Shown: one piece after another, positions 1 to 64,000 of the stretch | Numbering within the stretch: the first letter of the stretch is position 1 | How the letters are laid out: each line of letters begins with the position of its first letter | Assembly (NCBI GenBank): GCA_902826455.1 | Contig: CADEEV010000023.1 | Coordinates: 1 to 64,000, forward strand | Source: an uncultured Acidobacteriota bacterium | Lineage (GTDB): Bacteria; Acidobacteriota; Vicinamibacteria; Fen-336 | Direction of reading: 5' to 3' | DNA: 64,000 nucleotides | Notes under the pieces: model-generated | Databases searched by the model: none | The model's input: the letters and a program-made list of their open reading frames with translations, nothing else | What the model was told of the DNA's origin: nothing | Position numbers and translations under genes: made by a program

Positions 1-280
1 GGACCGTGATGAACTTCAAGACGCCGTCGATCACGCGGATGCGCCGCTCGACCTCGGCCACGAGGGCCGCTCCGCCCTCGACGGTCAGGAGGACGTAGGA
101 GCCTTCCCGCTGCTTCTTGATGGTGTACGCGAGGCGCTTCTTGCCCCACTTCTCCACCTTCTGGATCTTGCCGCCTTCCTTCTCGGCAAAGCCCTGGATG
201 GTGGCCGTCAGCGCATCCACCTCGGGCTCGCCGAGGCCAGGATCCGCGATGAACAGGATCTCGTAGACACGTTCGCTCAC
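1..280 (-). CDS. rpsF: 30S ribosomal protein S6 (3' end cut by window edge)
   Basis: Small-subunit ribosomal protein S6, which binds 16S rRNA in the 30S platform together with S18. About 93 codons are present and the C-terminus runs off the window. The GTG start at 280-278 (VSERVYEILFIADPG) is set by an AGGAGG Shine-Dalgarno at about 290-296. The sequence shows the S6 pattern: an N-terminal strand YEILFIADP, then GGKIQKVEKWGKKRLAYTIKK and a YVLLTVEG strand. It is the last visible gene of the minus-strand ispE-prs-rplY-pth block, with a 98-base gap after pth that could hold its own promoter. A small GC hairpin (351-364) lies in that gap, but I see no clear terminator. Confidence 0.95.
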   Translation of the reverse strand, partial: MSERVYEILFIADPGLGEPEVDALTATIQGFAEKEGGKIQKVEKWGKKRLAYTIKKQREGSYVLLTVEGGAALVAEVERRIRVIDGVLKFITV

Positions 281-378
281 TTTTTCTGATCCTCCTTATG
301 GATCACGCCTCGTTCGGACCCGTAGGGCCCTAGTTGAAGCAAGGAGAGCACCGGCCCAGGCCGGCGCGACCATCTCCG

Positions 379-981
379 CTACGTCTCGGTACGACCGTCA
401 CCAGTATCGCACGGGCGGGGGGTTCCGTTGAAGCGGTTCATGGCCGCCTGCGTCCCTTCCCGCAGCATGCATTCGACCGCATCGGCCGCCCGGGCGACGG
501 CGTCCTCTACGGTCCTTTCGTCTTCCGTCGGGAACGGGTCGAGCACGTACTCGGCCAGCTCCTCCGGCATCTCGCCCTTGCGGATCCCGACTCGGACCCG
601 GGCGAAGTCCTCGGTGCCGAGCACGTCGATCATCGACCGGAGGCCGTTGTGGCCGCCGTGGGTGCCACGTGCCCTCACCCTGATGCGTCCGAGATCGAGA
701 GCCACGTCGTCCACGATCGCCACCACGTCGGCGGGCGCGCCGCCCCGCAGCGCCAGGAGCTGCCCGACCGCGAGGCCGGTGCGGTTCATGAACGTGAGGG
801 GCTTCACCAGCAGCACGTCCGCGTCGGCGATGCGCGCCGGGGCCATCCAGGCCTCGGCGATCTCGCCGCCGTGCGTCACTCCCGATCGCGACGCGAGGGC
901 GTCGATCACCTGGAACCCGACGTTGTGGCGCGTCCGGCGATAGCGCTCCCCCGGGTTCCCGAGGCCGACGATGTACCTCAC
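379..981 (-). CDS. pth: Peptidyl-tRNA hydrolase
   Basis: Cytosolic esterase that recycles peptidyl-tRNA released from stalled ribosomes. The 200-residue protein starts at GTG 981 with VRYIVGLGNPGERY. This is the canonical Pth N-terminus, so the 43 codons open upstream are not used. Catalytic residues are visible: Asn9 in GLGNPG, His19 in TRHNVGF, an Asp in AIVDDVALDLG and the Asn in THGGHNGLRS. Length fits the family (about 190-200). The gene starts 31 bases after the rplY stop, so it probably shares that transcript; no strong Shine-Dalgarno is seen. rplY-pth adjacency is very common in bacteria. Confidence 0.96.
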   Translation of the reverse strand: MRYIVGLGNPGERYRRTRHNVGFQVIDALASRSGVTHGGEIAEAWMAPARIADADVLLVKPLTFMNRTGLAVGQLLALRGGAPADVVAIVDDVALDLGRIRVRARGTHGGHNGLRSMIDVLGTEDFARVRVGIRKGEMPEELAEYVLDPFPTEDERTVEDAVARAADAVECMLREGTQAAMNRFNGTPRPCDTGDGRTET

Positions 982-1012
982 GCCGCGATCAGGATGGGCC
1001 CTGCCGGCAGGC

Positions 1013-1711
1013 CTACTTCTTGTCCTTCTTCTCGGCCTTCTCGGGCTTCTCGTCGGCGGCCTCGCCGTCGACCGGCTTGCCCTTCTTGATGACCTCGGGC
1101 TCGGCGGCACCCTCGGCGGCAGCGGCCTCGGCGGACGGAGCCACCTCTTCCTCGGCGCGCGGCGCGACCACGTGGACGACGACGATGTCGCCCTCGGTGA
1201 GCACCTTCACCTTGTCGGAGACCTTGATGTCCGAGACGCGGACGTGCTTGCCGATCTCGAGGTCGGTGACGTCCACGACGAGCTTCTCGGGGATGTCCAT
1301 GGGCAGGCACTCGACCTCGAGCTCGCGGGTCACGAAGTCGAGGACGCCGCCCTGGGTCTTCACGCCGACCGGGACGCCGTGGATCTCGATGTGGACCTTG
1401 ACCTCGAGGGTCTTGTCCAGGGCGACCTCGTAGAAGTCCGCGTGGAGCAGCTGGTGCTTGATCGGCTCCAGCTGGAACTCCTTCAGGATGACCTTGCGGC
1501 GCGAGCCGCCGAGGTCGAGGTCGAACAGCGTGTTCTCGCCCGAGGCGCTGCGCAGGATCGTCCCGATCTCCTTCGGCGACACGGAGACGTGGACGGCTTC
1601 CTTCTTGGTGCCGTAGAGGACGCCGGGGATGAGCCCCCGGGTGCGCAGGCGGCGGTTGACGTTCTTACCGGTTTCGGTGCGGCTCTCCGCCGCGACCACG
1701 ATCTCAGCCAT
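1013..1711 (-). CDS. rplY: 50S ribosomal protein L25 (CTC/TL5 long form)
   Basis: 5S rRNA-binding protein of the large subunit. At 232 residues it is the long CTC/TL5 form: an N-terminal L25 domain (about 1-95, ESRTETGKNVNRRLRTRGLIPGVLYG) followed by the TL5 C-terminal beta domain (about 100-190). It ends in an Ala/Glu/Lys-rich tail (EKPEKAEKKDKK) that is likely disordered. It lies 30 bases downstream of prs and 31 bases upstream of pth, in the same direction. ATG at 1711-1709 is the natural start, since the L25 domain begins directly there. Confidence 0.96.
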   Translation of the reverse strand: MAEIVVAAESRTETGKNVNRRLRTRGLIPGVLYGTKKEAVHVSVSPKEIGTILRSASGENTLFDLDLGGSRRKVILKEFQLEPIKHQLLHADFYEVALDKTLEVKVHIEIHGVPVGVKTQGGVLDFVTRELEVECLPMDIPEKLVVDVTDLEIGKHVRVSDIKVSDKVKVLTEGDIVVVHVVAPRAEEEVAPSAEAAAAEGAAEPEVIKKGKPVDGEAADEKPEKAEKKDKK

Positions 1712-1741
1712 GACGACTCGCTCCTTACTGGACGAACGACA

Positions 1742-2683
1742 CTAGACGAACAGACTGGTGACCGATGTCTCGTCGTGGATGTTGCGGATCGCCTTGCCCA
1801 GCAGCTCGGCGATCGAGAGCACCACGATTTTCGGGGAGGCCTTCTTCTCCTCGGAGAGCGGAATCGAATCGGTCACGATGAGCTTCGACAAGGGGCTCGC
1901 CTCGATCTTGGCGATGGCCTTGCCCGAGAGCACGGCGTGGGAGCACGAGGCGATCACCTCGCGCGCCCCGGCGTTCTTGATGGCCTGGGCCACCTGGCCC
2001 AGGGTGCCGGCCGTGTCGACGATGTCGTCCACGATCAGCGCCGTCCGGTCCGTGACGTCGCCGATCACGTGGTGCACCTCGGCCACGTTGGGCTGATCGC
2101 GGCGCTTGTCGACGATGGCGAGGGACGCGTCGAGGCGCTTCGCGTAGGCGCGCGCCCGCTCGACACCGCCGGCGTCGGGCGACACGATCGTGAGGTTCTT
2201 GAGCTTCAGCTTGTCGACGTACTCGATGATCACCGGCGCCGCGAACAGGTGGTCGACGGGCACGTCGAAGAAGCCCTGGATCTGCGAGGCGTGGAGGTCC
2301 ATGGTGAGGACGCGATCGGTGCCGGCCGCCGAGAGCAGGTCGGCCACGAGCTTCGCGGAGATCGGGACGCGCGGGCGGTCCTTGCGGTCCTGGCGCGCGT
2401 ACCCGTAGTACGGGATCACGGCGGTGATGCGCGAGGCGCTCGAGCGCTTGAAGGCGTCGAGCATGATCAGCAGCTCCATCAGGTTCTCGTTGACGGGAGA
2501 CGAGGTGGGCTGCACGACGAAGACGTCGGCGCCGCGCACGTTGTCCTGGATCTGGAACCAGATCTCGCCGTCGCTGAAACGGGAGAGATGGGCGCGGCCC
2601 AGGGGAACCCCCAGGGAGTGCGCGATCGCCGCCCCCAGGTTCTGGTGGGCGCTGCCGGTGAAGATCCTCAACTCTCGCGACAT
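1742..2683 (-). CDS. prs: Ribose-phosphate pyrophosphokinase (PRPP synthetase)
   Basis: Makes PRPP from ribose-5-phosphate and ATP for nucleotide, histidine and tryptophan synthesis. At 313 residues it matches class I enzymes. Visible motifs are the N-terminal FTGSAHQNLG/SRFSDGEIWFQ region, the flexible-loop motif YYGYARQDRK, the DLHASQIQGFF ribose-phosphate segment and the PRPP loop VDDIVDTAGT. The start ATG at 2683 is 30 bases below the tRNA-Gln 3' end, so tRNA and prs are probably co-transcribed. I see no good Shine-Dalgarno. Confidence 0.97.
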   Translation of the reverse strand: MSRELRIFTGSAHQNLGAAIAHSLGVPLGRAHLSRFSDGEIWFQIQDNVRGADVFVVQPTSSPVNENLMELLIMLDAFKRSSASRITAVIPYYGYARQDRKDRPRVPISAKLVADLLSAAGTDRVLTMDLHASQIQGFFDVPVDHLFAAPVIIEYVDKLKLKNLTIVSPDAGGVERARAYAKRLDASLAIVDKRRDQPNVAEVHHVIGDVTDRTALIVDDIVDTAGTLGQVAQAIKNAGAREVIASCSHAVLSGKAIAKIEASPLSKLIVTDSIPLSEEKKASPKIVVLSIAELLGKAIRNIHDETSVTSLFV

Positions 2684-2713
2684 CGCTGGCGAATGTCCGT
2701 GCCTCGTTGTGGT

Positions 2714-2788
2714 TGGCTGGGGCGGAAGGATTCGAACCTTCGAATACGGGATTCAAAGTCCCGCGCCTTACCGCTTGGCCACGCCCCA
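2714..2788 (-). tRNA. tRNA-Gln (anticodon UUG)
   Basis: Read on the minus strand, a 75-base cloverleaf runs from TGGGGCG (2788-2782) to CGCCCCA plus discriminator G and an encoded CCA (2716-2714). The anticodon stem CGGGA/TCCCG encloses loop CTTTGAA, giving anticodon TTG (Gln, CAA/CAG). The T arm GAAGG-TTCGAAT-CCTTC is clear. It sits between spoVG and prs, the same slot that tRNA-Gln occupies beside prs in many proteobacteria. Confidence 0.95.
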
Positions 2789-2820
2789 ACCGGGACGGAC
2801 CGACTCCTCCTCCGAAAACC

Positions 2821-3144
2821 CTAGGTCTGGGGCGTTTCCGCCTTGTCTGCACCCGAGCCGGAAGCCGGAGCCGGACCCGTGGTGTGACCTTGCGTCACCT
2901 GCTGCTTGTACACCGACAACACCTTCTCCTCGAGGTACTGGCGCATCTGGTTGTTGAGCGGATGGGCGATGTCCTTGAACGTTCCGTCCTTGCGCTTCTT
3001 GCTCGGCATCGATACGAAAAGGCCCTTGGGACCGTAGATGATCTTGATATCCGTCACGACGAAACACTGGTCGAACACGATCGAAACGAAGGCCTTGAGC
3101 TTCTCGTCGTCCACCGGGATGACTTTGACATCCGTGATTTCCAT
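2821..3144 (-). CDS. spoVG: SpoVG family regulator
   Basis: Small nucleic-acid-binding regulator related to Bacillus SpoVG. The 107-residue protein has the full family signature: MEITDVKVIPVDDEKLKAFV at the start, then GLFVSMPSKKRKDG and DIAHPLNNQMRQ. The C-terminal 25 residues (Gly/Ala/Pro/Thr) are a disordered tail. The start is fixed by a strong purine-rich Shine-Dalgarno (GGGGGAGGGAGG, about 3149-3161). It lies 21 bases below ispE and 32 bases above tRNA-Gln. SpoVG occurs in many non-sporulating bacteria and does not imply sporulation. Confidence 0.95.
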   Translation of the reverse strand: MEITDVKVIPVDDEKLKAFVSIVFDQCFVVTDIKIIYGPKGLFVSMPSKKRKDGTFKDIAHPLNNQMRQYLEEKVLSVYKQQVTQGHTTGPAPASGSGADKAETPQT

Positions 3145-3165
3145 GGTGCCTCCCTCCCCCTGGTC

Positions 3166-4092
3166 CTATCCTCGCTGCAGACCCGGACGTATGCGGAGCG
3201 CCTTCCGATACTGGTCGTGGGAGAGAGCGCGGCAGTGATGGGCCGTGAAGCCCGCCACGCGGAGTGCCGCGCCCGCCGTGCGTGCCCGTCGCGGGTCGTC
3301 GAACAAGCCAAAATAAGTCGACCCGCTCCCGGACAACACCGCGAGCTTTGCCCCTTCCCGAACCAGGATCCCCCGAATCTTCACGACGGCGTCCCGGAGC
3401 TCGGGGGCTTCTTCCAGGGCGGCACTTTCGAGGTCGTTGGTCAGCGCGGGGAAGCCCGCATCTGCCTCCAAGTCCCTCGATACAAAGCGGAAGATGGTAT
3501 TGCTGTTTTCGCGGGGTGTCAACCGCGCGTCGATCCGCCGGAACACCGCCGCGGTCGAAACCGGCCGCCGCGGGTCCACGACGACGACGGTTCCCCGGAC
3601 CTGCCGACGCAGGGGATAGATCTCGTCGCCCCGTGCCAGGCCCAGCGCCGTGCCGCCGTAAAGAAAAAAGGGGACGTCGGCCCCGATCTGGCGCGCCAGG
3701 GGATGCAGGCCGTCGATCCCCAGCTTGAGCTTCCAGAGGCGGTCGAGGCCCAGCAGGACCGTGGCCGCGTTGCTGCTGCCGCCCCCCAGCCCGCCGGCCA
3801 CCGGAATACGCTTCTCGATCGTGATCGCGACGCCGTCGCGGCGCCCGGCGTGGCGTGCCAGGACCAGGGCGGCCTTGGCCGCCAGGTTCGAGGCGTCGTT
3901 GGGGACCGCGGGGTGCGCGCAGGCGACCGTGACGCCGGGAGCGCGTCGGAGCGTCAGGCTGACGTCGTCGTGAAGGCTGATCGTCTGGAAGAGCGTACGC
4001 AGCTCGTGGTAGCCGTCCTCGCGCACGCCCAGGACCTCGAGTCCCAGGTTGACCTTCGCGTACGACGGGAGACGGATCAACGAGCGCTCCAC
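3166..4092 (-). CDS. ispE: 4-diphosphocytidyl-2-C-methyl-D-erythritol kinase
   Basis: GHMP kinase of the MEP isoprenoid pathway that phosphorylates CDP-methylerythritol. It has 308 residues. Visible motifs are the N-terminal SYAKVNLGLEVLGVREDGYHEL, the ATP-binding glycine/serine loop PVAGGLGGGSSNAA (about 98-111), the IGADVPFFLYGGTALG segment and a C-terminal AVLSGSGSTYFGLF motif. The first codon is GTG at 4092, overlapping the end of the lolB-like gene by 16 bases; TTG at 4080 is an alternative. Order lolB - ispE - tRNA - prs is conserved widely. Confidence 0.96.
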   Translation of the reverse strand: MERSLIRLPSYAKVNLGLEVLGVREDGYHELRTLFQTISLHDDVSLTLRRAPGVTVACAHPAVPNDASNLAAKAALVLARHAGRRDGVAITIEKRIPVAGGLGGGSSNAATVLLGLDRLWKLKLGIDGLHPLARQIGADVPFFLYGGTALGLARGDEIYPLRRQVRGTVVVVDPRRPVSTAAVFRRIDARLTPRENSNTIFRFVSRDLEADAGFPALTNDLESAALEEAPELRDAVVKIRGILVREGAKLAVLSGSGSTYFGLFDDPRRARTAGAALRVAGFTAHHCRALSHDQYRKALRIRPGLQRG

Positions 4093-4667
4093 AAGGAGCG
4101 CGCCTCGCCGGCCTCGATCGGCCGGTAGCCTTCGTGGTCCGGAGTCTCGAAGGCGGCTGCGGGCGGGGGCACCACGTCGGCATCGTCGACGGTCACGTCC
4201 AGGCGTCCTCCGTCCGGCAGCGTCGCGGCGATCGAGCGCGGCAGGGTCGGTCCCCAGCCCACGCGGTAGGCCTTGAGCCGCGGCGATCCGACCCCGACCA
4301 GGAGGTCCATCACCTCTGCGGGCGTGAGCGGGACGCCCAAGAGCGACGCGAGCGCCTCGGACGTCGCCTCTCCGACGAAGACGGCGCGCTCCGCCGGGAA
4401 GACGGCCGTCAACGTCGCTCCGTTCGCGACGGCCACCAGGCGGGGCCCCGCGGGACCCGGCACCTCGAGGCGCAACGCGTCAGGCCTGCGGAACGCCACG
4501 AGGGCCCGCGTCCGCGCCCGGAACTCGGGCCCCTTGAGCGACACGCGCAGCGTCCCGCCGTAGTGCGAGGTCGCGCGGGCTCGTTCGGGGATGCCCGGCG
4601 GCGGCGGCGGAAACGCGGTCGAGCAGGCCGAGAGGAGGATGGCCGCGATGGCGAGCGCGCGCTTCAG
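4077..4667 (-). CDS. Outer-membrane lipoprotein, probable LolB-like (LolA/LolB fold), CTG start
   Basis: Reading upstream of the first GTG (4544), the frame stays open and encodes a lipoprotein signal: CTG at 4667, then KRALAIAAILLSAC, with lipobox LSAC and Cys at about residue 15. No ATG, GTG or TTG exists between 4544 and 4667. The CTG overlaps the TGA of the TPR gene (CTGA), which favours coupled initiation there and gives 196 residues. The body has a LolA/LolB-like pattern (ARTRALVAFRRPDALRLEV, then a run of strands ending AATLPDGGRLDVTVDDA). Position directly upstream of ispE is that of lolB in proteobacteria, whose product inserts lipoproteins in the outer membrane. The LolB role is inference from position and pattern. 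Confidence 0.7.
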   Translation of the reverse strand: MKRALAIAAILLSACSTAFPPPPPGIPERARATSHYGGTLRVSLKGPEFRARTRALVAFRRPDALRLEVPGPAGPRLVAVANGATLTAVFPAERAVFVGEATSEALASLLGVPLTPAEVMDLLVGVGSPRLKAYRVGWGPTLPRSIAATLPDGGRLDVTVDDADVVPPPAAAFETPDHEGYRPIEAGEARSLWSAR

Positions 4668-6622
4668 GGGGCGTGGTTCTGGGCGCCCAGGGACTTCTCG
4701 GCGGCCCGGATCTTCTGTTCGACGCGACCGCGGTCGAGCTCCTCGTCCTCGTCGCTGGCGGTGAGGGCCTGCTTCCAGAAGACCAGCGCCTCCTGGACGT
4801 TACCCCGGCGTTCCAGGGTGTCGCCCAGGTGATCGAAGACGACGGCGTTGGCGCCCGGCCTCGTCACGGCCCTGCGCAGGTTGTCCTCGGCCTTCTCGAG
4901 GCGGTTGAGCCGGTACAGCGCCCAACCGAGGCTGTCGAGATAGGCGCCGTTGTCGGGGTCCAGGTTGAGCGCCTTCTCGATGAGCGAGAAGGACTCCTCG
5001 AGCCGGACGCCGCGATCGGCATTCATGTACCCGAGGTAGTTGAGGACCGGCGGCGAGTCGGGCTCGACCACGAGGGCCTCACGGAACACGGCTTCGGCCT
5101 CCTCGTGGCGCTTCTGTCGCTCGAGCACGGCGCCCAGCTGGAAGAGGCCCCGCAGGTTCTTGCCGTCGAGGGTGCGGGCCGCGCGCAGCGTGTCCTCGGC
5201 CTCCTTGTAGCGTCGGGCCCGCTGGTAGAACTCCGCGATCTGCAGCAGGACGTTCACGTCCTTCGGGCTCTTCTGGCGCAGGCCCTCGACGATCGCGATG
5301 CCGGCTGCGATGTCGCCCTTGGCCCGCAGCAGCGTCGCCTCCAGCGTGGCGAGGTCCGTGTCTTCGGGAAAGCGGACGCGTGCGGCCTTCGCCTCGGCCA
5401 GGCCCTTCTCGTAGTCCTTCGCCAGGAACAGGGCCTCGATCCGGTATCCCGAGAGCGCCGCGTCGGCGTCGCCCTTGGTCGCCGCCCGGCCGAACGCATC
5501 GGCCGCGTCGGCGTAGCGCTCGAGCTGCTGGTAGGCGAACCCGAGGTGGACCAGGAACACCCGGTCGTTCGCGCCGGACTCGGTGGTGTCCTCGCCGCTG
5601 CGGCTGCGAGCCAGGATCGTCTCGAGCAGGCTCGCCGCCAGGGCGTAGTCGCGCTTGGCCTCGGCGATCGTGACCTTGAGGAAGGTGGCCTTGGGGTTCT
5701 TGACGTCCTCGGCGAGCAGCAGGTCGGCCGTCGCGAGAGCGCCGTCGTAGTCCTTGGTCTCGCGCTGGGCCCGGCCCTTGATGTCGAGTGCGTACGGGTT
5801 CCTGGGATCCGCGGAAAGCACGCCGTCGGCCTCGGCCAGGGCCTCGGGATAGCGGCGCGCGCGCAGCAGCACGTCGCCGAGGCTGAGCCGGGCCGCCACG
5901 TTCCCCGGCTCGATCTCGAGCGCCCTGCGGAAGTGCAGCACCGCCTGGTCGGCCTGATCGGCGTTCGCGTACAACTGGCCGAGCTCGAGATACGCCCGCG
6001 AGGAGGTCGGATCGAGCTCGATGGCCTTCTGCAGGACCGCCGACGCGCGCTCGGTGTTTCCCAGGGCGAGATAGTGGCTGCCCAGCTGGGCGTACTGGTC
6101 GAAGTCCTTGGGGTTGAGCTCGAGGTAGCGCTCGAGTGTCGCGGCCGCCAGCTTGTCGTCGGAGAGACGGCGGTAGATGTCGGCGAGGATGCGCAGCGAG
6201 AGCAGGTCTCCGGGCCGGAGCTTCGAGACCTCTTCGTACTCGGCGGCGGCGCGCCGCAGGGCCGGCGCGTTGTTGCTGCCGACCTCGGCCTGGAGCTGGT
6301 AGAGCCGGGCGAGGGTGAAGCGTGCATCGGCGTTCTGCGGGTCGAGGGCGACGCCGGCCTCGGCCTCGGGCAGCGCCTCGTCGAGCTTGCCGGACTCGAG
6401 CAGCAGCCGCGCGAGCTCGGAGCGGATCTCGCCGGCTCCGGGATCGAGCTTCTGCGCGCGGCGGTACTCCTCGAGCGCGGCCGAGGTGTCGCCGTTGAAG
6501 CGAGCCTGGAGGCCGACGCTGTAGTGGTAGTACGCCTCCGCCTTGTCGCGGGCGAGCGCCGCGGCGCGAGCGGTGGGGTCCTGGGGGGCCGCGAGGAGCA
6601 TGCAGACGAAGAGAGCGTTCAT
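4664..6622 (-). CDS. Secreted TPR-repeat protein
   Basis: 652 residues with a short N-terminal signal (MNALFVCMLLAAPQDP), then tandem tetratricopeptide repeats almost to the C-terminus. Recurring TPR cores such as DGNTSAALEEYRRAQKLDPG-type, YLELGQLYANADQADQAVLHFRRAL and LNYLGYMNADRGVRLEESF show about 14 or more repeats. TPR solenoids are protein-interaction scaffolds; no enzymatic domain is visible. It is first in the block and overlaps the lolB-like gene by four bases. TPR-lolB-ispE clusters are seen in beta-proteobacteria, so a role in envelope lipoprotein handling is plausible but unproven. Confidence 0.85.
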   Translation of the reverse strand: MNALFVCMLLAAPQDPTARAAALARDKAEAYYHYSVGLQARFNGDTSAALEEYRRAQKLDPGAGEIRSELARLLLESGKLDEALPEAEAGVALDPQNADARFTLARLYQLQAEVGSNNAPALRRAAAEYEEVSKLRPGDLLSLRILADIYRRLSDDKLAAATLERYLELNPKDFDQYAQLGSHYLALGNTERASAVLQKAIELDPTSSRAYLELGQLYANADQADQAVLHFRRALEIEPGNVAARLSLGDVLLRARRYPEALAEADGVLSADPRNPYALDIKGRAQRETKDYDGALATADLLLAEDVKNPKATFLKVTIAEAKRDYALAASLLETILARSRSGEDTTESGANDRVFLVHLGFAYQQLERYADAADAFGRAATKGDADAALSGYRIEALFLAKDYEKGLAEAKAARVRFPEDTDLATLEATLLRAKGDIAAGIAIVEGLRQKSPKDVNVLLQIAEFYQRARRYKEAEDTLRAARTLDGKNLRGLFQLGAVLERQKRHEEAEAVFREALVVEPDSPPVLNYLGYMNADRGVRLEESFSLIEKALNLDPDNGAYLDSLGWALYRLNRLEKAEDNLRRAVTRPGANAVVFDHLGDTLERRGNVQEALVFWKQALTASDEDEELDRGRVEQKIRAAEKSLGAQNHAP

Positions 6623-6683
6623 CGCTTTCGATTCTCACACCCCTTCCGGGGCCAGTCAAAGATAAGGATGGAGCTTCGAAGGA

Positions 6684-6709
6684 GGGGGCGCGGCGCGGGC
6701 CGCGCCCCC
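6684..6709 (-). terminator. Perfect GC hairpin downstream of the 96-residue gene
   Basis: An 11-bp perfect stem GGGGGCGCGGC / GCCGCGCCCCC with loop GCGG lies 15 bases beyond the stop of the minus-strand gene 6724-7014. There is no U-tract on either strand, so it may be a weak or factor-assisted terminator, or a transcript-end stabiliser. Confidence 0.45.
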
Positions 6710-6723
6710 CTGGCGCCACCGCT

Positions 6724-7014
6724 TCAGGCCGCGCGCCGGCTGGCGTGGAACTCCTCGAGGATCCACGCCTTCACGCGCTTCGACTCGGCGGCCGAGCCTT
6801 CGGCGGGTCGCAGGTAGTCGAAGTAGCGCCGGTCGGTACCGGCCCCGAAGGCGCGCGAGGGGAACGTCACGAACACGTCGCCCTCGGGCCCCTTCCAGAG
6901 CGAGAAGCCGACGAGCTTCATGCCCGACAGCGGGCCCTCGCCCTCGAAGACGATCTCGGCCTCGCACTCGAGCCGCTCCGGCCCGTTCTCACGCTGGATG
7001 AACTGCACACGCAT
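6724..7014 (-). CDS. Hypothetical 96-residue protein, possibly SpoVG-like
   Basis: The protein starts MRVQFIQRENGPERLECEAE at ATG 7014, supported by a GGGGAGAG Shine-Dalgarno about 6-13 bases upstream; the longer open frame has no support. A central stretch (KLVGFSLWKGPEGDVFVTFPSRAFG, then RRYFDYLRP) loosely recalls the SpoVG pattern of a strand, a Gly turn, FV.MPSR and a following conserved helix. That resemblance is weak and is my inference. It is a soluble, acidic, single-gene unit between the TPR block and the divergent Trm112-like gene, ended by a GC hairpin. Confidence 0.7.
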   Translation of the reverse strand: MRVQFIQRENGPERLECEAEIVFEGEGPLSGMKLVGFSLWKGPEGDVFVTFPSRAFGAGTDRRYFDYLRPAEGSAAESKRVKAWILEEFHASRRAA

Positions 7015-7176
7015 GGCACTCTCCCCTTCAAATCCGGCCGGGGAGAGCGGCCGACGACGGCTCATTGTCACGGGACGGCGCGTCCGTCCCAGGCGTCCGC
7101 GTGTGTGGCCGGACGATGCGCGAGCATAGCCCTGGCCGCTGCAGGCCCGGGTCCGGTTGGATGTAGACTGCCTCGC

Positions 7177-7347
7177 ATGGCGATTCATCCCGAGCTGCTT
7201 GAGATCCTGGCCTGCCCGGTCTGCAAGACCCCGGTCACGCTGGTGAAGGACGGCGCGGGCCTGCGTTGCGCGCAGTGCCACCGCGTGTACCCGGTGCGCG
7301 ACGACATCCCGATCATGCTTCCCGAAGAGGCCTCGGTCGAGGCCTAG
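7177..7347 (+). CDS. Trm112/YcaR family zinc-ribbon protein
   Basis: 56 residues: MAIHPELLEILACPVCKTPV, then a second knuckle CAQCHRVYPVRDDIPIML. The two CxxC pairs and the IP.M ending are typical of the Trm112/YcaR (UPF0434) family. Such small proteins activate methyltransferases in eukaryotes and archaea and often sit beside lipid A or LPS genes in bacteria. Here it directly precedes an O-antigen ligase (probable start 3 bases after this stop). A TAGACT element (7164-7169) 7 bases before ATG could be its -10. No Shine-Dalgarno is seen. Confidence 0.85.
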   Translation: MAIHPELLEILACPVCKTPVTLVKDGAGLRCAQCHRVYPVRDDIPIMLPEEASVEA

Positions 7348-7349
7348 TC

Positions 7350-8666
7350 CTGGGGCTCGATCGGGCGCTCGTCGGCCTCATCGCAGGCGTCTCGGCCACC
7401 TGTCTCGTTTCGATCTTCGCGGCGCAGGTCCTCTTGGGCGCCGCCCTCCTCGTCCAGCTCGCGCGTTTCGCCACGGGCCGGGCGCGCTTCCTCAAGCTCT
7501 CGGTCGACGCGCCGATCCTCGCCTTCAGCATCTGGACCCTGCTCTCGGCGTCCTTCTCCAGGGATCCGGTCGAGTCCTTCGAGGACGCGAAGAAGCTCGT
7601 CCTGTTCTTCCTGTTCTACGCCGCCGCCGACGTGATGACCGAGGCCCGGGCGCGCGAGCGGGTGCTCGACGCGGCGCTTCTCGGAGGCCTCGTCCTCTCG
7701 GCGGGCGCCGTCCTGCAGTTCTACTGTCTCGGCTTCGACACGCCGAACAACCGCCCCCACAGCTTCCTCGGCCACTACATGACGGCGTCCGGACTCTCGA
7801 TGGGCGTGCTCATCGTGGCGGCGGCGCGCCTCGCCTTCGGCGGCCGCGGCCTGGCTTCGCCCAGCCGGCGCGACGTCACGGCTCTCGTCGCGGTCCTCGC
7901 CGCGCTGAGCCTCCTGACGCTCGTGCAGGCGTTCGGGGTCTTCTCCGTGCAGGCCGAGCGCGTCTTCGTGGCGGCCTTCGCGTGCGGGGTCGTGGCCGTC
8001 GCCGCATCCCGACGCTCGTGGCCCGGCGCCTCGATGTCGACGCTGCTGGCCGCCGTCGCGGCGCCGGTGGCCGCCTGGTCGTTGCTCATCTCCCGCACCC
8101 GCAACGCCTGGATCGGGGCCGTGGTCGGCCTCGCGATCGTCGCGGTGCTGCGCGCGCCCCGGACGCTGTGGCTCCTCGGCGCGGCCATCGTGGCGATCCT
8201 CGCCGCGCGCCCCCAGACCGTCATGGACCGGCTCCAGTTCGATGCGAGCACGGCCGATCGCTACTACATGTGGCAGGCGGGCATCGACATGATCGTGGAC
8301 AAGCCGGTGTTCGGCCAGGGTCCGGGGCGGATCATCGACGCCTACCCCGAGTACCGCCTCGATGCCGCGCCGAACGCCCTCACTCCCCACATGCACAACA
8401 ACGTGCTCCAGGTCGCCGCGGAGCGCGGCCTTCCCTGTCTCGCGTGGTGGCTCTGGCTCGTCGCAGCGCTGCTCGGCGACGCCTGGCGCGAGTCGCGTCG
8501 CGCCCGGGATTGGGGGGCCGTCGCGGCGTTCGCGTTGTTGAGCGCGATCCTGGCCTCCGGCATGTTCGAGTACAACTTCGGCGACTCCGAGATCCTGATG
8601 TTCGTCCTGATCGTCACGGCCATTCCCTACGCCCTCCGCCGTTCGCGCGCCCTGCTCTCGGCATGA
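7350..8666 (+). CDS. O-antigen ligase (Wzy_C/WaaL-type) membrane protein, probable CTG start
   Basis: Multi-pass protein (about 10-12 hydrophobic segments). Its late loop, YMWQAGIDMIVDKPVFGQGPG with a downstream HMHNNVLQVAAERG segment, is the Wzy_C/O-antigen ligase signature, including the conserved His. WaaL-type ligases join polyprenyl-linked glycans to lipid A-core at the periplasmic face. The first membrane segment begins LGLDRALVGLIAG, and no ATG/GTG/TTG lies near it. A TTG at 7266 would add 28 residues read from inside the Trm112 gene. CTG at 7350, three bases after that stop, is my preferred start (438 residues). Its 3' end overlaps the sulfatase-like gene (ATGA). Confidence 0.82.
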   Translation: MGLDRALVGLIAGVSATCLVSIFAAQVLLGAALLVQLARFATGRARFLKLSVDAPILAFSIWTLLSASFSRDPVESFEDAKKLVLFFLFYAAADVMTEARARERVLDAALLGGLVLSAGAVLQFYCLGFDTPNNRPHSFLGHYMTASGLSMGVLIVAAARLAFGGRGLASPSRRDVTALVAVLAALSLLTLVQAFGVFSVQAERVFVAAFACGVVAVAASRRSWPGASMSTLLAAVAAPVAAWSLLISRTRNAWIGAVVGLAIVAVLRAPRTLWLLGAAIVAILAARPQTVMDRLQFDASTADRYYMWQAGIDMIVDKPVFGQGPGRIIDAYPEYRLDAAPNALTPHMHNNVLQVAAERGLPCLAWWLWLVAALLGDAWRESRRARDWGAVAAFALLSAILASGMFEYNFGDSEILMFVLIVTAIPYALRRSRALLSA

Positions 8667-10897
8667 AGCGCGCGTTCCTCCTGACGGCCCTGCTGGCGTG
8701 CGCCTGTCGTCCAGGCGCCGACCCGCCGGTCGTGCTGGACCTCGTGGCCGCAGGAGCCGCGGCCCGCTTCGAAGGAGCCGGCCAGGTCGTCCTCTTCGGC
8801 ACGCCCGCCGGGATCTCGAGCCAGCTCGCGGGCTTCTACGACGCGCCGGCCAGCCTGCTCGCCGATCCGGCGGCCTGGGTCGCGCAGACCACGGAGATCG
8901 GCCTGCGGTTCGAGGAGGCGACCGATCGGCGGGTGGCCCTCGACCTCGCCCCGTTCCCTGGACTCAGCAGCCAGTCGGCGGAGGCCTTCCTGAACGACAC
9001 ACCGCTCGGGCCCATCGCCATGCGCTCGGCGCGGCAGCGGTATCGGCTCGACCTCCCGGCGCCGGCGCAGCGCCCTGGAATGAATCGGCTCAAGATCGTG
9101 TTCGGCGACACGGCGGCGCCCGTCCAGGCCTATCGCAAGCGGATGGCGGCCGTGCTCTACGGCCTCGCGGTCGGTCGGGCGGACGACGTCGGCATCGCGG
9201 CCCTGCTGGCGCCCGGGGCGGCTCCGGCGCTCTCGTTCGAGGGCGGTTCCCTGACGCAGGCGCTGCCGGGAGAGTTGCGCTACGTGTTCCGGGCGCCGGC
9301 CGACGGCGTCCTGCGCCTGAGGCCCGTGCTCGCCGGGCAGGCCAGGGGCTCCGCCGCCTTGAGGGTGACGCTCGACCGCGACGGTGCCGGCGAGAGCGTG
9401 CTATGGACGGGAGACGCTCGCGCCACGGCCCGTGAAGTCTCGGTGAAGCTCGACGTTGCCGAAGGCTCCGTGGTGAGCCTCGGTCTCCGCGCCGAGGGCA
9501 CGGCACCCGTGGGTTGGGGGCCCGCGCGGCTCGTCGCGGCGCGCTCGGGGGATCCCCTGCGCGAGCCACCGGGACCCGTCGCCGTCGATCCACGGGCGGA
9601 CGCGCTCCGTGCTGCCCTGCGCAACGCGAACGTCCTCTACGTGATCCTCGATGCGGCGGGCGCCCGCCACTTCTCGAGCTACGGCTACGACCGTCCCACG
9701 ACGCCGGAGATCGACCGGATCGCCTCGGAGGGCGTCGTGTTCGAGAACGCGCGCACGGTCGCGAGCTTCACGCTGCTGGCCATGGGCTCGGCGTGGACCT
9801 CGAGCTATCCCGACCAGCACCACAACGGCGTCCCCTACGGCGCGCCGCTCCCCAAGGACCGCCTGACGCTGGCGGAGCTCCTGGGCGCCCACGGCATCCA
9901 CTCGGCCGGCTTCGTCTCCAACGGCGTCGCGGGCCCTGGCTTCGCCCTCGATCGCGGCTTCTCGGAGTTCGACGAGGTCTTCCGGCGCTTCGGCGCCCAC
10001 GCGGAGGCCTTCCGCCGCGTCCTGCCCGAGTGGTTCGCGTCGAACGCGACGCGGCGCTTCTTCGCGTACGTTCACTTCCGCGAGCCCCATTTCGCCTACG
10101 ATCCCCCGCCGCCGTTCGACACGATGTTCGGAGCCGACGGGCCCCTCACGAAGCTCCAGAGGACGAAGTACGACTGGATCACCGACGTGAACTGGGGCCG
10201 CGTGCGGCCGTCGCCCGCCGAGGTCGCCCACCTCCGGCGCCTGTACGACGGCAACCTGGCCCACGTGGATCGAGAGGTGGGCCGGATCCGCCGCGACCTC
10301 GAAGCCAGCGGGCTCTGGGACAAGACGCTCGTCGTGGTGTCCGCGGACCACGGCGACCAGCTCTTCGAGCACGGCTACGTCGGCCATCTCGACCAGGTCT
10401 ACGAGGAAGCCCTGCAGATCCCCCTGGTCCTGAAGTTTCCGAAAGGCGTCGGGCCCGCGGCAGCCCGCGTCGCCGGGCTCGTGGACACCCTCGACATCGC
10501 GCCGACGATCGCCGACGCGTTCGGCGTGCTGGGACGCGGCGGCTCGGAGCGGGCCTTCGGAGGGCGCTCGTTGCTCCCCGTCGCCCTCGGAGCCCCCGGG
10601 AAGGTTGCGGTCTTCTCGCGCTCCGCCGGGGAGCAGCCGAAGTACGCACTGCGCTCGGGCGCCCTCAAGCTCGTCTACCACACGGCGCGGAACGCGGCCG
10701 AGCTCTACGACGTCGTCGCGGATCCGGCCGAATCCCACGATCTCGCCGCAGCCCGCGCGTCCGAGACCGAGTACTACGTCCAGACCGCGAGGCGCTGGAT
10801 CCTGGGGATGCGACGGGGACCCGCGTCGGCCGCATCGGACACGCAGCTCACGGAAGAACAGCGCGAGAACCTCAAGGCGCTGGGCTACGTCCAGTGA
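8663..10897 (+). CDS. Sulfatase-superfamily lipoprotein with altered active site
   Basis: 744 residues starting MKRAFLLTALLACACRPG, with a lipoprotein signal (LACAC). Residues about 20-310 form an unrecognised beta-rich domain. The alkaline-phosphatase/sulfatase fold begins near residue 318 (NVLYVILDAAGARHFSSYGYDRPTTPEIDRIA) and continues to VSADHGDQLFEHGYVGH. The usual second metal Asp (LDxxRxDH) is replaced in AAGARH. The formylglycine CxPxR site is missing, reading SFTLLAMGSAW instead, where a Thr could be the nucleophile. It may be a phospho- or sulfo-transfer enzyme of surface glycans or a binding protein. It is coupled to the O-antigen ligase by an ATGA overlap. Confidence 0.8.
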   Translation: MKRAFLLTALLACACRPGADPPVVLDLVAAGAAARFEGAGQVVLFGTPAGISSQLAGFYDAPASLLADPAAWVAQTTEIGLRFEEATDRRVALDLAPFPGLSSQSAEAFLNDTPLGPIAMRSARQRYRLDLPAPAQRPGMNRLKIVFGDTAAPVQAYRKRMAAVLYGLAVGRADDVGIAALLAPGAAPALSFEGGSLTQALPGELRYVFRAPADGVLRLRPVLAGQARGSAALRVTLDRDGAGESVLWTGDARATAREVSVKLDVAEGSVVSLGLRAEGTAPVGWGPARLVAARSGDPLREPPGPVAVDPRADALRAALRNANVLYVILDAAGARHFSSYGYDRPTTPEIDRIASEGVVFENARTVASFTLLAMGSAWTSSYPDQHHNGVPYGAPLPKDRLTLAELLGAHGIHSAGFVSNGVAGPGFALDRGFSEFDEVFRRFGAHAEAFRRVLPEWFASNATRRFFAYVHFREPHFAYDPPPPFDTMFGADGPLTKLQRTKYDWITDVNWGRVRPSPAEVAHLRRLYDGNLAHVDREVGRIRRDLEASGLWDKTLVVVSADHGDQLFEHGYVGHLDQVYEEALQIPLVLKFPKGVGPAAARVAGLVDTLDIAPTIADAFGVLGRGGSERAFGGRSLLPVALGAPGKVAVFSRSAGEQPKYALRSGALKLVYHTARNAAELYDVVADPAESHDLAAARASETEYYVQTARRWILGMRRGPASAASDTQLTEEQRENLKALGYVQ

Positions 10898-10934
10898 GGC
10901 CTTTGGGGTCACGCAAAGTAGAATCCTCCCTGCC

Positions 10935-11924
10935 ATGACGACCCTGACGGCCACCCGAGCCCGCACGCTCCTCCGCTCGATGCGCGGCAAGCGCGTGCTC
11001 GTGCTGGGCGACGTGATGCTCGACGAGTTCCTGTGGGGCCGGGTGCGCCGCATCTCGCCCGAGGCGCCGGTGCCGGTCGTCGAGATCGAGCGCGAGAGCT
11101 TCCACGTCGGCGGCGCGGGCAACGTGGCCCGCAACGTCCGCTCCCTCCAAGGCGCCGCGGTTCTCGCCGGCGTCGTGGGCGCCGACGCCGCCGCGGCCCG
11201 CCTCCGCTCGGAGCTGCGCCTCGCGGGGGTCGAGGACGCGCTCGTCGAGGCGCCAGGCGGCCGGCCGACGACGCTAAAGACGCGCATCCTCGCCAGCCAT
11301 CAGCAGATCTGCCGCGCCGACCGCGAGGACGTCGAGGACATCGCACCCGCCCTCGAGAGCTCGCTGCTCGCGCGCGCCCGCACGGCCATCCGCAATTCCG
11401 ACGCCGTGATCGTCTCGGACTACCAGAAGGGGGTCGTGACCCGCACCGTCATGCGCGCGGTCCTCACGGCAGCCCGCGCGCGGCGCGTGCCGGTGCTCGT
11501 CGATCCCAAGGTGCGGCACTTCTCGTTCTACCGCGGCGCGACCCTCGTCACGCCCAACCAGAACGAGGCGGAGCAGGCGACGGGCTTGCGGCTGCGCAGC
11601 GAAGGCGACGTGCGCGCGGCCGGCGACCGCATCCTGAAGATCCTCGGATGCAAGGCGGCGCTCATCACGCGCGGCGAGCACGGCATGAGCCTGTTCGAGA
11701 CCGGCCGCCGGCCCGCCCACATCGCGGCGGCGGCGCGCGAGGTCTACGACGTCACGGGCGCCGGGGACACCGTGATCGCCACCCTCGCTCTCGGCCTCGC
11801 GGCCGGAGCGCGACTAGTGGAGGCCGCGACCCTGGCGAACGCCGCCGCGGGCATCGTGGTGGGCAAGCTGGGAACGGCGACCGCGTCGGCCGAAGAGATC
11901 CTCGCCGCAGCCTTTCCCGCGTGA
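10935..11924 (+). CDS. rfaE1: D-glycero-beta-D-manno-heptose-7-phosphate kinase (HldA / RfaE domain I)
   Basis: PfkB/ribokinase-family kinase of ADP-heptose synthesis for the LPS inner core. It has 329 residues. Visible features are VLVLGDVMLDEFLWG near the N-terminus, SPEAPVPVVEIE, the sugar-binding FHVGGAGNVARNV, SDYQKGV, VDPK and the anion-hole/catalytic motif DVTGAGDTVIATLALGLA. The nucleotidyltransferase half (HldC/RfaE2) is absent, so this is a split enzyme. TAGAAT (10919-10924) lies 10 bases before ATG with no Shine-Dalgarno, suggesting a very short leader. Confidence 0.93.
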   Translation: MTTLTATRARTLLRSMRGKRVLVLGDVMLDEFLWGRVRRISPEAPVPVVEIERESFHVGGAGNVARNVRSLQGAAVLAGVVGADAAAARLRSELRLAGVEDALVEAPGGRPTTLKTRILASHQQICRADREDVEDIAPALESSLLARARTAIRNSDAVIVSDYQKGVVTRTVMRAVLTAARARRVPVLVDPKVRHFSFYRGATLVTPNQNEAEQATGLRLRSEGDVRAAGDRILKILGCKAALITRGEHGMSLFETGRRPAHIAAAAREVYDVTGAGDTVIATLALGLAAGARLVEAATLANAAAGIVVGKLGTATASAEEILAAAFPA

Positions 11925-13054
11925 GGGTCGCGGTCGTCGGAGCCGGCCCGGCCGGAAGCCTGCTCGGCCATGACCTCGCGAGAGCGGGCGTGGCCGTCAC
12001 GCTCTTCGACGCTTCCCATCCCCGGGAGAAGCCGTGCGGCGGCGGTGTCACGGGCAAGGCGCTCGCGCTGTTGCCGGAGGCGCCGCCCGACGACCCGTTG
12101 CCGGCGAACTGGCTCGAGAGCTGCGAGTTCGACGCGGGCACCGGCGACGTCGTGCGGCTGCGCCTCGAGCGGCCGGTCGCCGTCTGCGCGCGGCGCGATC
12201 TCGATTCGTGGCTCCTGCGCCGGGCCGTCGCGGCGGGGGCGACCCATCGTGCGGAGCGCGTCACGATGGTCGACGCCGCCGGCCTCCTGCGCTGCGCGGA
12301 CTCGGAGCATCAGTTCGACGTCATCGTGGGCGCCGACGGCGCCGGCTCCCTGGTGCGACGCACGTTCCTCTCACCCGTGCCCCCGGAGCGACTGATGATG
12401 GCCGCCGGCTGGTTCGCGCGCGGAACGTCGTCGATGAAGGTCCAGTTCACGCCCGGCCTCGAAGGCTACCTGTGGCTCTTCCCGCGGATCGACCACGTCG
12501 CGGTCGGGATCTGTGCTCCCCTCGCCTCGGTGCCCACGCGCGACATGCTCGCGCGCCTCGACGGCGAGGCGGTCCGTCACTTCCCCGCGCTCGTGGACGC
12601 GGATGCCGGACGCTACGCCCACACGATCCCGTCGTTGTCGTCGGAGCCGCGCTCGCTCCTAGAGATCGCGGGGCCGCGCTGGGCCCTGGTCGGCGACGCG
12701 GCGGCCCTCGCCGATCCCATCACGGGCGAGGGCATCTACTACGCCTTGCGCTCCGCGCGGATCCTCGCCGACACTCTCGTCGAGGACGGCTCGACCGCCC
12801 GGTATGGGCAGCGCTGCCTCGAGGACTTCGGACGCGACCTGCTGAAGGCCGCCGCACTGCGCGATCGCTTCTACGCGCCGGGCTTCACCCGACGCATGAT
12901 CGCGTATGCGGCGCGCAGCTCCGCGATCCGCTCCGTGCTCGCGGAGCTCGTCCTGGGCGAACAGGGCTACGTCGGGTTGAAGCGCCGTCTGCTGCGGGCG
13001 GCGCCTCGCTTCGCCTGGGACTCGGCGCTCGCGAAGCTGCTGCGCACCGCCTGA
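11921..13054 (+). CDS. Geranylgeranyl reductase family FAD-dependent oxidoreductase
   Basis: 377 residues from GTG 11921, overlapping the kinase stop (GTGA). The N-terminal Rossmann motif VAVVGAGPAGSLLGHDLA binds FAD; EKPCGGGVTGKAL is the hallmark of geranylgeranyl-reductase-type enzymes. VIVGADGAGSLVRR and WALVGDAAALADPITGEGIYYAL are the second and third flavin motifs. Family members reduce isoprenoid chains (menaquinone side chains, polyprenols, chlorophyll or archaeal lipids). Being in an LPS/glycan cluster, a polyprenyl carrier or quinone is a reasonable but unproven substrate. Confidence 0.88.
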   Translation: MRVAVVGAGPAGSLLGHDLARAGVAVTLFDASHPREKPCGGGVTGKALALLPEAPPDDPLPANWLESCEFDAGTGDVVRLRLERPVAVCARRDLDSWLLRRAVAAGATHRAERVTMVDAAGLLRCADSEHQFDVIVGADGAGSLVRRTFLSPVPPERLMMAAGWFARGTSSMKVQFTPGLEGYLWLFPRIDHVAVGICAPLASVPTRDMLARLDGEAVRHFPALVDADAGRYAHTIPSLSSEPRSLLEIAGPRWALVGDAAALADPITGEGIYYALRSARILADTLVEDGSTARYGQRCLEDFGRDLLKAAALRDRFYAPGFTRRMIAYAARSSAIRSVLAELVLGEQGYVGLKRRLLRAAPRFAWDSALAKLLRTA

Positions 13055-13114
13055 CCCCTGGTCGCAAGGACGGCCCCGGGGACCGCGCGACGCCATGCTA
13101 GGCTCCGGCCCCAT

Positions 13115-15208
13115 ATGCTCCAGAACGCCTCGCGCCTCGCCCTGCGTGCCGCCGGACTCGCGTTCCTCTCCGCGGGCGTCGCGCACGCCGAGGGCGATCG
13201 CCAGAAGGACGCCGAAGCCCTCGTGCGGCGCGTGCCGAATGCCGACAGCTACGGGCGCCACCTCCGGATCCTGACGGAGGAGCCGCACCAGACGGGCACG
13301 CCGCGCAACATGGAGCTCGCCGAGTACGTGCGCGACCGCTTCCGCGAGTACGGCCTCGAGGACGTCCACTTCCACGACACGCCCGCCCTGATGACCTACG
13401 GCCGCGCGGCGAGCGTCGAGATCGTGTCGCCGGTGTCGATGAGGCTGAAGCTCAGCGAGGATCCCGTTCCCGGGGACAAGGACAGCCACCTCTACGAGGA
13501 TCCGACGCAGGTGCCGTTCCACGGCTACGCGCCGAGCGGCGACGTGACCGCCGAGGTCGCCTATGCGAACGGCGGCAGCCCGGAGGACTTCGCCGCGCTC
13601 ACGGCCATGGGCGTCGACGTGCGCGGGAAGATCGTCGTGATGCGCTACTCGAACCCCTACAGCTACCGCGGCTACAAGCTCTACCAGGCCGAGTCGCGTG
13701 GTGCGGTGGGCGCCATCATCTATTCCGACCCTGCCGAGGACGGCTATGCGCGGGGCGAGGTCTATCCGGACGGTCCGTGGGGACCGCCGAGCCACATGCA
13801 ATGGGGCGCCATCCTCTACGACTGGCTCGGAGCCGGCGAGCCGTTCACGTTCCACTGGACGAAGGCCGCGAACGGCGAGTGGCGCGAGGGCAAGGAGCGA
13901 GACAAGCAGCTTCCCCGCATCCCGTCGATCCCCATGTCCCACGAGGCGGTCGCCGAGATCCTCTCGCGACTGCGCGGGCCGCTGGGCCCCGCGAGTTGGC
14001 AAGGCGCCCTGCCGTTCACGTACCGCGCGGGCCCGGGGCCTGTCCGCGTGCGGCTCAAGACCGACAACGAAGAGACGATCGGGACCATGCGCAACGTCAT
14101 CGGCACGATCAAGGGCGCGGTCGAGCCCGAGAAGTGGGTCGTGCTGGGCAACCATCGCGATGCCTGGATCTACGGAGCCGTCGACCCGAGCAGCGGCACG
14201 GCGGCGCTCCTGGAGACCGCGCGGGCGCTGGGCGCCGCGGCGAAAGCCGGGTTTCGGCCGCGGCGCTCGATCGTCTTCGCCAACTGGGACGCCGAGGAGC
14301 AGCTGCTCGGCGGCTCGACCCAATGGGCGAAGGACAATCGCGAGAAGCTGCTGGCCGACGGCGTCGTCTACGTCAACGTGGACAGCGGCGCGACGGGCCC
14401 GGTGTTCGAGGGCGGGTCGACGCTGGCCCTCGGGGAATTCCTGAAGGGCGTGCTCCGCGACGAGCCCGATCCCGCGAGTGGCGGATCGCTCTACGACGCC
14501 TGGGCGGCGGCGACGCCGGGAGGCGCGCCGGAGCCCAAGCGCATCGTGGGCGCCACGGACTACACCGCGTTCATGGAGCACCTGGGCATGAGCTGCATCG
14601 ACATGACCTTCGACGGCCCCTACGGCGTGTACCACTCGATGTACGACAACTACCAGTGGATGAGCCGGGTGGCCGACCCGGGCTTCCACTACAACACGGC
14701 CCTCGCGCGCGTCTGGTCGGTGCTGGCGCTGCGCCTGGCGAACGCCGAGATCCTGCCGATGCAGTACTCGCGCTACGCGAAGGCCGTGCCTTCGTACCTG
14801 GAAGCGGTGGAGGCCCGGCTCCCGGCGGACCGCAAGGTGCGTTTCGACGCGGCTCGGGCGGCGGCCGCTCGCTGGGAGGCCGCGGCCACCCGATTCGAGG
14901 CGCGTCTCGCGAAGGTGCCGACCGGCAGCCTGACGGCCGACGCCGTGCGCGACGTGAACGCGGCACTGCTCCTCACCGAGCGCGCGATGACCGAGCCGAA
15001 GGGCTTGAAGGGCCGGCCCTTCTTCAAGCACCTTCTCTATGCGCCGCAGCCGACCTACCGCGAGGAGCTCGTGCCGCGGATCTTCGAGGCGATCGACGGC
15101 GGCCGCTTCGCGGATCTGCCGATGCACGAAGCGGAGCTGGTCGCGGCCTTCGATCGGGCGGCAGCGATCCTCACGGGCGCGGAGGCGCGCCTGACCCCGG
15201 GGAACTGA
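13115..15208 (+). CDS. Secreted M28-family metallopeptidase (glutamate carboxypeptidase II-like)
   Basis: 697 residues with a signal peptide (to about residue 25, VAHA|EG). It has the layout of the PSMA/GCPII group: N-terminal region, PA domain (about 120-230, KIVVMRYSNPYSYRGYKLYQAESRGAVGAIIY), M28 catalytic domain and a C-terminal TFR-dimer-like helical domain. All zinc ligands are visible: His in GNHRDAW, bridging Asp in VDPSSGT, Glu pair in NWDAEEQLLGGS, Asp in VNVDSGA and His in YGVYHSMYD. It probably trims peptides in the periplasm. An extended -10 (TGC-TAGGCT, 13096-13104) precedes ATG by 10 bases without a Shine-Dalgarno. The last 38 bases overlap the convergent giant gene. Confidence 0.93.
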   Translation: MLQNASRLALRAAGLAFLSAGVAHAEGDRQKDAEALVRRVPNADSYGRHLRILTEEPHQTGTPRNMELAEYVRDRFREYGLEDVHFHDTPALMTYGRAASVEIVSPVSMRLKLSEDPVPGDKDSHLYEDPTQVPFHGYAPSGDVTAEVAYANGGSPEDFAALTAMGVDVRGKIVVMRYSNPYSYRGYKLYQAESRGAVGAIIYSDPAEDGYARGEVYPDGPWGPPSHMQWGAILYDWLGAGEPFTFHWTKAANGEWREGKERDKQLPRIPSIPMSHEAVAEILSRLRGPLGPASWQGALPFTYRAGPGPVRVRLKTDNEETIGTMRNVIGTIKGAVEPEKWVVLGNHRDAWIYGAVDPSSGTAALLETARALGAAAKAGFRPRRSIVFANWDAEEQLLGGSTQWAKDNREKLLADGVVYVNVDSGATGPVFEGGSTLALGEFLKGVLRDEPDPASGGSLYDAWAAATPGGAPEPKRIVGATDYTAFMEHLGMSCIDMTFDGPYGVYHSMYDNYQWMSRVADPGFHYNTALARVWSVLALRLANAEILPMQYSRYAKAVPSYLEAVEARLPADRKVRFDAARAAAARWEAAATRFEARLAKVPTGSLTADAVRDVNAALLLTERAMTEPKGLKGRPFFKHLLYAPQPTYREELVPRIFEAIDGGRFADLPMHEAELVAAFDRAAAILTGAEARLTPGN

Positions 15209-18200
15209 AGTTGACGATCGCGTCCCTCTCCGGCTGGCTCACGCCCAGCAGCGCTTCGGGATCAGTGAGATCGGCGAGCGTCGCGGCCGCCGCGTAGGCG
15301 GCGTCGGCCTCGCCGTTCGGCCGCTGGAGCGTGAAGCGCACCAGGACCGCTCTCCCGTAGGGAGGGAGGGTCAACCGTCCTCGCGCCACGAGCCAGGTCC
15401 AGGGTTCCTCGACCACGACATCGACGCTGTCGGTCGCCGCGGCCGCCGCGTTCGGCCCCGAGCGCACCCAGGCCATCGCCGGAGAGTCGGGGTCCAGGCT
15501 CTCGACGACGGCGAAGGCATCGGAGGCATCGAGCACGCTGTCGCCACTCGAGGAGCGTGTGACCTGCCAGGCTCCGGCCGAGGAATTGTGCGCCTGCTCG
15601 AGGTAGTACCCGACCGGCAGGGGCGCGTCCGTGGTGTTCTCGAGCACGTCGAGCACTCGGACGAAACGGCCGCTCGGCGGCACGAACACGCGGCGCGACA
15701 GACGCAGCCCCTCGAACCACTCGGGCCCGAGGCTCGCCTCGCGGCCCGCCTGGGTGATTCCGGCCGTGGCCCACTGGGAGTAGACGAAGGGACTCTCGGA
15801 TTCTCCGACGACGAACTGGGACCAACCCGCGCAGAAGGGGCGACACAGCCAATCGTCGCCGCTGCCGCTCGCTTCGACCACGCTGTTCCCGCGAGCGAAA
15901 TACGGCTGGAGGTCCGCGCCCGTGAGGTCCACGGGCCAGGCCCCGCGCAACCCGACAGGAACGACCACGTCGGCACGCAGGTTTGCCCTGGGAAGGACCC
16001 AGGCGAACCCGGTGTCGTCGTCCGGCTCTCCGCCCCCGACGGCAATCGCGACGGCAGTGGGCGGCACACGTTGGAAGGTCGCGCGGCCGAATTCATCGAG
16101 GGTGCCGAGCGCGGTCCACAGGGATCCGGGCGCGGAGAGCAAGACCGGAAGCCCCGGAGCCGGATCACCGGTGGACACGGAGACGCCGGTGACGTCGAGC
16201 GTCGCCAACTCCGGATCGGCCGCGAGCACGACCGTCACTTCCGTCGTTTGGGCTTCCAGGACGGTGACTGGCATCGAGCCAGGGCGCCCCGAAACGGGAT
16301 CGTAGACCTCGACGCGATACGTCCCGGGAGGCTCGACGGTCAACGAGAAGCGCCCCTCGGCATTCGTCTCTCCGCGATCGAGGAAGCCGCCGTCACCATG
16401 GACGCCCACGGCGGCGCCGGCCACGGGCGCGCCCCCGTCGTCGAGAACGAGCCCCGTGACGGTTCCGGAGGGAACGAGAACCAGTGCCAGCGAGGTGGCC
16501 GCGGGCGGCACGTGGTCGCCTTCGACGAAGGCTCTATCGAGAGGTTCTTCCAGCGCCACACGCACGCGCCCCGCAGGGACGTCCTGGAATGTGACCCGGC
16601 CCTGTGCGTCGAAGAGCCCGACCGCCTGCCAGGCGGGAGAGTAGCCCTCGAGCGTGAGGGTTGCCTGCACTCCCTCGATGCTCGAAGTCCCCGTCACTTG
16701 AACGACGACGGTGCCCAGCTCGTCGTCGGCCGGCAGCCGCACGAGCAGGCGAGCTTCCTGCCCGTTCGCGACATCCGCCACGGCACGTCCTGGCCGGCGA
16801 CCGGCATCGCTCGCGACGACCACGTAGTCGCCCGCATCGAGACCCTGGAAGGCGAACTCCCCGTCGGCGGCGGCCGTCGTGCGGTCGACGATCGTCCCGG
16901 CTTGCATGAGCACGACCTGGGCGTTGCCGGCGCGCGCTCCCAGGCTGGTTTCCACGCGGCCACCGAGACGCGTTTGCCCGGGGATCGCGAAATTGACGAT
17001 CGCGCGGCGGTCGTCAGCCGTGAGGCCGGTCAGCGCGTCCGGATCGTCGAGCGTGGCCAGGGCGCGCATCTGGGCGGCCAGGCTCGCGTCGTCCGGCGCT
17101 CGCGACACGCTGAAGGTCAAGAGCGCACGTGTGGCGCCCGCCGGGATGCTCCACTCGCGGACGAAGCGGAACTGGCCGGTCGAGCCCTCGGTGCAACCAT
17201 CGCCCGCGTAGTCCTGCTCTCCGGCCACGAAGGAAGCGGCCCCGGGCTGCAGTCCTTCACCTGCGACCACTCCCATGGCGAGCCCGGGACCATTGGGCCG
17301 GGCGATGGCAAAGGAGTCGTTCTCGTCGAGGACGGCGTCGCCACTCGACGTCTCGAGGAGTACCCAGGCTGGCCCGCCGGGACAACCCTCGACCGGCGGA
17401 ACGGGCAGCTCGGCCAGAGATGCGAGAGGCGCATCGATCGGGAGCGCGGTCGTGTTGCGCACGACGGTCAGGGTACGGACGAAAGCGCCTGAGGACGGAA
17501 CGTATTCCTGTTTGCGGACTTCGAGGCCGCCCACGGACTCGCGCAAGTAACGGTGGGCTCGCCCTTCGGCCTCCGCTGCGACGACGTGCTCGTACTCGAC
17601 GCCGTTCACGTCCGTCCGCAAGGCGGGAGACGCCGTCCGATGCCCCGAACAATCGTCGGCCTCGCCGTAGGCACCCAGCGGCCCTGAGAGGATTCCCGCG
17701 ACGATGTGACTGCCACGGGTGAGGAGGCTCGTCTGTGTTTCCGCAGCCTCGAGGACGCTCTCCACCGCGGCCGGCCCGTCGTTCCTGCACGTCGCCGGCG
17801 CGTAGTCTCCCTCGAAGACGATGCGGTAGGGACCAGCGGGCGCCTTGAGCGAGAACGACCCGTCCGGCGCCGTCGACACGACACGCGACCAACGTGCCGA
17901 CGGCGTCGGCGCCTCGAGCACGACGACGCGCGCCTGACGCTCGAGGGGCGCCCCCGCCTCGTCGACGAGGGTGCCTTCGAGCGTCCCCGATGCCGCGAGC
18001 CCCACATCCAGCCTCAGCTCCCGACGGGCTTCGACCGGGGCCCATTCGCTCAGTCCCGGAAGCCGGTCGCCTGCGCTCTCGGCATGGACCCGCACCTGGC
18101 CGGGCCGCACGTGGAGGAACTCGAAGCGTCCCATGGCGTCCGTCGTCTGTTGGCGACCGTCGGGCAGCCGGACGTCGGCGCCGGCCGCGACGTCGCCCGA

Positions 18201-21200
18201 GGACTCTCGAACCGTTCCGGCGACGCTGCCCGTCTCGGGCAGGACGAGGTCCTGGTTCCGCGCCCCGGGCTGCGTATGGTTGAACGGTCGAGCGACGCTC
18301 GCGGTGAGGCCGGAGCCATCGCCGACGAGCGCCGTCACAGTGATCGTCACGTTGTTGCACGACGGGACGGTCGCGCAGAACCTCCAGTGAGGCAGTCCGG
18401 CGAGGATGTAGCCTCCGTTGCCGTCGGTGGTCGTGGTGACGCACGATTGCACCGTGAAGGAATCGTCGGGTCCACACGCCCGAACCGTCGCGTCGACCAC
18501 GGGCTCCGAAGTGGGCTCGAGGATGCGCCCGTAGAGAGCTGCCCCGGGAAGGACGAGATCGACGACGCGCTCCTCGCCAGGCATCAGGGTCACCGTTTCG
18601 GAGCGGCTGGAACCTCCGAGCGAAGCGGTCACCGTCGTCGTGGCGGCGGGAACGTTGACGAACGCGTAGGCTCCGTCCTCCCCTGCGCGGGTGGCGCCGA
18701 CCCCTGAGAGCGTGACGTCGGCGCCGGAAGCCGGCACGCCGCCGCCAAGCAGGATCGTGCCCCGCAGCGTCGCAGCGATCTGAGGCAGCGCGAAGTGGAG
18801 CTCGAGGTCACCGCCAGGCTCGACGCTGCCGTTCTGCTCGAAGGGTGCGCCCGTCACGGGGTCGACGAGAGACACGCGCACGAGACCCGCCGGCAGTGAG
18901 ATGTCCACGCGCCCGGCGACGTCGGTGGTCACGACCCGGTGCCGATCGCCTTCGGGCGCGTCGGGGTCGTTGGTCTCGAGGTGCACGTCCTGGCCCGCGA
19001 CGGGAAGACCGCCGCGTGTGACGGAGACGTGGACCGCCGCACGCGCGGAGATCTGGATCTCGACGCTGCTGGTACCGGGCTCGGCCACCAGCGCAGTGGC
19101 CGAACCCAGAACGACGCCGGCCAGGTCGATCGCCTCGACGAGAGCGGAACCACCTGGAACGCTCTCGGCCACGAAGCGCCCTGCCGAGTCGGCAGCGACG
19201 TGGCGCACGAAGTGTCCGCAGGTGATTCGCACGGGCTGTCCCGATGCCCCGGCGAGACCGGGACGCAGCTGGACCCGTCCCTCGATGCGGCCTTCGGGCA
19301 GCCGGACGGCCCGTCCACCGGGCACAACCAGTTGGAAAGCGCCCGTCTGCCCACCTGGGCCGCGCACCGCCAACAGGACCGAACCTGCCGTTTCCTGGAA
19401 CGACGTCACCTGAGGAGAGGCGAGGGCCGGGAGGCTACCCTCGGCGACGCCAAGAGCCGTCGCGGCGACCGAGTCCCCGGATGGGACGAGGATCCGGAAC
19501 ACCGGCTTGTCCTCCGGAGCACGGACGGCGCCCGCGATCTCAAGGCTCGCGACAGCGTTCTGTCCCGCCTCCACCCGCAGGGGCATCTCCGTGAACGCGA
19601 GGGTGGGGTGCGTGGGGCGACCCGTCTGGATCAGGAGGGCTCCCGGCGGCAGATTCGGGGCGAGGAACGCGCCGGTCGAATCCGCCGCCAGTGTCGTGAC
19701 CAGTGTTCCGTCTTCGAGTCGGACACGGATCACGGCATTCGCCGCCGGCGTCCCGTCCGGTCGGCGCACGACGCCGGATGCGCTCGCAGGCTGCGGGAGC
19801 TCGAGACCGGCCGATACCTGCTGTCCTTCCGACGCGATGGCGGCGCTCGTCTCTGCCGTGATGAAGGGGGAGCGTGGGTGTCGTGCCCGGACGCGGATCG
19901 GAGCGCCGGTCACATCCTCCATCGTGCAGACACCGGCGCTCGTCGTGGTGCAGACGCCCAACGATCCATTGGATGGACCGTCACTCCAGCTCACGATCGC
20001 GTCCGGGAGCGGTTGGCCTCCCGAGGTCACCGACGTCGAGAGCCGGCCGAAGGGCGGGAACGTGAAGTCGGCGATCGCCACCTGATGCTCGGGGATGCTG
20101 AGGGACCGGAAGAGGGTCAGCGGCGAGCGTGAGGCGCGGATCTCGTAGTCCCCCACCACGAGGTCCGTCATCGCGAAGACTCCATGGGCCACCATGGACC
20201 GGTCGCCGCCGGTGCCCGTCACGGTCAACGAAGCCGTGGCCGCGGAACCGTCGGCCTTCGAGACTTGCCCTTGCAGTGTGCCCAGGGCCGGCAGCACCAA
20301 CACGACAGGTGTGCTCTGGTCCGGGGCAACATCGATCGACCGGGTCACCGAGGCGTGGCTATCCCCCGCAAGCGCGCCATGCAGTATGTACGGACCTGGC
20401 GGAACGACCAGGAAGCGGTGCACGGGTGCGGCACGCAGGTCGATCGTCAGGAACGGCGTCGCGTCGATGCGCCCGCCGATGTAGGGCGTCTGGTCCGAAC
20501 GGACGAGCCGCGCCTCGATCACACCCGTGCCATGGAACACGACGTCCTGTCCGGTCCGTCCACTCGGAGCTCCTCCGCTGTCGCCGTACACCTCGAGCTC
20601 CGCGAACTGGGCGCCGGCCCCGAGGTCGGCTACGTTCACGACGCGTACGGCCCGGGCGTGGGCAATCGCCGGCACTGTGAGGTCGAGGCCGCCGATGAGA
20701 TTCCGTTCCTGCCACCAAAGGACGGACCCGGCGGCATCGCGGACCTCGAGCCGCGCCCGCAGGAAGGTGGCGCCCTCGAGACGAATCCGCTCGATGACGG
20801 TGTCGCGCGGGAAGGCGATCTCGAAGAACGGCGTGCCGGCGCCCGGAGAAGCGACGTCGCCCGCGCGCCAGCGGAACGCCGATGCGGCGTCGCGATCGAC
20901 GGCCCCAAGTGTCGGGGTCGAGCTGCTGCTCGCGCGCAGAACCCTGCCGGCCAGGCTCGTGAGATCGATGGAGCCGTTGCTCGGGAAGTCGCCGCGGGTC
21001 GTGGTCGTCTGGCCGCCCGCCTGGGACACCCAGGCCGTGAGCGCGAACCCGGTCCTCGGGACTGCGTGGCGTCCGTCGGACGCGCCGTCCGTCGCGCGAA
21101 TCGCGAACGATCCGTCGCCCAGGGGCATGGCGGCGAGCGGGCGCCCAAAGTAGGGGCTGTCGCTCTTGAGCGAGACGGCCGCGCCGCTCACGGTTGTCGC

Positions 21201-24200
21201 CCCGTCTCCGGCCAGGACCCGGCCAGAGACGAAGCCGTCGTTGGGCGGCAGCGGCTCCAGCGCGCTGAGGAGGCTCTCGGGCACGGCAAAGTTGACGATT
21301 GCGGCCGCATCCTGCGGCGACAGGCCGATCAATGCTTCGGGCGGCAGGCTCTCGAGCCGCGTCACCGAAGCCAGGGCGCGGCTCCGATCGCCCTGCAGCG
21401 CGATGAAGTGCAGCACGGCAGCGCGCCCTCCGGGCTCCAGATGCAGGCCGTCGTACTGGTAGACCAGGCGGCCCGCGTTCATCTCGAGACGCGGGGCCAC
21501 GGACCCGCCTGTACCGGCAGCGATCCCGAGCGGCGGGCGGTGTGGAGCCTGGGCACTGCGCGCGTACCAGTCACCGTCCCGGTCGTCGAGAACGACGTAG
21601 CGGTCGGAAACATCGACGACCTCGTCTCCGGACGACGTCGAGACCGGCTCGATCGGTCCGCCGAGCTGCTCCGCGAGCCCGATGCCCTCCTGGATCGCGA
21701 GGGCGGCGGTCGTGACACCGACATTCGTGACGATGTCCAGGTATCGAACGAAGTAGCCGTCGGCGGGAACGTACACCCGTCGTTCCAGGCGCAGATCCCC
21801 CGTCTCTTGATGGAGCCTCAACTCACGCCGCTCGAGCGCCGAAGCCGCCATCGCTCCCGTTCCCGTGAACGGAAGCGCGATATCGCCCTGGTAGACGGTC
21901 CAGTGCGGTGCACCATCCCCGAACAGCCCCTCGTGCCCCGCGGCCGTGCCGTCCGGCCGGACTCGGAAGCGGAAGCCATTGGCGTCGTCGAGATCCAGGG
22001 GCACGGCGACGGCACTCGACAGCAGACCCAGGTCGACCACGAGCGTCTGTCCGTGGCGATCGAGCTGGCCCGGCGCCTCGGCCCGATCGCCGAGGCCGTC
22101 GTCGGCGGATACCCAGAACGCGCCGGTCGGTATCGCGTCGAAGCGATACCGACCCGAGGCGTCCGTCGTGGCCGTGAACGTTCCACCGACGTACGGCGAG
22201 GGATGCTGAAGGCGCACGACCTGGCTCGAAGCGGCACTGCCGCTGGCGTCGACGACGGAGCCACCGACCGCTCCGAGGCCGACCAGCACGATCTCCACGC
22301 CCACCCGATCGGGGGCCTCCACCGTCAGTCGGAAGCGGGCCACGCCACGGATCCGGTTCGCCACCGAGACGAGCGCGACCTGGTCGGTGTCGATCGGGAG
22401 GTTCGTGAGCTCGAAGACTCCGGCGTCGTCGCTGGCTGCCGACTGGACGCCGCTCGAGACGAGCGCTCCGGCCACGGGTGTCGTGCCATCCGGCCCAAGA
22501 ACTCGACCACTCACTCGTCCGGCGGGGCGCAGCTCGAGGCCGACGTCGAGCACGGCCCCGGGCGCCAACGTGCCCGTCGTACGGGCGCCGCTCGTCCGAA
22601 CCGGGTCGAAAGCGTCGATCGTCACGGCCCCGGCGAGGAGGTTGCCGAGGATCGCGACGCCGCCGGCATCCGTGTCGGCCTGACGCCTGTTTCCGGAGGT
22701 CGCGGTGACATGGACGCCGCTCGCACCCGAGCCGTCCGGGTTGCGGACCCGGACGAAGACCGAGCCCAGGCCCGTGAGGCGGGCCTCGACCCGGGTCGTC
22801 GCGTCCGCGGCGACGCTCCCGGCGATGCGAGCGCGATCGCCCTCGGGCGTATCCACGTCCAGGACGAACGCGCCGACCCTCACGGTCTCGAAAGCGAACG
22901 CACCCTCGGCGTCCGCATGGACGATGCGGGCGCTCCCCGGCAGCGATCCCACCACTCGGGCGCCGGCGTGGGGCGATCCGTCGAAGTTCATCACGGTGCC
23001 CGCGAGCCGGCCCGCCGCGGAAAGCGCCACGTCGAAGGTGACCGACGCGCCGTCGGGCGCCGTGGGCCCCGTGCCGCTGCCGGTCAGGCCGTCGGCGGGG
23101 TTCCGCACGTCGGCCGAGAGCTTCCCGGCGAGAACCTCCGGGAAGAAGGCCACGCCGAGGTCATCCGTGGTGCCATTGGTCAGGGAGGCGTCGCCGTAGG
23201 CCACTGACTGCGCGCGCAGGGAGACGCTCGCGCCGGACACGGACTGCCCGTGAGCGTCGCGGACTCGGACGCTCGCCGCCGCCAGTCCGTTCAGGCGGAC
23301 GTCGACCGACGTCGTCTGGCTTTCGACGACGTCCACCACGCCCCGTCCATAGTCGGGACTGCCCAAGTCGTCCGCTGCGAGCGTCGCGCGGCCGACAGGA
23401 ACGGCATCGAAACGGAAGCTTCCGTCGGGGCCGGTGGTCGCGATCTGCGTCGCCGCTCCGTTCAGGCGAACGCTCGAGGGGGGCGCCGGCGTCACGCCGT
23501 CGGCGCGAAGCACGCGCCCGGAGACCGCGCCGCTGCCGCGAAGCGTCACGTCCAGGATCAGGCACTCGCCGTCTCCGGCCAGGATGCCCTCGCCAGTACC
23601 GGCGAGGAACCCGTCGCCGAGGTTGGCTGCGGCCACCACGCGACCCTCGGGAACGCCGTCGACGACGTAGTGGCCCTGGCCGTCGGTGAGCGTCGCGACC
23701 CGGAAGGTTCCCGACGTGACGAGCACGCGGGCGGCGGCTCGCGGGGCTCCGTTCAGGACCACCGATCCCTGGACCGTGCCCAGACCCTGCGCGACGAGCC
23801 GAACCTCCAGGACCTGACCTTCCTCTTCGAGCGATCCCGCGAAGGACGCCGTCCGCGCCGAGAGGGGATCCTGGGCGGTGACCTCGAACGTTCCCGCCGG
23901 CACGAAGTCGAACGAAAACGCGCCGATGTCCCCGCTCGCCAGGGTCGCAACCTGGCCGAAGACGCGATCCGCCTGTCGCAGGGTCACGATGCCGTAAGGA
24001 ATGGGCTTCGTTCCGTCGCGCTCGAAGAAGTGGCCCCGGACCCGGCCCGTCGAGTTGAGCCGTACCTTGACTTCTTGCGTGGATCCCGGCGCGGCAAGGA
24101 CCGAGGACGCCCGCCCGCCACGGCCCTGCGCGTCGAAGGCCTCCGCGCTGAATGGCCCCTCGAAGACCCCCGGGAACGTCGCCACGCCGTCGTTCGAGAG

Positions 24201-27200
24201 GCTCAGCGCGGCCTCGTACCCGCGCAGCGGGAACTCGGATTCGGCGAGCTTCACGTAGGCGCTCGCGACTGGCCGGTCGAGGCCGTCGACGACGCGGACG
24301 CGCACCGCTCCCTTGCCCTTGAGGCGCAGGTCCTGGACGGCGTCCTGGCCCGCGCGGAGGAACACGCGCTCCTGCACCACGCCGCCCGTCACCGGATCGC
24401 GAGCCGTGAGGCGGTACGACCCCGCGGGCAGGATGCGTGCGAAGCGGAAGGCACCGCTCTCGTTCGTGCGTACGGTGACGTCGGGCAGCACGCCTCCGAC
24501 CGTGACCTCGACCCCGCTCCCCGCCGGCGTCGCGCCATCCGGCAGGAGGACTCGACCCGAGAGCTCTCCGGCCGTCGAATTGACCAGGCGAAGGGTGAAG
24601 GCCACTGCGCTCCCGGCCGTGAGCAGGTTGCCCTGGGCTCCGACGTCGGTCGGGAAGAAGGCCTGGTGCGCCGTGACGCCGATGGGGCCGACGTTGACGC
24701 GCGGTACCGCGAAGCGTCCCTGGACATCCGTGCGGATGCGGTGCGAAACGCCGAAGGCGAGCCCGCAGACGGAGCCGTCGTTCACGAATCGACTCGACCG
24801 GATCGCGACCTCGGCTCCCAGGGCGGGAGCGCCGTCCGGATCGAGGACGAGCCCCGTGACGACGCCCGTGCCCGCGAATTGCAGCACGGCGCGCCCGATC
24901 GCTCCGTCGGAGGAGATCGAAGCCGAGCCCCGGGCGGCATCGACGATCGTTCCGAGCTGCAGGGCCTGCGCGGTGGCCACACCGAGCGGCAGGCCTTCGA
25001 AGCGAACCCGCCCGTCGGGGCCCGTCTTCTTGAACTGGCAGCCGCACGCGTCGGCGCAGGCTCCGAGCAAGCCCACGTCGACGCCGGCGAGGATGCTTCC
25101 GTCCTTGCCGAGTACCGTGAACTCCGCGGTTCCGACCCCGGACAGCGCGATGTTCCGCGTCAGCGTCTGGGCGACGTTCATCACGAAGGAAGCGTCCCCC
25201 GAGCGGACGCCATCGCGCGCGCGCGCGACGACGTGCTGCACGATCCCCGAGCGGGCTTCGATGCCAGGAAGGACGTAGGAGCCGTCGGCGGCGGCAACGG
25301 TCGCACGGTCCCCAACGCTGACGATCGCCTCGGGCTCGGGCGCTCCGGAGGCCGTCGACACGCGTCCCGACAACGAGCCGTACTCGGATTCGGGCGGGAT
25401 CACGATCAGCAGATCACGCCCGATCAGCACGTCGCCCGCAGCGGCGACGCCGCTGAGCGAGGCGCGATCGCGCGTGTTGAGTGCCGTTTGCAGAGTGAAG
25501 GCGCCGGCCGGCATGCCCTCGAACGCGTACTGGCCGGTCGAGTCCGAGGTTGCGAGCCCCAGCAGGGTCGCGGCTTCGTACCAGCGCACCTGCGCTCCGG
25601 CCACCGGTGCGAGCTGCCCGGCGTCCAGCGTGCGCACGGTGCCCGACACGCGAACCGAACCGCTGCTCATCGTGACATCGACGCGCGCCAGCGTGCCGGC
25701 CCGATCGATGCGCCCCGTGGAGTAGCCGGCGAAGATTCCCTTCGAGACGCTGACGGTCACCTGCCCCACCGTGATCCCGTCGACGTGATACCTCCCGGCT
25801 CCGTCGGTTCGGGTGGCGCCGCCGCTCTGAGCATCGGCGACGCTCAGCACCACGACGTCCGCGCCAGGCACGGGCTTTCCCTGGAGGTCGCGCACGATGC
25901 CGGCGACGGATCCCCGGCCCAGCAAGACGAGGTCCAGGACGATCGCTTCGCCGGCGGTCCGGACGTACGACGAGGCACGGCGGAGCGCGCCGGTGGCCGG
26001 ATCCTGGGTGAGCACTCCGAAGGGTCGCCCGCAGGGGTCGCGTCGAACGTAGCGGAACTCGTAGGCTCCCTGGCTCGACACGTCGACTGCGGCCACGCCC
26101 TGGGGCGGCGCGCCGCCACACTCGACGTCCACGTTCGTCGCGTAGGTCACTCGCGCGTTCGTGACCGGGGAACCGTCGGCGTTCACGACCCGCCCGGAGA
26201 CGACGGCACCCGCATCCGTGAGACGCGAGGCCAGGGACACGGAGCGGCTGGGTCCGGAGGCGCCACGACCGTCGCGTATCCCGGCCACGGTCAGCTCGGT
26301 CGGCACGTAGGGCCCCTCGGGCTGAGCGAGCATGCCGAGCACGAGCCGCCCCGAGAGCTGCCGACGCGCGACGCGAACTTCGTTGTCGGGGATCGCGTAG
26401 TGCGTCACGTCGGCCGCGGACGTGGCCTCGACCGCGCGATCGAACAACAGGGCGAGGTGCTGGCCGAAGGGCCCGGAGCCGGCGAGGATCTCCGGGCCGA
26501 TCACGGTCGCCGAGACCAGGCGGGCGCCGTCGGACTCCAGCAGGCCCGTGCGGGGCACTTCGACCGGGTCGCCCGCGGGGCCGCGGCGCAGTTGGAGCCG
26601 CAGCGGGCGCGAGGCATCGAGCGTCAGTCGAGAGCCGCTGGCGAGGTCCGGCAGGTCGAAGCGGGCGAAACGGCCGTCGCCCATGGGGAGCGTGACGGAC
26701 ACGTCGAGCGATCCTTCGGGCGTGGCCAGCTCGAGGGTGTAGGGAGAAGCGGTGAGGTCTGTCACGAGCGCCAGGAGGCGACGGCCGTCCGGCGACAGCG
26801 GGACGATCGTGCTCGAGGCGATCGCGATCGGACCGTCCGTCGAGGAACGCCGACCGGCCGCGTCGACCAGGGTGAGAGCGACCGGCGATGCCGCATCGAC
26901 GCCGATCGCGAGGAGGTCCCGCGAGGCCGCAGCGCGCTCCGAGCTCTCGCGCTCGAAGCCCGTGGCCCCGCCGGAAGCGGGCATCGCCGCCTCGAGGACC
27001 CCACCTATGGCCTCTGAGAAGGCGCGGCCCGCCTCGGTCTCGCGAAGCAGCTGGTCGAAGCCGGGGTCGACGGGGGCCGGCCCGTGGAAGTCGAAGAGGA
27101 GGTCGCGCACGGAGTCGACGGCAGGCGCCCCGAGCTCGATCCGCAGGCCGGCCTCGGCCAGTGCGAGCACCTTCTCCGAAGCCCGAGCCTTGCTGACGCG

Positions 27201-28943
27201 CAGGACGCCTTGAGGAAGGGGGCCGGGCGGGGCGCTCGCCAGGCTCCACGCCTGGCCTAGCACACGCAGCGCGGACTCCACGACCTCGGGAGGCAGCCGA
27301 TCGACGGCACTCGGTAGCACGAGAGTGTCCGGCGACAGCGCGACGCCACGCTCGCCCACGCCGAGGGTGAACGCGAGCTCGCCCGTGGAGCCGTCCTGCG
27401 TGTCGAAGTGGAGGTAGCTGGCGACGACCTGGCCGGTGCGCTCGCTCCGCAGCTCGAAGGCGAGCGTCGCCGCGTCGCCGGGCCGGAGAGTATCGATCGA
27501 GAGTCGCGGCGGCCCCTCGAGGCGCGCCCCGCTCAGGCGGCTCGCGTCGATCCTCACCCCGACGTCGTTCCCGAGACCCTGGCCGATGTTGGTCACGGTG
27601 GCGAACAGCCTGAACCTCTCGCCCTGGCGCACCGTCGCCGGGGCCGCGAAGGCCACGTCGAAGTAGGGGTTGCGAACGAGCACCCCGCCGCTGGCCCGTC
27701 CCGAGATCGCCACCGGCCCCGTCGGAAGCCCTTCGAGGGTGGCGGCGATGTCGAAGGCGATGCTGTGGAACCCCTCCCGGTCTCCACGAATCAGGAACTC
27801 GGCCTGGCCCTGTTCGCCGGCCCGCAGCCTCGATCGATCGTCGCCGGTGCCCGACTCGCCGTCGGGTCCGATGTCGAGCACGAGCTGCCGTTCGCTCTGC
27901 GGCCCTCGGGCGGTCGCGGGCAGCGAGAGCGGGTCGTCCATCGTCCCGGCCTCCCGGTCGTCACCCGGCGGCAGACCGATCGTTCCCGACACGTCCGTGA
28001 CGGTGAGCCCCGAGCCCGCAGGCACGCCGTTCGCCACGATGAGCTGGGCCGAGAAGAACTGCTTCAGGTATCCGACGTCGCCCGGGATGACGAGGATGCT
28101 GGGTACCCGGATGGGCTCGCCCGCCGCGGTGGTGAGTGGAATTCGAGGACGCGTTCCGCCGGGGCCGGGCGGACCCTCGCCCTCGAGGAGCATCGGGACG
28201 ATCGTGGGCACGGCGGCGGCCGGTCGCGATCCTCGAGGAGGCAGTGGCGGCGGCAGCAGGGGTTGCGGCACCGGCACGCCCTGGGCATCGAAGACGACGG
28301 GAAACGTGAAGGAGACGGGCGACGACTCGAGGGTCATGCCGAGCGTGAACTCGAAGCCGAGGTAGGCGTCGCTGTCCAGGACGATGCCGCGAGAGCGGAC
28401 CTCGTCGAGAGTGAGAGGCCGTGTCTGCACCGACGTGACGAGCACCTGGTCGATGACCCGGACGCTCACGCTGCGCGGCTCGACGTCGAGGGCGACGCGA
28501 CCATCGGCCACGATCCGCAAGCCTGAGAGCACGTAGTCGCCGGCAGTCGACAGGGGCGGTACGTGGATCAGCAGCGGATCCAGGGGTGCCGCCTCGCCGG
28601 GTTGCGGCAGCGACAGGGTGGTGTCCAGACCCGGCCCCGAGAGCTCGCCCTGGACTTCGAAGGCCCCGCCGACGAACCGGGCGATCTCCTCGGGGCTCAG
28701 CGCGACGCCGCCCGCGCGAACGACCACCCGGACGCCCGAGGCCAGGTTCTTGGGGACGACGAGAGTGGCGGGCTCGGCGGTCGCGCTGACGCCTGCGAGC
28801 CGCAGCTCGAGTTCCCCGAGCTTCCGGAAGGGCGGCTCGGTGGCGGCGGAAGCCCGGGACGCCGCGAAGGCCGCGACGAGAACGAACCAAGCCCCGACGC
28901 GAAGGAGGTCCGCGGGTTGCCCGTGCCTGCCCGAGTGCGTCAT
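15171..28943 (-). CDS. Giant secreted protein with carboxypeptidase-regulatory-like (Cna_B-type) repeats
   Basis: 4,590 residues in one open frame. A signal peptide ends near residue 34 (ASRASAA|TEPP). Residues about 35-900 hold Ig-like regions, including a CARDB-like stretch (ATVRQGERFRLFATVTNIGQG). From about 910 there are more than 25 carboxypeptidase-regulatory-like domains with the cadence SGxVxxxDGxPVxGAxVxV, then TDxxGxYxFxxVPxGxxxV. They are interrupted by three copies of a ~240-residue module (nt 21280-22012, 16981-17690, 15198-15940) and one discoidin-like domain (nt about 20570-20950; FFEIAFPRDTVIERIRLEG). The third module is the C-terminus. No membrane anchor or sorting motif is visible. 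It is probably an adhesin or extracellular matrix protein; function unknown. A good promoter (TTGACA-N18-TAGTCT) lies upstream. Confidence 0.9.
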   Translation of the reverse strand: MTHSGRHGQPADLLRVGAWFVLVAAFAASRASAATEPPFRKLGELELRLAGVSATAEPATLVVPKNLASGVRVVVRAGGVALSPEEIARFVGGAFEVQGELSGPGLDTTLSLPQPGEAAPLDPLLIHVPPLSTAGDYVLSGLRIVADGRVALDVEPRSVSVRVIDQVLVTSVQTRPLTLDEVRSRGIVLDSDAYLGFEFTLGMTLESSPVSFTFPVVFDAQGVPVPQPLLPPPLPPRGSRPAAAVPTIVPMLLEGEGPPGPGGTRPRIPLTTAAGEPIRVPSILVIPGDVGYLKQFFSAQLIVANGVPAGSGLTVTDVSGTIGLPPGDDREAGTMDDPLSLPATARGPQSERQLVLDIGPDGESGTGDDRSRLRAGEQGQAEFLIRGDREGFHSIAFDIAATLEGLPTGPVAISGRASGGVLVRNPYFDVAFAAPATVRQGERFRLFATVTNIGQGLGNDVGVRIDASRLSGARLEGPPRLSIDTLRPGDAATLAFELRSERTGQVVASYLHFDTQDGSTGELAFTLGVGERGVALSPDTLVLPSAVDRLPPEVVESALRVLGQAWSLASAPPGPLPQGVLRVSKARASEKVLALAEAGLRIELGAPAVDSVRDLLFDFHGPAPVDPGFDQLLRETEAGRAFSEAIGGVLEAAMPASGGATGFERESSERAAASRDLLAIGVDAASPVALTLVDAAGRRSSTDGPIAIASSTIVPLSPDGRRLLALVTDLTASPYTLELATPEGSLDVSVTLPMGDGRFARFDLPDLASGSRLTLDASRPLRLQLRRGPAGDPVEVPRTGLLESDGARLVSATVIGPEILAGSGPFGQHLALLFDRAVEATSAADVTHYAIPDNEVRVARRQLSGRLVLGMLAQPEGPYVPTELTVAGIRDGRGASGPSRSVSLASRLTDAGAVVSGRVVNADGSPVTNARVTYATNVDVECGGAPPQGVAAVDVSSQGAYEFRYVRRDPCGRPFGVLTQDPATGALRRASSYVRTAGEAIVLDLVLLGRGSVAGIVRDLQGKPVPGADVVVLSVADAQSGGATRTDGAGRYHVDGITVGQVTVSVSKGIFAGYSTGRIDRAGTLARVDVTMSSGSVRVSGTVRTLDAGQLAPVAGAQVRWYEAATLLGLATSDSTGQYAFEGMPAGAFTLQTALNTRDRASLSGVAAAGDVLIGRDLLIVIPPESEYGSLSGRVSTASGAPEPEAIVSVGDRATVAAADGSYVLPGIEARSGIVQHVVARARDGVRSGDASFVMNVAQTLTRNIALSGVGTAEFTVLGKDGSILAGVDVGLLGACADACGCQFKKTGPDGRVRFEGLPLGVATAQALQLGTIVDAARGSASISSDGAIGRAVLQFAGTGVVTGLVLDPDGAPALGAEVAIRSSRFVNDGSVCGLAFGVSHRIRTDVQGRFAVPRVNVGPIGVTAHQAFFPTDVGAQGNLLTAGSAVAFTLRLVNSTAGELSGRVLLPDGATPAGSGVEVTVGGVLPDVTVRTNESGAFRFARILPAGSYRLTARDPVTGGVVQERVFLRAGQDAVQDLRLKGKGAVRVRVVDGLDRPVASAYVKLAESEFPLRGYEAALSLSNDGVATFPGVFEGPFSAEAFDAQGRGGRASSVLAAPGSTQEVKVRLNSTGRVRGHFFERDGTKPIPYGIVTLRQADRVFGQVATLASGDIGAFSFDFVPAGTFEVTAQDPLSARTASFAGSLEEEGQVLEVRLVAQGLGTVQGSVVLNGAPRAAARVLVTSGTFRVATLTDGQGHYVVDGVPEGRVVAAANLGDGFLAGTGEGILAGDGECLILDVTLRGSGAVSGRVLRADGVTPAPPSSVRLNGAATQIATTGPDGSFRFDAVPVGRATLAADDLGSPDYGRGVVDVVESQTTSVDVRLNGLAAASVRVRDAHGQSVSGASVSLRAQSVAYGDASLTNGTTDDLGVAFFPEVLAGKLSADVRNPADGLTGSGTGPTAPDGASVTFDVALSAAGRLAGTVMNFDGSPHAGARVVGSLPGSARIVHADAEGAFAFETVRVGAFVLDVDTPEGDRARIAGSVAADATTRVEARLTGLGSVFVRVRNPDGSGASGVHVTATSGNRRQADTDAGGVAILGNLLAGAVTIDAFDPVRTSGARTTGTLAPGAVLDVGLELRPAGRVSGRVLGPDGTTPVAGALVSSGVQSAASDDAGVFELTNLPIDTDQVALVSVANRIRGVARFRLTVEAPDRVGVEIVLVGLGAVGGSVVDASGSAASSQVVRLQHPSPYVGGTFTATTDASGRYRFDAIPTGAFWVSADDGLGDRAEAPGQLDRHGQTLVVDLGLLSSAVAVPLDLDDANGFRFRVRPDGTAAGHEGLFGDGAPHWTVYQGDIALPFTGTGAMAASALERRELRLHQETGDLRLERRVYVPADGYFVRYLDIVTNVGVTTAALAIQEGIGLAEQLGGPIEPVSTSSGDEVVDVSDRYVVLDDRDGDWYARSAQAPHRPPLGIAAGTGGSVAPRLEMNAGRLVYQYDGLHLEPGGRAAVLHFIALQGDRSRALASVTRLESLPPEALIGLSPQDAAAIVNFAVPESLLSALEPLPPNDGFVSGRVLAGDGATTVSGAAVSLKSDSPYFGRPLAAMPLGDGSFAIRATDGASDGRHAVPRTGFALTAWVSQAGGQTTTTRGDFPSNGSIDLTSLAGRVLRASSSSTPTLGAVDRDAASAFRWRAGDVASPGAGTPFFEIAFPRDTVIERIRLEGATFLRARLEVRDAAGSVLWWQERNLIGGLDLTVPAIAHARAVRVVNVADLGAGAQFAELEVYGDSGGAPSGRTGQDVVFHGTGVIEARLVRSDQTPYIGGRIDATPFLTIDLRAAPVHRFLVVPPGPYILHGALAGDSHASVTRSIDVAPDQSTPVVLVLPALGTLQGQVSKADGSAATASLTVTGTGGDRSMVAHGVFAMTDLVVGDYEIRASRSPLTLFRSLSIPEHQVAIADFTFPPFGRLSTSVTSGGQPLPDAIVSWSDGPSNGSLGVCTTTSAGVCTMEDVTGAPIRVRARHPRSPFITAETSAAIASEGQQVSAGLELPQPASASGVVRRPDGTPAANAVIRVRLEDGTLVTTLAADSTGAFLAPNLPPGALLIQTGRPTHPTLAFTEMPLRVEAGQNAVASLEIAGAVRAPEDKPVFRILVPSGDSVAATALGVAEGSLPALASPQVTSFQETAGSVLLAVRGPGGQTGAFQLVVPGGRAVRLPEGRIEGRVQLRPGLAGASGQPVRITCGHFVRHVAADSAGRFVAESVPGGSALVEAIDLAGVVLGSATALVAEPGTSSVEIQISARAAVHVSVTRGGLPVAGQDVHLETNDPDAPEGDRHRVVTTDVAGRVDISLPAGLVRVSLVDPVTGAPFEQNGSVEPGGDLELHFALPQIAATLRGTILLGGGVPASGADVTLSGVGATRAGEDGAYAFVNVPAATTTVTASLGGSSRSETVTLMPGEERVVDLVLPGAALYGRILEPTSEPVVDATVRACGPDDSFTVQSCVTTTTDGNGGYILAGLPHWRFCATVPSCNNVTITVTALVGDGSGLTASVARPFNHTQPGARNQDLVLPETGSVAGTVRESSGDVAAGADVRLPDGRQQTTDAMGRFEFLHVRPGQVRVHAESAGDRLPGLSEWAPVEARRELRLDVGLAASGTLEGTLVDEAGAPLERQARVVVLEAPTPSARWSRVVSTAPDGSFSLKAPAGPYRIVFEGDYAPATCRNDGPAAVESVLEAAETQTSLLTRGSHIVAGILSGPLGAYGEADDCSGHRTASPALRTDVNGVEYEHVVAAEAEGRAHRYLRESVGGLEVRKQEYVPSSGAFVRTLTVVRNTTALPIDAPLASLAELPVPPVEGCPGGPAWVLLETSSGDAVLDENDSFAIARPNGPGLAMGVVAGEGLQPGAASFVAGEQDYAGDGCTEGSTGQFRFVREWSIPAGATRALLTFSVSRAPDDASLAAQMRALATLDDPDALTGLTADDRRAIVNFAIPGQTRLGGRVETSLGARAGNAQVVLMQAGTIVDRTTAAADGEFAFQGLDAGDYVVVASDAGRRPGRAVADVANGQEARLLVRLPADDELGTVVVQVTGTSSIEGVQATLTLEGYSPAWQAVGLFDAQGRVTFQDVPAGRVRVALEEPLDRAFVEGDHVPPAATSLALVLVPSGTVTGLVLDDGGAPVAGAAVGVHGDGGFLDRGETNAEGRFSLTVEPPGTYRVEVYDPVSGRPGSMPVTVLEAQTTEVTVVLAADPELATLDVTGVSVSTGDPAPGLPVLLSAPGSLWTALGTLDEFGRATFQRVPPTAVAIAVGGGEPDDDTGFAWVLPRANLRADVVVPVGLRGAWPVDLTGADLQPYFARGNSVVEASGSGDDWLCRPFCAGWSQFVVGESESPFVYSQWATAGITQAGREASLGPEWFEGLRLSRRVFVPPSGRFVRVLDVLENTTDAPLPVGYYLEQAHNSSAGAWQVTRSSSGDSVLDASDAFAVVESLDPDSPAMAWVRSGPNAAAAATDSVDVVVEEPWTWLVARGRLTLPPYGRAVLVRFTLQRPNGEADAAYAAAATLADLTDPEALLGVSQPERDAIVNFSSPGSGAPPRP
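15198..15940 (-). repeat. Module copy 3 in the giant protein (C-terminal)
   Basis: Third copy of a ~240-residue module. Shared landmarks are a strand pair LxxRRVFVPPSGRFVRVLDV, NTTDAPLP, SSGDSVLDASDAFAV and the closing TDPEALLGVSQPERDAIVNFSSP. It ends eight residues before the stop, so the protein terminates with this module. Confidence 0.75.
16981..17690 (-). repeat. Module copy 2 in the giant protein
   Basis: Second copy. Landmarks are LEVRKQEYVPSSGAFVRTLTV, NTTALPID, SSGDAVLDENDSFAI and DDPDALTGLTADDRRAIVNFAIP. It is followed directly by another carboxypeptidase-regulatory-like repeat. Confidence 0.75.
21280..22012 (-). repeat. Module copy 1 in the giant protein
   Basis: First copy. Landmarks are LRLERRVYVPADGYFVRYLDI, SSGDEVVDVSDRYVV and LPPEALIGLSPQDAAAIVNFAVP. 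The strand-rich middle and the IVNFA.P end align by eye with copies 2 and 3. Confidence 0.75.
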
Positions 28944-29006
28944 CCAGCCTCTCCGAGCGCCTTACGACGGTGTGCGAATTGGCTTCGGCGGCCCTAAGGA
29001 GGCGGG

Positions 29007-29036
29007 AGACTAGCAGATCGAAAATAACGGTGTCAA
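29007..29036 (-). promoter_or_regulatory. Sigma70-like promoter of the giant gene
   Basis: On the minus strand, TTGACA (29036-29031), an 18-base AT-rich spacer and TAGTCT (29012-29007) lie about 64 bases above the ATG at 28943. The stretch 29013-29060 is the most AT-rich part of this neighbourhood. Confidence 0.65.
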
Positions 29037-29154
29037 TAGTATTCGTTAATGGTTCCAGAAAAACTTCGGCGCTCCCATTTTGATCGCTCTGTCGTGGCCC
29101 TGGAGCCGGAAGAGGTTGCAGCCTTTGTGCTACATTCCCCGCAGGAGTTCCCCG

Positions 29155-29643
29155 ATGCGCAGGACCGCCGTGCTTCTGACCGCCGTTCTTGCCCTGGCGT
29201 CGTGCGAAGACGAGAACCGCATCACGACACCGACGCCGGTCACGACGCTCGGACCCCAGCGCGCCAGCATCAACTTCACCCAGGTCGGCACCGCCCAGAT
29301 CTGCAGCTCGCCGGTCAAGAGCTTCCGGATCGGGGTTCCGCTCCTCGTCGACGAGAACGCCGGGGTGGGCTTCTACGCGAACTTCGCGCGCCTCACGCTG
29401 CTCCGGGGCTCCACCGTCATCGACGTCTCGGAGCTGGGCGTGAACGAGATCAAGGCGCAGCGCGGCACGAACCACTTCCTGGGCGGGAGCTTCTTCGGGT
29501 TCGTCGCCCTGTTCGACTTCAACCGGAGCGACAGCACGAGCGCCGACCTGCTCTTCGATTTCACCGACGACAAGGGCAACCACATCGAGAAGCACCTGAC
29601 GACGATCTCGCCGGTGGTGGTGACCCCGTACTGCGCCTTCTGA
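29155..29643 (+). CDS. Hypothetical small lipoprotein
   Basis: 162 residues beginning MRRTAVLLTAVLALASCEDEN, with a lipoprotein signal and lipobox LASC. The mature part is beta-rich (FRIGVPLLVDENAGVGFYANFARLTLLRG, FFGFVALFDFNRSDST) and has two further cysteines (QICSSPV and the C-terminal YCAF) that might pair. No family recognised. The start is set by GCAGGAG (29141-29147) eight bases before ATG and an extended -10 TGC-TACATT (29128-29136). It is divergent from the giant gene, with about 210 bases between them. Confidence 0.75.
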   Translation: MRRTAVLLTAVLALASCEDENRITTPTPVTTLGPQRASINFTQVGTAQICSSPVKSFRIGVPLLVDENAGVGFYANFARLTLLRGSTVIDVSELGVNEIKAQRGTNHFLGGSFFGFVALFDFNRSDSTSADLLFDFTDDKGNHIEKHLTTISPVVVTPYCAF

Positions 29644-29659
29644 GGCGCGTCGGCGCCGT

Positions 29660-30547
29660 CTAGAAGAAGCGCTCGGGGACGATGAGCGTGTCCTCGGGCT
29701 CGACCAGGTCCGTGGGCTCGGGCTTGAATTCCTTCTTCTCGCCGTCCACGACCCGCACGATCTTGACGCGGCCCCCGGCGCCGCGCGGGCCGACGCCGCC
29801 CGCGAGGGTCAAGGCCTGGAGCACCGTCATGCCGGACTGGTAGCGGTACGGACCCGCCCGGCCCACCTGGCCCGTGATGTAGATCTGGCGCGCCTTGGGG
29901 AAGAAGATCGTGTCGCCGGCCTGCAGCGTGATGTTGTTGTCGGGATCGCCGGCCTGCGCCTTCTCGATCAGGGCGCGGTACACCTGGGCGCCGGGAACGG
30001 TGGCGGCCACCTGCTGGACCGTGGCCGCGTCCGCGTCGGTCGGGATCTCGCTGAGCGCCGGCGCCAGCTGCGGCTCGCCGCCTTCGACCGGCACGACCTG
30101 CGCGCCACGCGTGATCACGACCTCGTGGCCGGAATCGTTGCCCAGGCTGCCCAGGTCCCCGAGCAGGGCCCTCAGCGAGCGGTCGCCCTTGATCGGATAG
30201 AGACCGGGCTTCGGCACGGCCCCGGTCACGAAGACCATCTGGCTCTTGTATTCCTTGACCTTGACCGAGACCTGGGGCTTCTTGATGTAGCCGTCGGCCA
30301 GCAGCGTCGTGAGCTTGCGCTCGAACTCGGGGGGCGTCATCCCCGAGGCCTTGATCTTGCCCAGGGCCGGGAACGTCAGCATGCCGTCCCGGTCCACCGG
30401 GAAGTCGGCCGTCATGTCGGCCTGGCCCAGCACCACCACCGCCAGCACGTCCTCCGGACCGATCTCGTAGGTTTCGTCCGCGTGCAGGAAGGCCGGCAGG
30501 GCCAGCAGGAGCGGGAGCAGGAGCACGAACGGCTTCATCAGGCGCAT
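29660..30547 (-). CDS. Polysaccharide export protein (Wza/SLBB family)
   Basis: About 295 residues from MRLMKPFVLLLPLLL. The signal peptide ends FLHA|DETY. It has a poly_export domain (YEIGPEDVLAVVVLGQADM, FPVDRDGMLTFPALGKIKASG) followed by SLBB beta-grasp domains (MVFVTGAVPKPGLYPIKGDRSLRALLGDLG and IYITGQVGRAGPYRYQSGMTVLQALTLAGG). Wza proteins form the periplasmic/outer-membrane channel for capsule or exopolysaccharide. No lipobox Cys is seen at the signal end, unlike E. coli Wza. It follows the outer-membrane barrel gene by 57 bases and probably shares its transcript. Confidence 0.92.
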   Translation of the reverse strand: MRLMKPFVLLLPLLLALPAFLHADETYEIGPEDVLAVVVLGQADMTADFPVDRDGMLTFPALGKIKASGMTPPEFERKLTTLLADGYIKKPQVSVKVKEYKSQMVFVTGAVPKPGLYPIKGDRSLRALLGDLGSLGNDSGHEVVITRGAQVVPVEGGEPQLAPALSEIPTDADAATVQQVAATVPGAQVYRALIEKAQAGDPDNNITLQAGDTIFFPKARQIYITGQVGRAGPYRYQSGMTVLQALTLAGGVGPRGAGGRVKIVRVVDGEKKEFKPEPTDLVEPEDTLIVPERFF

Positions 30548-30604
30548 AGACAACTTGCGATTCTGTCGAGGGCGGGGGGCCAAGTCAAACAGCCCTGCGC
30601 GGGC

Positions 30605-31939
30605 TCAGTAGGTCGGCTGTGGCGGCGTGTAGGTCACGGTGATGCCGACGTTCAGGCCCTGCACCCCGAAGTAGGCCACGTCGGACTGGCGCTGAGAGTA
30701 GGAGACCTCGACGCCGGTGCGCAGGTTCTCGCGAATGTAGTAGCCCAGGTTCCCGCCGTAGCGCCAGTAGCTGTCGTCGCGGTCGCCGATCTGGATCGAG
30801 CCGTCAGGCAGGACGAGCCGGATGGCACCGTCGGTCACGAGGCGCGCGTAGGAGCCGAACAGCCGGATGTCCACCCGCGAGCCCAGCTCCTTGCTGATGC
30901 TGAGGCTCGCGAGGTCCTTGGCCAGGGTCTGCGTCTCGCCGTCCGTCGTGTACGCCGAGTAGTCGAAGTCCTTCGAGTAGCCGAGAGAGATGTTCGTCCT
31001 CGGCGAGAACACCCAACGGAACACGCTGTTCGTGTACAGCTGCTGCCGGCCCTGGTCGTTGTCGTCGCGGGTGAAGCGCCGGGTGCCGACCAGCACCTCC
31101 CCGCTGAGGAGCGTCTCGGAAGCCACCCGGATGCCCCCGTAGAAGCGGTTCCACATGCCGTTCCGGGTGGCGTCTTCCGGGAAGCGGTCCCACTGGTGAT
31201 CGCCGCCTCCCACGAGGCTGGTCTTGATCGACAGCGCGTACTCGAGCTCGCCGCCCGCGACGTAGGTGTCGCGGGTCAGGTTGGCCTGGAGATCGTTGCC
31301 GAGCACGAGCTCCTCGTCGAGGATCCGGGTATGCGCCCGTCTTCCGAGGAGGGTGAAGTAGAAGGGCCCCGCCAGCTGGCGCCGCAGCTCGAGGTTCGTC
31401 GATTCGACGTCGCGCAGCAGGTAGGCGTCGACCTCGGGATCGGGCCTCGAATTGGTGCGGGCCCAGCTCTCGGTCGCGTTGAACTGCGTGCGCGTGGTGT
31501 CGAAGATCAGGGAGCCCCGCAGCGTCGTGTTCAGGCGCCGCTTGTCCGTGTTCTTGTGGAAGTAGACGTACTGCACCGTGCTGTCCTGTTCGAAGCGGCC
31601 CGAGAGGCCGATCGGCAGCACCGTCAGGAGCCCGGGGCCGGCACTCGCGATCACGTCGGACTCGCGCTGACCCGTGGGCTCGTAGAGCACGTTGCTGTCG
31701 TAGATGACGCTGCCGACCCGTAGCGAGGGCGTGAGCCAGAGCGCGCCGACGTTGAAGCGCCCGTAGTCCGCCGGCTGCACGGGCAACTCGGAACCCGGCT
31801 CCGGGGGCGGCGCCGCGTCGGGAGTCGGCGCGTCGGGGGCCGGAGCACCCTCGGGCGGCGGGGTCGGCGTCGGCGTGGGTTCCTGCGCCCGGGCGATCAG
31901 GGGCGCAGAGGCGAGCAGGAGGAGGGCCAGGAAGCGCAT
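30605..31939 (-). CDS. Outer-membrane beta-barrel protein (exopolysaccharide-associated type)
   Basis: About 444 residues from MRFLALLLLASAPLIARAQ (signal peptide). A 40-residue Pro/Thr/Glu linker follows (repeated PTPTP and APDAPTPDA), then about 16-18 amphipathic strands. It ends in alternating polar/hydrophobic residues, GVQGLNVGITVTYTPPQPTY. The pattern YGRFNVGALWLTPSLRVGSVIYDSNVLY is typical of barrels encoded with Wza-type exporters. It lies between the Wza gene and a GT-C glycosyltransferase, so it may form the outer-membrane exit pore or a secretin-like partner. Start ATG 31939 is preferred to ATG 31978 because the signal peptide begins there. Confidence 0.8.
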   Translation of the reverse strand: MRFLALLLLASAPLIARAQEPTPTPTPPPEGAPAPDAPTPDAAPPPEPGSELPVQPADYGRFNVGALWLTPSLRVGSVIYDSNVLYEPTGQRESDVIASAGPGLLTVLPIGLSGRFEQDSTVQYVYFHKNTDKRRLNTTLRGSLIFDTTRTQFNATESWARTNSRPDPEVDAYLLRDVESTNLELRRQLAGPFYFTLLGRRAHTRILDEELVLGNDLQANLTRDTYVAGGELEYALSIKTSLVGGGDHQWDRFPEDATRNGMWNRFYGGIRVASETLLSGEVLVGTRRFTRDDNDQGRQQLYTNSVFRWVFSPRTNISLGYSKDFDYSAYTTDGETQTLAKDLASLSISKELGSRVDIRLFGSYARLVTDGAIRLVLPDGSIQIGDRDDSYWRYGGNLGYYIRENLRTGVEVSYSQRQSDVAYFGVQGLNVGITVTYTPPQPTY

Positions 31940-31964
31940 CAGGAAGCGATCGAGCGGCAGTCTC

Positions 31965-33233
31965 TCACGACCGTCCAAGCGACTGCAAGAGAGAAGGTTG
32001 CCGGGCTCGGGCGATGGACAGGGCCGCGAGGGCCAGGCACGGCCCGTACTCGAGCGCTCGCAGGCCCCAACCGATCTGCCAGGGTCCCCCCGCGAGCCAC
32101 CCGGGGTAGACCAGGTAGGCCAGCGCCACCGTGCCGGTGAACAACAAGGCGCCGCGTTCGTCGCGCAGCACGAGCCACGGCAGGAGCCAGGTCGCGTACC
32201 AGGGCAGGACGCTGGGCGAGAGCAGGAGGATGACCGCCGTCGTCGCGAGGCCGGCGGCCACCGGTTCGACCCGGAACCACCCGAGCGACAGCGCCGTCAG
32301 GCCCACGAGCAGGCCCGCGGCCAAGGGCGCGAGCTTGGGCCCCATCAGTGCCTCGAGCGGCACGAACAGCGTCTGGTTGAAGCGCCAGAACTGGCCGTAG
32401 CCGGAGATGCTGCGCATCAGCCCGTCTCCGGCGCTCGCGTACGGCAGCACGACCAGCCCGGCCAGCCCCACCGCCGCGAGCACGTGCCACCAGCGGAAGC
32501 GCCGGATCCACGCCGCGACCGCGAGGCCCGGGGCGAGCTTCGTCTGGAACGCGAGGGCGCCCAGGAGCGCCGAGAGCACGGGTCGGCCGCTCTCGAGCGC
32601 GAGGAGCGCCAGGCTCACGAAAAGCATGCCCAGCGCATCGTTGTGGCCTCCGCCGGCGATCTCGGCGATCGCGAGCGGGCTCCAGGCGAGGATCAGCAGA
32701 CGCTCGCGGGGCGCTCCCCGGCTGGCGAGCAGCCTCGCGAGCACGACGAAGGTCAGTAGCTCGCACAAGACAACGAAGGCCTTCATGGCGGCGACGGAGT
32801 CGTGGACGGCGACGACGGCCCGCACGGCCATCGCCCAGAGCACCGGGTAGAAGGCGGTGTAGCCCTTGTGGTTCATGAGGCGCCACGTCTCGTCCCGCAG
32901 TGGCAGCCAGCGTTCGGCCTCGGGCCGGTCCGTCCAGGTGTAGGGATTGCCGCCGTGGAGCTGGATGCGGCCTTCCCAGACGTAGCGGTAGATGTCGTCC
33001 GACATGAGCGGGGGCACGCCGACGAGCGCGACGCGCCACAGGACCGCGAGCCCGATCGACAGACGCAGCGCCCGTGCCGACAGCCCCCGCGAGGCCCCGA
33101 GGGCGACCAGGTACGCGGCGAAGGCCAGCGCGAAACTCAGGACGTAGGCGGGCGCCTGGCGCGTCTGATCGCCATGGAAGGCCCACCAGGCGACGCACGC
33201 GGTGAGGACGGCGAGGGCGGAGAGCATCCTCAT
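31965..33233 (-). CDS. GT-C family polyprenol-phosphate-dependent mannosyltransferase-like protein
   Basis: 422 residues with about 11 membrane spans. After the first spans comes PPLMSDDIYRYVWEGRIQLHGGNPYTW, the GT-C acidic loop (Asp-Asp) and G.NPY motif of GT87/MptB-type enzymes. AGGGHNDALGMLFVSLALLALE is a second family motif. These enzymes transfer sugars from polyprenyl-phosphate donors outside the inner membrane. The start (ATG 33233, MRMLSALAV) is preceded 13 bases upstream by TAGAAT on the minus strand (33252-33247). It is placed as first gene of the polysaccharide export group. Confidence 0.85.
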   Translation of the reverse strand: MRMLSALAVLTACVAWWAFHGDQTRQAPAYVLSFALAFAAYLVALGASRGLSARALRLSIGLAVLWRVALVGVPPLMSDDIYRYVWEGRIQLHGGNPYTWTDRPEAERWLPLRDETWRLMNHKGYTAFYPVLWAMAVRAVVAVHDSVAAMKAFVVLCELLTFVVLARLLASRGAPRERLLILAWSPLAIAEIAGGGHNDALGMLFVSLALLALESGRPVLSALLGALAFQTKLAPGLAVAAWIRRFRWWHVLAAVGLAGLVVLPYASAGDGLMRSISGYGQFWRFNQTLFVPLEALMGPKLAPLAAGLLVGLTALSLGWFRVEPVAAGLATTAVILLLSPSVLPWYATWLLPWLVLRDERGALLFTGTVALAYLVYPGWLAGGPWQIGWGLRALEYGPCLALAALSIARARQPSLLQSLGRS

Positions 33234-33349
33234 CGGAACGATCACGATTCTACGAGGAGCGGGGTCGCGCGGAGGGCAAAAGAGCTCGACCGCCGCAGGA
33301 GGGGGGATGCTCCCGCGGCGGCCGAGGAAACGGCGGAACGACTTGCGGC

Positions 33350-33832
33350 CTACCGGCCGAGCGTCAGACGCACCTTGCCGAGATGATGGAAGCTGTGGCG
33401 CAGCGCGTGGTCCTCGATGAAGAACTGCGCCGTGAGCGGCGCGTCGAAGTAGAGCGAAACGGGGGTCGCGCGGTCGAGCTGGGCGTCCGAGAACACCCGG
33501 AGGGCCGCCGAGGCCGCCGCCGCGTTCTTGCGCAGGAAGTCCAGGGCCTCGCGCTTCGTGACGTTCGCCTGATCCTTGGCGTGCTTGGCGTTGATGTCCG
33601 CCACGACGTCCCAGGTCACCCCCGTGATCGCGTTGCCCGCGGCGATCTTCTGGGCGAGCTCGATCTCGATCGGGTACATGTTCCCGACGTGGTGGACGAT
33701 GACGCCGATCGTCCGGCCGTCGCGGGGAACTTTCGTGCGCCATTCGGCGTCCGTCATGGTCTCGGCCAGGCTCGCCAGGGCCGCAGCGCCCTGGTCGAGA
33801 CGGTCCGCCAACGCCGTCGCTCTCTGATTCAT
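33350..33832 (-). CDS. DinB superfamily protein
   Basis: 160 residues forming a four-helix DinB/YfiT-like bundle. The probable metal-binding histidines lie in VIVHHVGNMYPIEIE (about residue 47) and HALRHSFHHLGKVR near the C-terminus. Family members include thiol-dependent transferases and stress proteins; the substrate is unknown. The ATG at 33832 has a GGAGAGGG Shine-Dalgarno. It is divergent from the AraC-type regulator at 33961. Confidence 0.85.
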   Translation of the reverse strand: MNQRATALADRLDQGAAALASLAETMTDAEWRTKVPRDGRTIGVIVHHVGNMYPIEIELAQKIAAGNAITGVTWDVVADINAKHAKDQANVTKREALDFLRKNAAAASAALRVFSDAQLDRATPVSLYFDAPLTAQFFIEDHALRHSFHHLGKVRLTLGR

Positions 33833-33960
33833 GACTCACCCTCTCCAAGCCGGCTCCGAGCGTCCGGCGTCAGAGGCAACCTACGACCTCGGAGGGAATC
33901 CGACTTGACCGGACGTCCGACAGGGTTTGCCGAAGCGACGGAAAAAGGGATGCTAGGGTC

Positions 33961-34938
33961 GTGACCGAAGTCGACGCCCTCTCCCAGCTTCTCCAGATCA
34001 TCCGGCTGAACTCGGCGATCTTCCTCAACGCCGAGTTCTCGGAGCCCTGGTGCTTCCTCGAGCCCGACTCGGCAGGGCTCGCGCGGATCTTCTCGGCCGG
34101 CAGCGCCCACGTCATCATCTATCACCTGCTGTGCGAGGGCCGGGCCTACGTGGACCTCGAGAACAGCGAGCGCATCGAGCTCACGACCGGCGACCTGGTC
34201 ACGTTCCCCCACGGCGACAGCCACATCCTGGGCGGCGGCGGCTACGTGAAGCCGGTCGACGGCATCGAGGCCATTCCCGCGGTGTTGAAGCGCGGCCTGG
34301 GACTCCTGGAGCTGGGCGGCGGCGGGAACCGCTCGCGCTTCATCTGCGGCTTCCTCGCCTGCGATCCGCAGCTGAGCCCGGCCTTCGTGGGCGGGCTTCC
34401 CCGGGTCATCAAGGTCAACATCCGGGAAGAGCCCTCGGGCCAATGGCTGGAGAACTCGCTCAAGGTGTCGGTGAACGAGACGGTGAGCCGGGAAGCCGGC
34501 GGGACGGCCCTCCTGGCCAAGCTGTCCGAGGCCCTGTTCGCCGAGACGCTCAGGCGCTACGTGCGGGCGCTCCCGCCGGGCGAGACCGGCTGGTTCGCGG
34601 GCGCGCGGGACGCGGAGGTCGGCAAGGCCCTGACCCTGCTCCACGGTCGCCACACCCATCCCTGGACCGTCGCCGACCTGGCGCGGGAAGTCGGCGTGTC
34701 GCGCACCGTGCTGGCGGAGCGCTTCCGCCATTTCCTCGGCGAACCGCCGATGGCCTACCTGACGCGCTGGCGGCTGCGCCTGGGGGCGCGGTCCCTGGCC
34801 GTGACGGCGCAGAGCGTCGCCCAGGTCGCGGCCGAGGTCGGCTACGAGTCCGAGGCGGCCTTCAACCGCGCCTTCAAGCGCGAGTACGGCCTGCCTCCCG
34901 CCCGCTACCGCAAGGAGAAGGGCGGCGCGGGGCGCTAG
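33961..34938 (+). CDS. AraC-family transcriptional regulator with N-terminal cupin
   Basis: 325 residues. Residues about 1-190 are a cupin sensor of the AraC cupin_6 type (LVTFPHGDSHILGGGG). Residues about 215-320 are the two-HTH AraC domain (WTVADLAREVGVSRTVLAERFRHFLGEPPMAYL and VAQVAAEVGYESEAAFNRAFKREYGLPPARYR). The first codon is GTG. A TGC-TAGGGT element (33951-33959) ends one base before it, which is too close for a normal leader, so promoter or start may need revision. Its likely targets are the divergent DinB gene or the downstream GH172/porin genes. Confidence 0.9.
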   Translation: MTEVDALSQLLQIIRLNSAIFLNAEFSEPWCFLEPDSAGLARIFSAGSAHVIIYHLLCEGRAYVDLENSERIELTTGDLVTFPHGDSHILGGGGYVKPVDGIEAIPAVLKRGLGLLELGGGGNRSRFICGFLACDPQLSPAFVGGLPRVIKVNIREEPSGQWLENSLKVSVNETVSREAGGTALLAKLSEALFAETLRRYVRALPPGETGWFAGARDAEVGKALTLLHGRHTHPWTVADLAREVGVSRTVLAERFRHFLGEPPMAYLTRWRLRLGARSLAVTAQSVAQVAAEVGYESEAAFNRAFKREYGLPPARYRKEKGGAGR

Positions 34939-34981
34939 GCCGGCGTGAGAAGATCGCGCATCTTTTTCACCCGGAGGAGCC

Positions 34982-36937
34982 ATGAAAGCGATCGCCCTCG
35001 CCGCCGCGCTGTGCGCGCTGCCGGCCACTGCCCAGGATCCGTTCGGGCTCACCGAGCCCCGCGCGGCCGTGGCCCGGCGGGCGTCGTCCGACAACCCCGA
35101 CCCGGCCTCCAACGACGACAGCAAGCGTCCGATCCCGGGCGAGACCACGGTGCTCGCCGACCTGACCGGACCGGGCATCGTGACCCACCTTTGGATCACG
35201 GTCGCCGACAGCGAATACGGCTGGCCCCGGCTGCTCCGTCTGCGGATCTACTACGACGGCAGCGACGTGCCCAGCGTCGACGCGCCCCTGGGCGACTTCT
35301 TCGGGGTGGGGCTGGGCTACGAGCGTCCGGTGCAGTCCCTCATGATCCGGGACAGCTCCGAAGGCCGCTCGCGCAACAGCTACTGGCCGATGCCGTTCCG
35401 CAAGTCCTGCCGCATCACGATCACGAACGAAGGCCGCCGCCGCGTCGCGAACCTCTACTACCAGGTTGACTGGGAGAAGCGCGCGTCGCTTCCCGACGAC
35501 ACGTTGTACTTCCACGCGCGGTATCGGCAGGCGCTGCCGAACTCGGGCGCCAGGCCGTACGAGTTCCTGCGCGTCGCGGGCCGCGGACAGTACGTGGGCA
35601 CCGTCATGTCGGCCGTGCAGGGCGAGGCCGGCTGGTTCGGCGAGGGCGACGACCACTTCTTCGTGGACGGCGAGTCGACGCCGTCCCTCAGCGGCACCGG
35701 CACCGAGGACTACTTCAACGACGCGTGGAGCCTGCACGTGAGCGAGGGCGCCCACACCGGAGTGCCCGTGGCGGAGGGCACGGACGTCGGCGCGCGCATG
35801 AGCGCGTATCGATGGCACCTCGTCGACCCGATTCCCTTCACGCGGTCCCTGCGCTTCGAGATGGAGCACAAGGGCTGGACCTTCAACAACCCCGGCGACG
35901 GCTCCGTGAAGTCGGCCTTCGGCGAGCGCACCGACCTGCTCTCGAGCGTCGCGTTCTGGTATCAGCACGGCATCGCTCGCGACCAGCCGGAGCCCCCCTA
36001 TGGCGCCGCTCGCCTGGCTCACGCGAACGCCCTCCAGATCGAGGTGGACCGGGCCCTCGCCGACGCGCGCGCCGAGGGCGGGAAGGTGTCGGTCTCGAAG
36101 GAGCTGTTCTGGGGCAAGGACGTGCTGCTCTTCGTGCCGGACGACGTCGGCGGAAAGCTCCACGTGCCCTTCGACGTGCCCGACGACGGCGACTACGAGC
36201 TCTCGACCGAGCTCGCGCGCGGCTCCGACTACGGCAAGTACCGCCTGCTCCTCGACGGCAAGGAACGCGAGGCCGCCGCCCTCGAGCACGAGCCCGGCGC
36301 CGACGTGCGGCGCGAGGGCGAGTTCGACGGCTATGCGCCCGAGACGTATGTGGGGGCCCTGATGCAGGTGGGCTGGCCGAAGCTCACGAGGGGCCGTCAC
36401 GTGCTGACGTTCGTTTGCAGCGGCCGACGCGAGGCTTCGGCCGGCTACGTCCTGGGGGTCGACGACATCGTCCTGGCTCGCGTCGGTCGCGACGCGTGGG
36501 CTGCCGGCCTCGGCGTGCGCGCGCCGGCGGTGCCGTCGGCCAGCGCGGCCGACGTCGCGCGGGCGTTGAACGATCCCGATCCCGTCGTCCGCGGCCTCGC
36601 CGCGACGGTGCTGCGCGATCGCGGGCAGGACTCCCGCCCGGCTCTCGACGCCCTGATCGCGGCTCTTCGCGACCCGGATGCGAACGTGCGGCTGATGGCC
36701 GGCAACGCGATCGCGACGCTCGGGCCCGACGCGGCGAGCGCCGTGCCGGCGCTGACGGCGACCTGCTCGAGCGCGGCGGAAGAGGTCCACGTGTTGCGCT
36801 CGTGCGCGCTGGCCCTGGGAGCGATCGGTCCCGCGGCAGCGCCGGCGCTGCCCGCGCTGCAGGCTCTCACGAAGCTTCCGCGCGTGGAGTGGGCCGCCGC
36901 CCTGGCGATCCATCAGATCCGGCCGGCGCGCCAGTGA
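34982..36937 (+). CDS. GH172 (DUF2961) glycoside hydrolase fused to C-terminal HEAT repeats
   Basis: 651 residues with a signal peptide (MKAIALAAALCALPATA|QD). Residues about 20-350 are DUF2961/GH172: SDNPDPASNDDSKRPIPG, FFGVGLG and the signature SGTGTEDYFNDAWSLH, with SLRFEMEHKG downstream. GH172 enzymes act on difructose anhydride or D-arabinofuranosides. A ligand-binding-like beta domain follows (about 360-510), then about 130 residues of HEAT repeats (DPDPVVRGLAATVLRDRG, DPDANVRLMAGNAIATLG). The HEAT tail is not part of the standard family layout as I know it. The CGGAGGAG Shine-Dalgarno is strong. It sits between an AraC regulator and a porin. Confidence 0.88.
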   Translation: MKAIALAAALCALPATAQDPFGLTEPRAAVARRASSDNPDPASNDDSKRPIPGETTVLADLTGPGIVTHLWITVADSEYGWPRLLRLRIYYDGSDVPSVDAPLGDFFGVGLGYERPVQSLMIRDSSEGRSRNSYWPMPFRKSCRITITNEGRRRVANLYYQVDWEKRASLPDDTLYFHARYRQALPNSGARPYEFLRVAGRGQYVGTVMSAVQGEAGWFGEGDDHFFVDGESTPSLSGTGTEDYFNDAWSLHVSEGAHTGVPVAEGTDVGARMSAYRWHLVDPIPFTRSLRFEMEHKGWTFNNPGDGSVKSAFGERTDLLSSVAFWYQHGIARDQPEPPYGAARLAHANALQIEVDRALADARAEGGKVSVSKELFWGKDVLLFVPDDVGGKLHVPFDVPDDGDYELSTELARGSDYGKYRLLLDGKEREAAALEHEPGADVRREGEFDGYAPETYVGALMQVGWPKLTRGRHVLTFVCSGRREASAGYVLGVDDIVLARVGRDAWAAGLGVRAPAVPSASAADVARALNDPDPVVRGLAATVLRDRGQDSRPALDALIAALRDPDANVRLMAGNAIATLGPDAASAVPALTATCSSAAEEVHVLRSCALALGAIGPAAAPALPALQALTKLPRVEWAAALAIHQIRPARQ

Positions 36938-36991
36938 CGGCGCGGCGGGATGATAGAATTTCGCAGTCCTGATGCTCACGAACGAGGTGCG

Positions 36992-38104
36992 ATGAAGAGA
37001 CTCGGCACGGTCCTCCCCCTGCTGCTCTTGCTGACGCCGGTCGTCCACGCCCAGGACCAGGATCAGGACCAGACGGTCTACCAGAAGCAGAAGGCCAGCT
37101 TCGGATTCCACGCCGACGCCCTCGTCCGCCAGGAATGGACCCAGGAGATCTTCATCTCCACGACCGACACGTCGAACCAGCAGCGTCGCCTGTTCCGCCT
37201 CAAGCCGCGCGTGGAGTTCGGCGGGGATCGGTTTTCCCTCGGTGTCGGCGGCGAGTTCAACTACGGCAGCGACAAGAACGTCGACCCCAAGCCCACCCTG
37301 CTGCGGGACAACTACGACTCGCGCGACGCCCGCCTCGACCTCGCCTTCGCGCGTGTAGAGCCGGCGCGCTGGCTGCGTCTCGACGGCGGGCGCTTCAAGA
37401 TGCCCGTGGCCTTCACGGAGATGATCTGGGACCGGGATCTGCGGCCCCAGGGCGCCGCCCTCACGCTGCAGAGCAAGGACGCGGAGGGCGTCGCGCGCTT
37501 CGGCCTGACCGGCCTGTGGTCCAAGGGCGGCCACGTCTTCGACGACGAGGCCGTCGAGCTCCTGCTGGGCTCCGCCCAGGCGACGTTCCCCGGGCAGGGC
37601 GACTCGAGCCTCCAGCTGGTCGGCTCGTTCCTCTACTGGAAGGACGCCTCGAGCCTCGAGCCCATGATCCGCCGCCAGAACACCCGCGTGCTCGGCGAGA
37701 TCACGGGCGACTACCGCGTCGTCGACCTCGTGGCGCGGGTCCGCACGGCGTCCCAGACGCCCCTGCAGCTCGTCGCGAACTACTGCTGGAACACCGCGAT
37801 CGACAGCTCGAACAAGGGCCTGTGGCTGGCCGCGGTGCTGGGCTCCATCGACACCTCGCGGGTGCGGCTCGAGTACACCTTCGCGAACGTGGACAAGGAC
37901 GCGACCCTGGCCGCGTACAGCACCGACGACTTCTTCTGGGCCACGGGCTGGCGCGGGCATCGCGGGGAGATCTCGTCGCGCACGAGCGACAAGTCGAGCA
38001 TCGCCGTCGTGGGCCAGCTGCAGCAGTTCAAGGACAGCCCGCGCCCCGAGGAGCGCGACCACTGGGTGAAGCGCATCCGCGTGGAGCTGCGCGCGAACTA
38101 CTAG
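36992..38104 (+). CDS. Putative porin (phosphate-selective-porin-like beta barrel)
   Basis: 370 residues. The signal peptide MKRLGTVLPLLLLLTPVVHA is followed by an acidic DQDQDQ segment and then repeated amphipathic strands (ASFGFHADALVRQEWTQE, RLDLAFARVEPARWLRLDGGRFKMPV). It ends in WVKRIRVELRANY, an aromatic C-terminus typical of outer-membrane barrels. A GAGGTG Shine-Dalgarno precedes ATG 36992. An extended -10 (TGA-TAGAAT, 36951-36959) lies in the gap after the GH172 gene, so it may also have its own promoter. It probably imports the GH172 products. Confidence 0.82.
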   Translation: MKRLGTVLPLLLLLTPVVHAQDQDQDQTVYQKQKASFGFHADALVRQEWTQEIFISTTDTSNQQRRLFRLKPRVEFGGDRFSLGVGGEFNYGSDKNVDPKPTLLRDNYDSRDARLDLAFARVEPARWLRLDGGRFKMPVAFTEMIWDRDLRPQGAALTLQSKDAEGVARFGLTGLWSKGGHVFDDEAVELLLGSAQATFPGQGDSSLQLVGSFLYWKDASSLEPMIRRQNTRVLGEITGDYRVVDLVARVRTASQTPLQLVANYCWNTAIDSSNKGLWLAAVLGSIDTSRVRLEYTFANVDKDATLAAYSTDDFFWATGWRGHRGEISSRTSDKSSIAVVGQLQQFKDSPRPEERDHWVKRIRVELRANY

Positions 38105-38107
38105 CCG

Positions 38108-39142
38108 TCAGTCGCCGCTGATGATGCCGCCGAGGCCGCCCAGGGCCTTGTTCAGGACGGAGCCTTCGTCGACACCACTGCCGCCCACGCGCGGCATCGC
38201 CCGCGAGATGCGGTCGGCGAGCCGCGACAGCGGCAGGGACTGGAGCCAGACCCGCCCGGGCCCGTGGACCGTGGCGAAGAAGATGCCCTCGCCGCCGAAC
38301 AACGCGGTCTTCACCTTGCCGACGAACTCGATCTCGTAGCGCACGGACGGCTGGAGCGCGACGAGACAGCCGGTGTCGACCCGCAGGTCTTCGCCGGGCT
38401 TGAGGTCGATCGTGTGGATCGTGCCGCCCGCATGGACGAAGCAGAGACCGTCGCCGGAGAGCCGCTGCATGATGAAGCCCTCGCCACCGAACAGGCCGAC
38501 GCCGATCTTCTTCTGGAAGGCGATGCCGATCGAGACGCCCCGGGCTGCGCAGAGGAAGGAGTCCTTCTGGCAGACCAGCTCGCCGCCCAGGGCCTTAAGG
38601 TCCATGGGCAGGATCTTGCCGGCGTAGGGCGCCGCGAAGGCGACACGCTGCTTGCCCTGGCCGCCGTTGGTGAACACGGTCATGAACAGGCTCTCGCCGG
38701 TGATCAGGCGCTTGCCGGCTCCGACCAGGGCGCCCCACACGCCCCCGGTGCTCGAGCCTTGCCCGCTGCCGTCGCCGAAGACCGTCTCCATCTGGATGCC
38801 GCGGGTCATGTACATCATCACGCCCGCCTCGGCCACGGCGCTCTCGCCCGGATCGAGCTCCACCTCGACGAACTGCATCTCGGCGCCGTAGATCTGGAAA
38901 TCGATCTCGTGGGCGGTGCGCAGGCCGCCGGGCATCGGCGGGGGCGCGGTGGTCGAGCTCTTGAGATGCTGGGCGAAGACCGCCACGCTCTTCAGCGGCT
39001 CCCAGCCCGACATCCCGGCGGTGAAGACGAGCGTGTCGCCCGACGCGCTGCCGTTCTTCAGGTTCGAGAGGATCTCGGCCTCGGTCACCGGACCGATCTG
39101 GTGGCCGCCGATCGCCAGGTACCACTGGGCTTCGTCAGGCAT
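38108..39142 (-). CDS. GYF_2-AIM24 domain protein (TIGR00266-like)
   Basis: 344 residues. An N-terminal GYF_2 domain (WYLAIGGHQIGPVTEAEILSNL, then TLVFTAGMSGWEPL) is joined by a Pro-rich linker to an AIM24/TIGR00266 beta domain (about 90-310). That domain has FQIYGAEMQFVEVELDPGESAVAEAGVMMYM, repeated LFGGEGF/LFGGEGI turns and VHAGGTIHTIDLKPGED. A C-terminal Gly/Leu tail (NKALGGLGGIISGD) follows. AIM24 proteins are linked to membrane organisation; the biochemical role is not known. It is last in the nine-gene operon, five bases after the TerB-like gene. Confidence 0.88.
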   Translation of the reverse strand: MPDEAQWYLAIGGHQIGPVTEAEILSNLKNGSASGDTLVFTAGMSGWEPLKSVAVFAQHLKSSTTAPPPMPGGLRTAHEIDFQIYGAEMQFVEVELDPGESAVAEAGVMMYMTRGIQMETVFGDGSGQGSSTGGVWGALVGAGKRLITGESLFMTVFTNGGQGKQRVAFAAPYAGKILPMDLKALGGELVCQKDSFLCAARGVSIGIAFQKKIGVGLFGGEGFIMQRLSGDGLCFVHAGGTIHTIDLKPGEDLRVDTGCLVALQPSVRYEIEFVGKVKTALFGGEGIFFATVHGPGRVWLQSLPLSRLADRISRAMPRVGGSGVDEGSVLNKALGGLGGIISGD

Positions 39143-39147
39143 GCGCG

Positions 39148-39744
39148 TCAATCCTCCTTGTCGATGTTGGCAGCCGCGTCGGTCTCGAGGCGCGCGGCCG
39201 TCGCGGCGTCGAGCCCGAGCCGGTGGGCGAGCTGGGCCAGGTAGATGCGCTCCGCGCCGCTGACCGTCTCGTCGGCCCGCAGCAGCGTGAACGCCATCGT
39301 GTAGAGCTCGGCCTTCTGGGCGGGATCGGCGACACCCGCCACGATCTCCGCCAGGGGCCGCGGATCGTCGAGCTCCGCCCGGACCAGCGCCTCGGCCGCC
39401 GGACCGCCCGCGCTGGCCAGCCGGGCGATGTTCTGGCCTTCGGCCGGCGCGAGGTCGCCGTCGGCGCGGGCCGCCGAGATCAGCAAGCGGATCGCCCGGG
39501 CGACCTCCACGGGCACTCCGGCCACGGCGGGCGCCTCGGGAGCCGTGCGGGGTGCGGCCGACGGCGTCGCCTTGTTCTGGGACGACTCGTAGAGCCCCCA
39601 CGCCACCGCCGCAGCGCCGGCGATCGCGCGCAGCCCGAGGTGCGAGCCGCCGAGACCGAAGGCGCTCGCGGCGCGACGATGGCGCTTGCCGCGGCCGGCG
39701 AGAGCGCCGCGAAGCAGGGAGCCGAGCAGGTCCTCGGGGTTCAC
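39148..39744 (-). CDS. DUF533/TerB-like protein
   Basis: 198 residues from GTG 39744, overlapping the upstream stop (GTGA). There is a basic N-terminus, one hydrophobic helix (HLGLRAIAGAAAVAWGLYES) and a Ser/Ala/Pro linker. A helical TerB-like domain (about 85-195) follows: RAIRLLISAARADGDLAPAEGQNIARL, YTMAFTLLRADETVSGAERIYLAQLAHRLGLD. The repeated acidic residues fit metal-binding TerB folds. Like YebE-type DUF533 proteins, it is probably peripheral to the inner membrane. Its operon partners are AIM24 and ABC-2 exporters. Confidence 0.8.
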   Translation of the reverse strand: MNPEDLLGSLLRGALAGRGKRHRRAASAFGLGGSHLGLRAIAGAAAVAWGLYESSQNKATPSAAPRTAPEAPAVAGVPVEVARAIRLLISAARADGDLAPAEGQNIARLASAGGPAAEALVRAELDDPRPLAEIVAGVADPAQKAELYTMAFTLLRADETVSGAERIYLAQLAHRLGLDAATAARLETDAAANIDKED

Positions 39745-40730
39745 TGGGCCCTCGGCGTCGCGGTCGGGACCGCCGGCTTCGGCGCGAGCGCGGCCAGCGT
39801 CTCGGGCGACACCCGGAAGTCGATCACGACCTGGCTCGCCTTCTGGGTAATGGTGAAGGCCGTGGCGAGCTCCTTGAGCTCGGGCTTGGCCCCCGCCTGC
39901 AGGGCGAGCAGCGACGTGAGCCCACGCGCCGTGTCGGCCAGGTTCTTGGCACCGGCCGCGTCGGCGGCGTCGCCGGTCGCCGAGATCGTGACGAGGGGTT
40001 CCAGGTCCCCGGAAACGGACAGGCTCTTGAGGTTCGGCATCGAGAAGTTCGAGCCCAGGCCGCCGCTCGAACCTCCCGTGGGCAGGTTGGAGAGCAGGGT
40101 GCCGTCTCCGACGAGCCAGAACGTCGCGTCGGTCCGGGCGCGATCGAGGAGCCCGCCCAGGAGAACGTTCGTCCGCAGCGTGGCCTTGTGCTGGCCATGA
40201 GCCTCCAGCATCGCCCGAACGCCGGCGGCGTCGCCCGTCAGGAGCGTGCCCTGGTCGACGAACGCGATGCCCTGAGGCTGCGCGGCGTTCTTGCCCGCGA
40301 ACGAATAGAAGTCGAGGTCGCCGACCTTCTCCGCCTTGGCGCCGGCCTTGAGCGCCGCGGCCGCGCGGAGCTTGTAGACGTCGAACGCGCCGAGCACCAC
40401 GGCGACGCTCGTGCCGCCCCGGAGGCCCGCCACGAAGACACGGTCGACGTCGCGCTCGGGATTGAGGCCCGTCTCTTCCTCGAGGTGCCGGAACGCGTCC
40501 GGCCGCGCGAGGTTCCGGGCCGCGACCTGCTTCTGGTAGAACGCGCTGGCCGCGAGGCGCTTCACGTCGAAGCCGCCGACGAACGTGGCGTCGGCCGGGA
40601 AGGCCTGCGTGACCGCCGGCAAGCGGCTCGTGAGGGTCGCCGCCGGAGCCGCGAGGCCACTGAGGGCGACGCCGATGCCCAGGACGACCAGACCGACCGA
40701 CACCGACGCCAGCACGCCGTTGCGCGACAT
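39741..40730 (-). CDS. Hypothetical exported protein of the ABC operon
   Basis: 329 residues with a signal anchor (about 5-33, VLASVSVGLVVLGIGVALSGLA). The extracytoplasmic domain alternates ADATFVGGFDVKRLAAS, DVDRVFVAGLRGGTSVAVVLGAFD and ATFWLVGDGTLLSNLPTGGSSGG-type segments. The pattern resembles DUF3352-like exported proteins that tile beta-alpha units, but I do not recognise the family with confidence. No catalytic motif is evident. It follows the second permease by 27 bases and overlaps the TerB-like gene by four. Confidence 0.75.
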   Translation of the reverse strand: MSRNGVLASVSVGLVVLGIGVALSGLAAPAATLTSRLPAVTQAFPADATFVGGFDVKRLAASAFYQKQVAARNLARPDAFRHLEEETGLNPERDVDRVFVAGLRGGTSVAVVLGAFDVYKLRAAAALKAGAKAEKVGDLDFYSFAGKNAAQPQGIAFVDQGTLLTGDAAGVRAMLEAHGQHKATLRTNVLLGGLLDRARTDATFWLVGDGTLLSNLPTGGSSGGLGSNFSMPNLKSLSVSGDLEPLVTISATGDAADAAGAKNLADTARGLTSLLALQAGAKPELKELATAFTITQKASQVVIDFRVSPETLAALAPKPAVPTATPRAQ

Positions 40731-40757
40731 GGATGCCCCCCGGTTTCGAGTGTAGCG

Positions 40758-41567
40758 CTACTGGTCCAGTACGTACTCGCGCTCGGAAAAGATCCGAACG
40801 GCGAGGGCCAGGAACGCACCGGCGAGGAGCGACAGCACGACCAGGCTGAGGCCTGCCGGCTGGGTCTGGGCGAAGATCTGCGCGAGGCCTTCCTCGGCGG
40901 GATGGTGCGTGACGAGCGACCGCAGCCAGGCCGTGATCGTGAGGCGCGGCAGGTAGCCGGGCAGGTTCGCCACGAGCTCCCACACGAACAGGAAGAGCAG
41001 GCCGGGGATCATGGGGCGCCTCAGCGTCACGCCGGCGAGAGCGAAGAACGCGCCGTAAGCCACGAGACCCATGGCGAGCGCGCCGAGGTCGCGCACGAGG
41101 TCGAGACCGTGAGCGGTCGCTCCGGAGAGCCCGGCCGCCGTGGTCAGCAGGAAATACGTGACGACGGTCGCGGGCAGCACGAGGCAGAGCGTCGTCGCGA
41201 GATAGGCCGCGAACTTTCCCAGCAGCACGGAGCTGCGCCGGATCGGGCGCGTGAACAGATAGGTGATCGTCCGCTCCTCCACCTCGTCGGTCACGAGGGC
41301 CGTGCCGTAGAACAGCGCGGCCAGGGGCACGACGTTGCGGATGTAGTAGAGCGCCACGACGGTGCCGTAGAGGTCGAAGCCCGAGAGCCGCGTCGGGAGC
41401 TTGGCGACGAGCACCACCCGGTACAGCACGCCGAAGACGACGGGGAGGCAGAGCAGGACTCCCATGAGCAGGCTGCGACGGCTCCAGAACAGGCGCTCGA
41501 AGGAGAGCGCGAAGACGGCGCGAGCGCCGTCCAGCGTCGGCAGGGTCCGGCCCGTGTCGCGGCTCAT
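40758..41567 (-). CDS. ABC-2 type transporter permease (second pair)
   Basis: 269 residues with about six membrane helices. After the first helix (LLMGVLLCLPVVFGVLYRVVL) comes the ABC-2 signature TDEVEERTITYLFTRPIRRSSVLLGKF. The last helix is LSLVVLSLLAGAFLALAV. ATG 41567 overlaps the ATPase stop by four bases, making it the cognate permease. ABC-2 systems export drugs, lipids, glycans or peptides, or act as regulators; the substrate is unknown. Confidence 0.88.
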   Translation of the reverse strand: MSRDTGRTLPTLDGARAVFALSFERLFWSRRSLLMGVLLCLPVVFGVLYRVVLVAKLPTRLSGFDLYGTVVALYYIRNVVPLAALFYGTALVTDEVEERTITYLFTRPIRRSSVLLGKFAAYLATTLCLVLPATVVTYFLLTTAAGLSGATAHGLDLVRDLGALAMGLVAYGAFFALAGVTLRRPMIPGLLFLFVWELVANLPGYLPRLTITAWLRSLVTHHPAEEGLAQIFAQTQPAGLSLVVLSLLAGAFLALAVRIFSEREYVLDQ

Positions 41568-42487
41568 CGCGCCACCAGGTACCGGAAGACCGACTCCAGG
41601 TTCTCGTCGGGGGAATACATCTCGGTGATGCCGGCCTCGACGGCGACGGCCTGCAGCGCGCCATAGAACTCGTCGGGCCGTGCCGTCTGGATCGTCACCC
41701 ACTCCCCTTCCGCCCCGAAGCTCAGGGAGACGACGCTCGCGAGGCCCACGACCTGGCGCGCCAGGGAGCGCGGGTCGGCGGCGCGAATCGCGACCGTGTG
41801 GGGATGCTCGTCCATCAGGTCGCGGATCTCGCGCACGTCGCCCTCGGCGAGGACGCGGCCGTTGTGGATCAGGAGCACGCGCCGCGTCATGGCCTCGACC
41901 TCGTGGAGGATGTGGCTCGACACCACGACGGTCTTGCCCTCCCGCCCGAGCTTCTTCACGAGGTCCACGACGCGCCGGCGGTTCACCGGATCCATGCCGC
42001 TCACCGGCTCGTCGAGCAGCAGCACCTCGGGGTCGTGGGCAATGGCCTGGGCCAGCTTCACGCGCTGGCGCATGCCCTTGCTGTAGCCGCCGATCTTGCG
42101 ATCCTTGGCGGCGAGCAGGTCGACCTGCGCGAGGGCGCTCTCGGCGCGCGTGCGGCACTCGGCCGCGTCAAAGCCCGACAGCCGCAGCAGCGAGGCGACG
42201 AACTGCTGCCCCGTCATCGCTTCCCAGAACGCGTCGGGCTCCGGGCAAAGGCCGACGCGATGGAAGACCTCGGGCGAGCCCCAGGCCGGCCTGCCGAGCA
42301 GCTTGACCTCTCCCTGGTTGGGGGCGATCTGGCCCGCCGCCAGCTTGAGGAACGTGGACTTCCCCGCCCCGTTCGGCCCGAGCAGGCCCGTGACGCCCGG
42401 ACCGACCGTCGTCGTGACGTCGTTCAGGGCGATGACGGGTCCGTACCAGCGCGACGCGCGCACGAACTCGAGGCTCGCGGCGCTCAC
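41564..42487 (-). CDS. ABC transporter ATP-binding protein (second pair)
   Basis: 307 residues from GTG 42487. Visible motifs are Walker A GLLGPNGAGKSTFLKLAAG, the Q-loop region near VGLCPEPDAFWEAMTG, signature YSKGMRQRVKLAQAIAHD, Walker B EVLLLDEPVSGMDP and H-loop SSHILHEVEAM. About 90 residues follow the NBD (AIRAADPRSLARQVVGLASV), the usual extension of ABC-2 ATPases. GTGA overlap with the permease upstream and overlap with the permease downstream make the four ABC genes one continuous unit. Confidence 0.93.
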   Translation of the reverse strand: MSAASLEFVRASRWYGPVIALNDVTTTVGPGVTGLLGPNGAGKSTFLKLAAGQIAPNQGEVKLLGRPAWGSPEVFHRVGLCPEPDAFWEAMTGQQFVASLLRLSGFDAAECRTRAESALAQVDLLAAKDRKIGGYSKGMRQRVKLAQAIAHDPEVLLLDEPVSGMDPVNRRRVVDLVKKLGREGKTVVVSSHILHEVEAMTRRVLLIHNGRVLAEGDVREIRDLMDEHPHTVAIRAADPRSLARQVVGLASVVSLSFGAEGEWVTIQTARPDEFYGALQAVAVEAGITEMYSPDENLESVFRYLVAR

Positions 42488-43329
42488 CTGACGATCTCCA
42501 CCGCCCGCACCCGCGCGCGCAGGATCGCGAGGCAGCCGGCCGCGGTCAGGACGAGCACGGCGATCGGGTAGATCGCCGGCACCGCGCCGCCGGTCTCGGC
42601 GACGCCGAACAGGAGGTTGCCGATGATCCGCAGGTCGTTCTGGAGCGAGAGCACCCGGGCCTCGGGCCGGTCGAGGATGCCCTCGAGCACGCCGCGCACG
42701 ATCTCGAGGCCGACGATCACGCCGGCGAACGCCAGGCCCGCCACGCGGGCGCTGCGCGACAGCGCCGAGATCGCGAGGGCCACCAGGCTCACGACCAGGG
42801 ACAGGATCGTGGCGTGGAGCACGATCATCGGGGCGATCCACGCGAGCTCCCATTTGAGGAAGAGCTCGGGGGCGAGGCCGAGCGACACCGCGTAGAGGAG
42901 CAGCGCCGGCAGCAGCGTCGCGGAGTAGTTGAGCGCCATCAGCACCGACAGCTTGCCGAGGACGTAGTCGCGTCGGGTCAGCGGCCGCGACAGGTAGACG
43001 AGTATCGCTCCGGTGCGCAGGTCGTTCGCGATCAGCCCGGCGCCGCCGAAGATCGAGAGCAGCAGCGTGAGCCCGGTCTGCTGGTTGAGGAAGTCGCCGA
43101 ACAGGCGGCCGTCCACGGGCAGCACGCGTCCCGCTTCCGGGAAGCGCGTCACGATGTAGACCTGGATCAGGCGCACGACGAACGGGATCCAGACCAGGAC
43201 CAGGAGGCCGATGAACGCGCGCTTGGCGAGGACCAGGGACAACGCCTCGCGGGTGATCGGCCAGAACCGCACCGCCCGGAGCGGACCGCGCGCCTCCCAG
43301 CGCCGGTAGGCCTGCTCGTAAATCGGCAC
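42484..43329 (-). CDS. ABC-2 type transporter permease (first pair)
   Basis: 281 residues. The GTG start at 43329 shares bases with the upstream TAG stop (TAGTG). It has about six membrane helices with the ABC-2 motif LIANDLRTGAILVYLSRPLTRRDYVLGKL. The C-terminal helix (YPIAVLVLTAAGCLAILRARV) ends in a basic tail. Pairing is with the ATPase immediately upstream. Confidence 0.88.
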   Translation of the reverse strand: MPIYEQAYRRWEARGPLRAVRFWPITREALSLVLAKRAFIGLLVLVWIPFVVRLIQVYIVTRFPEAGRVLPVDGRLFGDFLNQQTGLTLLLSIFGGAGLIANDLRTGAILVYLSRPLTRRDYVLGKLSVLMALNYSATLLPALLLYAVSLGLAPELFLKWELAWIAPMIVLHATILSLVVSLVALAISALSRSARVAGLAFAGVIVGLEIVRGVLEGILDRPEARVLSLQNDLRIIGNLLFGVAETGGAVPAIYPIAVLVLTAAGCLAILRARVRAVEIVR

Positions 43330-44255
43330 TACGCCTGCACCTCGTGGCCGAGGGCTCGGAGGAACACGTCCTCCAGGCTCTCGGCGGCCGGCCGCAGGTG
43401 GCGGATCTGCACGCCGCACTCCCGGGCCGTGCGGAACAGCAGCTCTGGCCCGGCGTCGGGCCCGAGGAACACCCGCAGGCCGTCCTCGCCCTCGCGCCAG
43501 TCGCAGCCGGCGTCCTTGAGGTCGGTCAGGAACGCGCTCGCCTCGCCGCGCAGCCGCACGTCGAAGGCGACGCGGCGGGCGCTGGTCAAGCTCGCGATCG
43601 GACCGCTGGCGGCGACCTTGCCCTGGTTGAACACGAGCACCGTGTCGCAGACGCGCTCGACGTCTCGCAGCAGGTGGGAGCACAGGACCAGGCTGATGCC
43701 GCGGCGCGTCGCGATGTCGCCGATGAGGTCCAGCATCTCGTCGCGGCCCGCCGGGTCGAGGCCGTTCGTGGGCTCGTCGAGGAGGAGCAGGTCCGGGTCG
43801 TGGACGAGGGCCTGGGCCAGCTTCACCCGCTGCTTCATGCCGGTCGAGTACTGGTCCACCGTGCGGTAGCGCGCCTCGCCGAGGCCGACGTAGTAGAGGA
43901 CCTCGTGGGAACGGCTGATGGCCTCGTCGCGCGGCATTCCCGACAGCTCCCCGGCGAACGCGACGAACGCGCTCGCGGTCATGCCGCCGATGTGACAGTC
44001 GACCTCGGGCATGTAGCCGATGCGCCGGCGCACCTCGAGGGGCACGACGCCGGGGTCGAGGCCGAAGGCCCTGAGCGAGCCGGAGTCGGGCCTCAGGAAG
44101 CCCAGGAGCGTCTTGAGCAGCGTCGTCTTGCCGGCGCCGTTGGGGCCCAGAAGGCCGGTCGCTCCGGGCAGGAAGGCTCCCGAGACGCCGCCCAGGGCCT
44201 GGAGCGGCCCGTACGACACCGCCAGTTCCCGGAACTCGACCAGTGGCGTCCCCAT
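43329..44255 (-). CDS. ABC transporter ATP-binding protein (first pair)
   Basis: About 308 residues from MGTPLVEFRELAVSYGPLQ. Visible motifs are Walker A GLLGPNGAGKTTLLKTLLG, signature YSTGMKQRVKLAQALVHD, Walker B DLLLLDEPTNGLDP and H-loop CSHLLRDVERVCD, with a C-terminal ~90-residue extension. ATG 44255 is chosen because it precedes the NBD directly. A GTG at 44297 (VSGTSTPAAAFPSEMG) would cut the gap after the preceding gene to about 20 bases and is possible; neither has a clear Shine-Dalgarno. Confidence 0.92.
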   Translation of the reverse strand: MGTPLVEFRELAVSYGPLQALGGVSGAFLPGATGLLGPNGAGKTTLLKTLLGFLRPDSGSLRAFGLDPGVVPLEVRRRIGYMPEVDCHIGGMTASAFVAFAGELSGMPRDEAISRSHEVLYYVGLGEARYRTVDQYSTGMKQRVKLAQALVHDPDLLLLDEPTNGLDPAGRDEMLDLIGDIATRRGISLVLCSHLLRDVERVCDTVLVFNQGKVAASGPIASLTSARRVAFDVRLRGEASAFLTDLKDAGCDWREGEDGLRVFLGPDAGPELLFRTARECGVQIRHLRPAAESLEDVFLRALGHEVQA

Positions 44256-44316
44256 CTCGGAGGGAAACGCGGCAGCCGGTGTCGAAGTTCCGCTCACTGC
44301 GCGAGGAGCGCCGGTC

Positions 44317-44829
44317 TCAGGAACGGCCGGAGGTCCCGGGACGCACCATGGCCTCGCGGACGAGCCGAGGCAGGTGCGCGAGAGGACCACGCGGCCGGCG
44401 CGCGTCGAGGGGGATGTAGTAGCGCCCGCTCGCGACCATCAGGTTCGACCACGGCGGCAGGCGACCGAGGTCCTCGCTGCGGATCTCGACTCGGACGAAG
44501 GCCATGCCCGGGGCGTAGTCGACCGCGGCGCGCTCGCCCAGGGCCTGCAGCAGGGCGGTCAGGATCACCGCGGGGCCTTCCTGCTCTCCCGCCAGGGCGA
44601 GGAGCACGTCGACGCCGTCGCGGCACTCGCCCTCGTTCGCCGGCGGGCAGGAGACGAGGTGGTTGACGAAGGTGAAGGCCGCCGCGACGCGCGCCATCCG
44701 GTCCCGCGCTCCGTAGCCCGCGACCAGGGCGCGGGCGAACTCGACGACGTCCGGATGCCGTGCGAGAGAGATGGAGAGTGAGTGGATCGCCCGGCGCGGG
44801 GCTTCCGAGGCTCGCGAGGAGCCGTTCAG
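44317..44829 (-). CDS. Transglutaminase-like domain protein lacking the catalytic Cys, probable CTG start
   Basis: About 170 residues. The core GVDVLLALAGEQEGPAVILTALLQALGERAAV aligns with the transglutaminase-like pattern (GxCxDxAxLLxALLRALG), but the Cys position reads as Glu/Gly. The later His-containing strand is not obvious either, so this looks like an inactive fold used for binding. CTG 44829 overlaps the TGA of the small upstream gene (CTGA) and is the best coupled start. Other in-frame starts lie inside the upstream gene in another frame. It sits just upstream of two ABC-2 pairs; similar proteins are often encoded with ABC or DUF58/MoxR clusters. Confidence 0.68.
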   Translation of the reverse strand: MNGSSRASEAPRRAIHSLSISLARHPDVVEFARALVAGYGARDRMARVAAAFTFVNHLVSCPPANEGECRDGVDVLLALAGEQEGPAVILTALLQALGERAAVDYAPGMAFVRVEIRSEDLGRLPPWSNLMVASGRYYIPLDARRPRGPLAHLPRLVREAMVRPGTSGRS

Positions 44830-44978
44830 GCCGGTTCCTCGGCGAGGCCTTCGAAGCCTTCGATCGGAATGGCCGTCTCGCCGTCCTTCAGGCACTGAGC
44901 GTAGGCGACGACCATGAGCAGCTGCTCCTCGCTCAGGTGGGCCAGCACATCGGTGGCCTGTTGCCGCAATTCGTCCAT
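44826..44978 (-). CDS. Small 50-residue acidic protein, first gene of the ABC operon
   Basis: MDELRQQATDVLAHLSEEQL begins a helical, acidic protein of 50 residues ending GFEGLAEEPA. The second half of the helix (MVVAYAQCLKDGE) is hydrophobic enough for dimerisation. The pattern loosely resembles DUF2281/VapB-type small proteins (LSEEQLLEVVDYAEFL), but no toxin is next to it. An AGG-containing weak Shine-Dalgarno lies at about 44984-44990. It overlaps the next gene by CTGA. Two NrdR-box-like sites flank its -35 (44999-45051). Confidence 0.65.
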   Translation of the reverse strand: MDELRQQATDVLAHLSEEQLLMVVAYAQCLKDGETAIPIEGFEGLAEEPA

Positions 44979-44998
44979 GCAGGGGCCTCGCTTTGGGC

Positions 44999-45051
44999 AG
45001 GATCCGCCATATCTTGCGTTCCTGTCAAGAAAAAAGCGCTACAGGCTGTGT
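44999..45051 (-). promoter_or_regulatory. ABC-operon promoter flanked by two NrdR-box-like sites
   Basis: Minus-strand promoter: TTGACA (45028-45023), 18-base spacer, GATCCT (45004-44999). A 16-base site CCGCCATATCTTGCGT (plus strand 45004-45019) matches the NrdR consensus acaCwAtATaTwGtgt at most conserved positions and covers the spacer and -10. A weaker site (45036-45051, GCGCTACAGGCTGTGT) lies 32 bp away, upstream of the -35. The rest of the 320-base gap (45052-45298) shows only the possible small gene at 45144. Confidence 0.5.
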
Positions 45052-45143
45052 GAGTTACCCGTTGTGCGATCGCGCACGAGGGATCCGGACGGTGGAACTC
45101 CGGGCCCCCGCGCTGCGTCTAGTGGGGGGTGCGAGGAGGAGCC

Positions 45144-45341
45144 GTGCAGAGCCGCAGAGCCGCCACCATCCCTGTCCCCCAGCCGGTGCCGCAGCGCCAG
45201 GAGACGCCGGAGACCCGCCACATCGTGCCCCGGTCGGTGACTTCGAGCAGCTGGATCGGACGGCTCGCCGCAGCGTGGCGGCGAGAGTTCGCGCCTACTC
45301 AGTATCCCCAGGAACGCTCGGGGGCCTCGCTGCGCAAGTAG
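45144..45341 (+). CDS. Possible small basic protein (65 residues)
   Basis: GTG at 45144 follows a very good GAGGAGGAG Shine-Dalgarno (45132-45140) by three to four bases. It encodes VQSRRAATIPVPQPVPQRQE and so on, ending RSGASLRK; basic and Pro-rich with no recognised domain. The last 43 bases overlap the convergent gene 45299-45754. It would be read divergently from the ABC operon, from the region holding the NrdR-like boxes. Evidence is only the ribosome-binding site and open frame. Confidence 0.3.
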   Translation: MQSRRAATIPVPQPVPQRQETPETRHIVPRSVTSSSWIGRLAAAWRREFAPTQYPQERSGASLRK

Positions 45342-45754
45342 GCCGCGACCCAGGCGATCACCCGCTCGCAGCTCTCGAGCCGGTTCGCCGGCGTCCCGGA
45401 GCTGACGGCCGACAGCAGATCCCGCGGCGCCGCCAGCCGTGCGAGGGCACGCTCGGCGTCGCCCTCGAACCGCATCCCGGCCTGCTCGAGAGCGGCCCGG
45501 CTCGCGGAGTCGATCGCGGCCCGGCAGGCCGTGTCGATGAGGGCTTCGGGCCGACGGTCCTGGACGAGCAGGCGCGCGATCCCGAGGGCATTCCGGGCGT
45601 GATCCCAGTACTGGTCGCGGACTGGAGCCGCCGGCACCGCCTCGCGAGATCCCAGGCCGCCGATGCTGCGAGGGAGCGTTGCCCCTCCCGGGCGCAGCCC
45701 GCTCCCGTCGGCCCCGAGCGGGGCCTGCTCCGTCTTCGCCGCTATGGACGACAC
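45299..45754 (-). CDS. Hypothetical helical protein coupled to nrdJ
   Basis: 151 residues from GTG 45754, one base after the nrdJ stop codon region (coupled). After a 45-residue loose N-terminus come helices YWDHARNALGIARLLVQDRRPEALIDTACRAAIDSASRAALEQAG, resembling HEPN-like small helical bundles. The C-terminal helix is RLESCERVIAWVAAYLRSEAPE. No catalytic RxxxxH of HEPN nucleases is visible. Its tight linkage to the reductase suggests an accessory or regulatory role, which is inference. Confidence 0.7.
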   Translation of the reverse strand: MSSIAAKTEQAPLGADGSGLRPGGATLPRSIGGLGSREAVPAAPVRDQYWDHARNALGIARLLVQDRRPEALIDTACRAAIDSASRAALEQAGMRFEGDAERALARLAAPRDLLSAVSSGTPANRLESCERVIAWVAAYLRSEAPERSWGY

Positions 45755-45755
45755 C

Positions 45756-48515
<2,760 letters not shown>

Positions 48516-48615
48516 AGGGACGCGTCCTCCTTCTCGTTGTCTCGTCTACAAGCCCTAAACCGTTCGCTTTTGCCCTTGGGAGCGCAGGGAGCGGAGTCAG
48601 CCGGAATGTTTCGCG

Positions 48616-48699
48616 ATTGTCGACCCCGCCGGCGCGACCTGTCAAGGAAAAAACGCAAGATATTGTGGTGCACCCTTGAGTGGCAACAATATCTTGCTG
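48616..48699 (-). promoter_or_regulatory. nrdJ promoter region with two NrdR boxes
   Basis: Two 16-base sites at 48653-48668 (ACGCAAGATATTGTGG) and 48684-48699 (CAACAATATCTTGCTG) match the NrdR consensus on either strand; spacing is 31 bp, about three helical turns. Their cores form a perfect 12-bp inverted repeat (GCAAGATATTGT / ACAATATCTTGC). Downstream on the minus strand are TTGACA (48645-48640), 18 bases, GACAAT (48621-48616). An alternative promoter TTGCCA-N18-TATCTT overlaps the boxes themselves. The remainder of the 345-base gap (48700-48860) shows nothing I can assign. Confidence 0.72.
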
Positions 48700-48860
48700 G
48701 ACAATGAGTTATGGGAAGCGCTCTGAGGAACCGCGCGAGACTTCGCCTCGGAAATGTCGCTTCGGAGGCGCCACAACGTCACCCTGGGCGTCGCCGGACT
48801 TCTGCTGGGGTGAAAGGGAAATAGATGCGTGAAGCTCAGCAGTGATCTTGCGATCGACTT

Positions 48861-49409
48861 CTAACTATCGATGGATTCGCGATAATCATGACTTTCGGCT
48901 GGCACCTCGGCCGTGTAGTTTTCGCGCTTATACGGGCGAAATCCGCGCTTCTCGTAGTTGGGGAGCGCGGCCGGATGGTCGAACGTGCAGGTGTGGAGCC
49001 AGACGCGCGTGGGCTCGCCCGCCCACGCGGTCTCGATCGCGACGGTGAGCAGGTGCGCGCCCAATCGACGTCCATGGAAGTCCGCGAAGAGGCCGAAGTA
49101 GGCGACCTCGGTCGAGCCATCGGCGTGACGCATGAGCTCGAAGTAGCCGGCCGGAGCCCCGCCGCAATACAGGACGTAGAGTTGCTGCCCCCGCTGCTCG
49201 ACGTGGGCTCGGATCTGCGCGTCGCTCCAGCCGATGCGATCCACCCAGTGATGGGCGGCGCCGACGCCGCCGTAGAGGAATCGGTAGAACGCGGGCGGGC
49301 ACTCGGCGACGAGGTCCACCCGGAGCCCTTCGGCCTCGCTGCGTGCCGGGCGCAGCTCGGCGGCACTCCGCATCTCCAAGTAGGTTCGTTCGGCGGTCAC
49401 GAGGGCCAT
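48861..49409 (-). CDS. GNAT-family N-acetyltransferase
   Basis: 182 residues. The GNAT core is visible: LYVLYCGGAPAGYFEL (strands 2-3), TEVAYFGLFADFHGRRLGAHLLTVAIETAW (strand 4 and acetyl-CoA loop, a Q/RxxGxG/A variant HGRRLGAH), VWLHTCTFDHPAALPNYEKRGFRP (C-terminal signature). The substrate is unknown. ATG 49409 lies nine bases below a TAGAAT -10 with no Shine-Dalgarno, suggesting a nearly leaderless mRNA. Divergent from the TetR gene. Confidence 0.9.
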   Translation of the reverse strand: MALVTAERTYLEMRSAAELRPARSEAEGLRVDLVAECPPAFYRFLYGGVGAAHHWVDRIGWSDAQIRAHVEQRGQQLYVLYCGGAPAGYFELMRHADGSTEVAYFGLFADFHGRRLGAHLLTVAIETAWAGEPTRVWLHTCTFDHPAALPNYEKRGFRPYKRENYTAEVPAESHDYRESIDS

Positions 49410-49418
49410 GGCAGTGTG

Positions 49419-49460
49419 ATTCTAACGGTTGACACGAGTCGTTCGCGCGCGGAATAGTAC
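49419..49460. promoter_or_regulatory. Overlapping divergent promoters of GNAT and TetR genes
   Basis: Minus strand: TAGAAT at 49424-49419, nine bases before the GNAT ATG. Plus strand: TTGACA at 49429-49434 with AT-rich GAATAGTAC at 49452-49460 as the candidate -10, about 30 bases before the TetR ATG. The two promoters overlap, so TetR binding here could control both genes. Confidence 0.5.
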
Positions 49461-49490
49461 GGCGCTTCACCCGAGCCAAAGAGGATCGAC

Positions 49491-50147
49491 ATGGCGCACG
49501 CGGCGCGCAAGAGCGCCCAGAAGGAAGACGCGCGGAACCAGAAGCGGCGCATCCTCGAGATCGCCGCCCGCGTGATCTGCGAGAAGGGCTACGAGGGCGC
49601 CGCGGTCCAGGACATCGCCGCCGCGGCCGGCCTCACGAAGGCGGGGCTCTACCATCACATCGAGAGCAAGGAGCAGCTGCTCTTCGAGATCCAGAACTAC
49701 GGGATGGACGTCTTCGAGGAGCAGGTGCTCTTCCAGGTCCTCAACATCCCGGATCCGCTGGAGCGTCTCAAGGCCTGCATGGAGAAGAACGTCCTGCTCG
49801 TCACCCGCGGCTGGAGCAAGGAGATCACGATCATCCTGCACGAGCACGCGACGCTGACGGGCGACGCGCGCTCCCAGATCAACGCGCGCAAGAAGCGCTA
49901 CGTGCGCTTCCTCGAGAGCTCGTTCTCGGAGGCGCTGCGGCGGGGCCAGATCCGCAACGTGAACCCCAAGGTCGCGGCCTTCGCGTTCCTCGGGATGGTG
50001 CTCTGGATCTACAAGTGGTACCGGCCGGACGGGCCCATCTCGGCCGAGCAGATCGCCGCCGACATGCAGGACCTGCTGTTCACGGGCCTGGCGCCGGCCG
50101 CCGCTACCGTCGCGGCCGCACCTCGCAGGACCAAACGGAAGGGCTAG
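49491..50147 (+). CDS. TetR-family transcriptional regulator
   Basis: 218 residues. The N-terminal HTH runs about 17-66: RILEIAARVICEKGYEGAAVQDIAAAAGLTKAGLYHHIESKEQLLFEI, the classical TetR pattern. The ligand domain contains WSKEITIILHEHATLTG and VRFLESSFSEALRRGQIR, similar to regulators of fatty-acid or steroid catabolism (KstR2/FadR-like), followed by a basic tail. AGAGGA Shine-Dalgarno-like bases lie upstream. It converges on the GcvT-like gene with a 4-base gap and is divergent from GNAT. Confidence 0.92.
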   Translation: MAHAARKSAQKEDARNQKRRILEIAARVICEKGYEGAAVQDIAAAAGLTKAGLYHHIESKEQLLFEIQNYGMDVFEEQVLFQVLNIPDPLERLKACMEKNVLLVTRGWSKEITIILHEHATLTGDARSQINARKKRYVRFLESSFSEALRRGQIRNVNPKVAAFAFLGMVLWIYKWYRPDGPISAEQIAADMQDLLFTGLAPAAATVAAAPRRTKRKG

Positions 50148-50151
50148 CGGC

Positions 50152-51339
50152 CTACGCCGTCTTGCGCGGCGGGTTGAAGAAGGGGAGCTTCGCGACCGTC
50201 ACGCCCGCCTGCTTGCGCTTGTGGTCGACCGTCAGCTCCATCTGGAGCTTCGTGCCCAGCTCGGCGCAGTCGCTCTGCACGGTGGCGAGGGCGATCATCT
50301 TCTTGAGCGACGGCGACCACGTGGTGCTGGTCGCGTAGCCGACCTGGATGCCGTCGCGGTAGATCGGCACGGTCACCCGCGATGCGGTGGCCGGCAGGGC
50401 GGGTGCCAGGCCGACCTCGTCGTGGAGGCGCTCCACGTCGATCCAGTCCACGTCGATGCCGACGAGCTGGCGCGCCGGCCCCTTCTTCGCTTCCTTCCGC
50501 AGGGCCGCCTGGCCGATGAACGGCGCCTTCTCGAGGTGGACCGACTTGCCGAGGCCGATCTCGAAGGGCGAATAGCGCTGCGTGGGGATCACCGCGCGGC
50601 GCGAGCTCGTGTAGTCGACGTCGAGCATGATCAGGCCGGCTTCGATGCGGGCCACGTCGAGGGCATAGATGCCGCTGGGCGTGATGTCGTAGGGACGGCC
50701 GGCCTCCATGAGCGCGTCCCAGACCTCGAGGGCGCGGGACGACTCCATCCAGATCTCGTAGCCGAGGTCGCCCGTGTAGCCGGTGCGCGAGATCTCGACG
50801 GGAATGCCGCGCAACTTGAAGGACTTGACGCGGAAGTACTTCAGGGAGCCGATGTCGCCGTCGGTGCAGGCCTTCAGGATCTCCCGGGACGTGGGACCCT
50901 GGAGGGCCAGGGCCGCCAGCGTCTCCGACGTGTCCTCGACCCTCACGTCGAGGCCGAGGGCGTTCTCGCGGAACCAGCGCAGGTTCGGCTCGGCCGCCGT
51001 CCACCGGTAGACCGTGTCTTCGAGACGCGAGACCGTCCCGTCGTCGATGACCTTGCCTTCGCCGTCGCACCAGCTCGCGTAGACCACCTGCCCGACGGCG
51101 ATCTTCGTGGCGTCGCGGGTGAGCACGCGGTCCACGAGGCGCACGGCGTCCTTGCCGGAGAGGCGGTACTTGAACAGCGGCGAGATGTCGATCAGGGCCG
51201 CGGCGTTCCGAATCGCGTTGTACTCGCGCTCGTGGGTGACCTCGTAGCTCGAGACCGCGAAGAAACCGGACCAGTCGCGCCACATCTGGCTTTCGCAGAG
51301 GGCGGCGACGCGAGGGTGGAATGGAGTTCCGATCGGCAT
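50152..51339 (-). CDS. Aminomethyltransferase (GcvT) family protein
   Basis: 395 residues with a folate-binding GCV_T domain (about 30-280) and a C-terminal barrel domain. Visible are EYNAIRNAAALIDISPLFKYRLSG, VGQVVYASWCDGEGKVIDDGTV, the family motif RTGYTGDLGYEIW, GIYALDVARIEAGL and late VGYATSTTWSPSLKKMIALATV. GcvT proteins transfer C1 units from aminomethyl donors to tetrahydrofolate. No glycine-cleavage partners (gcvH, gcvP) are nearby, so it may act on another methylamine such as dimethylglycine, or on sulfonate/DMSP-type substrates. I would not call it the canonical T protein. Confidence 0.85.
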   Translation of the reverse strand: MPIGTPFHPRVAALCESQMWRDWSGFFAVSSYEVTHEREYNAIRNAAALIDISPLFKYRLSGKDAVRLVDRVLTRDATKIAVGQVVYASWCDGEGKVIDDGTVSRLEDTVYRWTAAEPNLRWFRENALGLDVRVEDTSETLAALALQGPTSREILKACTDGDIGSLKYFRVKSFKLRGIPVEISRTGYTGDLGYEIWMESSRALEVWDALMEAGRPYDITPSGIYALDVARIEAGLIMLDVDYTSSRRAVIPTQRYSPFEIGLGKSVHLEKAPFIGQAALRKEAKKGPARQLVGIDVDWIDVERLHDEVGLAPALPATASRVTVPIYRDGIQVGYATSTTWSPSLKKMIALATVQSDCAELGTKLQMELTVDHKRKQAGVTVAKLPFFNPPRKTA

Positions 51340-51410
51340 AGCCGCGGATCATAGCCCAGCGCGCGAGGCGCTTCTAGCGCGGCCGCGTGACCGACGGACA
51401 GGGGGGCGCG

Positions 51411-53621
51411 CTAGAGGCGGGCGATGCGGCGGATCTCGCGGGCGAGGGCGTCTCGGGACAAGGCGCCCTTCTGGAGCACCTTGCGCACGCGGCCCTCGAG
51501 GCGCTCCCGCTCGGCGCCCGAGAGATCCCGGGCCGTGACCACTACCACCGGGATGTCGGCCCACGCCGCGTTGGCGCGCAGAGCCTCGACGAACTCGAAG
51601 CCGTCCATCTCCGGCATCATGAGATCGAGGAGGATGAGGTCGGGAGCGCCCGCCTCGAGCAGCTCGAGGCCCTCGCGCCCGTTCGTGGCCTCGCAGACCC
51701 GCCAGCCGTCCTGCTCCAGGGTCCGGCGCAGGACCTCGCGCGACGCGGGATCGTCCTCGATGATCACGGCCGGGCACGGCGAATGGGGACCCCGGAAGCG
51801 CCGCAGCACCGCCGCCAGGCGTTCGCGATCGATGGGCTTCGGGATGTAGTCGGCAGCTCCCAGGGCCCGGCCCATGTCGCGCTCGTCGACCATCGAGATC
51901 ATCACGACCGGGATGCGCGCGACTTCGGGATCCGCCTTCAGTGACTTGAGCACGGCCCAGCCGTCCATGCCGGGCATCAGCACGTCGAGGGTGATCGCGT
52001 CGGGCTTGTGCTCGCGCGCGGCCGCGACACCCTCGTCGCCGGTCGCGGCCGTGACCACGCGGAAGCCCTCGCGCGTGAGCGCCCGGGCGAGCAGGTCGCA
52101 GGCGTCCCGATCGTCGTCGATGACGAGCACGGTCCCCACGGGCCGGGCCGGCTCGAGCTCCCGCGTGGCGCGTTCCGGGACCGTCGCCGGGAGCCGCACG
52201 GTGAAGGTCGAGCCCTTGCCGAGGACGCTCGACACGGTGACGTCGCCGCCCATCATCTGGCAGAAGCGCCGGCTGATCGCGAGGCCGAGGCCGGTGCCGC
52301 CGAAGCGCCGCGACGTGGAGGCGTCGGCCTGCATGAAGGCCTCGAAGAGCCGCACCTGCTGGTCCGGGCTCATGCCGATGCCCGTGTCGGTGAGGCGGAA
52401 GACCATGTCGTCCCCCATCTCGCGCCGCTCCCGGGCGACCTCAAGGGTGATGGAGCCGTTCTCGGTGAACTTGCAGGCGTTCGAGAGCAGGTTGAACAGC
52501 ACCTGCCGCAGGCGCGTCACGTCGGCGTGCATGGCGCCCGCGATCGCGCCGCCCTTCACGACGAGCGTGTTGTGGTTCTTCTCGACGAGAGGATGGATCG
52601 TGCTCTCGACGTCCTCGAGCAGCGAGCGCACCTCGAAGGTCTCGAGGAGCAGCTCCATCTTCCCCGACTCGATCTTCGAGAGATCGAGGATGTCGTTGAT
52701 GAGGGCCAGCAGGTGGCGCCCCGCCCCGTGGACCTTCTTGAGGTCCGAGCCGAGCTCGGGCAGGCCGCGGTCGGCCACCTCCTCCTGGAGCATCTCGCTG
52801 TATCCGATGATCGCGTTGAGCGGGGTCCGCAGCTCGTGGCTCATGTTGGCGAGGAAGGAGCTCTTGGCGCGGCTCGCCTCCTCGGCGGCCTCCTTCGCGA
52901 TCGTGAGCTCGGCGTCCCGGCTCTGGATCTCGACCAGCATCTCGTTGAAGCCGTCGATGAGCCGGCCCAGCTCGTCGTCCGCCGCCTTCACGGCGCGCAC
53001 CGAGTAGTCCTTCGTGGTCGTGACGCGGGTCTCGATGTCGACGAGGTCCTGGATGGGCTTGGAGATGAGCCGGGTCAGCCAGGACGCCAGCACGAATGCG
53101 ACGACCGACGAGAACAGCAGCACCACGAGCACGCTGCGGGCGTACTGGCTGAAACGGGCGCGCTGCTCGCCCAGGTCGGAGCGCAGGTGCAGCGAGCCCA
53201 GGAGCTCGCCGTCCTTCACGACATTCCGGTACAGCACGAGCTCCCGTGGCAGGAACGCGGGAACCTCGGGCTCCGGCGCCGGGATTTCCCGTGGGAGCTC
53301 CCCCGCCCGCACGTAGCGCGCGAAGAGCTTGCCGTTGGCGTCGAAGAGGCACGCCTCGGCGATGTGGGGATAGACGCGCAGGGCGGACAGGATGTCCCTG
53401 CCCGACTCCGGCAGATCGAAGGACAGGGCGGCGCTGCTCATGACGCCGATGCCGTCTCCGACGACCTCGAGGTCGCGGACCATCCGGTCGGAGAACGCGA
53501 AGTGGTCGTAGGCGATGAACGAGATGCAGGCGACGAGGAGGGCGGCCGCGCTCGTCCCGAGGACGATGATCGTCAGCTTGCGACGGATCGACAGGCTGCG
53601 GAAGACCTGCTTCAGGCTCAC
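51411..53621 (-). CDS. Hybrid sensor histidine kinase with two receiver domains
   Basis: 736 residues from GTG 53621, overlapping the yfiR-like stop (GTGA). Order: TM1 (about 14-36), periplasmic CHASE8-like sensor, TM2 (about 155-178), HAMP (about 178-230). Then HisKA with H-box FLANMSHELRTPLNAIIGYSEML, HATPase (NLLSNACKF, DTGIGMSPDQ, GGTGLGLAIS) and two REC domains. REC Asp sites are in DAITLDVLMPGMDG and DLILLDLMMPEMDG. No HPt or output domain is attached, so signal must pass to a separate partner. It is the third gene of the receptor-YfiR-kinase operon. Confidence 0.95.
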   Translation of the reverse strand: MSLKQVFRSLSIRRKLTIIVLGTSAAALLVACISFIAYDHFAFSDRMVRDLEVVGDGIGVMSSAALSFDLPESGRDILSALRVYPHIAEACLFDANGKLFARYVRAGELPREIPAPEPEVPAFLPRELVLYRNVVKDGELLGSLHLRSDLGEQRARFSQYARSVLVVLLFSSVVAFVLASWLTRLISKPIQDLVDIETRVTTTKDYSVRAVKAADDELGRLIDGFNEMLVEIQSRDAELTIAKEAAEEASRAKSSFLANMSHELRTPLNAIIGYSEMLQEEVADRGLPELGSDLKKVHGAGRHLLALINDILDLSKIESGKMELLLETFEVRSLLEDVESTIHPLVEKNHNTLVVKGGAIAGAMHADVTRLRQVLFNLLSNACKFTENGSITLEVARERREMGDDMVFRLTDTGIGMSPDQQVRLFEAFMQADASTSRRFGGTGLGLAISRRFCQMMGGDVTVSSVLGKGSTFTVRLPATVPERATRELEPARPVGTVLVIDDDRDACDLLARALTREGFRVVTAATGDEGVAAAREHKPDAITLDVLMPGMDGWAVLKSLKADPEVARIPVVMISMVDERDMGRALGAADYIPKPIDRERLAAVLRRFRGPHSPCPAVIIEDDPASREVLRRTLEQDGWRVCEATNGREGLELLEAGAPDLILLDLMMPEMDGFEFVEALRANAAWADIPVVVVTARDLSGAERERLEGRVRKVLQKGALSRDALAREIRRIARL

Positions 53622-54199
53622 TTGATGACGCTGGCGATCCGCAGCAGGCTCGCGTCGAACTCGCTCCCCTCGGCCTTCGACGACGAGAGGTTGATCAGGA
53701 TCTGGGGCCGCTCCTGGGCCACGTCGATGCCCACGGCGACGCCCTGGGTCACGTAGCCGGGCACGCCGGTCACGGTGGTCACGTGGTTCGCCTGGCTGAA
53801 GCGCGTGAGGGCCGCGAGGTTCCGGGCGTTGCCGGGGGCCACGTAGAGCACGCTGATGCCCATGCTCGGCACGAGCCGGGCCATCTGGTCCATCGCCACG
53901 AGTTGGTACCGGATCGGCAGGCGCTTCACCGTCTTGCCCGAAAACCGCAGCAGCGTCGCGATGATCGTGCTGGCGGACTTGAGGGAGTCCGGGTCTCCCG
54001 GCTCGTACACCACGCCGATGATGAGCTCGCGGCCCGCCTTCGACTCGAAGTGGCGGTCGTAGGTCAGCACCTTCAGGATGAGCGGCACCTGAAGGTCGGG
54101 GCTGAGCGGCATGGGCTCCGCCGCCACCACGACCACCGGGTGCAGGAACACCAGGAAGGCGAGGCCGGCTGCGACGCGACGGAACGGAGCCAGGGTCAT
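53618..54199 (-). CDS. YfiR family periplasmic protein (DUF4154)
   Basis: 193 residues with a signal peptide (LAFLVFLHPVVVVAAEP). Family segments visible are LILKVLTYDRHFES, LIIGVVYEPGDPDSLKSASTI, ISVLYVAPGNARNLAAL, THVTTVTGVPGYVTQGVAVGI-type and RPQILINLSSSKAEGSEFDASLLRIASV. In Pseudomonas, YfiR is a periplasmic inhibitor that binds the sensor part of the diguanylate cyclase YfiN. Here the presumed partner is the co-encoded hybrid kinase, whose CHASE8-like sensor resembles that of YfiN. It starts six bases after the TonB receptor gene. Confidence 0.88.
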   Translation of the reverse strand: MTLAPFRRVAAGLAFLVFLHPVVVVAAEPMPLSPDLQVPLILKVLTYDRHFESKAGRELIIGVVYEPGDPDSLKSASTIIATLLRFSGKTVKRLPIRYQLVAMDQMARLVPSMGISVLYVAPGNARNLAALTRFSQANHVTTVTGVPGYVTQGVAVGIDVAQERPQILINLSSSKAEGSEFDASLLRIASVIK

Positions 54200-54205
54200 C
54201 GGGAG

Positions 54206-56308
54206 CTAGAACTCGTAGCTCGCGCTCACCAGGACGCGACGACCCGAGCGGGGGTAGTCGTCGGGCACGCCGCCCGTGAACGTCGGGTCGGCGTACTTCT
54301 TGTCGAACAGGTTCTGGGCCGAGAGGCAGAGGGACAGCTTGCGGTACACGCTGAGGGCCCGCACCGTGGCGCCGAACAGGCTGTAGCCCGGGGTGTCCGC
54401 GCGCGCGTCGCCCACGGCCCGCGGCCGGCTCGAGCGGAAGGACCACAGGGGTGTCGCACGGATGTGATCGCCCAGGGACAGGGTCAGGCCGACGTTGCCG
54501 AGATGCGTCGGCACGCCGGCCACGTCGGCGCCGCCCGTCTGGTACTGGGCCTGCTGCAGGGCGTAGTTCGCGAAGACCGAGTTGCCGGTCCCGAGCGTCC
54601 GCCGCACTTCGAGCTCGATTCCCTTGAGATCGGTGCCGGAGCCGTTCGCCAGGGGCCGCGAGTGCCGGGGATCGAACGGGCCGAGCGGCGCGATGGCGTC
54701 GCGAAGCCAGGTCGCGTAGCCGGAGGCGACGACGCGGAAGGCCTTCCGCCGGTAGGAGACCGCGGCCTCCACGCTGTCGGCCCGGACCACGTCCAGGTCG
54801 GGATTCGAGACGAACGGGGGAAGCGTCACCTCGAGCTCGGCCAGGGTCGGGGCCCGGAACGCCCGGCCGTAGACCAGCTTCAGGTTCAGGTCGCGGGGCA
54901 GCGTCACGACGGCGGCCGCCCGCGGGCTCACGGTCGCCCCCACGTCGGAGTAGTTGTCGACGCGCAGGGATCCCGTGAGCGAGAGGCGCTCGGACGCCTG
55001 GAACACGTCCTCGACGAAGGCGGAGGCGATCGTGCGGCTGTGGCCGTCGGGCACCAAGAGCGGCGCGTCCGCCGTCACGGCGAGGCCGGTGAGGAAGTTG
55101 TAGTTCGCGTCGAGGGTCGGATCGAGCGCGGACTCACGCCGCAGCGCCACGCCGGCGACGAAGGTGTGGCCGGCGGCCCGGCGCTCGAGGAGCCCTTCGA
55201 CGCCGTAGTGACGCGAGCTCAAGTCCTCGTTGAACAGCGCACCGTCGGCGAACGTCGCCTGGCCGCCCCCGGCGGCCGGAGCCTTGAAGCCGTCGGCCAG
55301 GGGCTGCAGGAACTCCTGCATGCGGTTCTGGGTCCACTCGGCGTTGACGCGGAGCGTGCCGGCCTTCTCGAGGACGCGCTTCCAGCCGAGGCTGATCTGG
55401 GTCTGGCGGTACGAGAGGTCGTTCTGCCCGAGGGCGTCCACGAGGCCCACGAAGCCGTCGGCCCGGACGTTCGAGATCTTGATGCCCGCCTCCCACTCCT
55501 TCCAGTTGGCGCGGTAGTTCGTTTCGATCTGCCGGAACCCGTCGTCCGTGCGGCCGGGCGCCGCCGTCGCTCCCAGGCCCGTCATGGAGTCGCTCGGCAG
55601 GCGACGTCGCGGCCCATGGGTGGACTCGAACTGGAGGAAGCCGAAGGTCTTCAGATCGCCGGCCTCGCTGCCTACCCGCAGGGAATAGCGCTGGGTCGCG
55701 AAGGAGCCGGCCTCGATGGAGGCCTCGATGCCCTGGTACTCCTCGGGCCGGAAGGTCCGGATGTCGATGACCCCGCCCAGGGCGCCCGACCCGTAGAGGG
55801 CGGAGGCCGCGCCGCGCAGCAGCTCGATCCGGCTGATGTTGCCGATGGGCATGGCCATGTTGACGAGCGTCGCGCCGCCCAGCAGGGGGTCGTCGATGCG
55901 GCGCCCGTCGAGCAGGATGAGCACGTTCTCGGAGCCGCCGCCCGTCGCGCCCGACGACAGCCCGCGGATCACGACGCGGGGCCGTCCCAGGCCGTCGCGC
56001 AGCACCTCGACGCCCGGCAACGCGTGGAGCGCGTCCTCGAGGCTGTGGGCGCCGATCGCGTCCAGGTCCTCGGCGGTCACGACCGTCACGACTCCGGGGG
56101 ACTCGGCGAGATTGTCCTCGTAGCGGGCGGCGACGTTGATCTTGACGTCGTTGGCTCCCAGCAACGCTTCGAGATCGAGCTCGTCGAAGTCCTGGAAGAA
56201 GCCGGCCTGCAGCAGCTCGCGCGTCGAGGCGATCTTCTGCTTGGCCTCGGCTCCTGGCGGAGCGGCGAGAAGGATGAGGAGCGCCGGGACGACTGCCCGC
56301 TGACTCAT
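54206..56308 (-). CDS. TonB-dependent outer-membrane receptor
   Basis: 700 residues with a signal peptide (MSQRAVVPALLILLAAPPGAEA). Plug domain about 55-170: SPGVVTVVTAEDLDAIGAHSLEDALHALPGVEVLRDG, RVVIRGLSSGATGGGSENVLILLDGRRIDD, LLRGAASALYGSGALGGVIDI. A 22-strand barrel follows, ending in RRVLVSASYEF. A TonB-box-like stretch is plausible near DELDLEALLGA. It resembles vitamin/cation or sugar receptors; the ligand is not determinable. An AAGGAG Shine-Dalgarno and a TTGAAG-N17-TAGAAT promoter precede it. With YfiR and the hybrid kinase it forms one operon. Confidence 0.94.
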   Translation of the reverse strand: MSQRAVVPALLILLAAPPGAEAKQKIASTRELLQAGFFQDFDELDLEALLGANDVKINVAARYEDNLAESPGVVTVVTAEDLDAIGAHSLEDALHALPGVEVLRDGLGRPRVVIRGLSSGATGGGSENVLILLDGRRIDDPLLGGATLVNMAMPIGNISRIELLRGAASALYGSGALGGVIDIRTFRPEEYQGIEASIEAGSFATQRYSLRVGSEAGDLKTFGFLQFESTHGPRRRLPSDSMTGLGATAAPGRTDDGFRQIETNYRANWKEWEAGIKISNVRADGFVGLVDALGQNDLSYRQTQISLGWKRVLEKAGTLRVNAEWTQNRMQEFLQPLADGFKAPAAGGGQATFADGALFNEDLSSRHYGVEGLLERRAAGHTFVAGVALRRESALDPTLDANYNFLTGLAVTADAPLLVPDGHSRTIASAFVEDVFQASERLSLTGSLRVDNYSDVGATVSPRAAAVVTLPRDLNLKLVYGRAFRAPTLAELEVTLPPFVSNPDLDVVRADSVEAAVSYRRKAFRVVASGYATWLRDAIAPLGPFDPRHSRPLANGSGTDLKGIELEVRRTLGTGNSVFANYALQQAQYQTGGADVAGVPTHLGNVGLTLSLGDHIRATPLWSFRSSRPRAVGDARADTPGYSLFGATVRALSVYRKLSLCLSAQNLFDKKYADPTFTGGVPDDYPRSGRRVLVSASYEF

Positions 56309-56355
56309 GAGGGTCTCCTTGCGGAAACGATGCTTTGGTGAAGCGAAAGACCCTG

Positions 56356-56384
56356 ATTCTACCGGGCTTACGGCCGACCTTCAA
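56356..56384 (-). promoter_or_regulatory. Sigma70-like promoter of the TonB receptor-YfiR-kinase operon
   Basis: On the minus strand, TTGAAG (56384-56379), exactly 17 bases, then TAGAAT (56361-56356), about 48 bases above the receptor ATG. Confidence 0.65.
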
Positions 56385-56399
56385 ACGGCCAGGAGGCGT

Positions 56400-57176
56400 C
56401 TAGGCCGGCTCCTGGCCGATGCGCGTCCGGACGCGCCACAGGTCGGGGAAGGCGCGCTTCGGGAGGGTGCTCTGGAGATAGGCGACTCCCTCGCTGCCGC
56501 CGGTGCCGCGCCGGGCTCCGATCATGCGCTCGACCATCTGGACGTGGTGGGCGCGCCAGATCGACAGGTTCTCGTCGATGTCGAGGAGCACTTCCGCCAG
56601 GGCGAGCAGGTCGGCATGGGCCTCGGGCGCCTCGTAGATGGCCACCAGCGCCTCGAGTTGCCGATCCTCGCCCGCCGCCTCGGGATGGCGCCGCCGGAGC
56701 AACGCCGCGAAGGCGTCCGCCAGCGACGGCGTGGCGAGGCGGGCCGCGAGCCGGGCGGTCTCCTCGGGCTCGGAGCGCAGGTGCTCGAGGATGCGCGGGT
56801 CCTTGAGACCGAGCAGGAACTCGATCTCCCGGAACTGGATCGACTGGAAGCCCGAGGCCGGGTTGAGGTGGTAGCGGAAGCCCAGGAAGTCCTGGGGCCG
56901 CATGGTCTCGAGCACCTTCACCTGGGCCACGAGCACGCGCTGGACCTCGACCACCCGGCGCAGCAGCCGGGTCGCCTCCCCCACGCGGTCGGCGCCCAGC
57001 AGCTCCACGGCGCTGTCGATCTCGTGGAGCATGAGCTTGAACCACAGCTCGTAGACCTGGTGGATGATGATGAACAGGGGCTCATCGTGGTGCGCCGGAG
57101 CGGAGCGGTTCTCCTGCAGCCCCAGCAGCTCGGGCACCTTCAGATACGACCCGTAGGTCAAGGGACGGTCGCTCAT
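56400..57176 (-). CDS. kynA: Tryptophan 2,3-dioxygenase
   Basis: 258 residues. Haem enzyme that opens the indole ring of L-tryptophan to N-formylkynurenine, the first step of the kynurenine pathway. Family motifs are YGSYLKVPELLGLQ, HHDEPLFIIIHQVYELWFKLMLHEID, GFRYHLNPASGFQSIQFREIE and the C-terminal WRAHHVQMVERMIGARRGTGGSEGVAYL holding the proximal haem His. No other kynurenine genes are in the window. A TACACT -10 (minus, 57204-57199) lies 22 bases above ATG. Confidence 0.96.
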   Translation of the reverse strand: MSDRPLTYGSYLKVPELLGLQENRSAPAHHDEPLFIIIHQVYELWFKLMLHEIDSAVELLGADRVGEATRLLRRVVEVQRVLVAQVKVLETMRPQDFLGFRYHLNPASGFQSIQFREIEFLLGLKDPRILEHLRSEPEETARLAARLATPSLADAFAALLRRRHPEAAGEDRQLEALVAIYEAPEAHADLLALAEVLLDIDENLSIWRAHHVQMVERMIGARRGTGGSEGVAYLQSTLPKRAFPDLWRVRTRIGQEPA

Positions 57177-57236
57177 CGCACCTCGCGGTTACCGTCGAAG
57201 TGTAGCCCGGCGCGGACCGGGCGCGGCAAACCCGCG

Positions 57237-57245
57237 TGCTAGACT
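57237..57245 (+). promoter_or_regulatory. Extended -10 element of the topoisomerase VI operon
   Basis: TGC-TAGACT lies 29 bases before the TTG start of subunit B. No good -35 is visible, as expected for an extended -10 promoter. GGGCGGAGGG (57258-57267) follows as the Shine-Dalgarno. Confidence 0.5.
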
Positions 57246-57274
57246 CGCGCGCTTCAAGGGCGGAGGGACTTCGA

Positions 57275-59323
57275 TTGGCAAAGGCGTCCAGCGAGACGAA
57301 GGCCGTGGCGCGGGGCCGGAAGGCCGGCAAGCCGCAGCTCGGGTTGTTCGAGGAGGGACAGGCGCCGGCGGCTCCGGCCGCGGTCGTGACCGAGTCCGAA
57401 GCTCCGGCAGCCGAAGCCGCTCCGGCGGCGAAGAGCGCACCAGCGCGCCGGGTCACCGCCGAGACCATGGCCACGAAGCAGCGCGACATCTCCGTGGCGG
57501 AGTTCTTCGTCAAGAACCGCCACCTGCTGGGCTTCGACAATCCCTCGAAGGCGCTCCTCACCACCATCAAGGAAGCCGTGGACAACTCCCTCGACGCCTG
57601 CGAGGAGGCCGGCATCCTGCCCGACCTGCTGATCGAGGTGCGCGACCTGGCCCTCGACGCGGGGAGCGGCGAGCTGACGAAGGGCGAGGGTCGCTTCGTC
57701 GTGGTGGTGCAGGACAACGGCCCCGGCATCGTCAAGGCGCAGGTCCCGAAGATCTTCGGGAAGTTGCTCTACGGCAGCAAATTCCATCGCCTGAAACAGT
57801 CGCGCGGCCAGCAGGGCATCGGGATCTCCGCGGCCGCCATGTACGGGCAGCTCACCACGGGCAAGCCGGTCCGCGTCACGAGCCGCGTCGGCAAGCGCAA
57901 GGACGCCCACGTCTTCGACATCCAGCTCGACACCCGCAAGAACGAGCCGGTGGTCACCCACGACGACACGCTGACCGAGTGGCACCAGGAGCACGGCACC
58001 CGCGTCGAGCTCGAGATCGTCGCGAACTGGCAGCAGGGCCAGCGCTTCGTCAACCGCTACGTCGAGCACACGGCGCTCGCCAACCCCCACGCGGCGATCC
58101 GCTACACGCGTCCCGTGGGAGCCGCCCAGCGCACGAGCGCCAGCACGCCGGGCAACGAGTCCCTCGTGTTCCCGCGCGCGACGAACGAGCTCCCCAAGGA
58201 AGCGCTCGAGATCAAGCCGCACCCGCACGGCGTCGAGCTCGGGGCGCTGATGCTGGCGGCGGCCGAGTCGAAGAGCCACGACGTGCGCGGCTTCCTGCAG
58301 ACGACCTTCAGCCGCGTCTCGAGCCAGGCCGCCGAGGAGATCCTGGCCAAGGTTCCCTGGGGCAAGAAGGCCACGCGGCCGCGGCTTCTCGCCTCCAACC
58401 GGACCATGGCGGAGGAGCTGCACAAGGCGATCGCGGCCACGAAGCTCATGAACCCGCCCACGAACTGCTTGAGCCCTATCGGCGACGAGCTGATGCGCAA
58501 GGGGCTCGTGAGCTTCCTGAGCGTGATCGAGAGCGAGGGCGACAGCGGCGACGAGAGCACGCAGCTCGATCTCGATTCGGCCGGCATGAAGAAGAAGCCC
58601 GGCAAGGCGGTGAAGGCCGCGGCGCCCGCGCCCGAGGCGATGCCGGCCGTGCCCGACGCGCCGGCGGAGGAGGGCGTCGAGAAGATCAAGGGCCACAACT
58701 ACTTCATCGCGACCGTCACGCGCCCGCCCAAGGTCTACCGCGGCAACCCGTTCCAGGTCGAGGTCGGCCTCGCCTACGGAGGCAGCTGGCCCGCCGACAA
58801 GACGATCGAGCTCTTCCGCTTCGCGAACCGGGTGCCGCTGCTGTTCCAGCGCGGCGCCTGCGGCATCACGGAAGGCATCGTGAGCACGGACTGGCGCAAC
58901 TACCTGCTCAGCCAGCCCAAGGGCTCGCTGCCGGTCGGCCCCATGGCATTGCTCGTCCACATCGCCTCGGTCTGGGTGCCCTTCACGAGCGAGTCGAAGG
59001 AAGCCGTCGCCCACTACCCCGACATCCTCAAGGAGATCCAGCTCGCGGCCCAGGAGTGCGGCCGCAAGCTGGCCACCTTCATCCGCAAGAAAAAGGCGGC
59101 GGACTACCAGGCGCAGCGCCGCAGCATCTTCGAGCTCTACATCGAAGAAGTCGCGGCGGCGATCGGCAAGATCACCGACAGGAAGCCGGGGCCGATCAAG
59201 CGGGAGTTCCTGAAGGTCGCCCACCAGGTGACGATGGCCGAAGAGGAAGAGGGCCGGGCGCAGGATGAGAGCCGCGACGCGAAGCCAAAGGCGCGCCGCG
59301 CGGCCGAGACTGAGGAGGAGTGA
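57275..59323 (+). CDS. top6B: DNA topoisomerase VI subunit B (GHKL ATPase)
   Basis: 682 residues from TTG 57275, chosen for the GGGCGGAGGG Shine-Dalgarno 8-17 bases upstream. A low-complexity Ala/Pro-rich N-terminus (1-68) precedes the Bergerat ATP fold. That fold has SVAEFFVKNRHLLGFDNPSKAL, the N-box TIKEAVDNSLDACEEA (about 97-112), VVQDNGPGIVKAQVPKIFGKLLYGSKF (about 145-170) and G-box RGQQGIGISAAAMYGQ. An H2TH-like region follows, then a Lys/Ala/Pro-rich insert (about 430-470) and the transducer domain (VYRGNPFQVEVGLAYGG). It forms the ATP-gated clamp of the type IIB topoisomerase with subunit A. Topo VI is mainly archaeal and plant and is sporadic in bacteria. Confidence 0.96.
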   Translation: MAKASSETKAVARGRKAGKPQLGLFEEGQAPAAPAAVVTESEAPAAEAAPAAKSAPARRVTAETMATKQRDISVAEFFVKNRHLLGFDNPSKALLTTIKEAVDNSLDACEEAGILPDLLIEVRDLALDAGSGELTKGEGRFVVVVQDNGPGIVKAQVPKIFGKLLYGSKFHRLKQSRGQQGIGISAAAMYGQLTTGKPVRVTSRVGKRKDAHVFDIQLDTRKNEPVVTHDDTLTEWHQEHGTRVELEIVANWQQGQRFVNRYVEHTALANPHAAIRYTRPVGAAQRTSASTPGNESLVFPRATNELPKEALEIKPHPHGVELGALMLAAAESKSHDVRGFLQTTFSRVSSQAAEEILAKVPWGKKATRPRLLASNRTMAEELHKAIAATKLMNPPTNCLSPIGDELMRKGLVSFLSVIESEGDSGDESTQLDLDSAGMKKKPGKAVKAAAPAPEAMPAVPDAPAEEGVEKIKGHNYFIATVTRPPKVYRGNPFQVEVGLAYGGSWPADKTIELFRFANRVPLLFQRGACGITEGIVSTDWRNYLLSQPKGSLPVGPMALLVHIASVWVPFTSESKEAVAHYPDILKEIQLAAQECGRKLATFIRKKKAADYQAQRRSIFELYIEEVAAAIGKITDRKPGPIKREFLKVAHQVTMAEEEEGRAQDESRDAKPKARRAAETEEE

Positions 59324-60429
59324 TGGCGCCCCGCAAGGACGCGGTCTCGAAGAAGACGGTCGCGAAGATCGAGAAGCTCGCCGAGGGCGTTCTGAAAGCC
59401 GTGGCGGGCGGCAAGAACCCGTCCCTCGACATCCCGGTGCGCTCGCTGGCCAACGTGAAGTGGAGCGACAAGCGGCGCCTCGTGGAGCTCGGCAGCCAGA
59501 AGCAGAAGCGATACTTCTTCAACGTGTCGATGGCGAAGAAGTTCATGCAGACCTTCCTGGTGAGCGAGGCCTGCAAGGAGCTGATCGACTCCGGCAAGAC
59601 GACCAGCATCCGCGACCTCTACTACGTCACCAAGCACACGATCGGCGACACGAAGCAGAACACCTTCGAGGAGCAGGACGAGTCCGATCCGATCATCGAG
59701 GACCTCGAGGTGACGGTCGACGCGCTGCGCGAGGAGCTGCACCTGTTCGCGGCGCGCAAGGGCTCCATGGTCGGGCCGATCACGATCGTCGACACCGGCG
59801 ACACGATCGACCTGCGACGGATGGGCTCGGGCGGCTGGGCGGTGCCCTCGATCGTCGAAGAGAACATCATCACCTTCAAGAAGCACGAGGCGAAGTACGT
59901 CCTGCTGATCGAGAAGGACGCGGTGTGGACGCGCTTCAACGAGGACAAGTTCTGGAAGCGCAACAGCTGCATCATCGTGCAGGGCGGAGGCCAGCCTCCG
60001 CGCGGCGTCCGGCGGCTGGTGCAGCGACTGCACAGCGAGCTGAAGCTGCCGGTCTACGTGCTGGTGGACAACGACCCGTGGGGCTTCTACATCTACAGCG
60101 TCATGAAGCAGGGCTCGATCAACCTCGCCTACGAGTCGATGCGCATGGCGGTGCCGGACGCGCGCTTCGTCGGCCTGTCGTCGTTCGACAAGGACAAGTA
60201 CCAGCTGCCCGGCAACGTCTCGATCAAGATGGACGACGGCGACAACAACCGCGCCAAGCAGATGCTCGCGTACCCCTGGTTCAGGCATGCCAAGTGGCAG
60301 AAGGAGATCCAGGAGATGGTGCGGAGCGGCCTCAAGTTCGAGCTCGAGGCACTGTCGCGCCGCGGTATCAGCTTCATCACCGAGGAGTACGTGCCGAAGA
60401 AGCTGAAGGACAAGGATTGGCTCGAGTAG
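59323..60429 (+). CDS. top6A: DNA topoisomerase VI subunit A (Spo11-like)
   Basis: 368 residues; ATG 59323 overlaps the subunit B stop (TGATG), with GAGGAGGAG just upstream. The winged-helix (CAP) part carries the catalytic-tyrosine motif TSIRDLYYVTKH (Tyr100/101). The TOPRIM domain has Glu197 in VLLIEKDAVW and the DxD-type acidic pair in VYVLVDNDPWGFYIYSVMK (249-251). It cleaves both DNA strands with 2-base overhangs during strand passage. All essential residues are present, so the enzyme should be active. An adjacent serine hydrolase gene overlaps its 3' end. Confidence 0.96.
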   Translation: MAPRKDAVSKKTVAKIEKLAEGVLKAVAGGKNPSLDIPVRSLANVKWSDKRRLVELGSQKQKRYFFNVSMAKKFMQTFLVSEACKELIDSGKTTSIRDLYYVTKHTIGDTKQNTFEEQDESDPIIEDLEVTVDALREELHLFAARKGSMVGPITIVDTGDTIDLRRMGSGGWAVPSIVEENIITFKKHEAKYVLLIEKDAVWTRFNEDKFWKRNSCIIVQGGGQPPRGVRRLVQRLHSELKLPVYVLVDNDPWGFYIYSVMKQGSINLAYESMRMAVPDARFVGLSSFDKDKYQLPGNVSIKMDDGDNNRAKQMLAYPWFRHAKWQKEIQEMVRSGLKFELEALSRRGISFITEEYVPKKLKDKDWLE

Positions 60430-61520
60430 GCGGCTTCGCGGCCGTCGTCTTGTTCTTCACCGTACCCGCCTGGGCGGGGAGCCTGCCCGACGCGCAGGTG
60501 AAGGCCATCGAAGCGGCGGTCGCCGAGATGCAGACGGCGACGCGGGTGCCGGGCCTGAGCGTCGCGATCGCCCTCGACGGCGAGGTTCGCTACGCCCAGG
60601 GCTTCGGCCTCGCGGACGCCGAGAACCAGGTTCCGGTCACCCCGGACACCGTCTTCCGTCTCGCCTCGATCTCGAAGCCGATCACGGCCATCGCGGCGCT
60701 GCAGCTCGCCGAGGCCGGCAGGCTCGACCTCGACGCCGACGTCCGGCGCTACGTCCCCAGCTTTCCCAGGAAGCCCTGGACGGTCACGACGCGCCTGCTG
60801 CTCGCCCACCTCGGCGGCATCCGCCACTACCAGGACGGCGAGTTCGGGTCCGACCCGGTCGACGGGCGGCCGGTCGGCGAGGGCATCCGGCGCTTCGCGA
60901 CCCTGCTCGAGGGCCTCGACGTCTTCAAGGACGACCCCCTGATCGCCGAGCCCGGCACCCGCTTCAACTACACGACCCACGGCTACACGCTGGTCGGCTG
61001 CGTGGTCGAGGCCGCCTCGGGCGAGCGCTTCCTTACTTATCTGAAGAAGCGGATCTTCGACCCGGCGGGAATGACAGCCGCCCGGGACGACGACGGCGAG
61101 GCCCTGATCCCCCATCGGGCCCTGGGCTATCGGATGACGGCGGCCGGGGCGCTCCGCAACTCCGAGCTCGCCGACACGAGCTACAAGATCCCCGGCGGGG
61201 GCCTGGTGGCCACCGCGTCCGACCTGGCGCGGCTTGGCATCGCTCTCCTCGACGGCAGGCTGCTCCGGCCCGAGACCCGCGCGGCCGCCTTCACGAGGCA
61301 ATCGACCAAGACCGGCCGGGCCATCGGGTACGGCCTCGGCTGGAACGTCGCCCAGCGCGACGGCCGCCGCGAGATCTCCCACACGGGCGGGCAGCCGCGC
61401 GTGGCGACGGTCCTCTACATGAGGCCGGACCAGAGGGTCGTGGCCGTGGTCCTGACCAACCTCGAGGGAGCCGGACCGGCGGCGCTCGCCCGCCGGATCT
61501 CCGACATCGTGCGGCCCTAG
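60417..61520 (+). CDS. Secreted serine hydrolase (class C beta-lactamase-like)
   Basis: 367 residues from TTG 60417, overlapping the top6A end by 13 bases. This start yields a clean signal peptide (MARVGGFAAVVLFFTVPAWA|GS). The catalytic SxxK is in RLASISKPITAIAAL. The usual YxN reads YTT (RFNYTTHGYTLVG), and the third motif is SHTGGQPRV in place of KTG. This pattern fits esterases and D-aminopeptidase-like members of the family better than true beta-lactamases. It is co-transcribed with topoisomerase VI, with no obvious functional link. Confidence 0.88.
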   Translation: MARVGGFAAVVLFFTVPAWAGSLPDAQVKAIEAAVAEMQTATRVPGLSVAIALDGEVRYAQGFGLADAENQVPVTPDTVFRLASISKPITAIAALQLAEAGRLDLDADVRRYVPSFPRKPWTVTTRLLLAHLGGIRHYQDGEFGSDPVDGRPVGEGIRRFATLLEGLDVFKDDPLIAEPGTRFNYTTHGYTLVGCVVEAASGERFLTYLKKRIFDPAGMTAARDDDGEALIPHRALGYRMTAAGALRNSELADTSYKIPGGGLVATASDLARLGIALLDGRLLRPETRAAAFTRQSTKTGRAIGYGLGWNVAQRDGRREISHTGGQPRVATVLYMRPDQRVVAVVLTNLEGAGPAALARRISDIVRP

Positions 61521-61549
61521 CGCCACGCCGCGCGCGGCCATCGTGGCGC
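61520..61549 (+). terminator. Hairpin after the serine hydrolase gene
   Basis: A perfect 8-bp stem GCGCCACG / CGTGGCGC with a 14-base GC-rich loop begins at the last base of the TAG stop. There is no U-tract. It probably ends or protects the topoisomerase VI-hydrolase transcript. Confidence 0.4.
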
Positions 61550-61708
61550 GCCGGCCACTGCCCTCCGCGCGTTCGCGACTGCGTTTCGAACAAAGCCCCG
61601 GATGGCGCCGTATTTCCACTCGACAGCGAGCGTCCGCGCGCTGGCATTCCGATTGCTACGTCGCTGTGCGGGGGCCGTACCCGGAACTCACGAAGGAGAT
61701 CGAGCGAC

Positions 61709-61909
61709 ATGTCCCGCAACCTGAAGTACCTCGGCATCGCGCTGGCGGGCAGCGCGGTGGGCGCCATCGTCGGCCTGCTGACGGCGCCGGCCTCGGGCCG
61801 TGAAACCCGCCGCAAGCTCGCGCGCGAGCTCGGCGACCAGAAGGACGCGCTGCTGCGCAGCGGTCAGCGCGCCGCGTCGGGCGCCGCCAGCTACCTGCGC
61901 GCCAGCTAG
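61709..61909 (+). CDS. YtxH-like small membrane protein
   Basis: 66 residues: a glycine-rich transmembrane segment (YLGIALAGSAVGAIVGLLTAP) followed by SGRETRRKLARELGDQ, the YtxH/gas-vesicle-like signature. These proteins are often induced by envelope or general stress. AAGGAG Shine-Dalgarno at 61692-61697. It stands alone, ended by a strong terminator hairpin at 61924. Confidence 0.85.
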   Translation: MSRNLKYLGIALAGSAVGAIVGLLTAPASGRETRRKLARELGDQKDALLRSGQRAASGAASYLRAS

Positions 61910-61923
61910 TTCCGCGCAGCCGG

Positions 61924-61954
61924 ACGGGCTCAGCCACCCGGGCTGAGCCCGTTT
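61924..61954 (+). terminator. Intrinsic terminator of the ytxH-like gene
   Basis: A perfect 12-bp stem ACGGGCTCAGCC / GGCTGAGCCCGT with loop ACCCG is followed by a short TTC run, 15 bases after the stop codon. Confidence 0.75.
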
Positions 61955-62159
61955 CGGGAATCGTCGGGCTTCCGTCGCCGCTCGCGATCGCAAGGGTCGC
62001 GGCACGCCCCGTTTCACGTCGCGCTCCGTCCGGAGCCCGCAACGGGCTATGGTAAAGTGGGTTCTCCAGGCTGCAGCGCCGAGCCCGCGCGCAGCCGCAA
62101 CAACATCCTTCGGAGTCTCCAGAAGCTTTTCCTTCCCTAGCGAAGGGGGCGCGACGAGC

Positions 62160-63092
62160 ATGTCCAGCGCGGCGAAGAACAAGAAGAAGAGCCCAGCGAA
62201 GAAGGCCCAGACAAAGGCGAAAGTGACAACCAAGAAGATCGCGAAGACGACGAAGCCGGCCAAGGCGCCGGCGAAGGCCGTGACGAAACCCGCGGTGGCG
62301 AAGCCGGCTCCCGCCAAACCCGCTCCGGCTCCTCTCAAGGCGACGCCGGCGCCCCTGGTCACGGCGAAGCCGGCACTGACGAAGCCGCTCAAGACTCCGG
62401 GCAAGGGCAGCGTTCCGATCAAGGCCGTGACGCTCCTGCCGGTGGCGCCGGGCACCGTGGTCAAGCCGGCGACGAAGCCGCCGAAGCGCTCCTCGCGCAA
62501 GAGCGCCTTGTCGCAGCGCCGCGGTCCCGACGGCCAGCTCTTCGTCCCGGGCGACCTGCTCATCCCGGGCGGCCCCAAGGACGCCGACGAGCTGCAGTAC
62601 TTCTTCCGCGGCTGCGCGGCGTCCGAGCACCAGGGCCTCGAGCCCGGCGTCGAGGAAGTCGTGGCGAAGCGCGGCGGGGACGCCACCCACCGGCCCGAGA
62701 TCCTGAAGCACGCGACGGCCATGACCCTGCGCTTCGACTCGGGCTCGATCGAGCCCGTGCTGCCCACCCGCTCGGCCACCGCGCGCCGCACGTTCCAGAC
62801 GGTGATCGAGCGCGCCAAGCATCGCCGCCGCGAGATCGGCGCGTTCATGCGCGGCCTGGACATGGGGCGCACCGAGACGTCCCACATGGACTCCCACGGC
62901 GAGGCGAGCCTGCAGAGCCTCATGGAGTGGGCGGCGCGCCTCGAGAACCTCGCGGAGGCCGACGAGCCCGAGCAGGCCGACTACATGCAGTTCCACCGGG
63001 TCCTCGACCAGCTCGACAACACCACCGAGGCGCTCATCATCGACGTGGAGCTGACGTTGCGGCGGCTCCGCGATCGCACCCGGACCCACTAG
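62160..63092 (+). CDS. Unknown protein with histone-H1-like basic N-terminal tail
   Basis: 310 residues from ATG 62160 (GAAGGGGGC upstream). Residues 1-120 are Lys/Ala/Pro repeats (NKKKSPAKKAQTKAKVTTKK, PAKAPAKAVTKP and similar) like bacterial histone-H1-type or RNA polymerase-associated tails, suggesting nucleic-acid binding. Residues about 125-310 form a folded domain, mostly helical (RRTFQTVIERAKHRRREIGAFMRGLD, SLQSLMEWAARLENLAEADEP, VLDQLDNTTEALIIDVELTLRRL). I do not recognise it. It carries a single Cys (FFRGCAAS). The next gene starts five bases after its stop, so the two may work together. Confidence 0.75.
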   Translation: MSSAAKNKKKSPAKKAQTKAKVTTKKIAKTTKPAKAPAKAVTKPAVAKPAPAKPAPAPLKATPAPLVTAKPALTKPLKTPGKGSVPIKAVTLLPVAPGTVVKPATKPPKRSSRKSALSQRRGPDGQLFVPGDLLIPGGPKDADELQYFFRGCAASEHQGLEPGVEEVVAKRGGDATHRPEILKHATAMTLRFDSGSIEPVLPTRSATARRTFQTVIERAKHRRREIGAFMRGLDMGRTETSHMDSHGEASLQSLMEWAARLENLAEADEPEQADYMQFHRVLDQLDNTTEALIIDVELTLRRLRDRTRTH

Positions 63093-63096
63093 GACG

Positions 63097-63981
63097 TTGG
63101 CGGACACGCCGCCGCAGGAGCCCGGAGAGGAGAGCCAGGAGCCGCGTCAGACGACGCCGTTCCTGGTGCTGCAGTTCTTCATCTTCCCCATGGCGATCGT
63201 GGCCGTGTGCGTCACGGTGTTCGTGGTCTTCGGCCTGATCGCTTCCGAAGGCAAGTCCGCCCGCGACTACCTCGGCGAGGTCCGCTCCGGCGGCGCCAAC
63301 CGCCGCTGGCAGGCGGCCTTCGAGCTCTCGAAGGTGCTCCAGGGCAAGAAGGACGCGGCGCTCTCCGACCCGAAGTTCGTCGGCGAGGCCGTGGCGCTCT
63401 TCAAGGAGTCGGGCAACGACGACCCGCGCGTCCGGCGCTACCTCGCGCTCGCGCTGGGCCGCCTCGGCGATCGCTCGGCCGTGCCCGCGCTGCGCGAGGC
63501 CCTCGATCCCAACGCCCCGGACTCCGAGACGGTGATCTACGCGATCTGGGCGCTCGGAGTGATCGGGGATCCCGCGGCCGTGCCCGACCTGCTGCGCTTC
63601 GCCGCGAGCGAGGATCCCGGCTACCGCAAGGCGGCGGTCCACTCCCTCGGTGCCTTCCCCGATCCCGCCGCACAGGCGGCGGTGGTGACGGCGCTCTCGG
63701 ACGCCGTGGCCGACGTGCGTTGGAACGCGGCGATCTCCCTCGGCCATCGCGGCGACCCCGCCGCCGTGCCGGTGCTGCTGCAGATGCTCGACCGCGCCGC
63801 GCTCGCGAAGGCGACCGACGTGTCTCCCGCGCAGGCCGAGGACGCGACGCTCTCGGCGATCGCCGCGGCGGCGCGCCTCGACGACGCCGCGATCCGCGCC
63901 TCTCTCGAGACGCTGCGCGAGAAGGATCCGAGCCTGCGGATCCGCGAAGCCGCGCGCGAGGCGCTCGCCGCGAAGCGCTGA
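63097..63981 (+). CDS. Membrane-anchored HEAT-repeat protein
   Basis: 294 residues from TTG 63097. A Pro/Glu-rich N-terminus is followed by one transmembrane helix (about 22-49, FLVLQFFIFPMAIVAVCVTVFVVFGLI). HEAT/PBS-lyase repeats then continue to the end: DDPRVRRYLALALGRLGDRSAVPALREAL, YAIWALGVIGDPAAVPDLLRFA, DVRWNAAISLGHRGDPAAVPVLLQML. It is a protein-interaction scaffold, probably facing the periplasm or cytoplasm depending on topology. Spacing of four bases from the H1-tail gene implies one operon. Confidence 0.82.
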   Translation: MADTPPQEPGEESQEPRQTTPFLVLQFFIFPMAIVAVCVTVFVVFGLIASEGKSARDYLGEVRSGGANRRWQAAFELSKVLQGKKDAALSDPKFVGEAVALFKESGNDDPRVRRYLALALGRLGDRSAVPALREALDPNAPDSETVIYAIWALGVIGDPAAVPDLLRFAASEDPGYRKAAVHSLGAFPDPAAQAAVVTALSDAVADVRWNAAISLGHRGDPAAVPVLLQMLDRAALAKATDVSPAQAEDATLSAIAAAARLDDAAIRASLETLREKDPSLRIREAAREALAAKR

Positions 63982-64000
63982 AGCCGTCGCCGAACGCGAC

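Follow-up and report, generated by a model that had tools for sequence, protein, structure and literature searches.

A threefold-repeated module of predicted supersandwich fold in a giant repeat protein of an uncultured Acidobacteriota bacterium

The window, a stretch of 64,000 nucleotides of contig CADEEV010000023.1 (assembly GCA_902826455.1) from an uncultured Acidobacteriota bacterium, carries on its minus strand an uninterrupted open reading frame of 4590 residues (15171..28943; ORF listing and translation), which holds all three copies of the module described here. The protein starts with MTHSGRHGQPADLLRVGAWFVLVAAFAASRASA, and its first ~33 residues resemble a signal peptide when read by eye. 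On the basis of this N-terminus and of the repeats, the giant protein is most likely exported. Pfam finds 22 CarboxypepD_reg stretches (PF13620) in it, together with related prealbumin-like folds. Much of the protein outside the modules corresponds to CarboxypepD_reg repeat proteins, whereas the three modules themselves are not CarboxypepD_reg. Two of the PF13620 matches lie close to the modules on the same minus strand, a prealbumin-like repeat between copies 2 and 3 (16224..16463) and one immediately following copy 2 (16734..16967). The best-conserved part of the protein, with 50–67% identity in three relatives, comprises residues 36–600 (27144–28838, minus strand), for which no Pfam family scored above cut-off. 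The stretch following copy 1 (20544–21146, minus strand) looks discoidin (F5/8C)-like by eye and recurs in two relatives only; as it gave zero Pfam matches, the discoidin identity was dropped.

The gene convergent with the giant reading frame (13115–15208, plus strand) encodes an M28 peptidase with PA and TFR_dimer domains, similar to glutamate carboxypeptidase II, and overlaps the 3′ end of the giant frame by about 38 bases. Upstream of the giant frame (29660–31978, minus strand), a Poly_export/SLBB protein and a BBP2_2 beta-barrel protein are encoded, likely a polysaccharide export pair, which was not found beside the module in the loci of the relatives. These loci span 7–20 kb, often with little flank, and contain none of nine neighbouring genes of the window; we therefore infer no partner gene.

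Copy 1 (residues 2307–2558; 21270..22025), copy 2 (residues 3742–3991; 16971..17720) and copy 3 (residues 4322–4590; 15174..15980) all lie in frame on the minus strand, within a few residues of the positions given in the initial annotation, which had noted an unrecognised ~240-residue module repeated three times. The repeated module is real and extends over ~250 residues. All three copies are supported by BLASTP, copies 1 and 3 in addition by AlphaFold and Foldseek/VIA, and copy 2 by profile match and its position in the tree; ~40 residues at the N-terminus of copy 2 align poorly. Alignment of the three translations revealed similarity well beyond the short motifs, the copies aligning over ~190–210 residues at 31–35% identity (pairwise BLASTP: 31% over 211 residues, E 3e-14; 35% over 190, E 5e-16; 32% over 192, E 4e-15). 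A profile built from the three copies gave matches at their own positions and nowhere else in the 5.26 Mb genome, and the repetition is therefore far beyond chance. The motifs thought to be shared were largely recovered. The FVR strand reads YVPADGYFVR, YVPSSGAFVR and FVPPSGRFVR in copies 1, 2 and 3, the SSGD loop SSGDEVVDVSD, SSGDAVLDEND and SSGDSVLDASD, and the closing AIVNF is present in all three. Copy 1 nevertheless departs from the proposed pattern in lacking the arginine before AIVNF (DAAAIVNF) and in having NVG in place of the NTT-like turn. Likewise, the description of the modules as interruptions of the regular beta repeats does not hold for copy 3, which ends the protein instead.

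No known family could be assigned to the module, as had already been supposed. Neither single copies nor any member of the 22- and 46-sequence alignments matched a Pfam family above cut-off; NCBIfam gave no match for the window copies, and GH94 (PF06165), GH65N (PF03636) and YidC_periplas (PF14849) zero matches for any of them. PDB sequence searches with single copies and profiles yielded nothing significant; the matches to the FleA lectin (E 0.05) and Spo0J (E 0.1–0.3) were weak and partial and were discarded, as was DUF7012 for copy 2 (E 0.005), which was below cut-off and confined to one member. The module was not matched in phage records, and no description of it was found in the literature covered, which excluded subscription journals. 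Among the relatives, sub-cut-off Pfam scores were obtained for YidC_periplas (E 0.045 in the best relative), Hepar_II_III_C (0.078) and GDE_N_bis (0.033), which we take to be families of the supersandwich fold class, and these weak scores gave the first hint of that fold.

AlphaFold2 models were calculated for copy 1 from an alignment of 22 natural sequences and for copy 3 from one of 36. The model of copy 1 (pLDDT 90.7, pTM 0.90) contains sixteen strands followed by helices 214–225, 229–232 and 237–242; that of copy 3 reached a pLDDT of 88.9 and a pTM of 0.87. On these models, copies 1 and 3 are confidently predicted to adopt a galactose-mutarotase-like supersandwich, composed of two twisted antiparallel beta layers. 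The beta-sandwich guessed in the initial annotation from composition was therefore right in kind, both models being all-beta sandwiches. Foldseek comparison with the PDB retrieved the supersandwich class with both copies (E 3e-8 for copy 1, 9e-7 for copy 3), and the VIA search returned more than 500 chains at Z ≥ 8 for each model, with sequence identities of 5–16% among the fold matches. The module is an undescribed family within a known fold class, the fold being assigned by prediction.

The best fold match is dextran dextrinase 9ju0, with VIA Z scores (DALI scale) of 17.6/17.1 to copies 1/3 over 205/214 residues and an rmsd of 2.6/3.0. Cyclic glucan synthase follows at Z about 15–17 and many GH94 phosphorylases at about 15–16 with both models, and the N-domain of the GH65/GH15 clan GH-L enzyme FjGH65A (7fe3) at 16.2/16.3. 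In FjGH65A, the N-terminal beta-sandwich is succeeded by a helical linker and an (alpha/alpha)6 barrel (PMC8626586). The GH94/GH65 matches comprise the N-terminal supersandwich running into the helical linker, and the closing AL.GL....AIVNF segment is for this reason considered to form a C-terminal helical cap. For the GH94 phosphorylases and cyclic beta-glucan synthase (GH94_b-supersand, PF06165), the likeness extends over the full length of the module, up to the last strand and the start of the linker helix, at 6–16% identity. Unlike in the GH94 and GH65/GH15 enzymes and in 9ju0, no (alpha/alpha)6 barrel comes after the linker; the module copies precede CarboxypepD_reg-type repeats or the C-terminus. 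The periplasmic (P1) domain of YidC (PF14849; Foldseek E 9e-7 to 2e-6) shares the fold outside a glycosidase, although YidC is part of a membrane insertase and the module scores below the Pfam cut-off. This domain illustrates that a supersandwich can exist without a sugar-binding motif (PMC8669966).

At the sequence level, profile-profile comparison (hhalign) of the module with GH94, YidC and GH65N domains taken from related genomes, with reversed and block-shuffled controls, gave scores in excess of the controls for GH94 (31.1 versus ≤22.6) and YidC (25.7 versus ≤17.7), both in register and both of low probability (19% and 5%). The GH94 match spans the last strand and the helix after it, the YidC match the R.F.VP..Y hairpin. 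Glyco_hydro_65N gave no profile signal (16.6 against 17.3 for the controls; probability 0.3%). The GH94 and YidC matches, sub-threshold as they are, are suggestive of common descent.

The presence of GH174 endo-1,3-fucanases among the fold matches raises the question of a catalytic function. Structures 8jd7 and 9k1g align over 211–230 residues at Z 14.5–16.1 (8jd7: 16.1/14.5 to copies 1/3), but these enzymes carry long insertions, and the likeness is one of fold, at 8–11% identity. For the GH174 member Fun174A, the residues D119, E120 and E218 are listed (PMC11943901). Conservation was analysed across 46 module sequences and is given in the numbering of copy 1. Only Arg94 and Asn101 are invariant; Arg67, Arg82, Gly133, Asp134 (41 of 43) and Asp141 (41 of 46) are nearly so, and residue 97 is conserved as acidic. 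Galactose mutarotase and aldose 1-epimerase use a catalytic His and a Glu in a cleft. Among the 46 sequences, no His is conserved and no Glu is invariant; the missing His argues against a mutarotase-type His/Glu site, while another acid-based site would still be compatible. A supersandwich enzyme, for instance a GH174-like hydrolase, a lyase or an epimerase acting via Asp134, Asp141 and the acidic residue 97, nevertheless appears unlikely to us, because most of the conserved residues (Arg94, Asn101, Gly133 and Pro87) look structural, some members are devoid of Asp134, and no neighbouring gene was found to be conserved beside the module.

The SSGDxVxDxxD loop might alternatively be a metal site similar to that of dockerins or EF-hands, serving mainly the extracellular calcium-dependent folding of the domain. 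It resembles part of the EF-hand/dockerin loop, Dockerin_1 was scored in one member (E 0.07), and the Skermanella and Jannaschia copies mentioned below are located among RTX calcium-binding repeats. Against this, only 21 of the 46 rows have the middle Asp, the first EF-hand position is taken by Thr/Ser and the dockerin score is at chance level, so that we regard a calcium-stabilised domain of this kind as highly improbable.

The module was detected in 8 of 40 close-relative genomes searched and in 24 of 396 genomes of a phylum sample. The carriers include giant ORFs of 2,400–5,900 residues, in which the modules are accompanied by about 7 to 36 repeats. Beyond these samples, it occurs in Tahibacter aquaticus (Gammaproteobacteria), an Acidobacteria MAG and Granulicella tundricola, in RTX-linked S8 peptidases on two plasmids of Skermanella and in an ORF amid RTX proteins on a Jannaschia plasmid. 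A divergent form is placed N-terminal to an Amidase domain (PF01425; putative amidase) in several ORFs of about 820–960 residues, and further forms sit before DUF11 or Big_7 repeats. These associations, with long repeat rods, an amidase and an RTX-linked protease, are suggestive of an accessory unit that is exported. The CxPFC cysteine pair of copy 3, found in several modules of the C-terminal type, is compatible with an oxidising, exported location.

In a tree of 38 modules, internal and C-terminal types split with support values of 100/97. Copy 1, of the internal type, groups with the internal module from a different member of its own taxonomic family (96/89). Copy 2 is joined by copy 2 of genome G004 (99/99), and copy 3, of the C-terminal type, by the C-terminal module of genome G011 (96/87). 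As the copies cluster with their positional counterparts in relatives, they are old and have kept their positions. In the giant relatives, a conserved segment (PLP...G.V.G.V..GDG.TPV) follows the internal type, while the second type is located at or near the end of the ORF, 0–8 residues from the stop, in eight relatives' ORFs besides that of the window; the remaining ones are cut, frameshifted or without a C-terminal copy. Such constancy of position, with one type at the extreme C-terminus and the other before a conserved repeat (PLP..G.V.G.V..GD..TPV), would suit a purely structural, ligand-free role as a rigid spacer, as a C-terminal cap against fraying of the rod or as an aid in secretion or folding, and no conserved ligand platform was identified. 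We consider this role rather doubtful, though distinctly less so than a catalytic one, since the module is also present near the N-terminus of amidase-type proteins, which offer no rod to cap, and, in S8 peptidases, between stretches of RTX repeats, again without such a rod.

On balance, we slightly favour the modules as non-catalytic, exported binding or docking (scaffolding) units, whose ligand is probably a carbohydrate. The carbohydrate or ligand binding proposed earlier from composition is made plausible by the predicted fold. In this scenario, the module would correspond to the N-terminal sandwich and the start of the linker of GH94/GH65/GH15-type enzymes minus their catalytic barrel. 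A long rod of prealbumin-like repeats would carry three old copies of it, with the last of them closing off the C-terminus, and would hold them outward as units for binding or docking that lack catalysis and are probably directed at carbohydrates; in other proteins, the same module is joined to a putative secreted amidase or to S8 peptidases linked to RTX. More speculatively, and with clearly lower confidence, the module might represent an unnamed, fairly widespread family of exported glycan-recognition (or glycan-modifying) units, akin to the N-terminal half of (alpha/alpha)6 glycosidases minus the barrel, which would form several arms and the C-terminal tip of surface proteins of 2,400–5,900 residues and serve for the targeting of an amidase and of proteases. 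Naming the family would allow annotation of non-repeat parts that recur in very large Acidobacteriota proteins whose function is unknown, and its ~250-residue units would be concrete constructs for glycan-binding tests. As in YidC, the module would constitute a further case of a supersandwich away from its usual catalytic barrel.

A second giant ORF of 3898 residues with CarboxypepD_reg stretches and without the module is encoded in the same genome (G000:C2, about 188796–190331). In some relatives (loci L061, frames -0 and -1, L057 and L056), namely in G003, on a Granulicella plasmid and in Jannaschia, the module gene is split over frames or ORFs, which reflects either decay or assembly error.

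Follow-up and report, generated by a model that had tools for sequence, protein, structure and literature searches.

A pair of NrdR-type boxes lies at a minus-strand promoter at positions 44999-45051 of the window, by which we mean the whole 64-kb stretch of DNA analysed here. The two boxes, at 45004-45019 and 45036-45051, probably form an NrdR operator, predicted to be bound by this repressor and to control a unit made of a small ORF and the gene behind it (gene 2), with transcription read on into ABC exporter genes. In this lineage NrdR most likely controls more than ribonucleotide reductase (RNR), and the wider regulon, with smc in first place, is a more important lead than the small-ORF promoter. 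In its fullest form, which we regard as evenly balanced, the proposal is that NrdR of the Vicinamibacteria serves replication-linked functions as a dNTP-sensing repressor of nrdJ, nrdA, smc (by boxes retained in much of the class), an outer-membrane barrel gene and an nrdJ-neighbour unit, the latter with a captured ABC-2 operon in one lineage.

The promoter comprises the following elements:

45036-45051, minus strand: weak partner box ACACAGCCTGTAGCGC, just 5' of the T-run and the -35
45023-45028, minus strand: -35 element TTGACA, with a T6 run (45030-45035) before it
45004-45019, minus strand: strong NrdR-type box ACGCAAGATATGGCGG, which takes up most of the -35/-10 spacer
44999-45004, minus strand: probable -10 GATCCT after an 18-bp spacer, a weak match assigned by position only

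Read toward lower coordinates, the order on the minus strand is weak box, T6, TTGACA, strong box and GATCCT, followed by the ATG (44978) of a 50-aa ORF. The boxes are 32 bp apart from centre to centre, which leaves a 16-bp spacer. Conserved G-C pairs are described for the NrdR box in the excerpts of PMC9110341, and both boxes keep C4 and G13, the numbers 4 and 13 being our own mapping onto these published pairs. The pair flanks the -35 and fills the spacer, and therefore overlaps the polymerase binding site, the -10 itself being a weak match. A sigma-70 scan of 43900-45800 gave no site above thresholds on either strand and thus misses the promoter at 44999-45051 too, and an Rfam search of 38000-49500 returned no match.

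The gene for the B12-dependent RNR sits just upstream of this promoter and points in the same direction. Its features and the ORF behind it are:

48684-48699, minus strand: nrdJ distal NrdR box, 13.9 bits, 31 bp from the proximal box
48653-48668, minus strand: nrdJ proximal NrdR box, 23.5 bits by a matrix that excludes the own genome
45756-48515, minus strand: nrdJ, B12-dependent class II ribonucleotide reductase (NCBIfam NF005122, 1448 bits)
45299-45754, minus strand: small protein directly 3' of nrdJ, true start probably further in, 44-58% identical to an ORF behind nrdJ in five relatives

The last of these falls into no Pfam or NCBIfam family. The original prediction held that the site at 45004-45019 is nearly the nrdJ box sequence and covers the spacer and -10, that a weaker partner lies 32 bp away, and that the promoter core is shared with nrdJ. 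All three statements agree with what we find. Compared with the nrdJ proximal box in reverse orientation (ACGCAAGATATTGTGG, plus strand, 48653-48668), the strong box has 2 mismatches in 16 positions; the partner lies at 45036-45051; and an ungapped comparison of the stretch of weak box, T-run and TTGACAGG with the promoter of nrdJ gives 23 identities in 30 positions.

Sites were scored with a matrix of nrdJ proximal boxes from 12 other genomes, the own genome being left out. With this nrdJ-derived matrix, the kind of scan originally suggested, the strong box reaches 16.7 bits and ranks second in the window, behind nrdJ, and four sites as good were counted in a simulated 5.26 Mb, the size of the source genome (108 contigs). 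Once the distal boxes were added to the matrix, its rank in the window became third and 54 sites as good occurred in the simulated sequence. Dinucleotide shuffles of the 201-bp promoter region reached the strong-box score in 6 of 20,000 cases, and a partner equal to or better than the weak box (7.0 bits) appeared at one of the eight permitted offsets in 35 of 20,000. Single sites of at least 7 bits, the level of the weak partner, are common in 400 kb of own-genome background (83 sites). The same background contained no site of at least 16.67 bits; across the 20 spacings from 24 to 43, no pair came up to 23.68, and two were at or above the nrdA level of 15.09. Among pairs spaced 31-32 bp, taken from the window plus three more loci of the genome, the best scores are 37.4 at nrdJ, 23.7 at the promoter 44999-45051 and 15.1 at nrdA, followed by 1.9. 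An Infernal covariance model without GC correction was less favourable, with an E-value of just 1.2 for the strong box when the window was searched. Covariance model R1 was dropped for ranking sites genome-wide because its E-values ignore the 70% GC, and the matrix and a consensus pattern were used instead. The pattern occurs at 14 places in the genome, many of them inside genes, against 29 for its reversed control. Thus pattern matches alone prove nothing, and they were kept as a candidate list.

NrdR itself is encoded in the source genome (one match, 77.9 bits) and was found in 56 of the 60 class genomes, those without a match being G010, G007, G013 and G036. The G010 assembly (94% complete, 630 contigs) carries boxes yet has no NrdR match, and its genus-mate G003 has two; the missing NrdR in G010 is probably an assembly gap.

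The original reading of nine genes downstream of the promoter fits the ORFs, which are:

44826-44978, minus strand: gene 1, 50-aa protein, first under the candidate operator; homologues translated in G003, G010, G009 and G014-G016, with an alignment of five
44317-44829, minus strand: gene 2, transglutaminase-like protein of about 170 aa, start codon uncertain; 51-58% identity in five family genomes
43329-44255, minus strand: gene 3, ABC ATPase (Pfam ABC_tran)
42484-43332, minus strand: gene 4, ABC-2 permease, start approximate (Pfam ABC2_membrane_2)
41564-42487, minus strand: gene 5, ABC ATPase (Pfam ABC_tran)
40758-41567, minus strand: gene 6, ABC-2 permease (Pfam ABC2_membrane_2), with matches in 15 of 17 genomes searched
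39741-40730, minus strand: gene 7, probable exported protein, from ORF and GC3, no Pfam match
39148-39744, minus strand: gene 8, DUF533/TerB-like (Pfam DUF533, 5e-23, on the ORF containing gene 8; TerB 23.3 bits, just below cut-off)
38108-39142, minus strand: gene 9, GYF_2 and AIM24 protein (Pfam AIM24, 1e-72)

Genes 2 to 9 follow one another closely, no gap exceeding about 60 bp; from the end of gene 2 to the ABC ATPase the distance is 61 bp. Neither the 50-aa protein nor gene 2 belongs to a Pfam or NCBIfam family above cut-off. Gene 2 had been called a pseudo-transglutaminase, a name with weak support: no Pfam family passes, and the Foldseek matches of the structure model (pLDDT 77) are weak, all with E of at least 0.066. 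They include the transglutaminase-like proteins 3kd4, 3isr and menin, and the fold appears transglutaminase-like only weakly. At the start of gene 2 (window 44815-44895) no clear ATG, GTG or TTG follows the small-ORF stop, and a CTG overlaps this stop (GGCCTGAAC), with the same letters in G003 and G010. A CTG start with translational coupling is possible.

Gene order in relatives places the head of this operon next to nrdJ. Gene 2 is present in 6 of the 14 family genomes, each time on the nrdJ contig, with further matches near E 1e-3 in two genomes of other families (G037, G041). It comes after nrdJ and the small-protein gene, without a promoter-sized gap, in G002 and G004. The small ORF and gene 2 of G009 trail nrdJ and the next ORF, also without a promoter-sized gap, the nrdJ junction itself not being seen because the 215 bases right 3' of nrdJ read N. 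The small ORF of the sister family (G014-G016) lies 56, 65 and 83 nt behind nrdJ; a hairpin and a T-rich stretch (by eye) follow it, and then the ABC genes. This hairpin, between small ORF and ABC ATPase, reads CCCCAAGG-loop-CCTTGGGG (L058, L059, L060). A small-ORF peptide motif, built from known copies so that a miss is no proof of absence, gave no match at ten loci from seven genomes (the surroundings of nrdJ and of the ABC genes in G005, G006, G011, G012 and G013; the vicinity of gene 2 in G002 and G004). Overall, gene order in relatives indicates that nrdJ is accompanied by the small ORF, by gene 2 or by both, and not by the ABC exporters.

A separate small-ORF promoter was found in two other genomes, G003 and G010. 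Both carry TTGACA with CAAGATGTAGCG in the spacer (19.9 and 15.5 bits), and both also have TTTTCCTTGACA at the -35 region. The strong box is thus present at the same promoter position in 2 of 2 cases, with its core kept in the alignment and much of the flank not, and the scan proposed originally finds it there as well. As G003 and G010 belong to the same genus, a separate promoter with a box is seen in just two lineages. The upstream partner is absent in both, where +31 offers no more than a very weak candidate (-2.5 and -1.4 bits) and 40-43 bp gave nothing. The partner box is therefore seen in the source genome only, and the pair as such appears not to be conserved: in these orthologous promoters the strong box recurs (2 of 2, one genus) and the upstream partner does not (0 of 2).

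These data bear on whether the operator reaches the ABC genes at all. A real operator might control the small ORF and gene 2 only, with the ABC and AIM24 genes using their own promoter inside gene 2 or the 61-bp gap, an arrangement that we consider unlikely and that is the best of the alternatives. It would fit G003, where a large ORF and an ORF on the opposite strand (esterase-like by eye) stand between the small-ORF/gene-2 unit and the ABC genes. It would also fit G006 and G011, where a large ORF (a membrane protein by eye) stands between nrdJ and the ABC genes and the latter begin beside a divergent ORF (DinB-like by eye). Among the 30 ABC heads scored (of 43 matches, source genome included), the other 29 have no box above 9.5 bits within up to 1500 nt upstream, so that a box as a general property of the ABC genes was rejected. 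The gap before the ABC ATPase (GAGCGGAACTTCG) still resembles part of the leader in some relatives. On the other hand, genes 2 to 9 are tightly packed and no promoter-like site was detected within 43900-45800, but the scan is the one that also misses the promoter under study. The ABC genes seem to be joined to the small-ORF/gene-2 unit here by adjacency, and may have been captured by the NrdR promoter in the source genome.

The original claim of NrdR control over an ABC-exporter operon thus divides. Its operator part is favoured by motif, spacing and orthologues; its target is not, the nrdJ companion being the small ORF and/or gene 2, to which the ABC genes seem attached by adjacency. As a whole that interpretation is partly supported, and an NrdR interpretation with the target corrected to an nrdJ-neighbour unit leading into the ABC genes is likely.

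The second question is whether such a site can hold NrdR. The promoter may have been copied from nrdJ, the site being a relic or non-binding imitation in which one good box without a proper partner cannot hold the protein. This we find improbable. The 23/30 match to the nrdJ promoter core and the weak partner would agree with it, as would the need of Escherichia coli NrdR for two boxes for strong binding, DNA with one intact box being bound 530-1000 times less well according to the excerpts of PMC12051234. However, relative to the -35 the strong box is placed opposite to the box of nrdJ, which puts it outside the copied segment; the core of the strong box is retained in another genus, unlike much of the sequence around it; and nrdA has a weaker pair in a like layout.

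NCBIfam assigns this nrdA, the second RNR gene of the genome (C19, truncated where the contig ends), to the class I alpha subunits, and a cobalamin riboswitch precedes it. In its promoter (L101:2476-2522) two boxes 31 bp apart, CCCCAATGAATTGTAT extending into the -35 and CTACCAGATATAGATA covering the spacer and -10, are arranged so that, as at 44999-45051, one box stands against the -35 and one over the spacer/-10. It differs in that the upstream box is the stronger one, in its weaker boxes (10.5 and 4.6 bits against 16.7 and 7.0; pair sums 15.1 against 23.7) and in the cobalamin riboswitch downstream of the promoter. Box pair and riboswitch together (L101:2476-2733) suggest that B12 and dATP could both control nrdA. 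At nrdJ, all 13 family promoters read have a box just 5' of a T-run and TTGAC, with another one 31 or 32 bp upstream of it, a spacing partly imposed by seeking the distal box only at 30-33 bp. Sixteen nrdJ promoters were given, and three from the sister family were left out of the 13 because the CTTGAC landmark is absent; a different scan of these three loci detected a box of 22.6 bits and a second of 5.8-7.1 bits at 31 bp.

The reading as an NrdR operator is well supported by the motif, the distance of 32 bp between the boxes, the presence of the strong box in two orthologous promoters, a pair score above that of nrdA and the position of the head genes behind nrdJ elsewhere. Against it stand the weak partner, the poor -10 and the ABC genes without a box elsewhere. 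According to the excerpts of PMC12051234 and PMC9110341, published NrdRs act as tetramers loaded with ATP and dATP and bind most tightly to box pairs with 14-17 or 24-27 bp between the boxes. The RNR operators treated in these excerpts (Streptomyces coelicolor nrdRJ and nrdAB, E. coli nrdHIEF; PMC9110341, PMC12051234) likewise consist of two 16-bp palindromes, set about three helix turns from centre to centre and close to or covering the polymerase site. The promoter 44999-45051 is unlike them in having one weak box and in what lies downstream, namely the small ORF, gene 2 and ABC genes and no RNR.

From the observed sequence elements, spacing, conservation and synteny we infer binding, repression, read-through into the ABC genes and a history, as follows. 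Following the published mechanism (PMC12051234, PMC9110341), when dATP is plentiful an ATP/dATP-loaded NrdR tetramer would grip the two boxes about three helix turns apart, straddling the -35 and filling the spacer to the -10. We propose that RNA polymerase then cannot bind, NrdR being over the -35 and spacer. As dNTPs are consumed, NrdR would be released and the small-ORF/gene-2 transcript made together with that of nrdJ. Across gaps of about 60 bp or less, transcription would read through into the two ABC-2 exporter pairs and the DUF533/TerB-like and AIM24 genes. As to ancestry, the unit probably descends from an nrdJ-operon arrangement: the small ORF, with gene 2, may once have been part of the nrdJ operon, a box being needless where this place was kept, and the unit with its own promoter would have kept an NrdR box.

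Boxes were also found at genes of other kinds, above all smc. In the source genome an NrdR-type box lies 5 nt before the smc start codon (C58:10845-10858), one of the 14 pattern places. Within two families, where the smc match is missing in 3 of 17 genomes, a box of 9.7-22.2 bits closely precedes the start of all 14 smc genes. The class-wide set comprises 30 loci of 48 genomes with a match, and a box of at least 9 bits was found in 26 of these 30 promoters and of at least 13 bits in 20; shuffled smc upstream regions gave 310 and 55 of 9000, respectively. The counts are not independent because the genomes are related. Four loci stay below 9 bits (G036, G056, G033, G055), and G053 and G039 reach only 9.4, far upstream and without a partner. 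The best partner within 28-45 bp lies at 31 or 32 bp in 17 of 26 promoters, the chance share being 4 of 36 offsets, and the mean partner score over 17-60 bp peaks at 31 and then 32. Nine of these 17 partners reach a score of at least 4, and the other 8 stay below 2. By eye, the pair lies upstream of the -10 in family f10 and downstream of or over it in families f1 and f2, which argues that it is not a ribosome-binding-site artefact.

The outer-membrane barrel gene (C56:15725; OMP_b-brl below cut-off) has a near-perfect box in the source genome (C56:15679-15692, 24.0 bits) with no real partner (-5.1). Its relatives score 10-16 bits in G002, G003, G005 and G010 and 5.9-7.2 in G006, G007, G011 and G013, with no box in G009 and G012. 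In 5 of 11 genomes (G002, G005, G007, G011, G013) the best partner is 31 bp away. The case for this gene is weaker than that for smc.

A different regulator with a similar palindrome would have to bind the promoter 44999-45051, smc and the outer-membrane gene, which we judge very improbable. The boxes of the outer-membrane gene in relatives do have a different centre, CCACAAAGTATTGTGG, and three sister-family smc promoters have a strong box with no partner at 31-32 bp, but the smc partner spacing peaks at 31-32 bp as at nrdJ, a spacing preferred by published NrdRs. Least probable of all is chance resemblance: about four such single sites are expected per genome and the box was picked from 64 kb, but equal pairs number zero in 400 kb and the box recurs at the same place in orthologous promoters.

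With NrdR as the regulator, a lineage with boxes, often paired, before non-RNR genes, above all smc, would contrast with a repressor that is called RNR-specific in the excerpts of recent papers (PMC12051234, PMC9110341). If NrdR binds the smc boxes, chromosome compaction would be coupled directly to the level of dATP. A non-RNR target with reporter evidence is reported in the excerpt of PMC4409342, namely topA of Pseudomonas aeruginosa, and that of PMC12051234 doubts it, partly for its single box. Like the promoter studied here, topA has an NrdR-type box before a non-RNR gene; there, a single box is present and NrdR seems to activate (excerpt of PMC4409342), whereas the pair at 44999-45051 is in a repressing position. 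Among the NrdR papers listed, a set with subscription papers mostly outside it, none describes these targets as judged by titles and the first lines of abstracts.

Several further sites and ORFs were recorded. Two boxes, at C11:13628 and C11:16280, were dropped as they lie inside the apparent first codons of two similar genes. The window itself also holds a minus-strand ORF of 4590 aa (15171-28943) with GC3 of coding type. Finally, an NrdR-type box of 19.5 bits (C5:148745-148758) lies just before a Ser/Pro-rich lipoprotein-like gene, after a promoter-like stretch with TTGACG.
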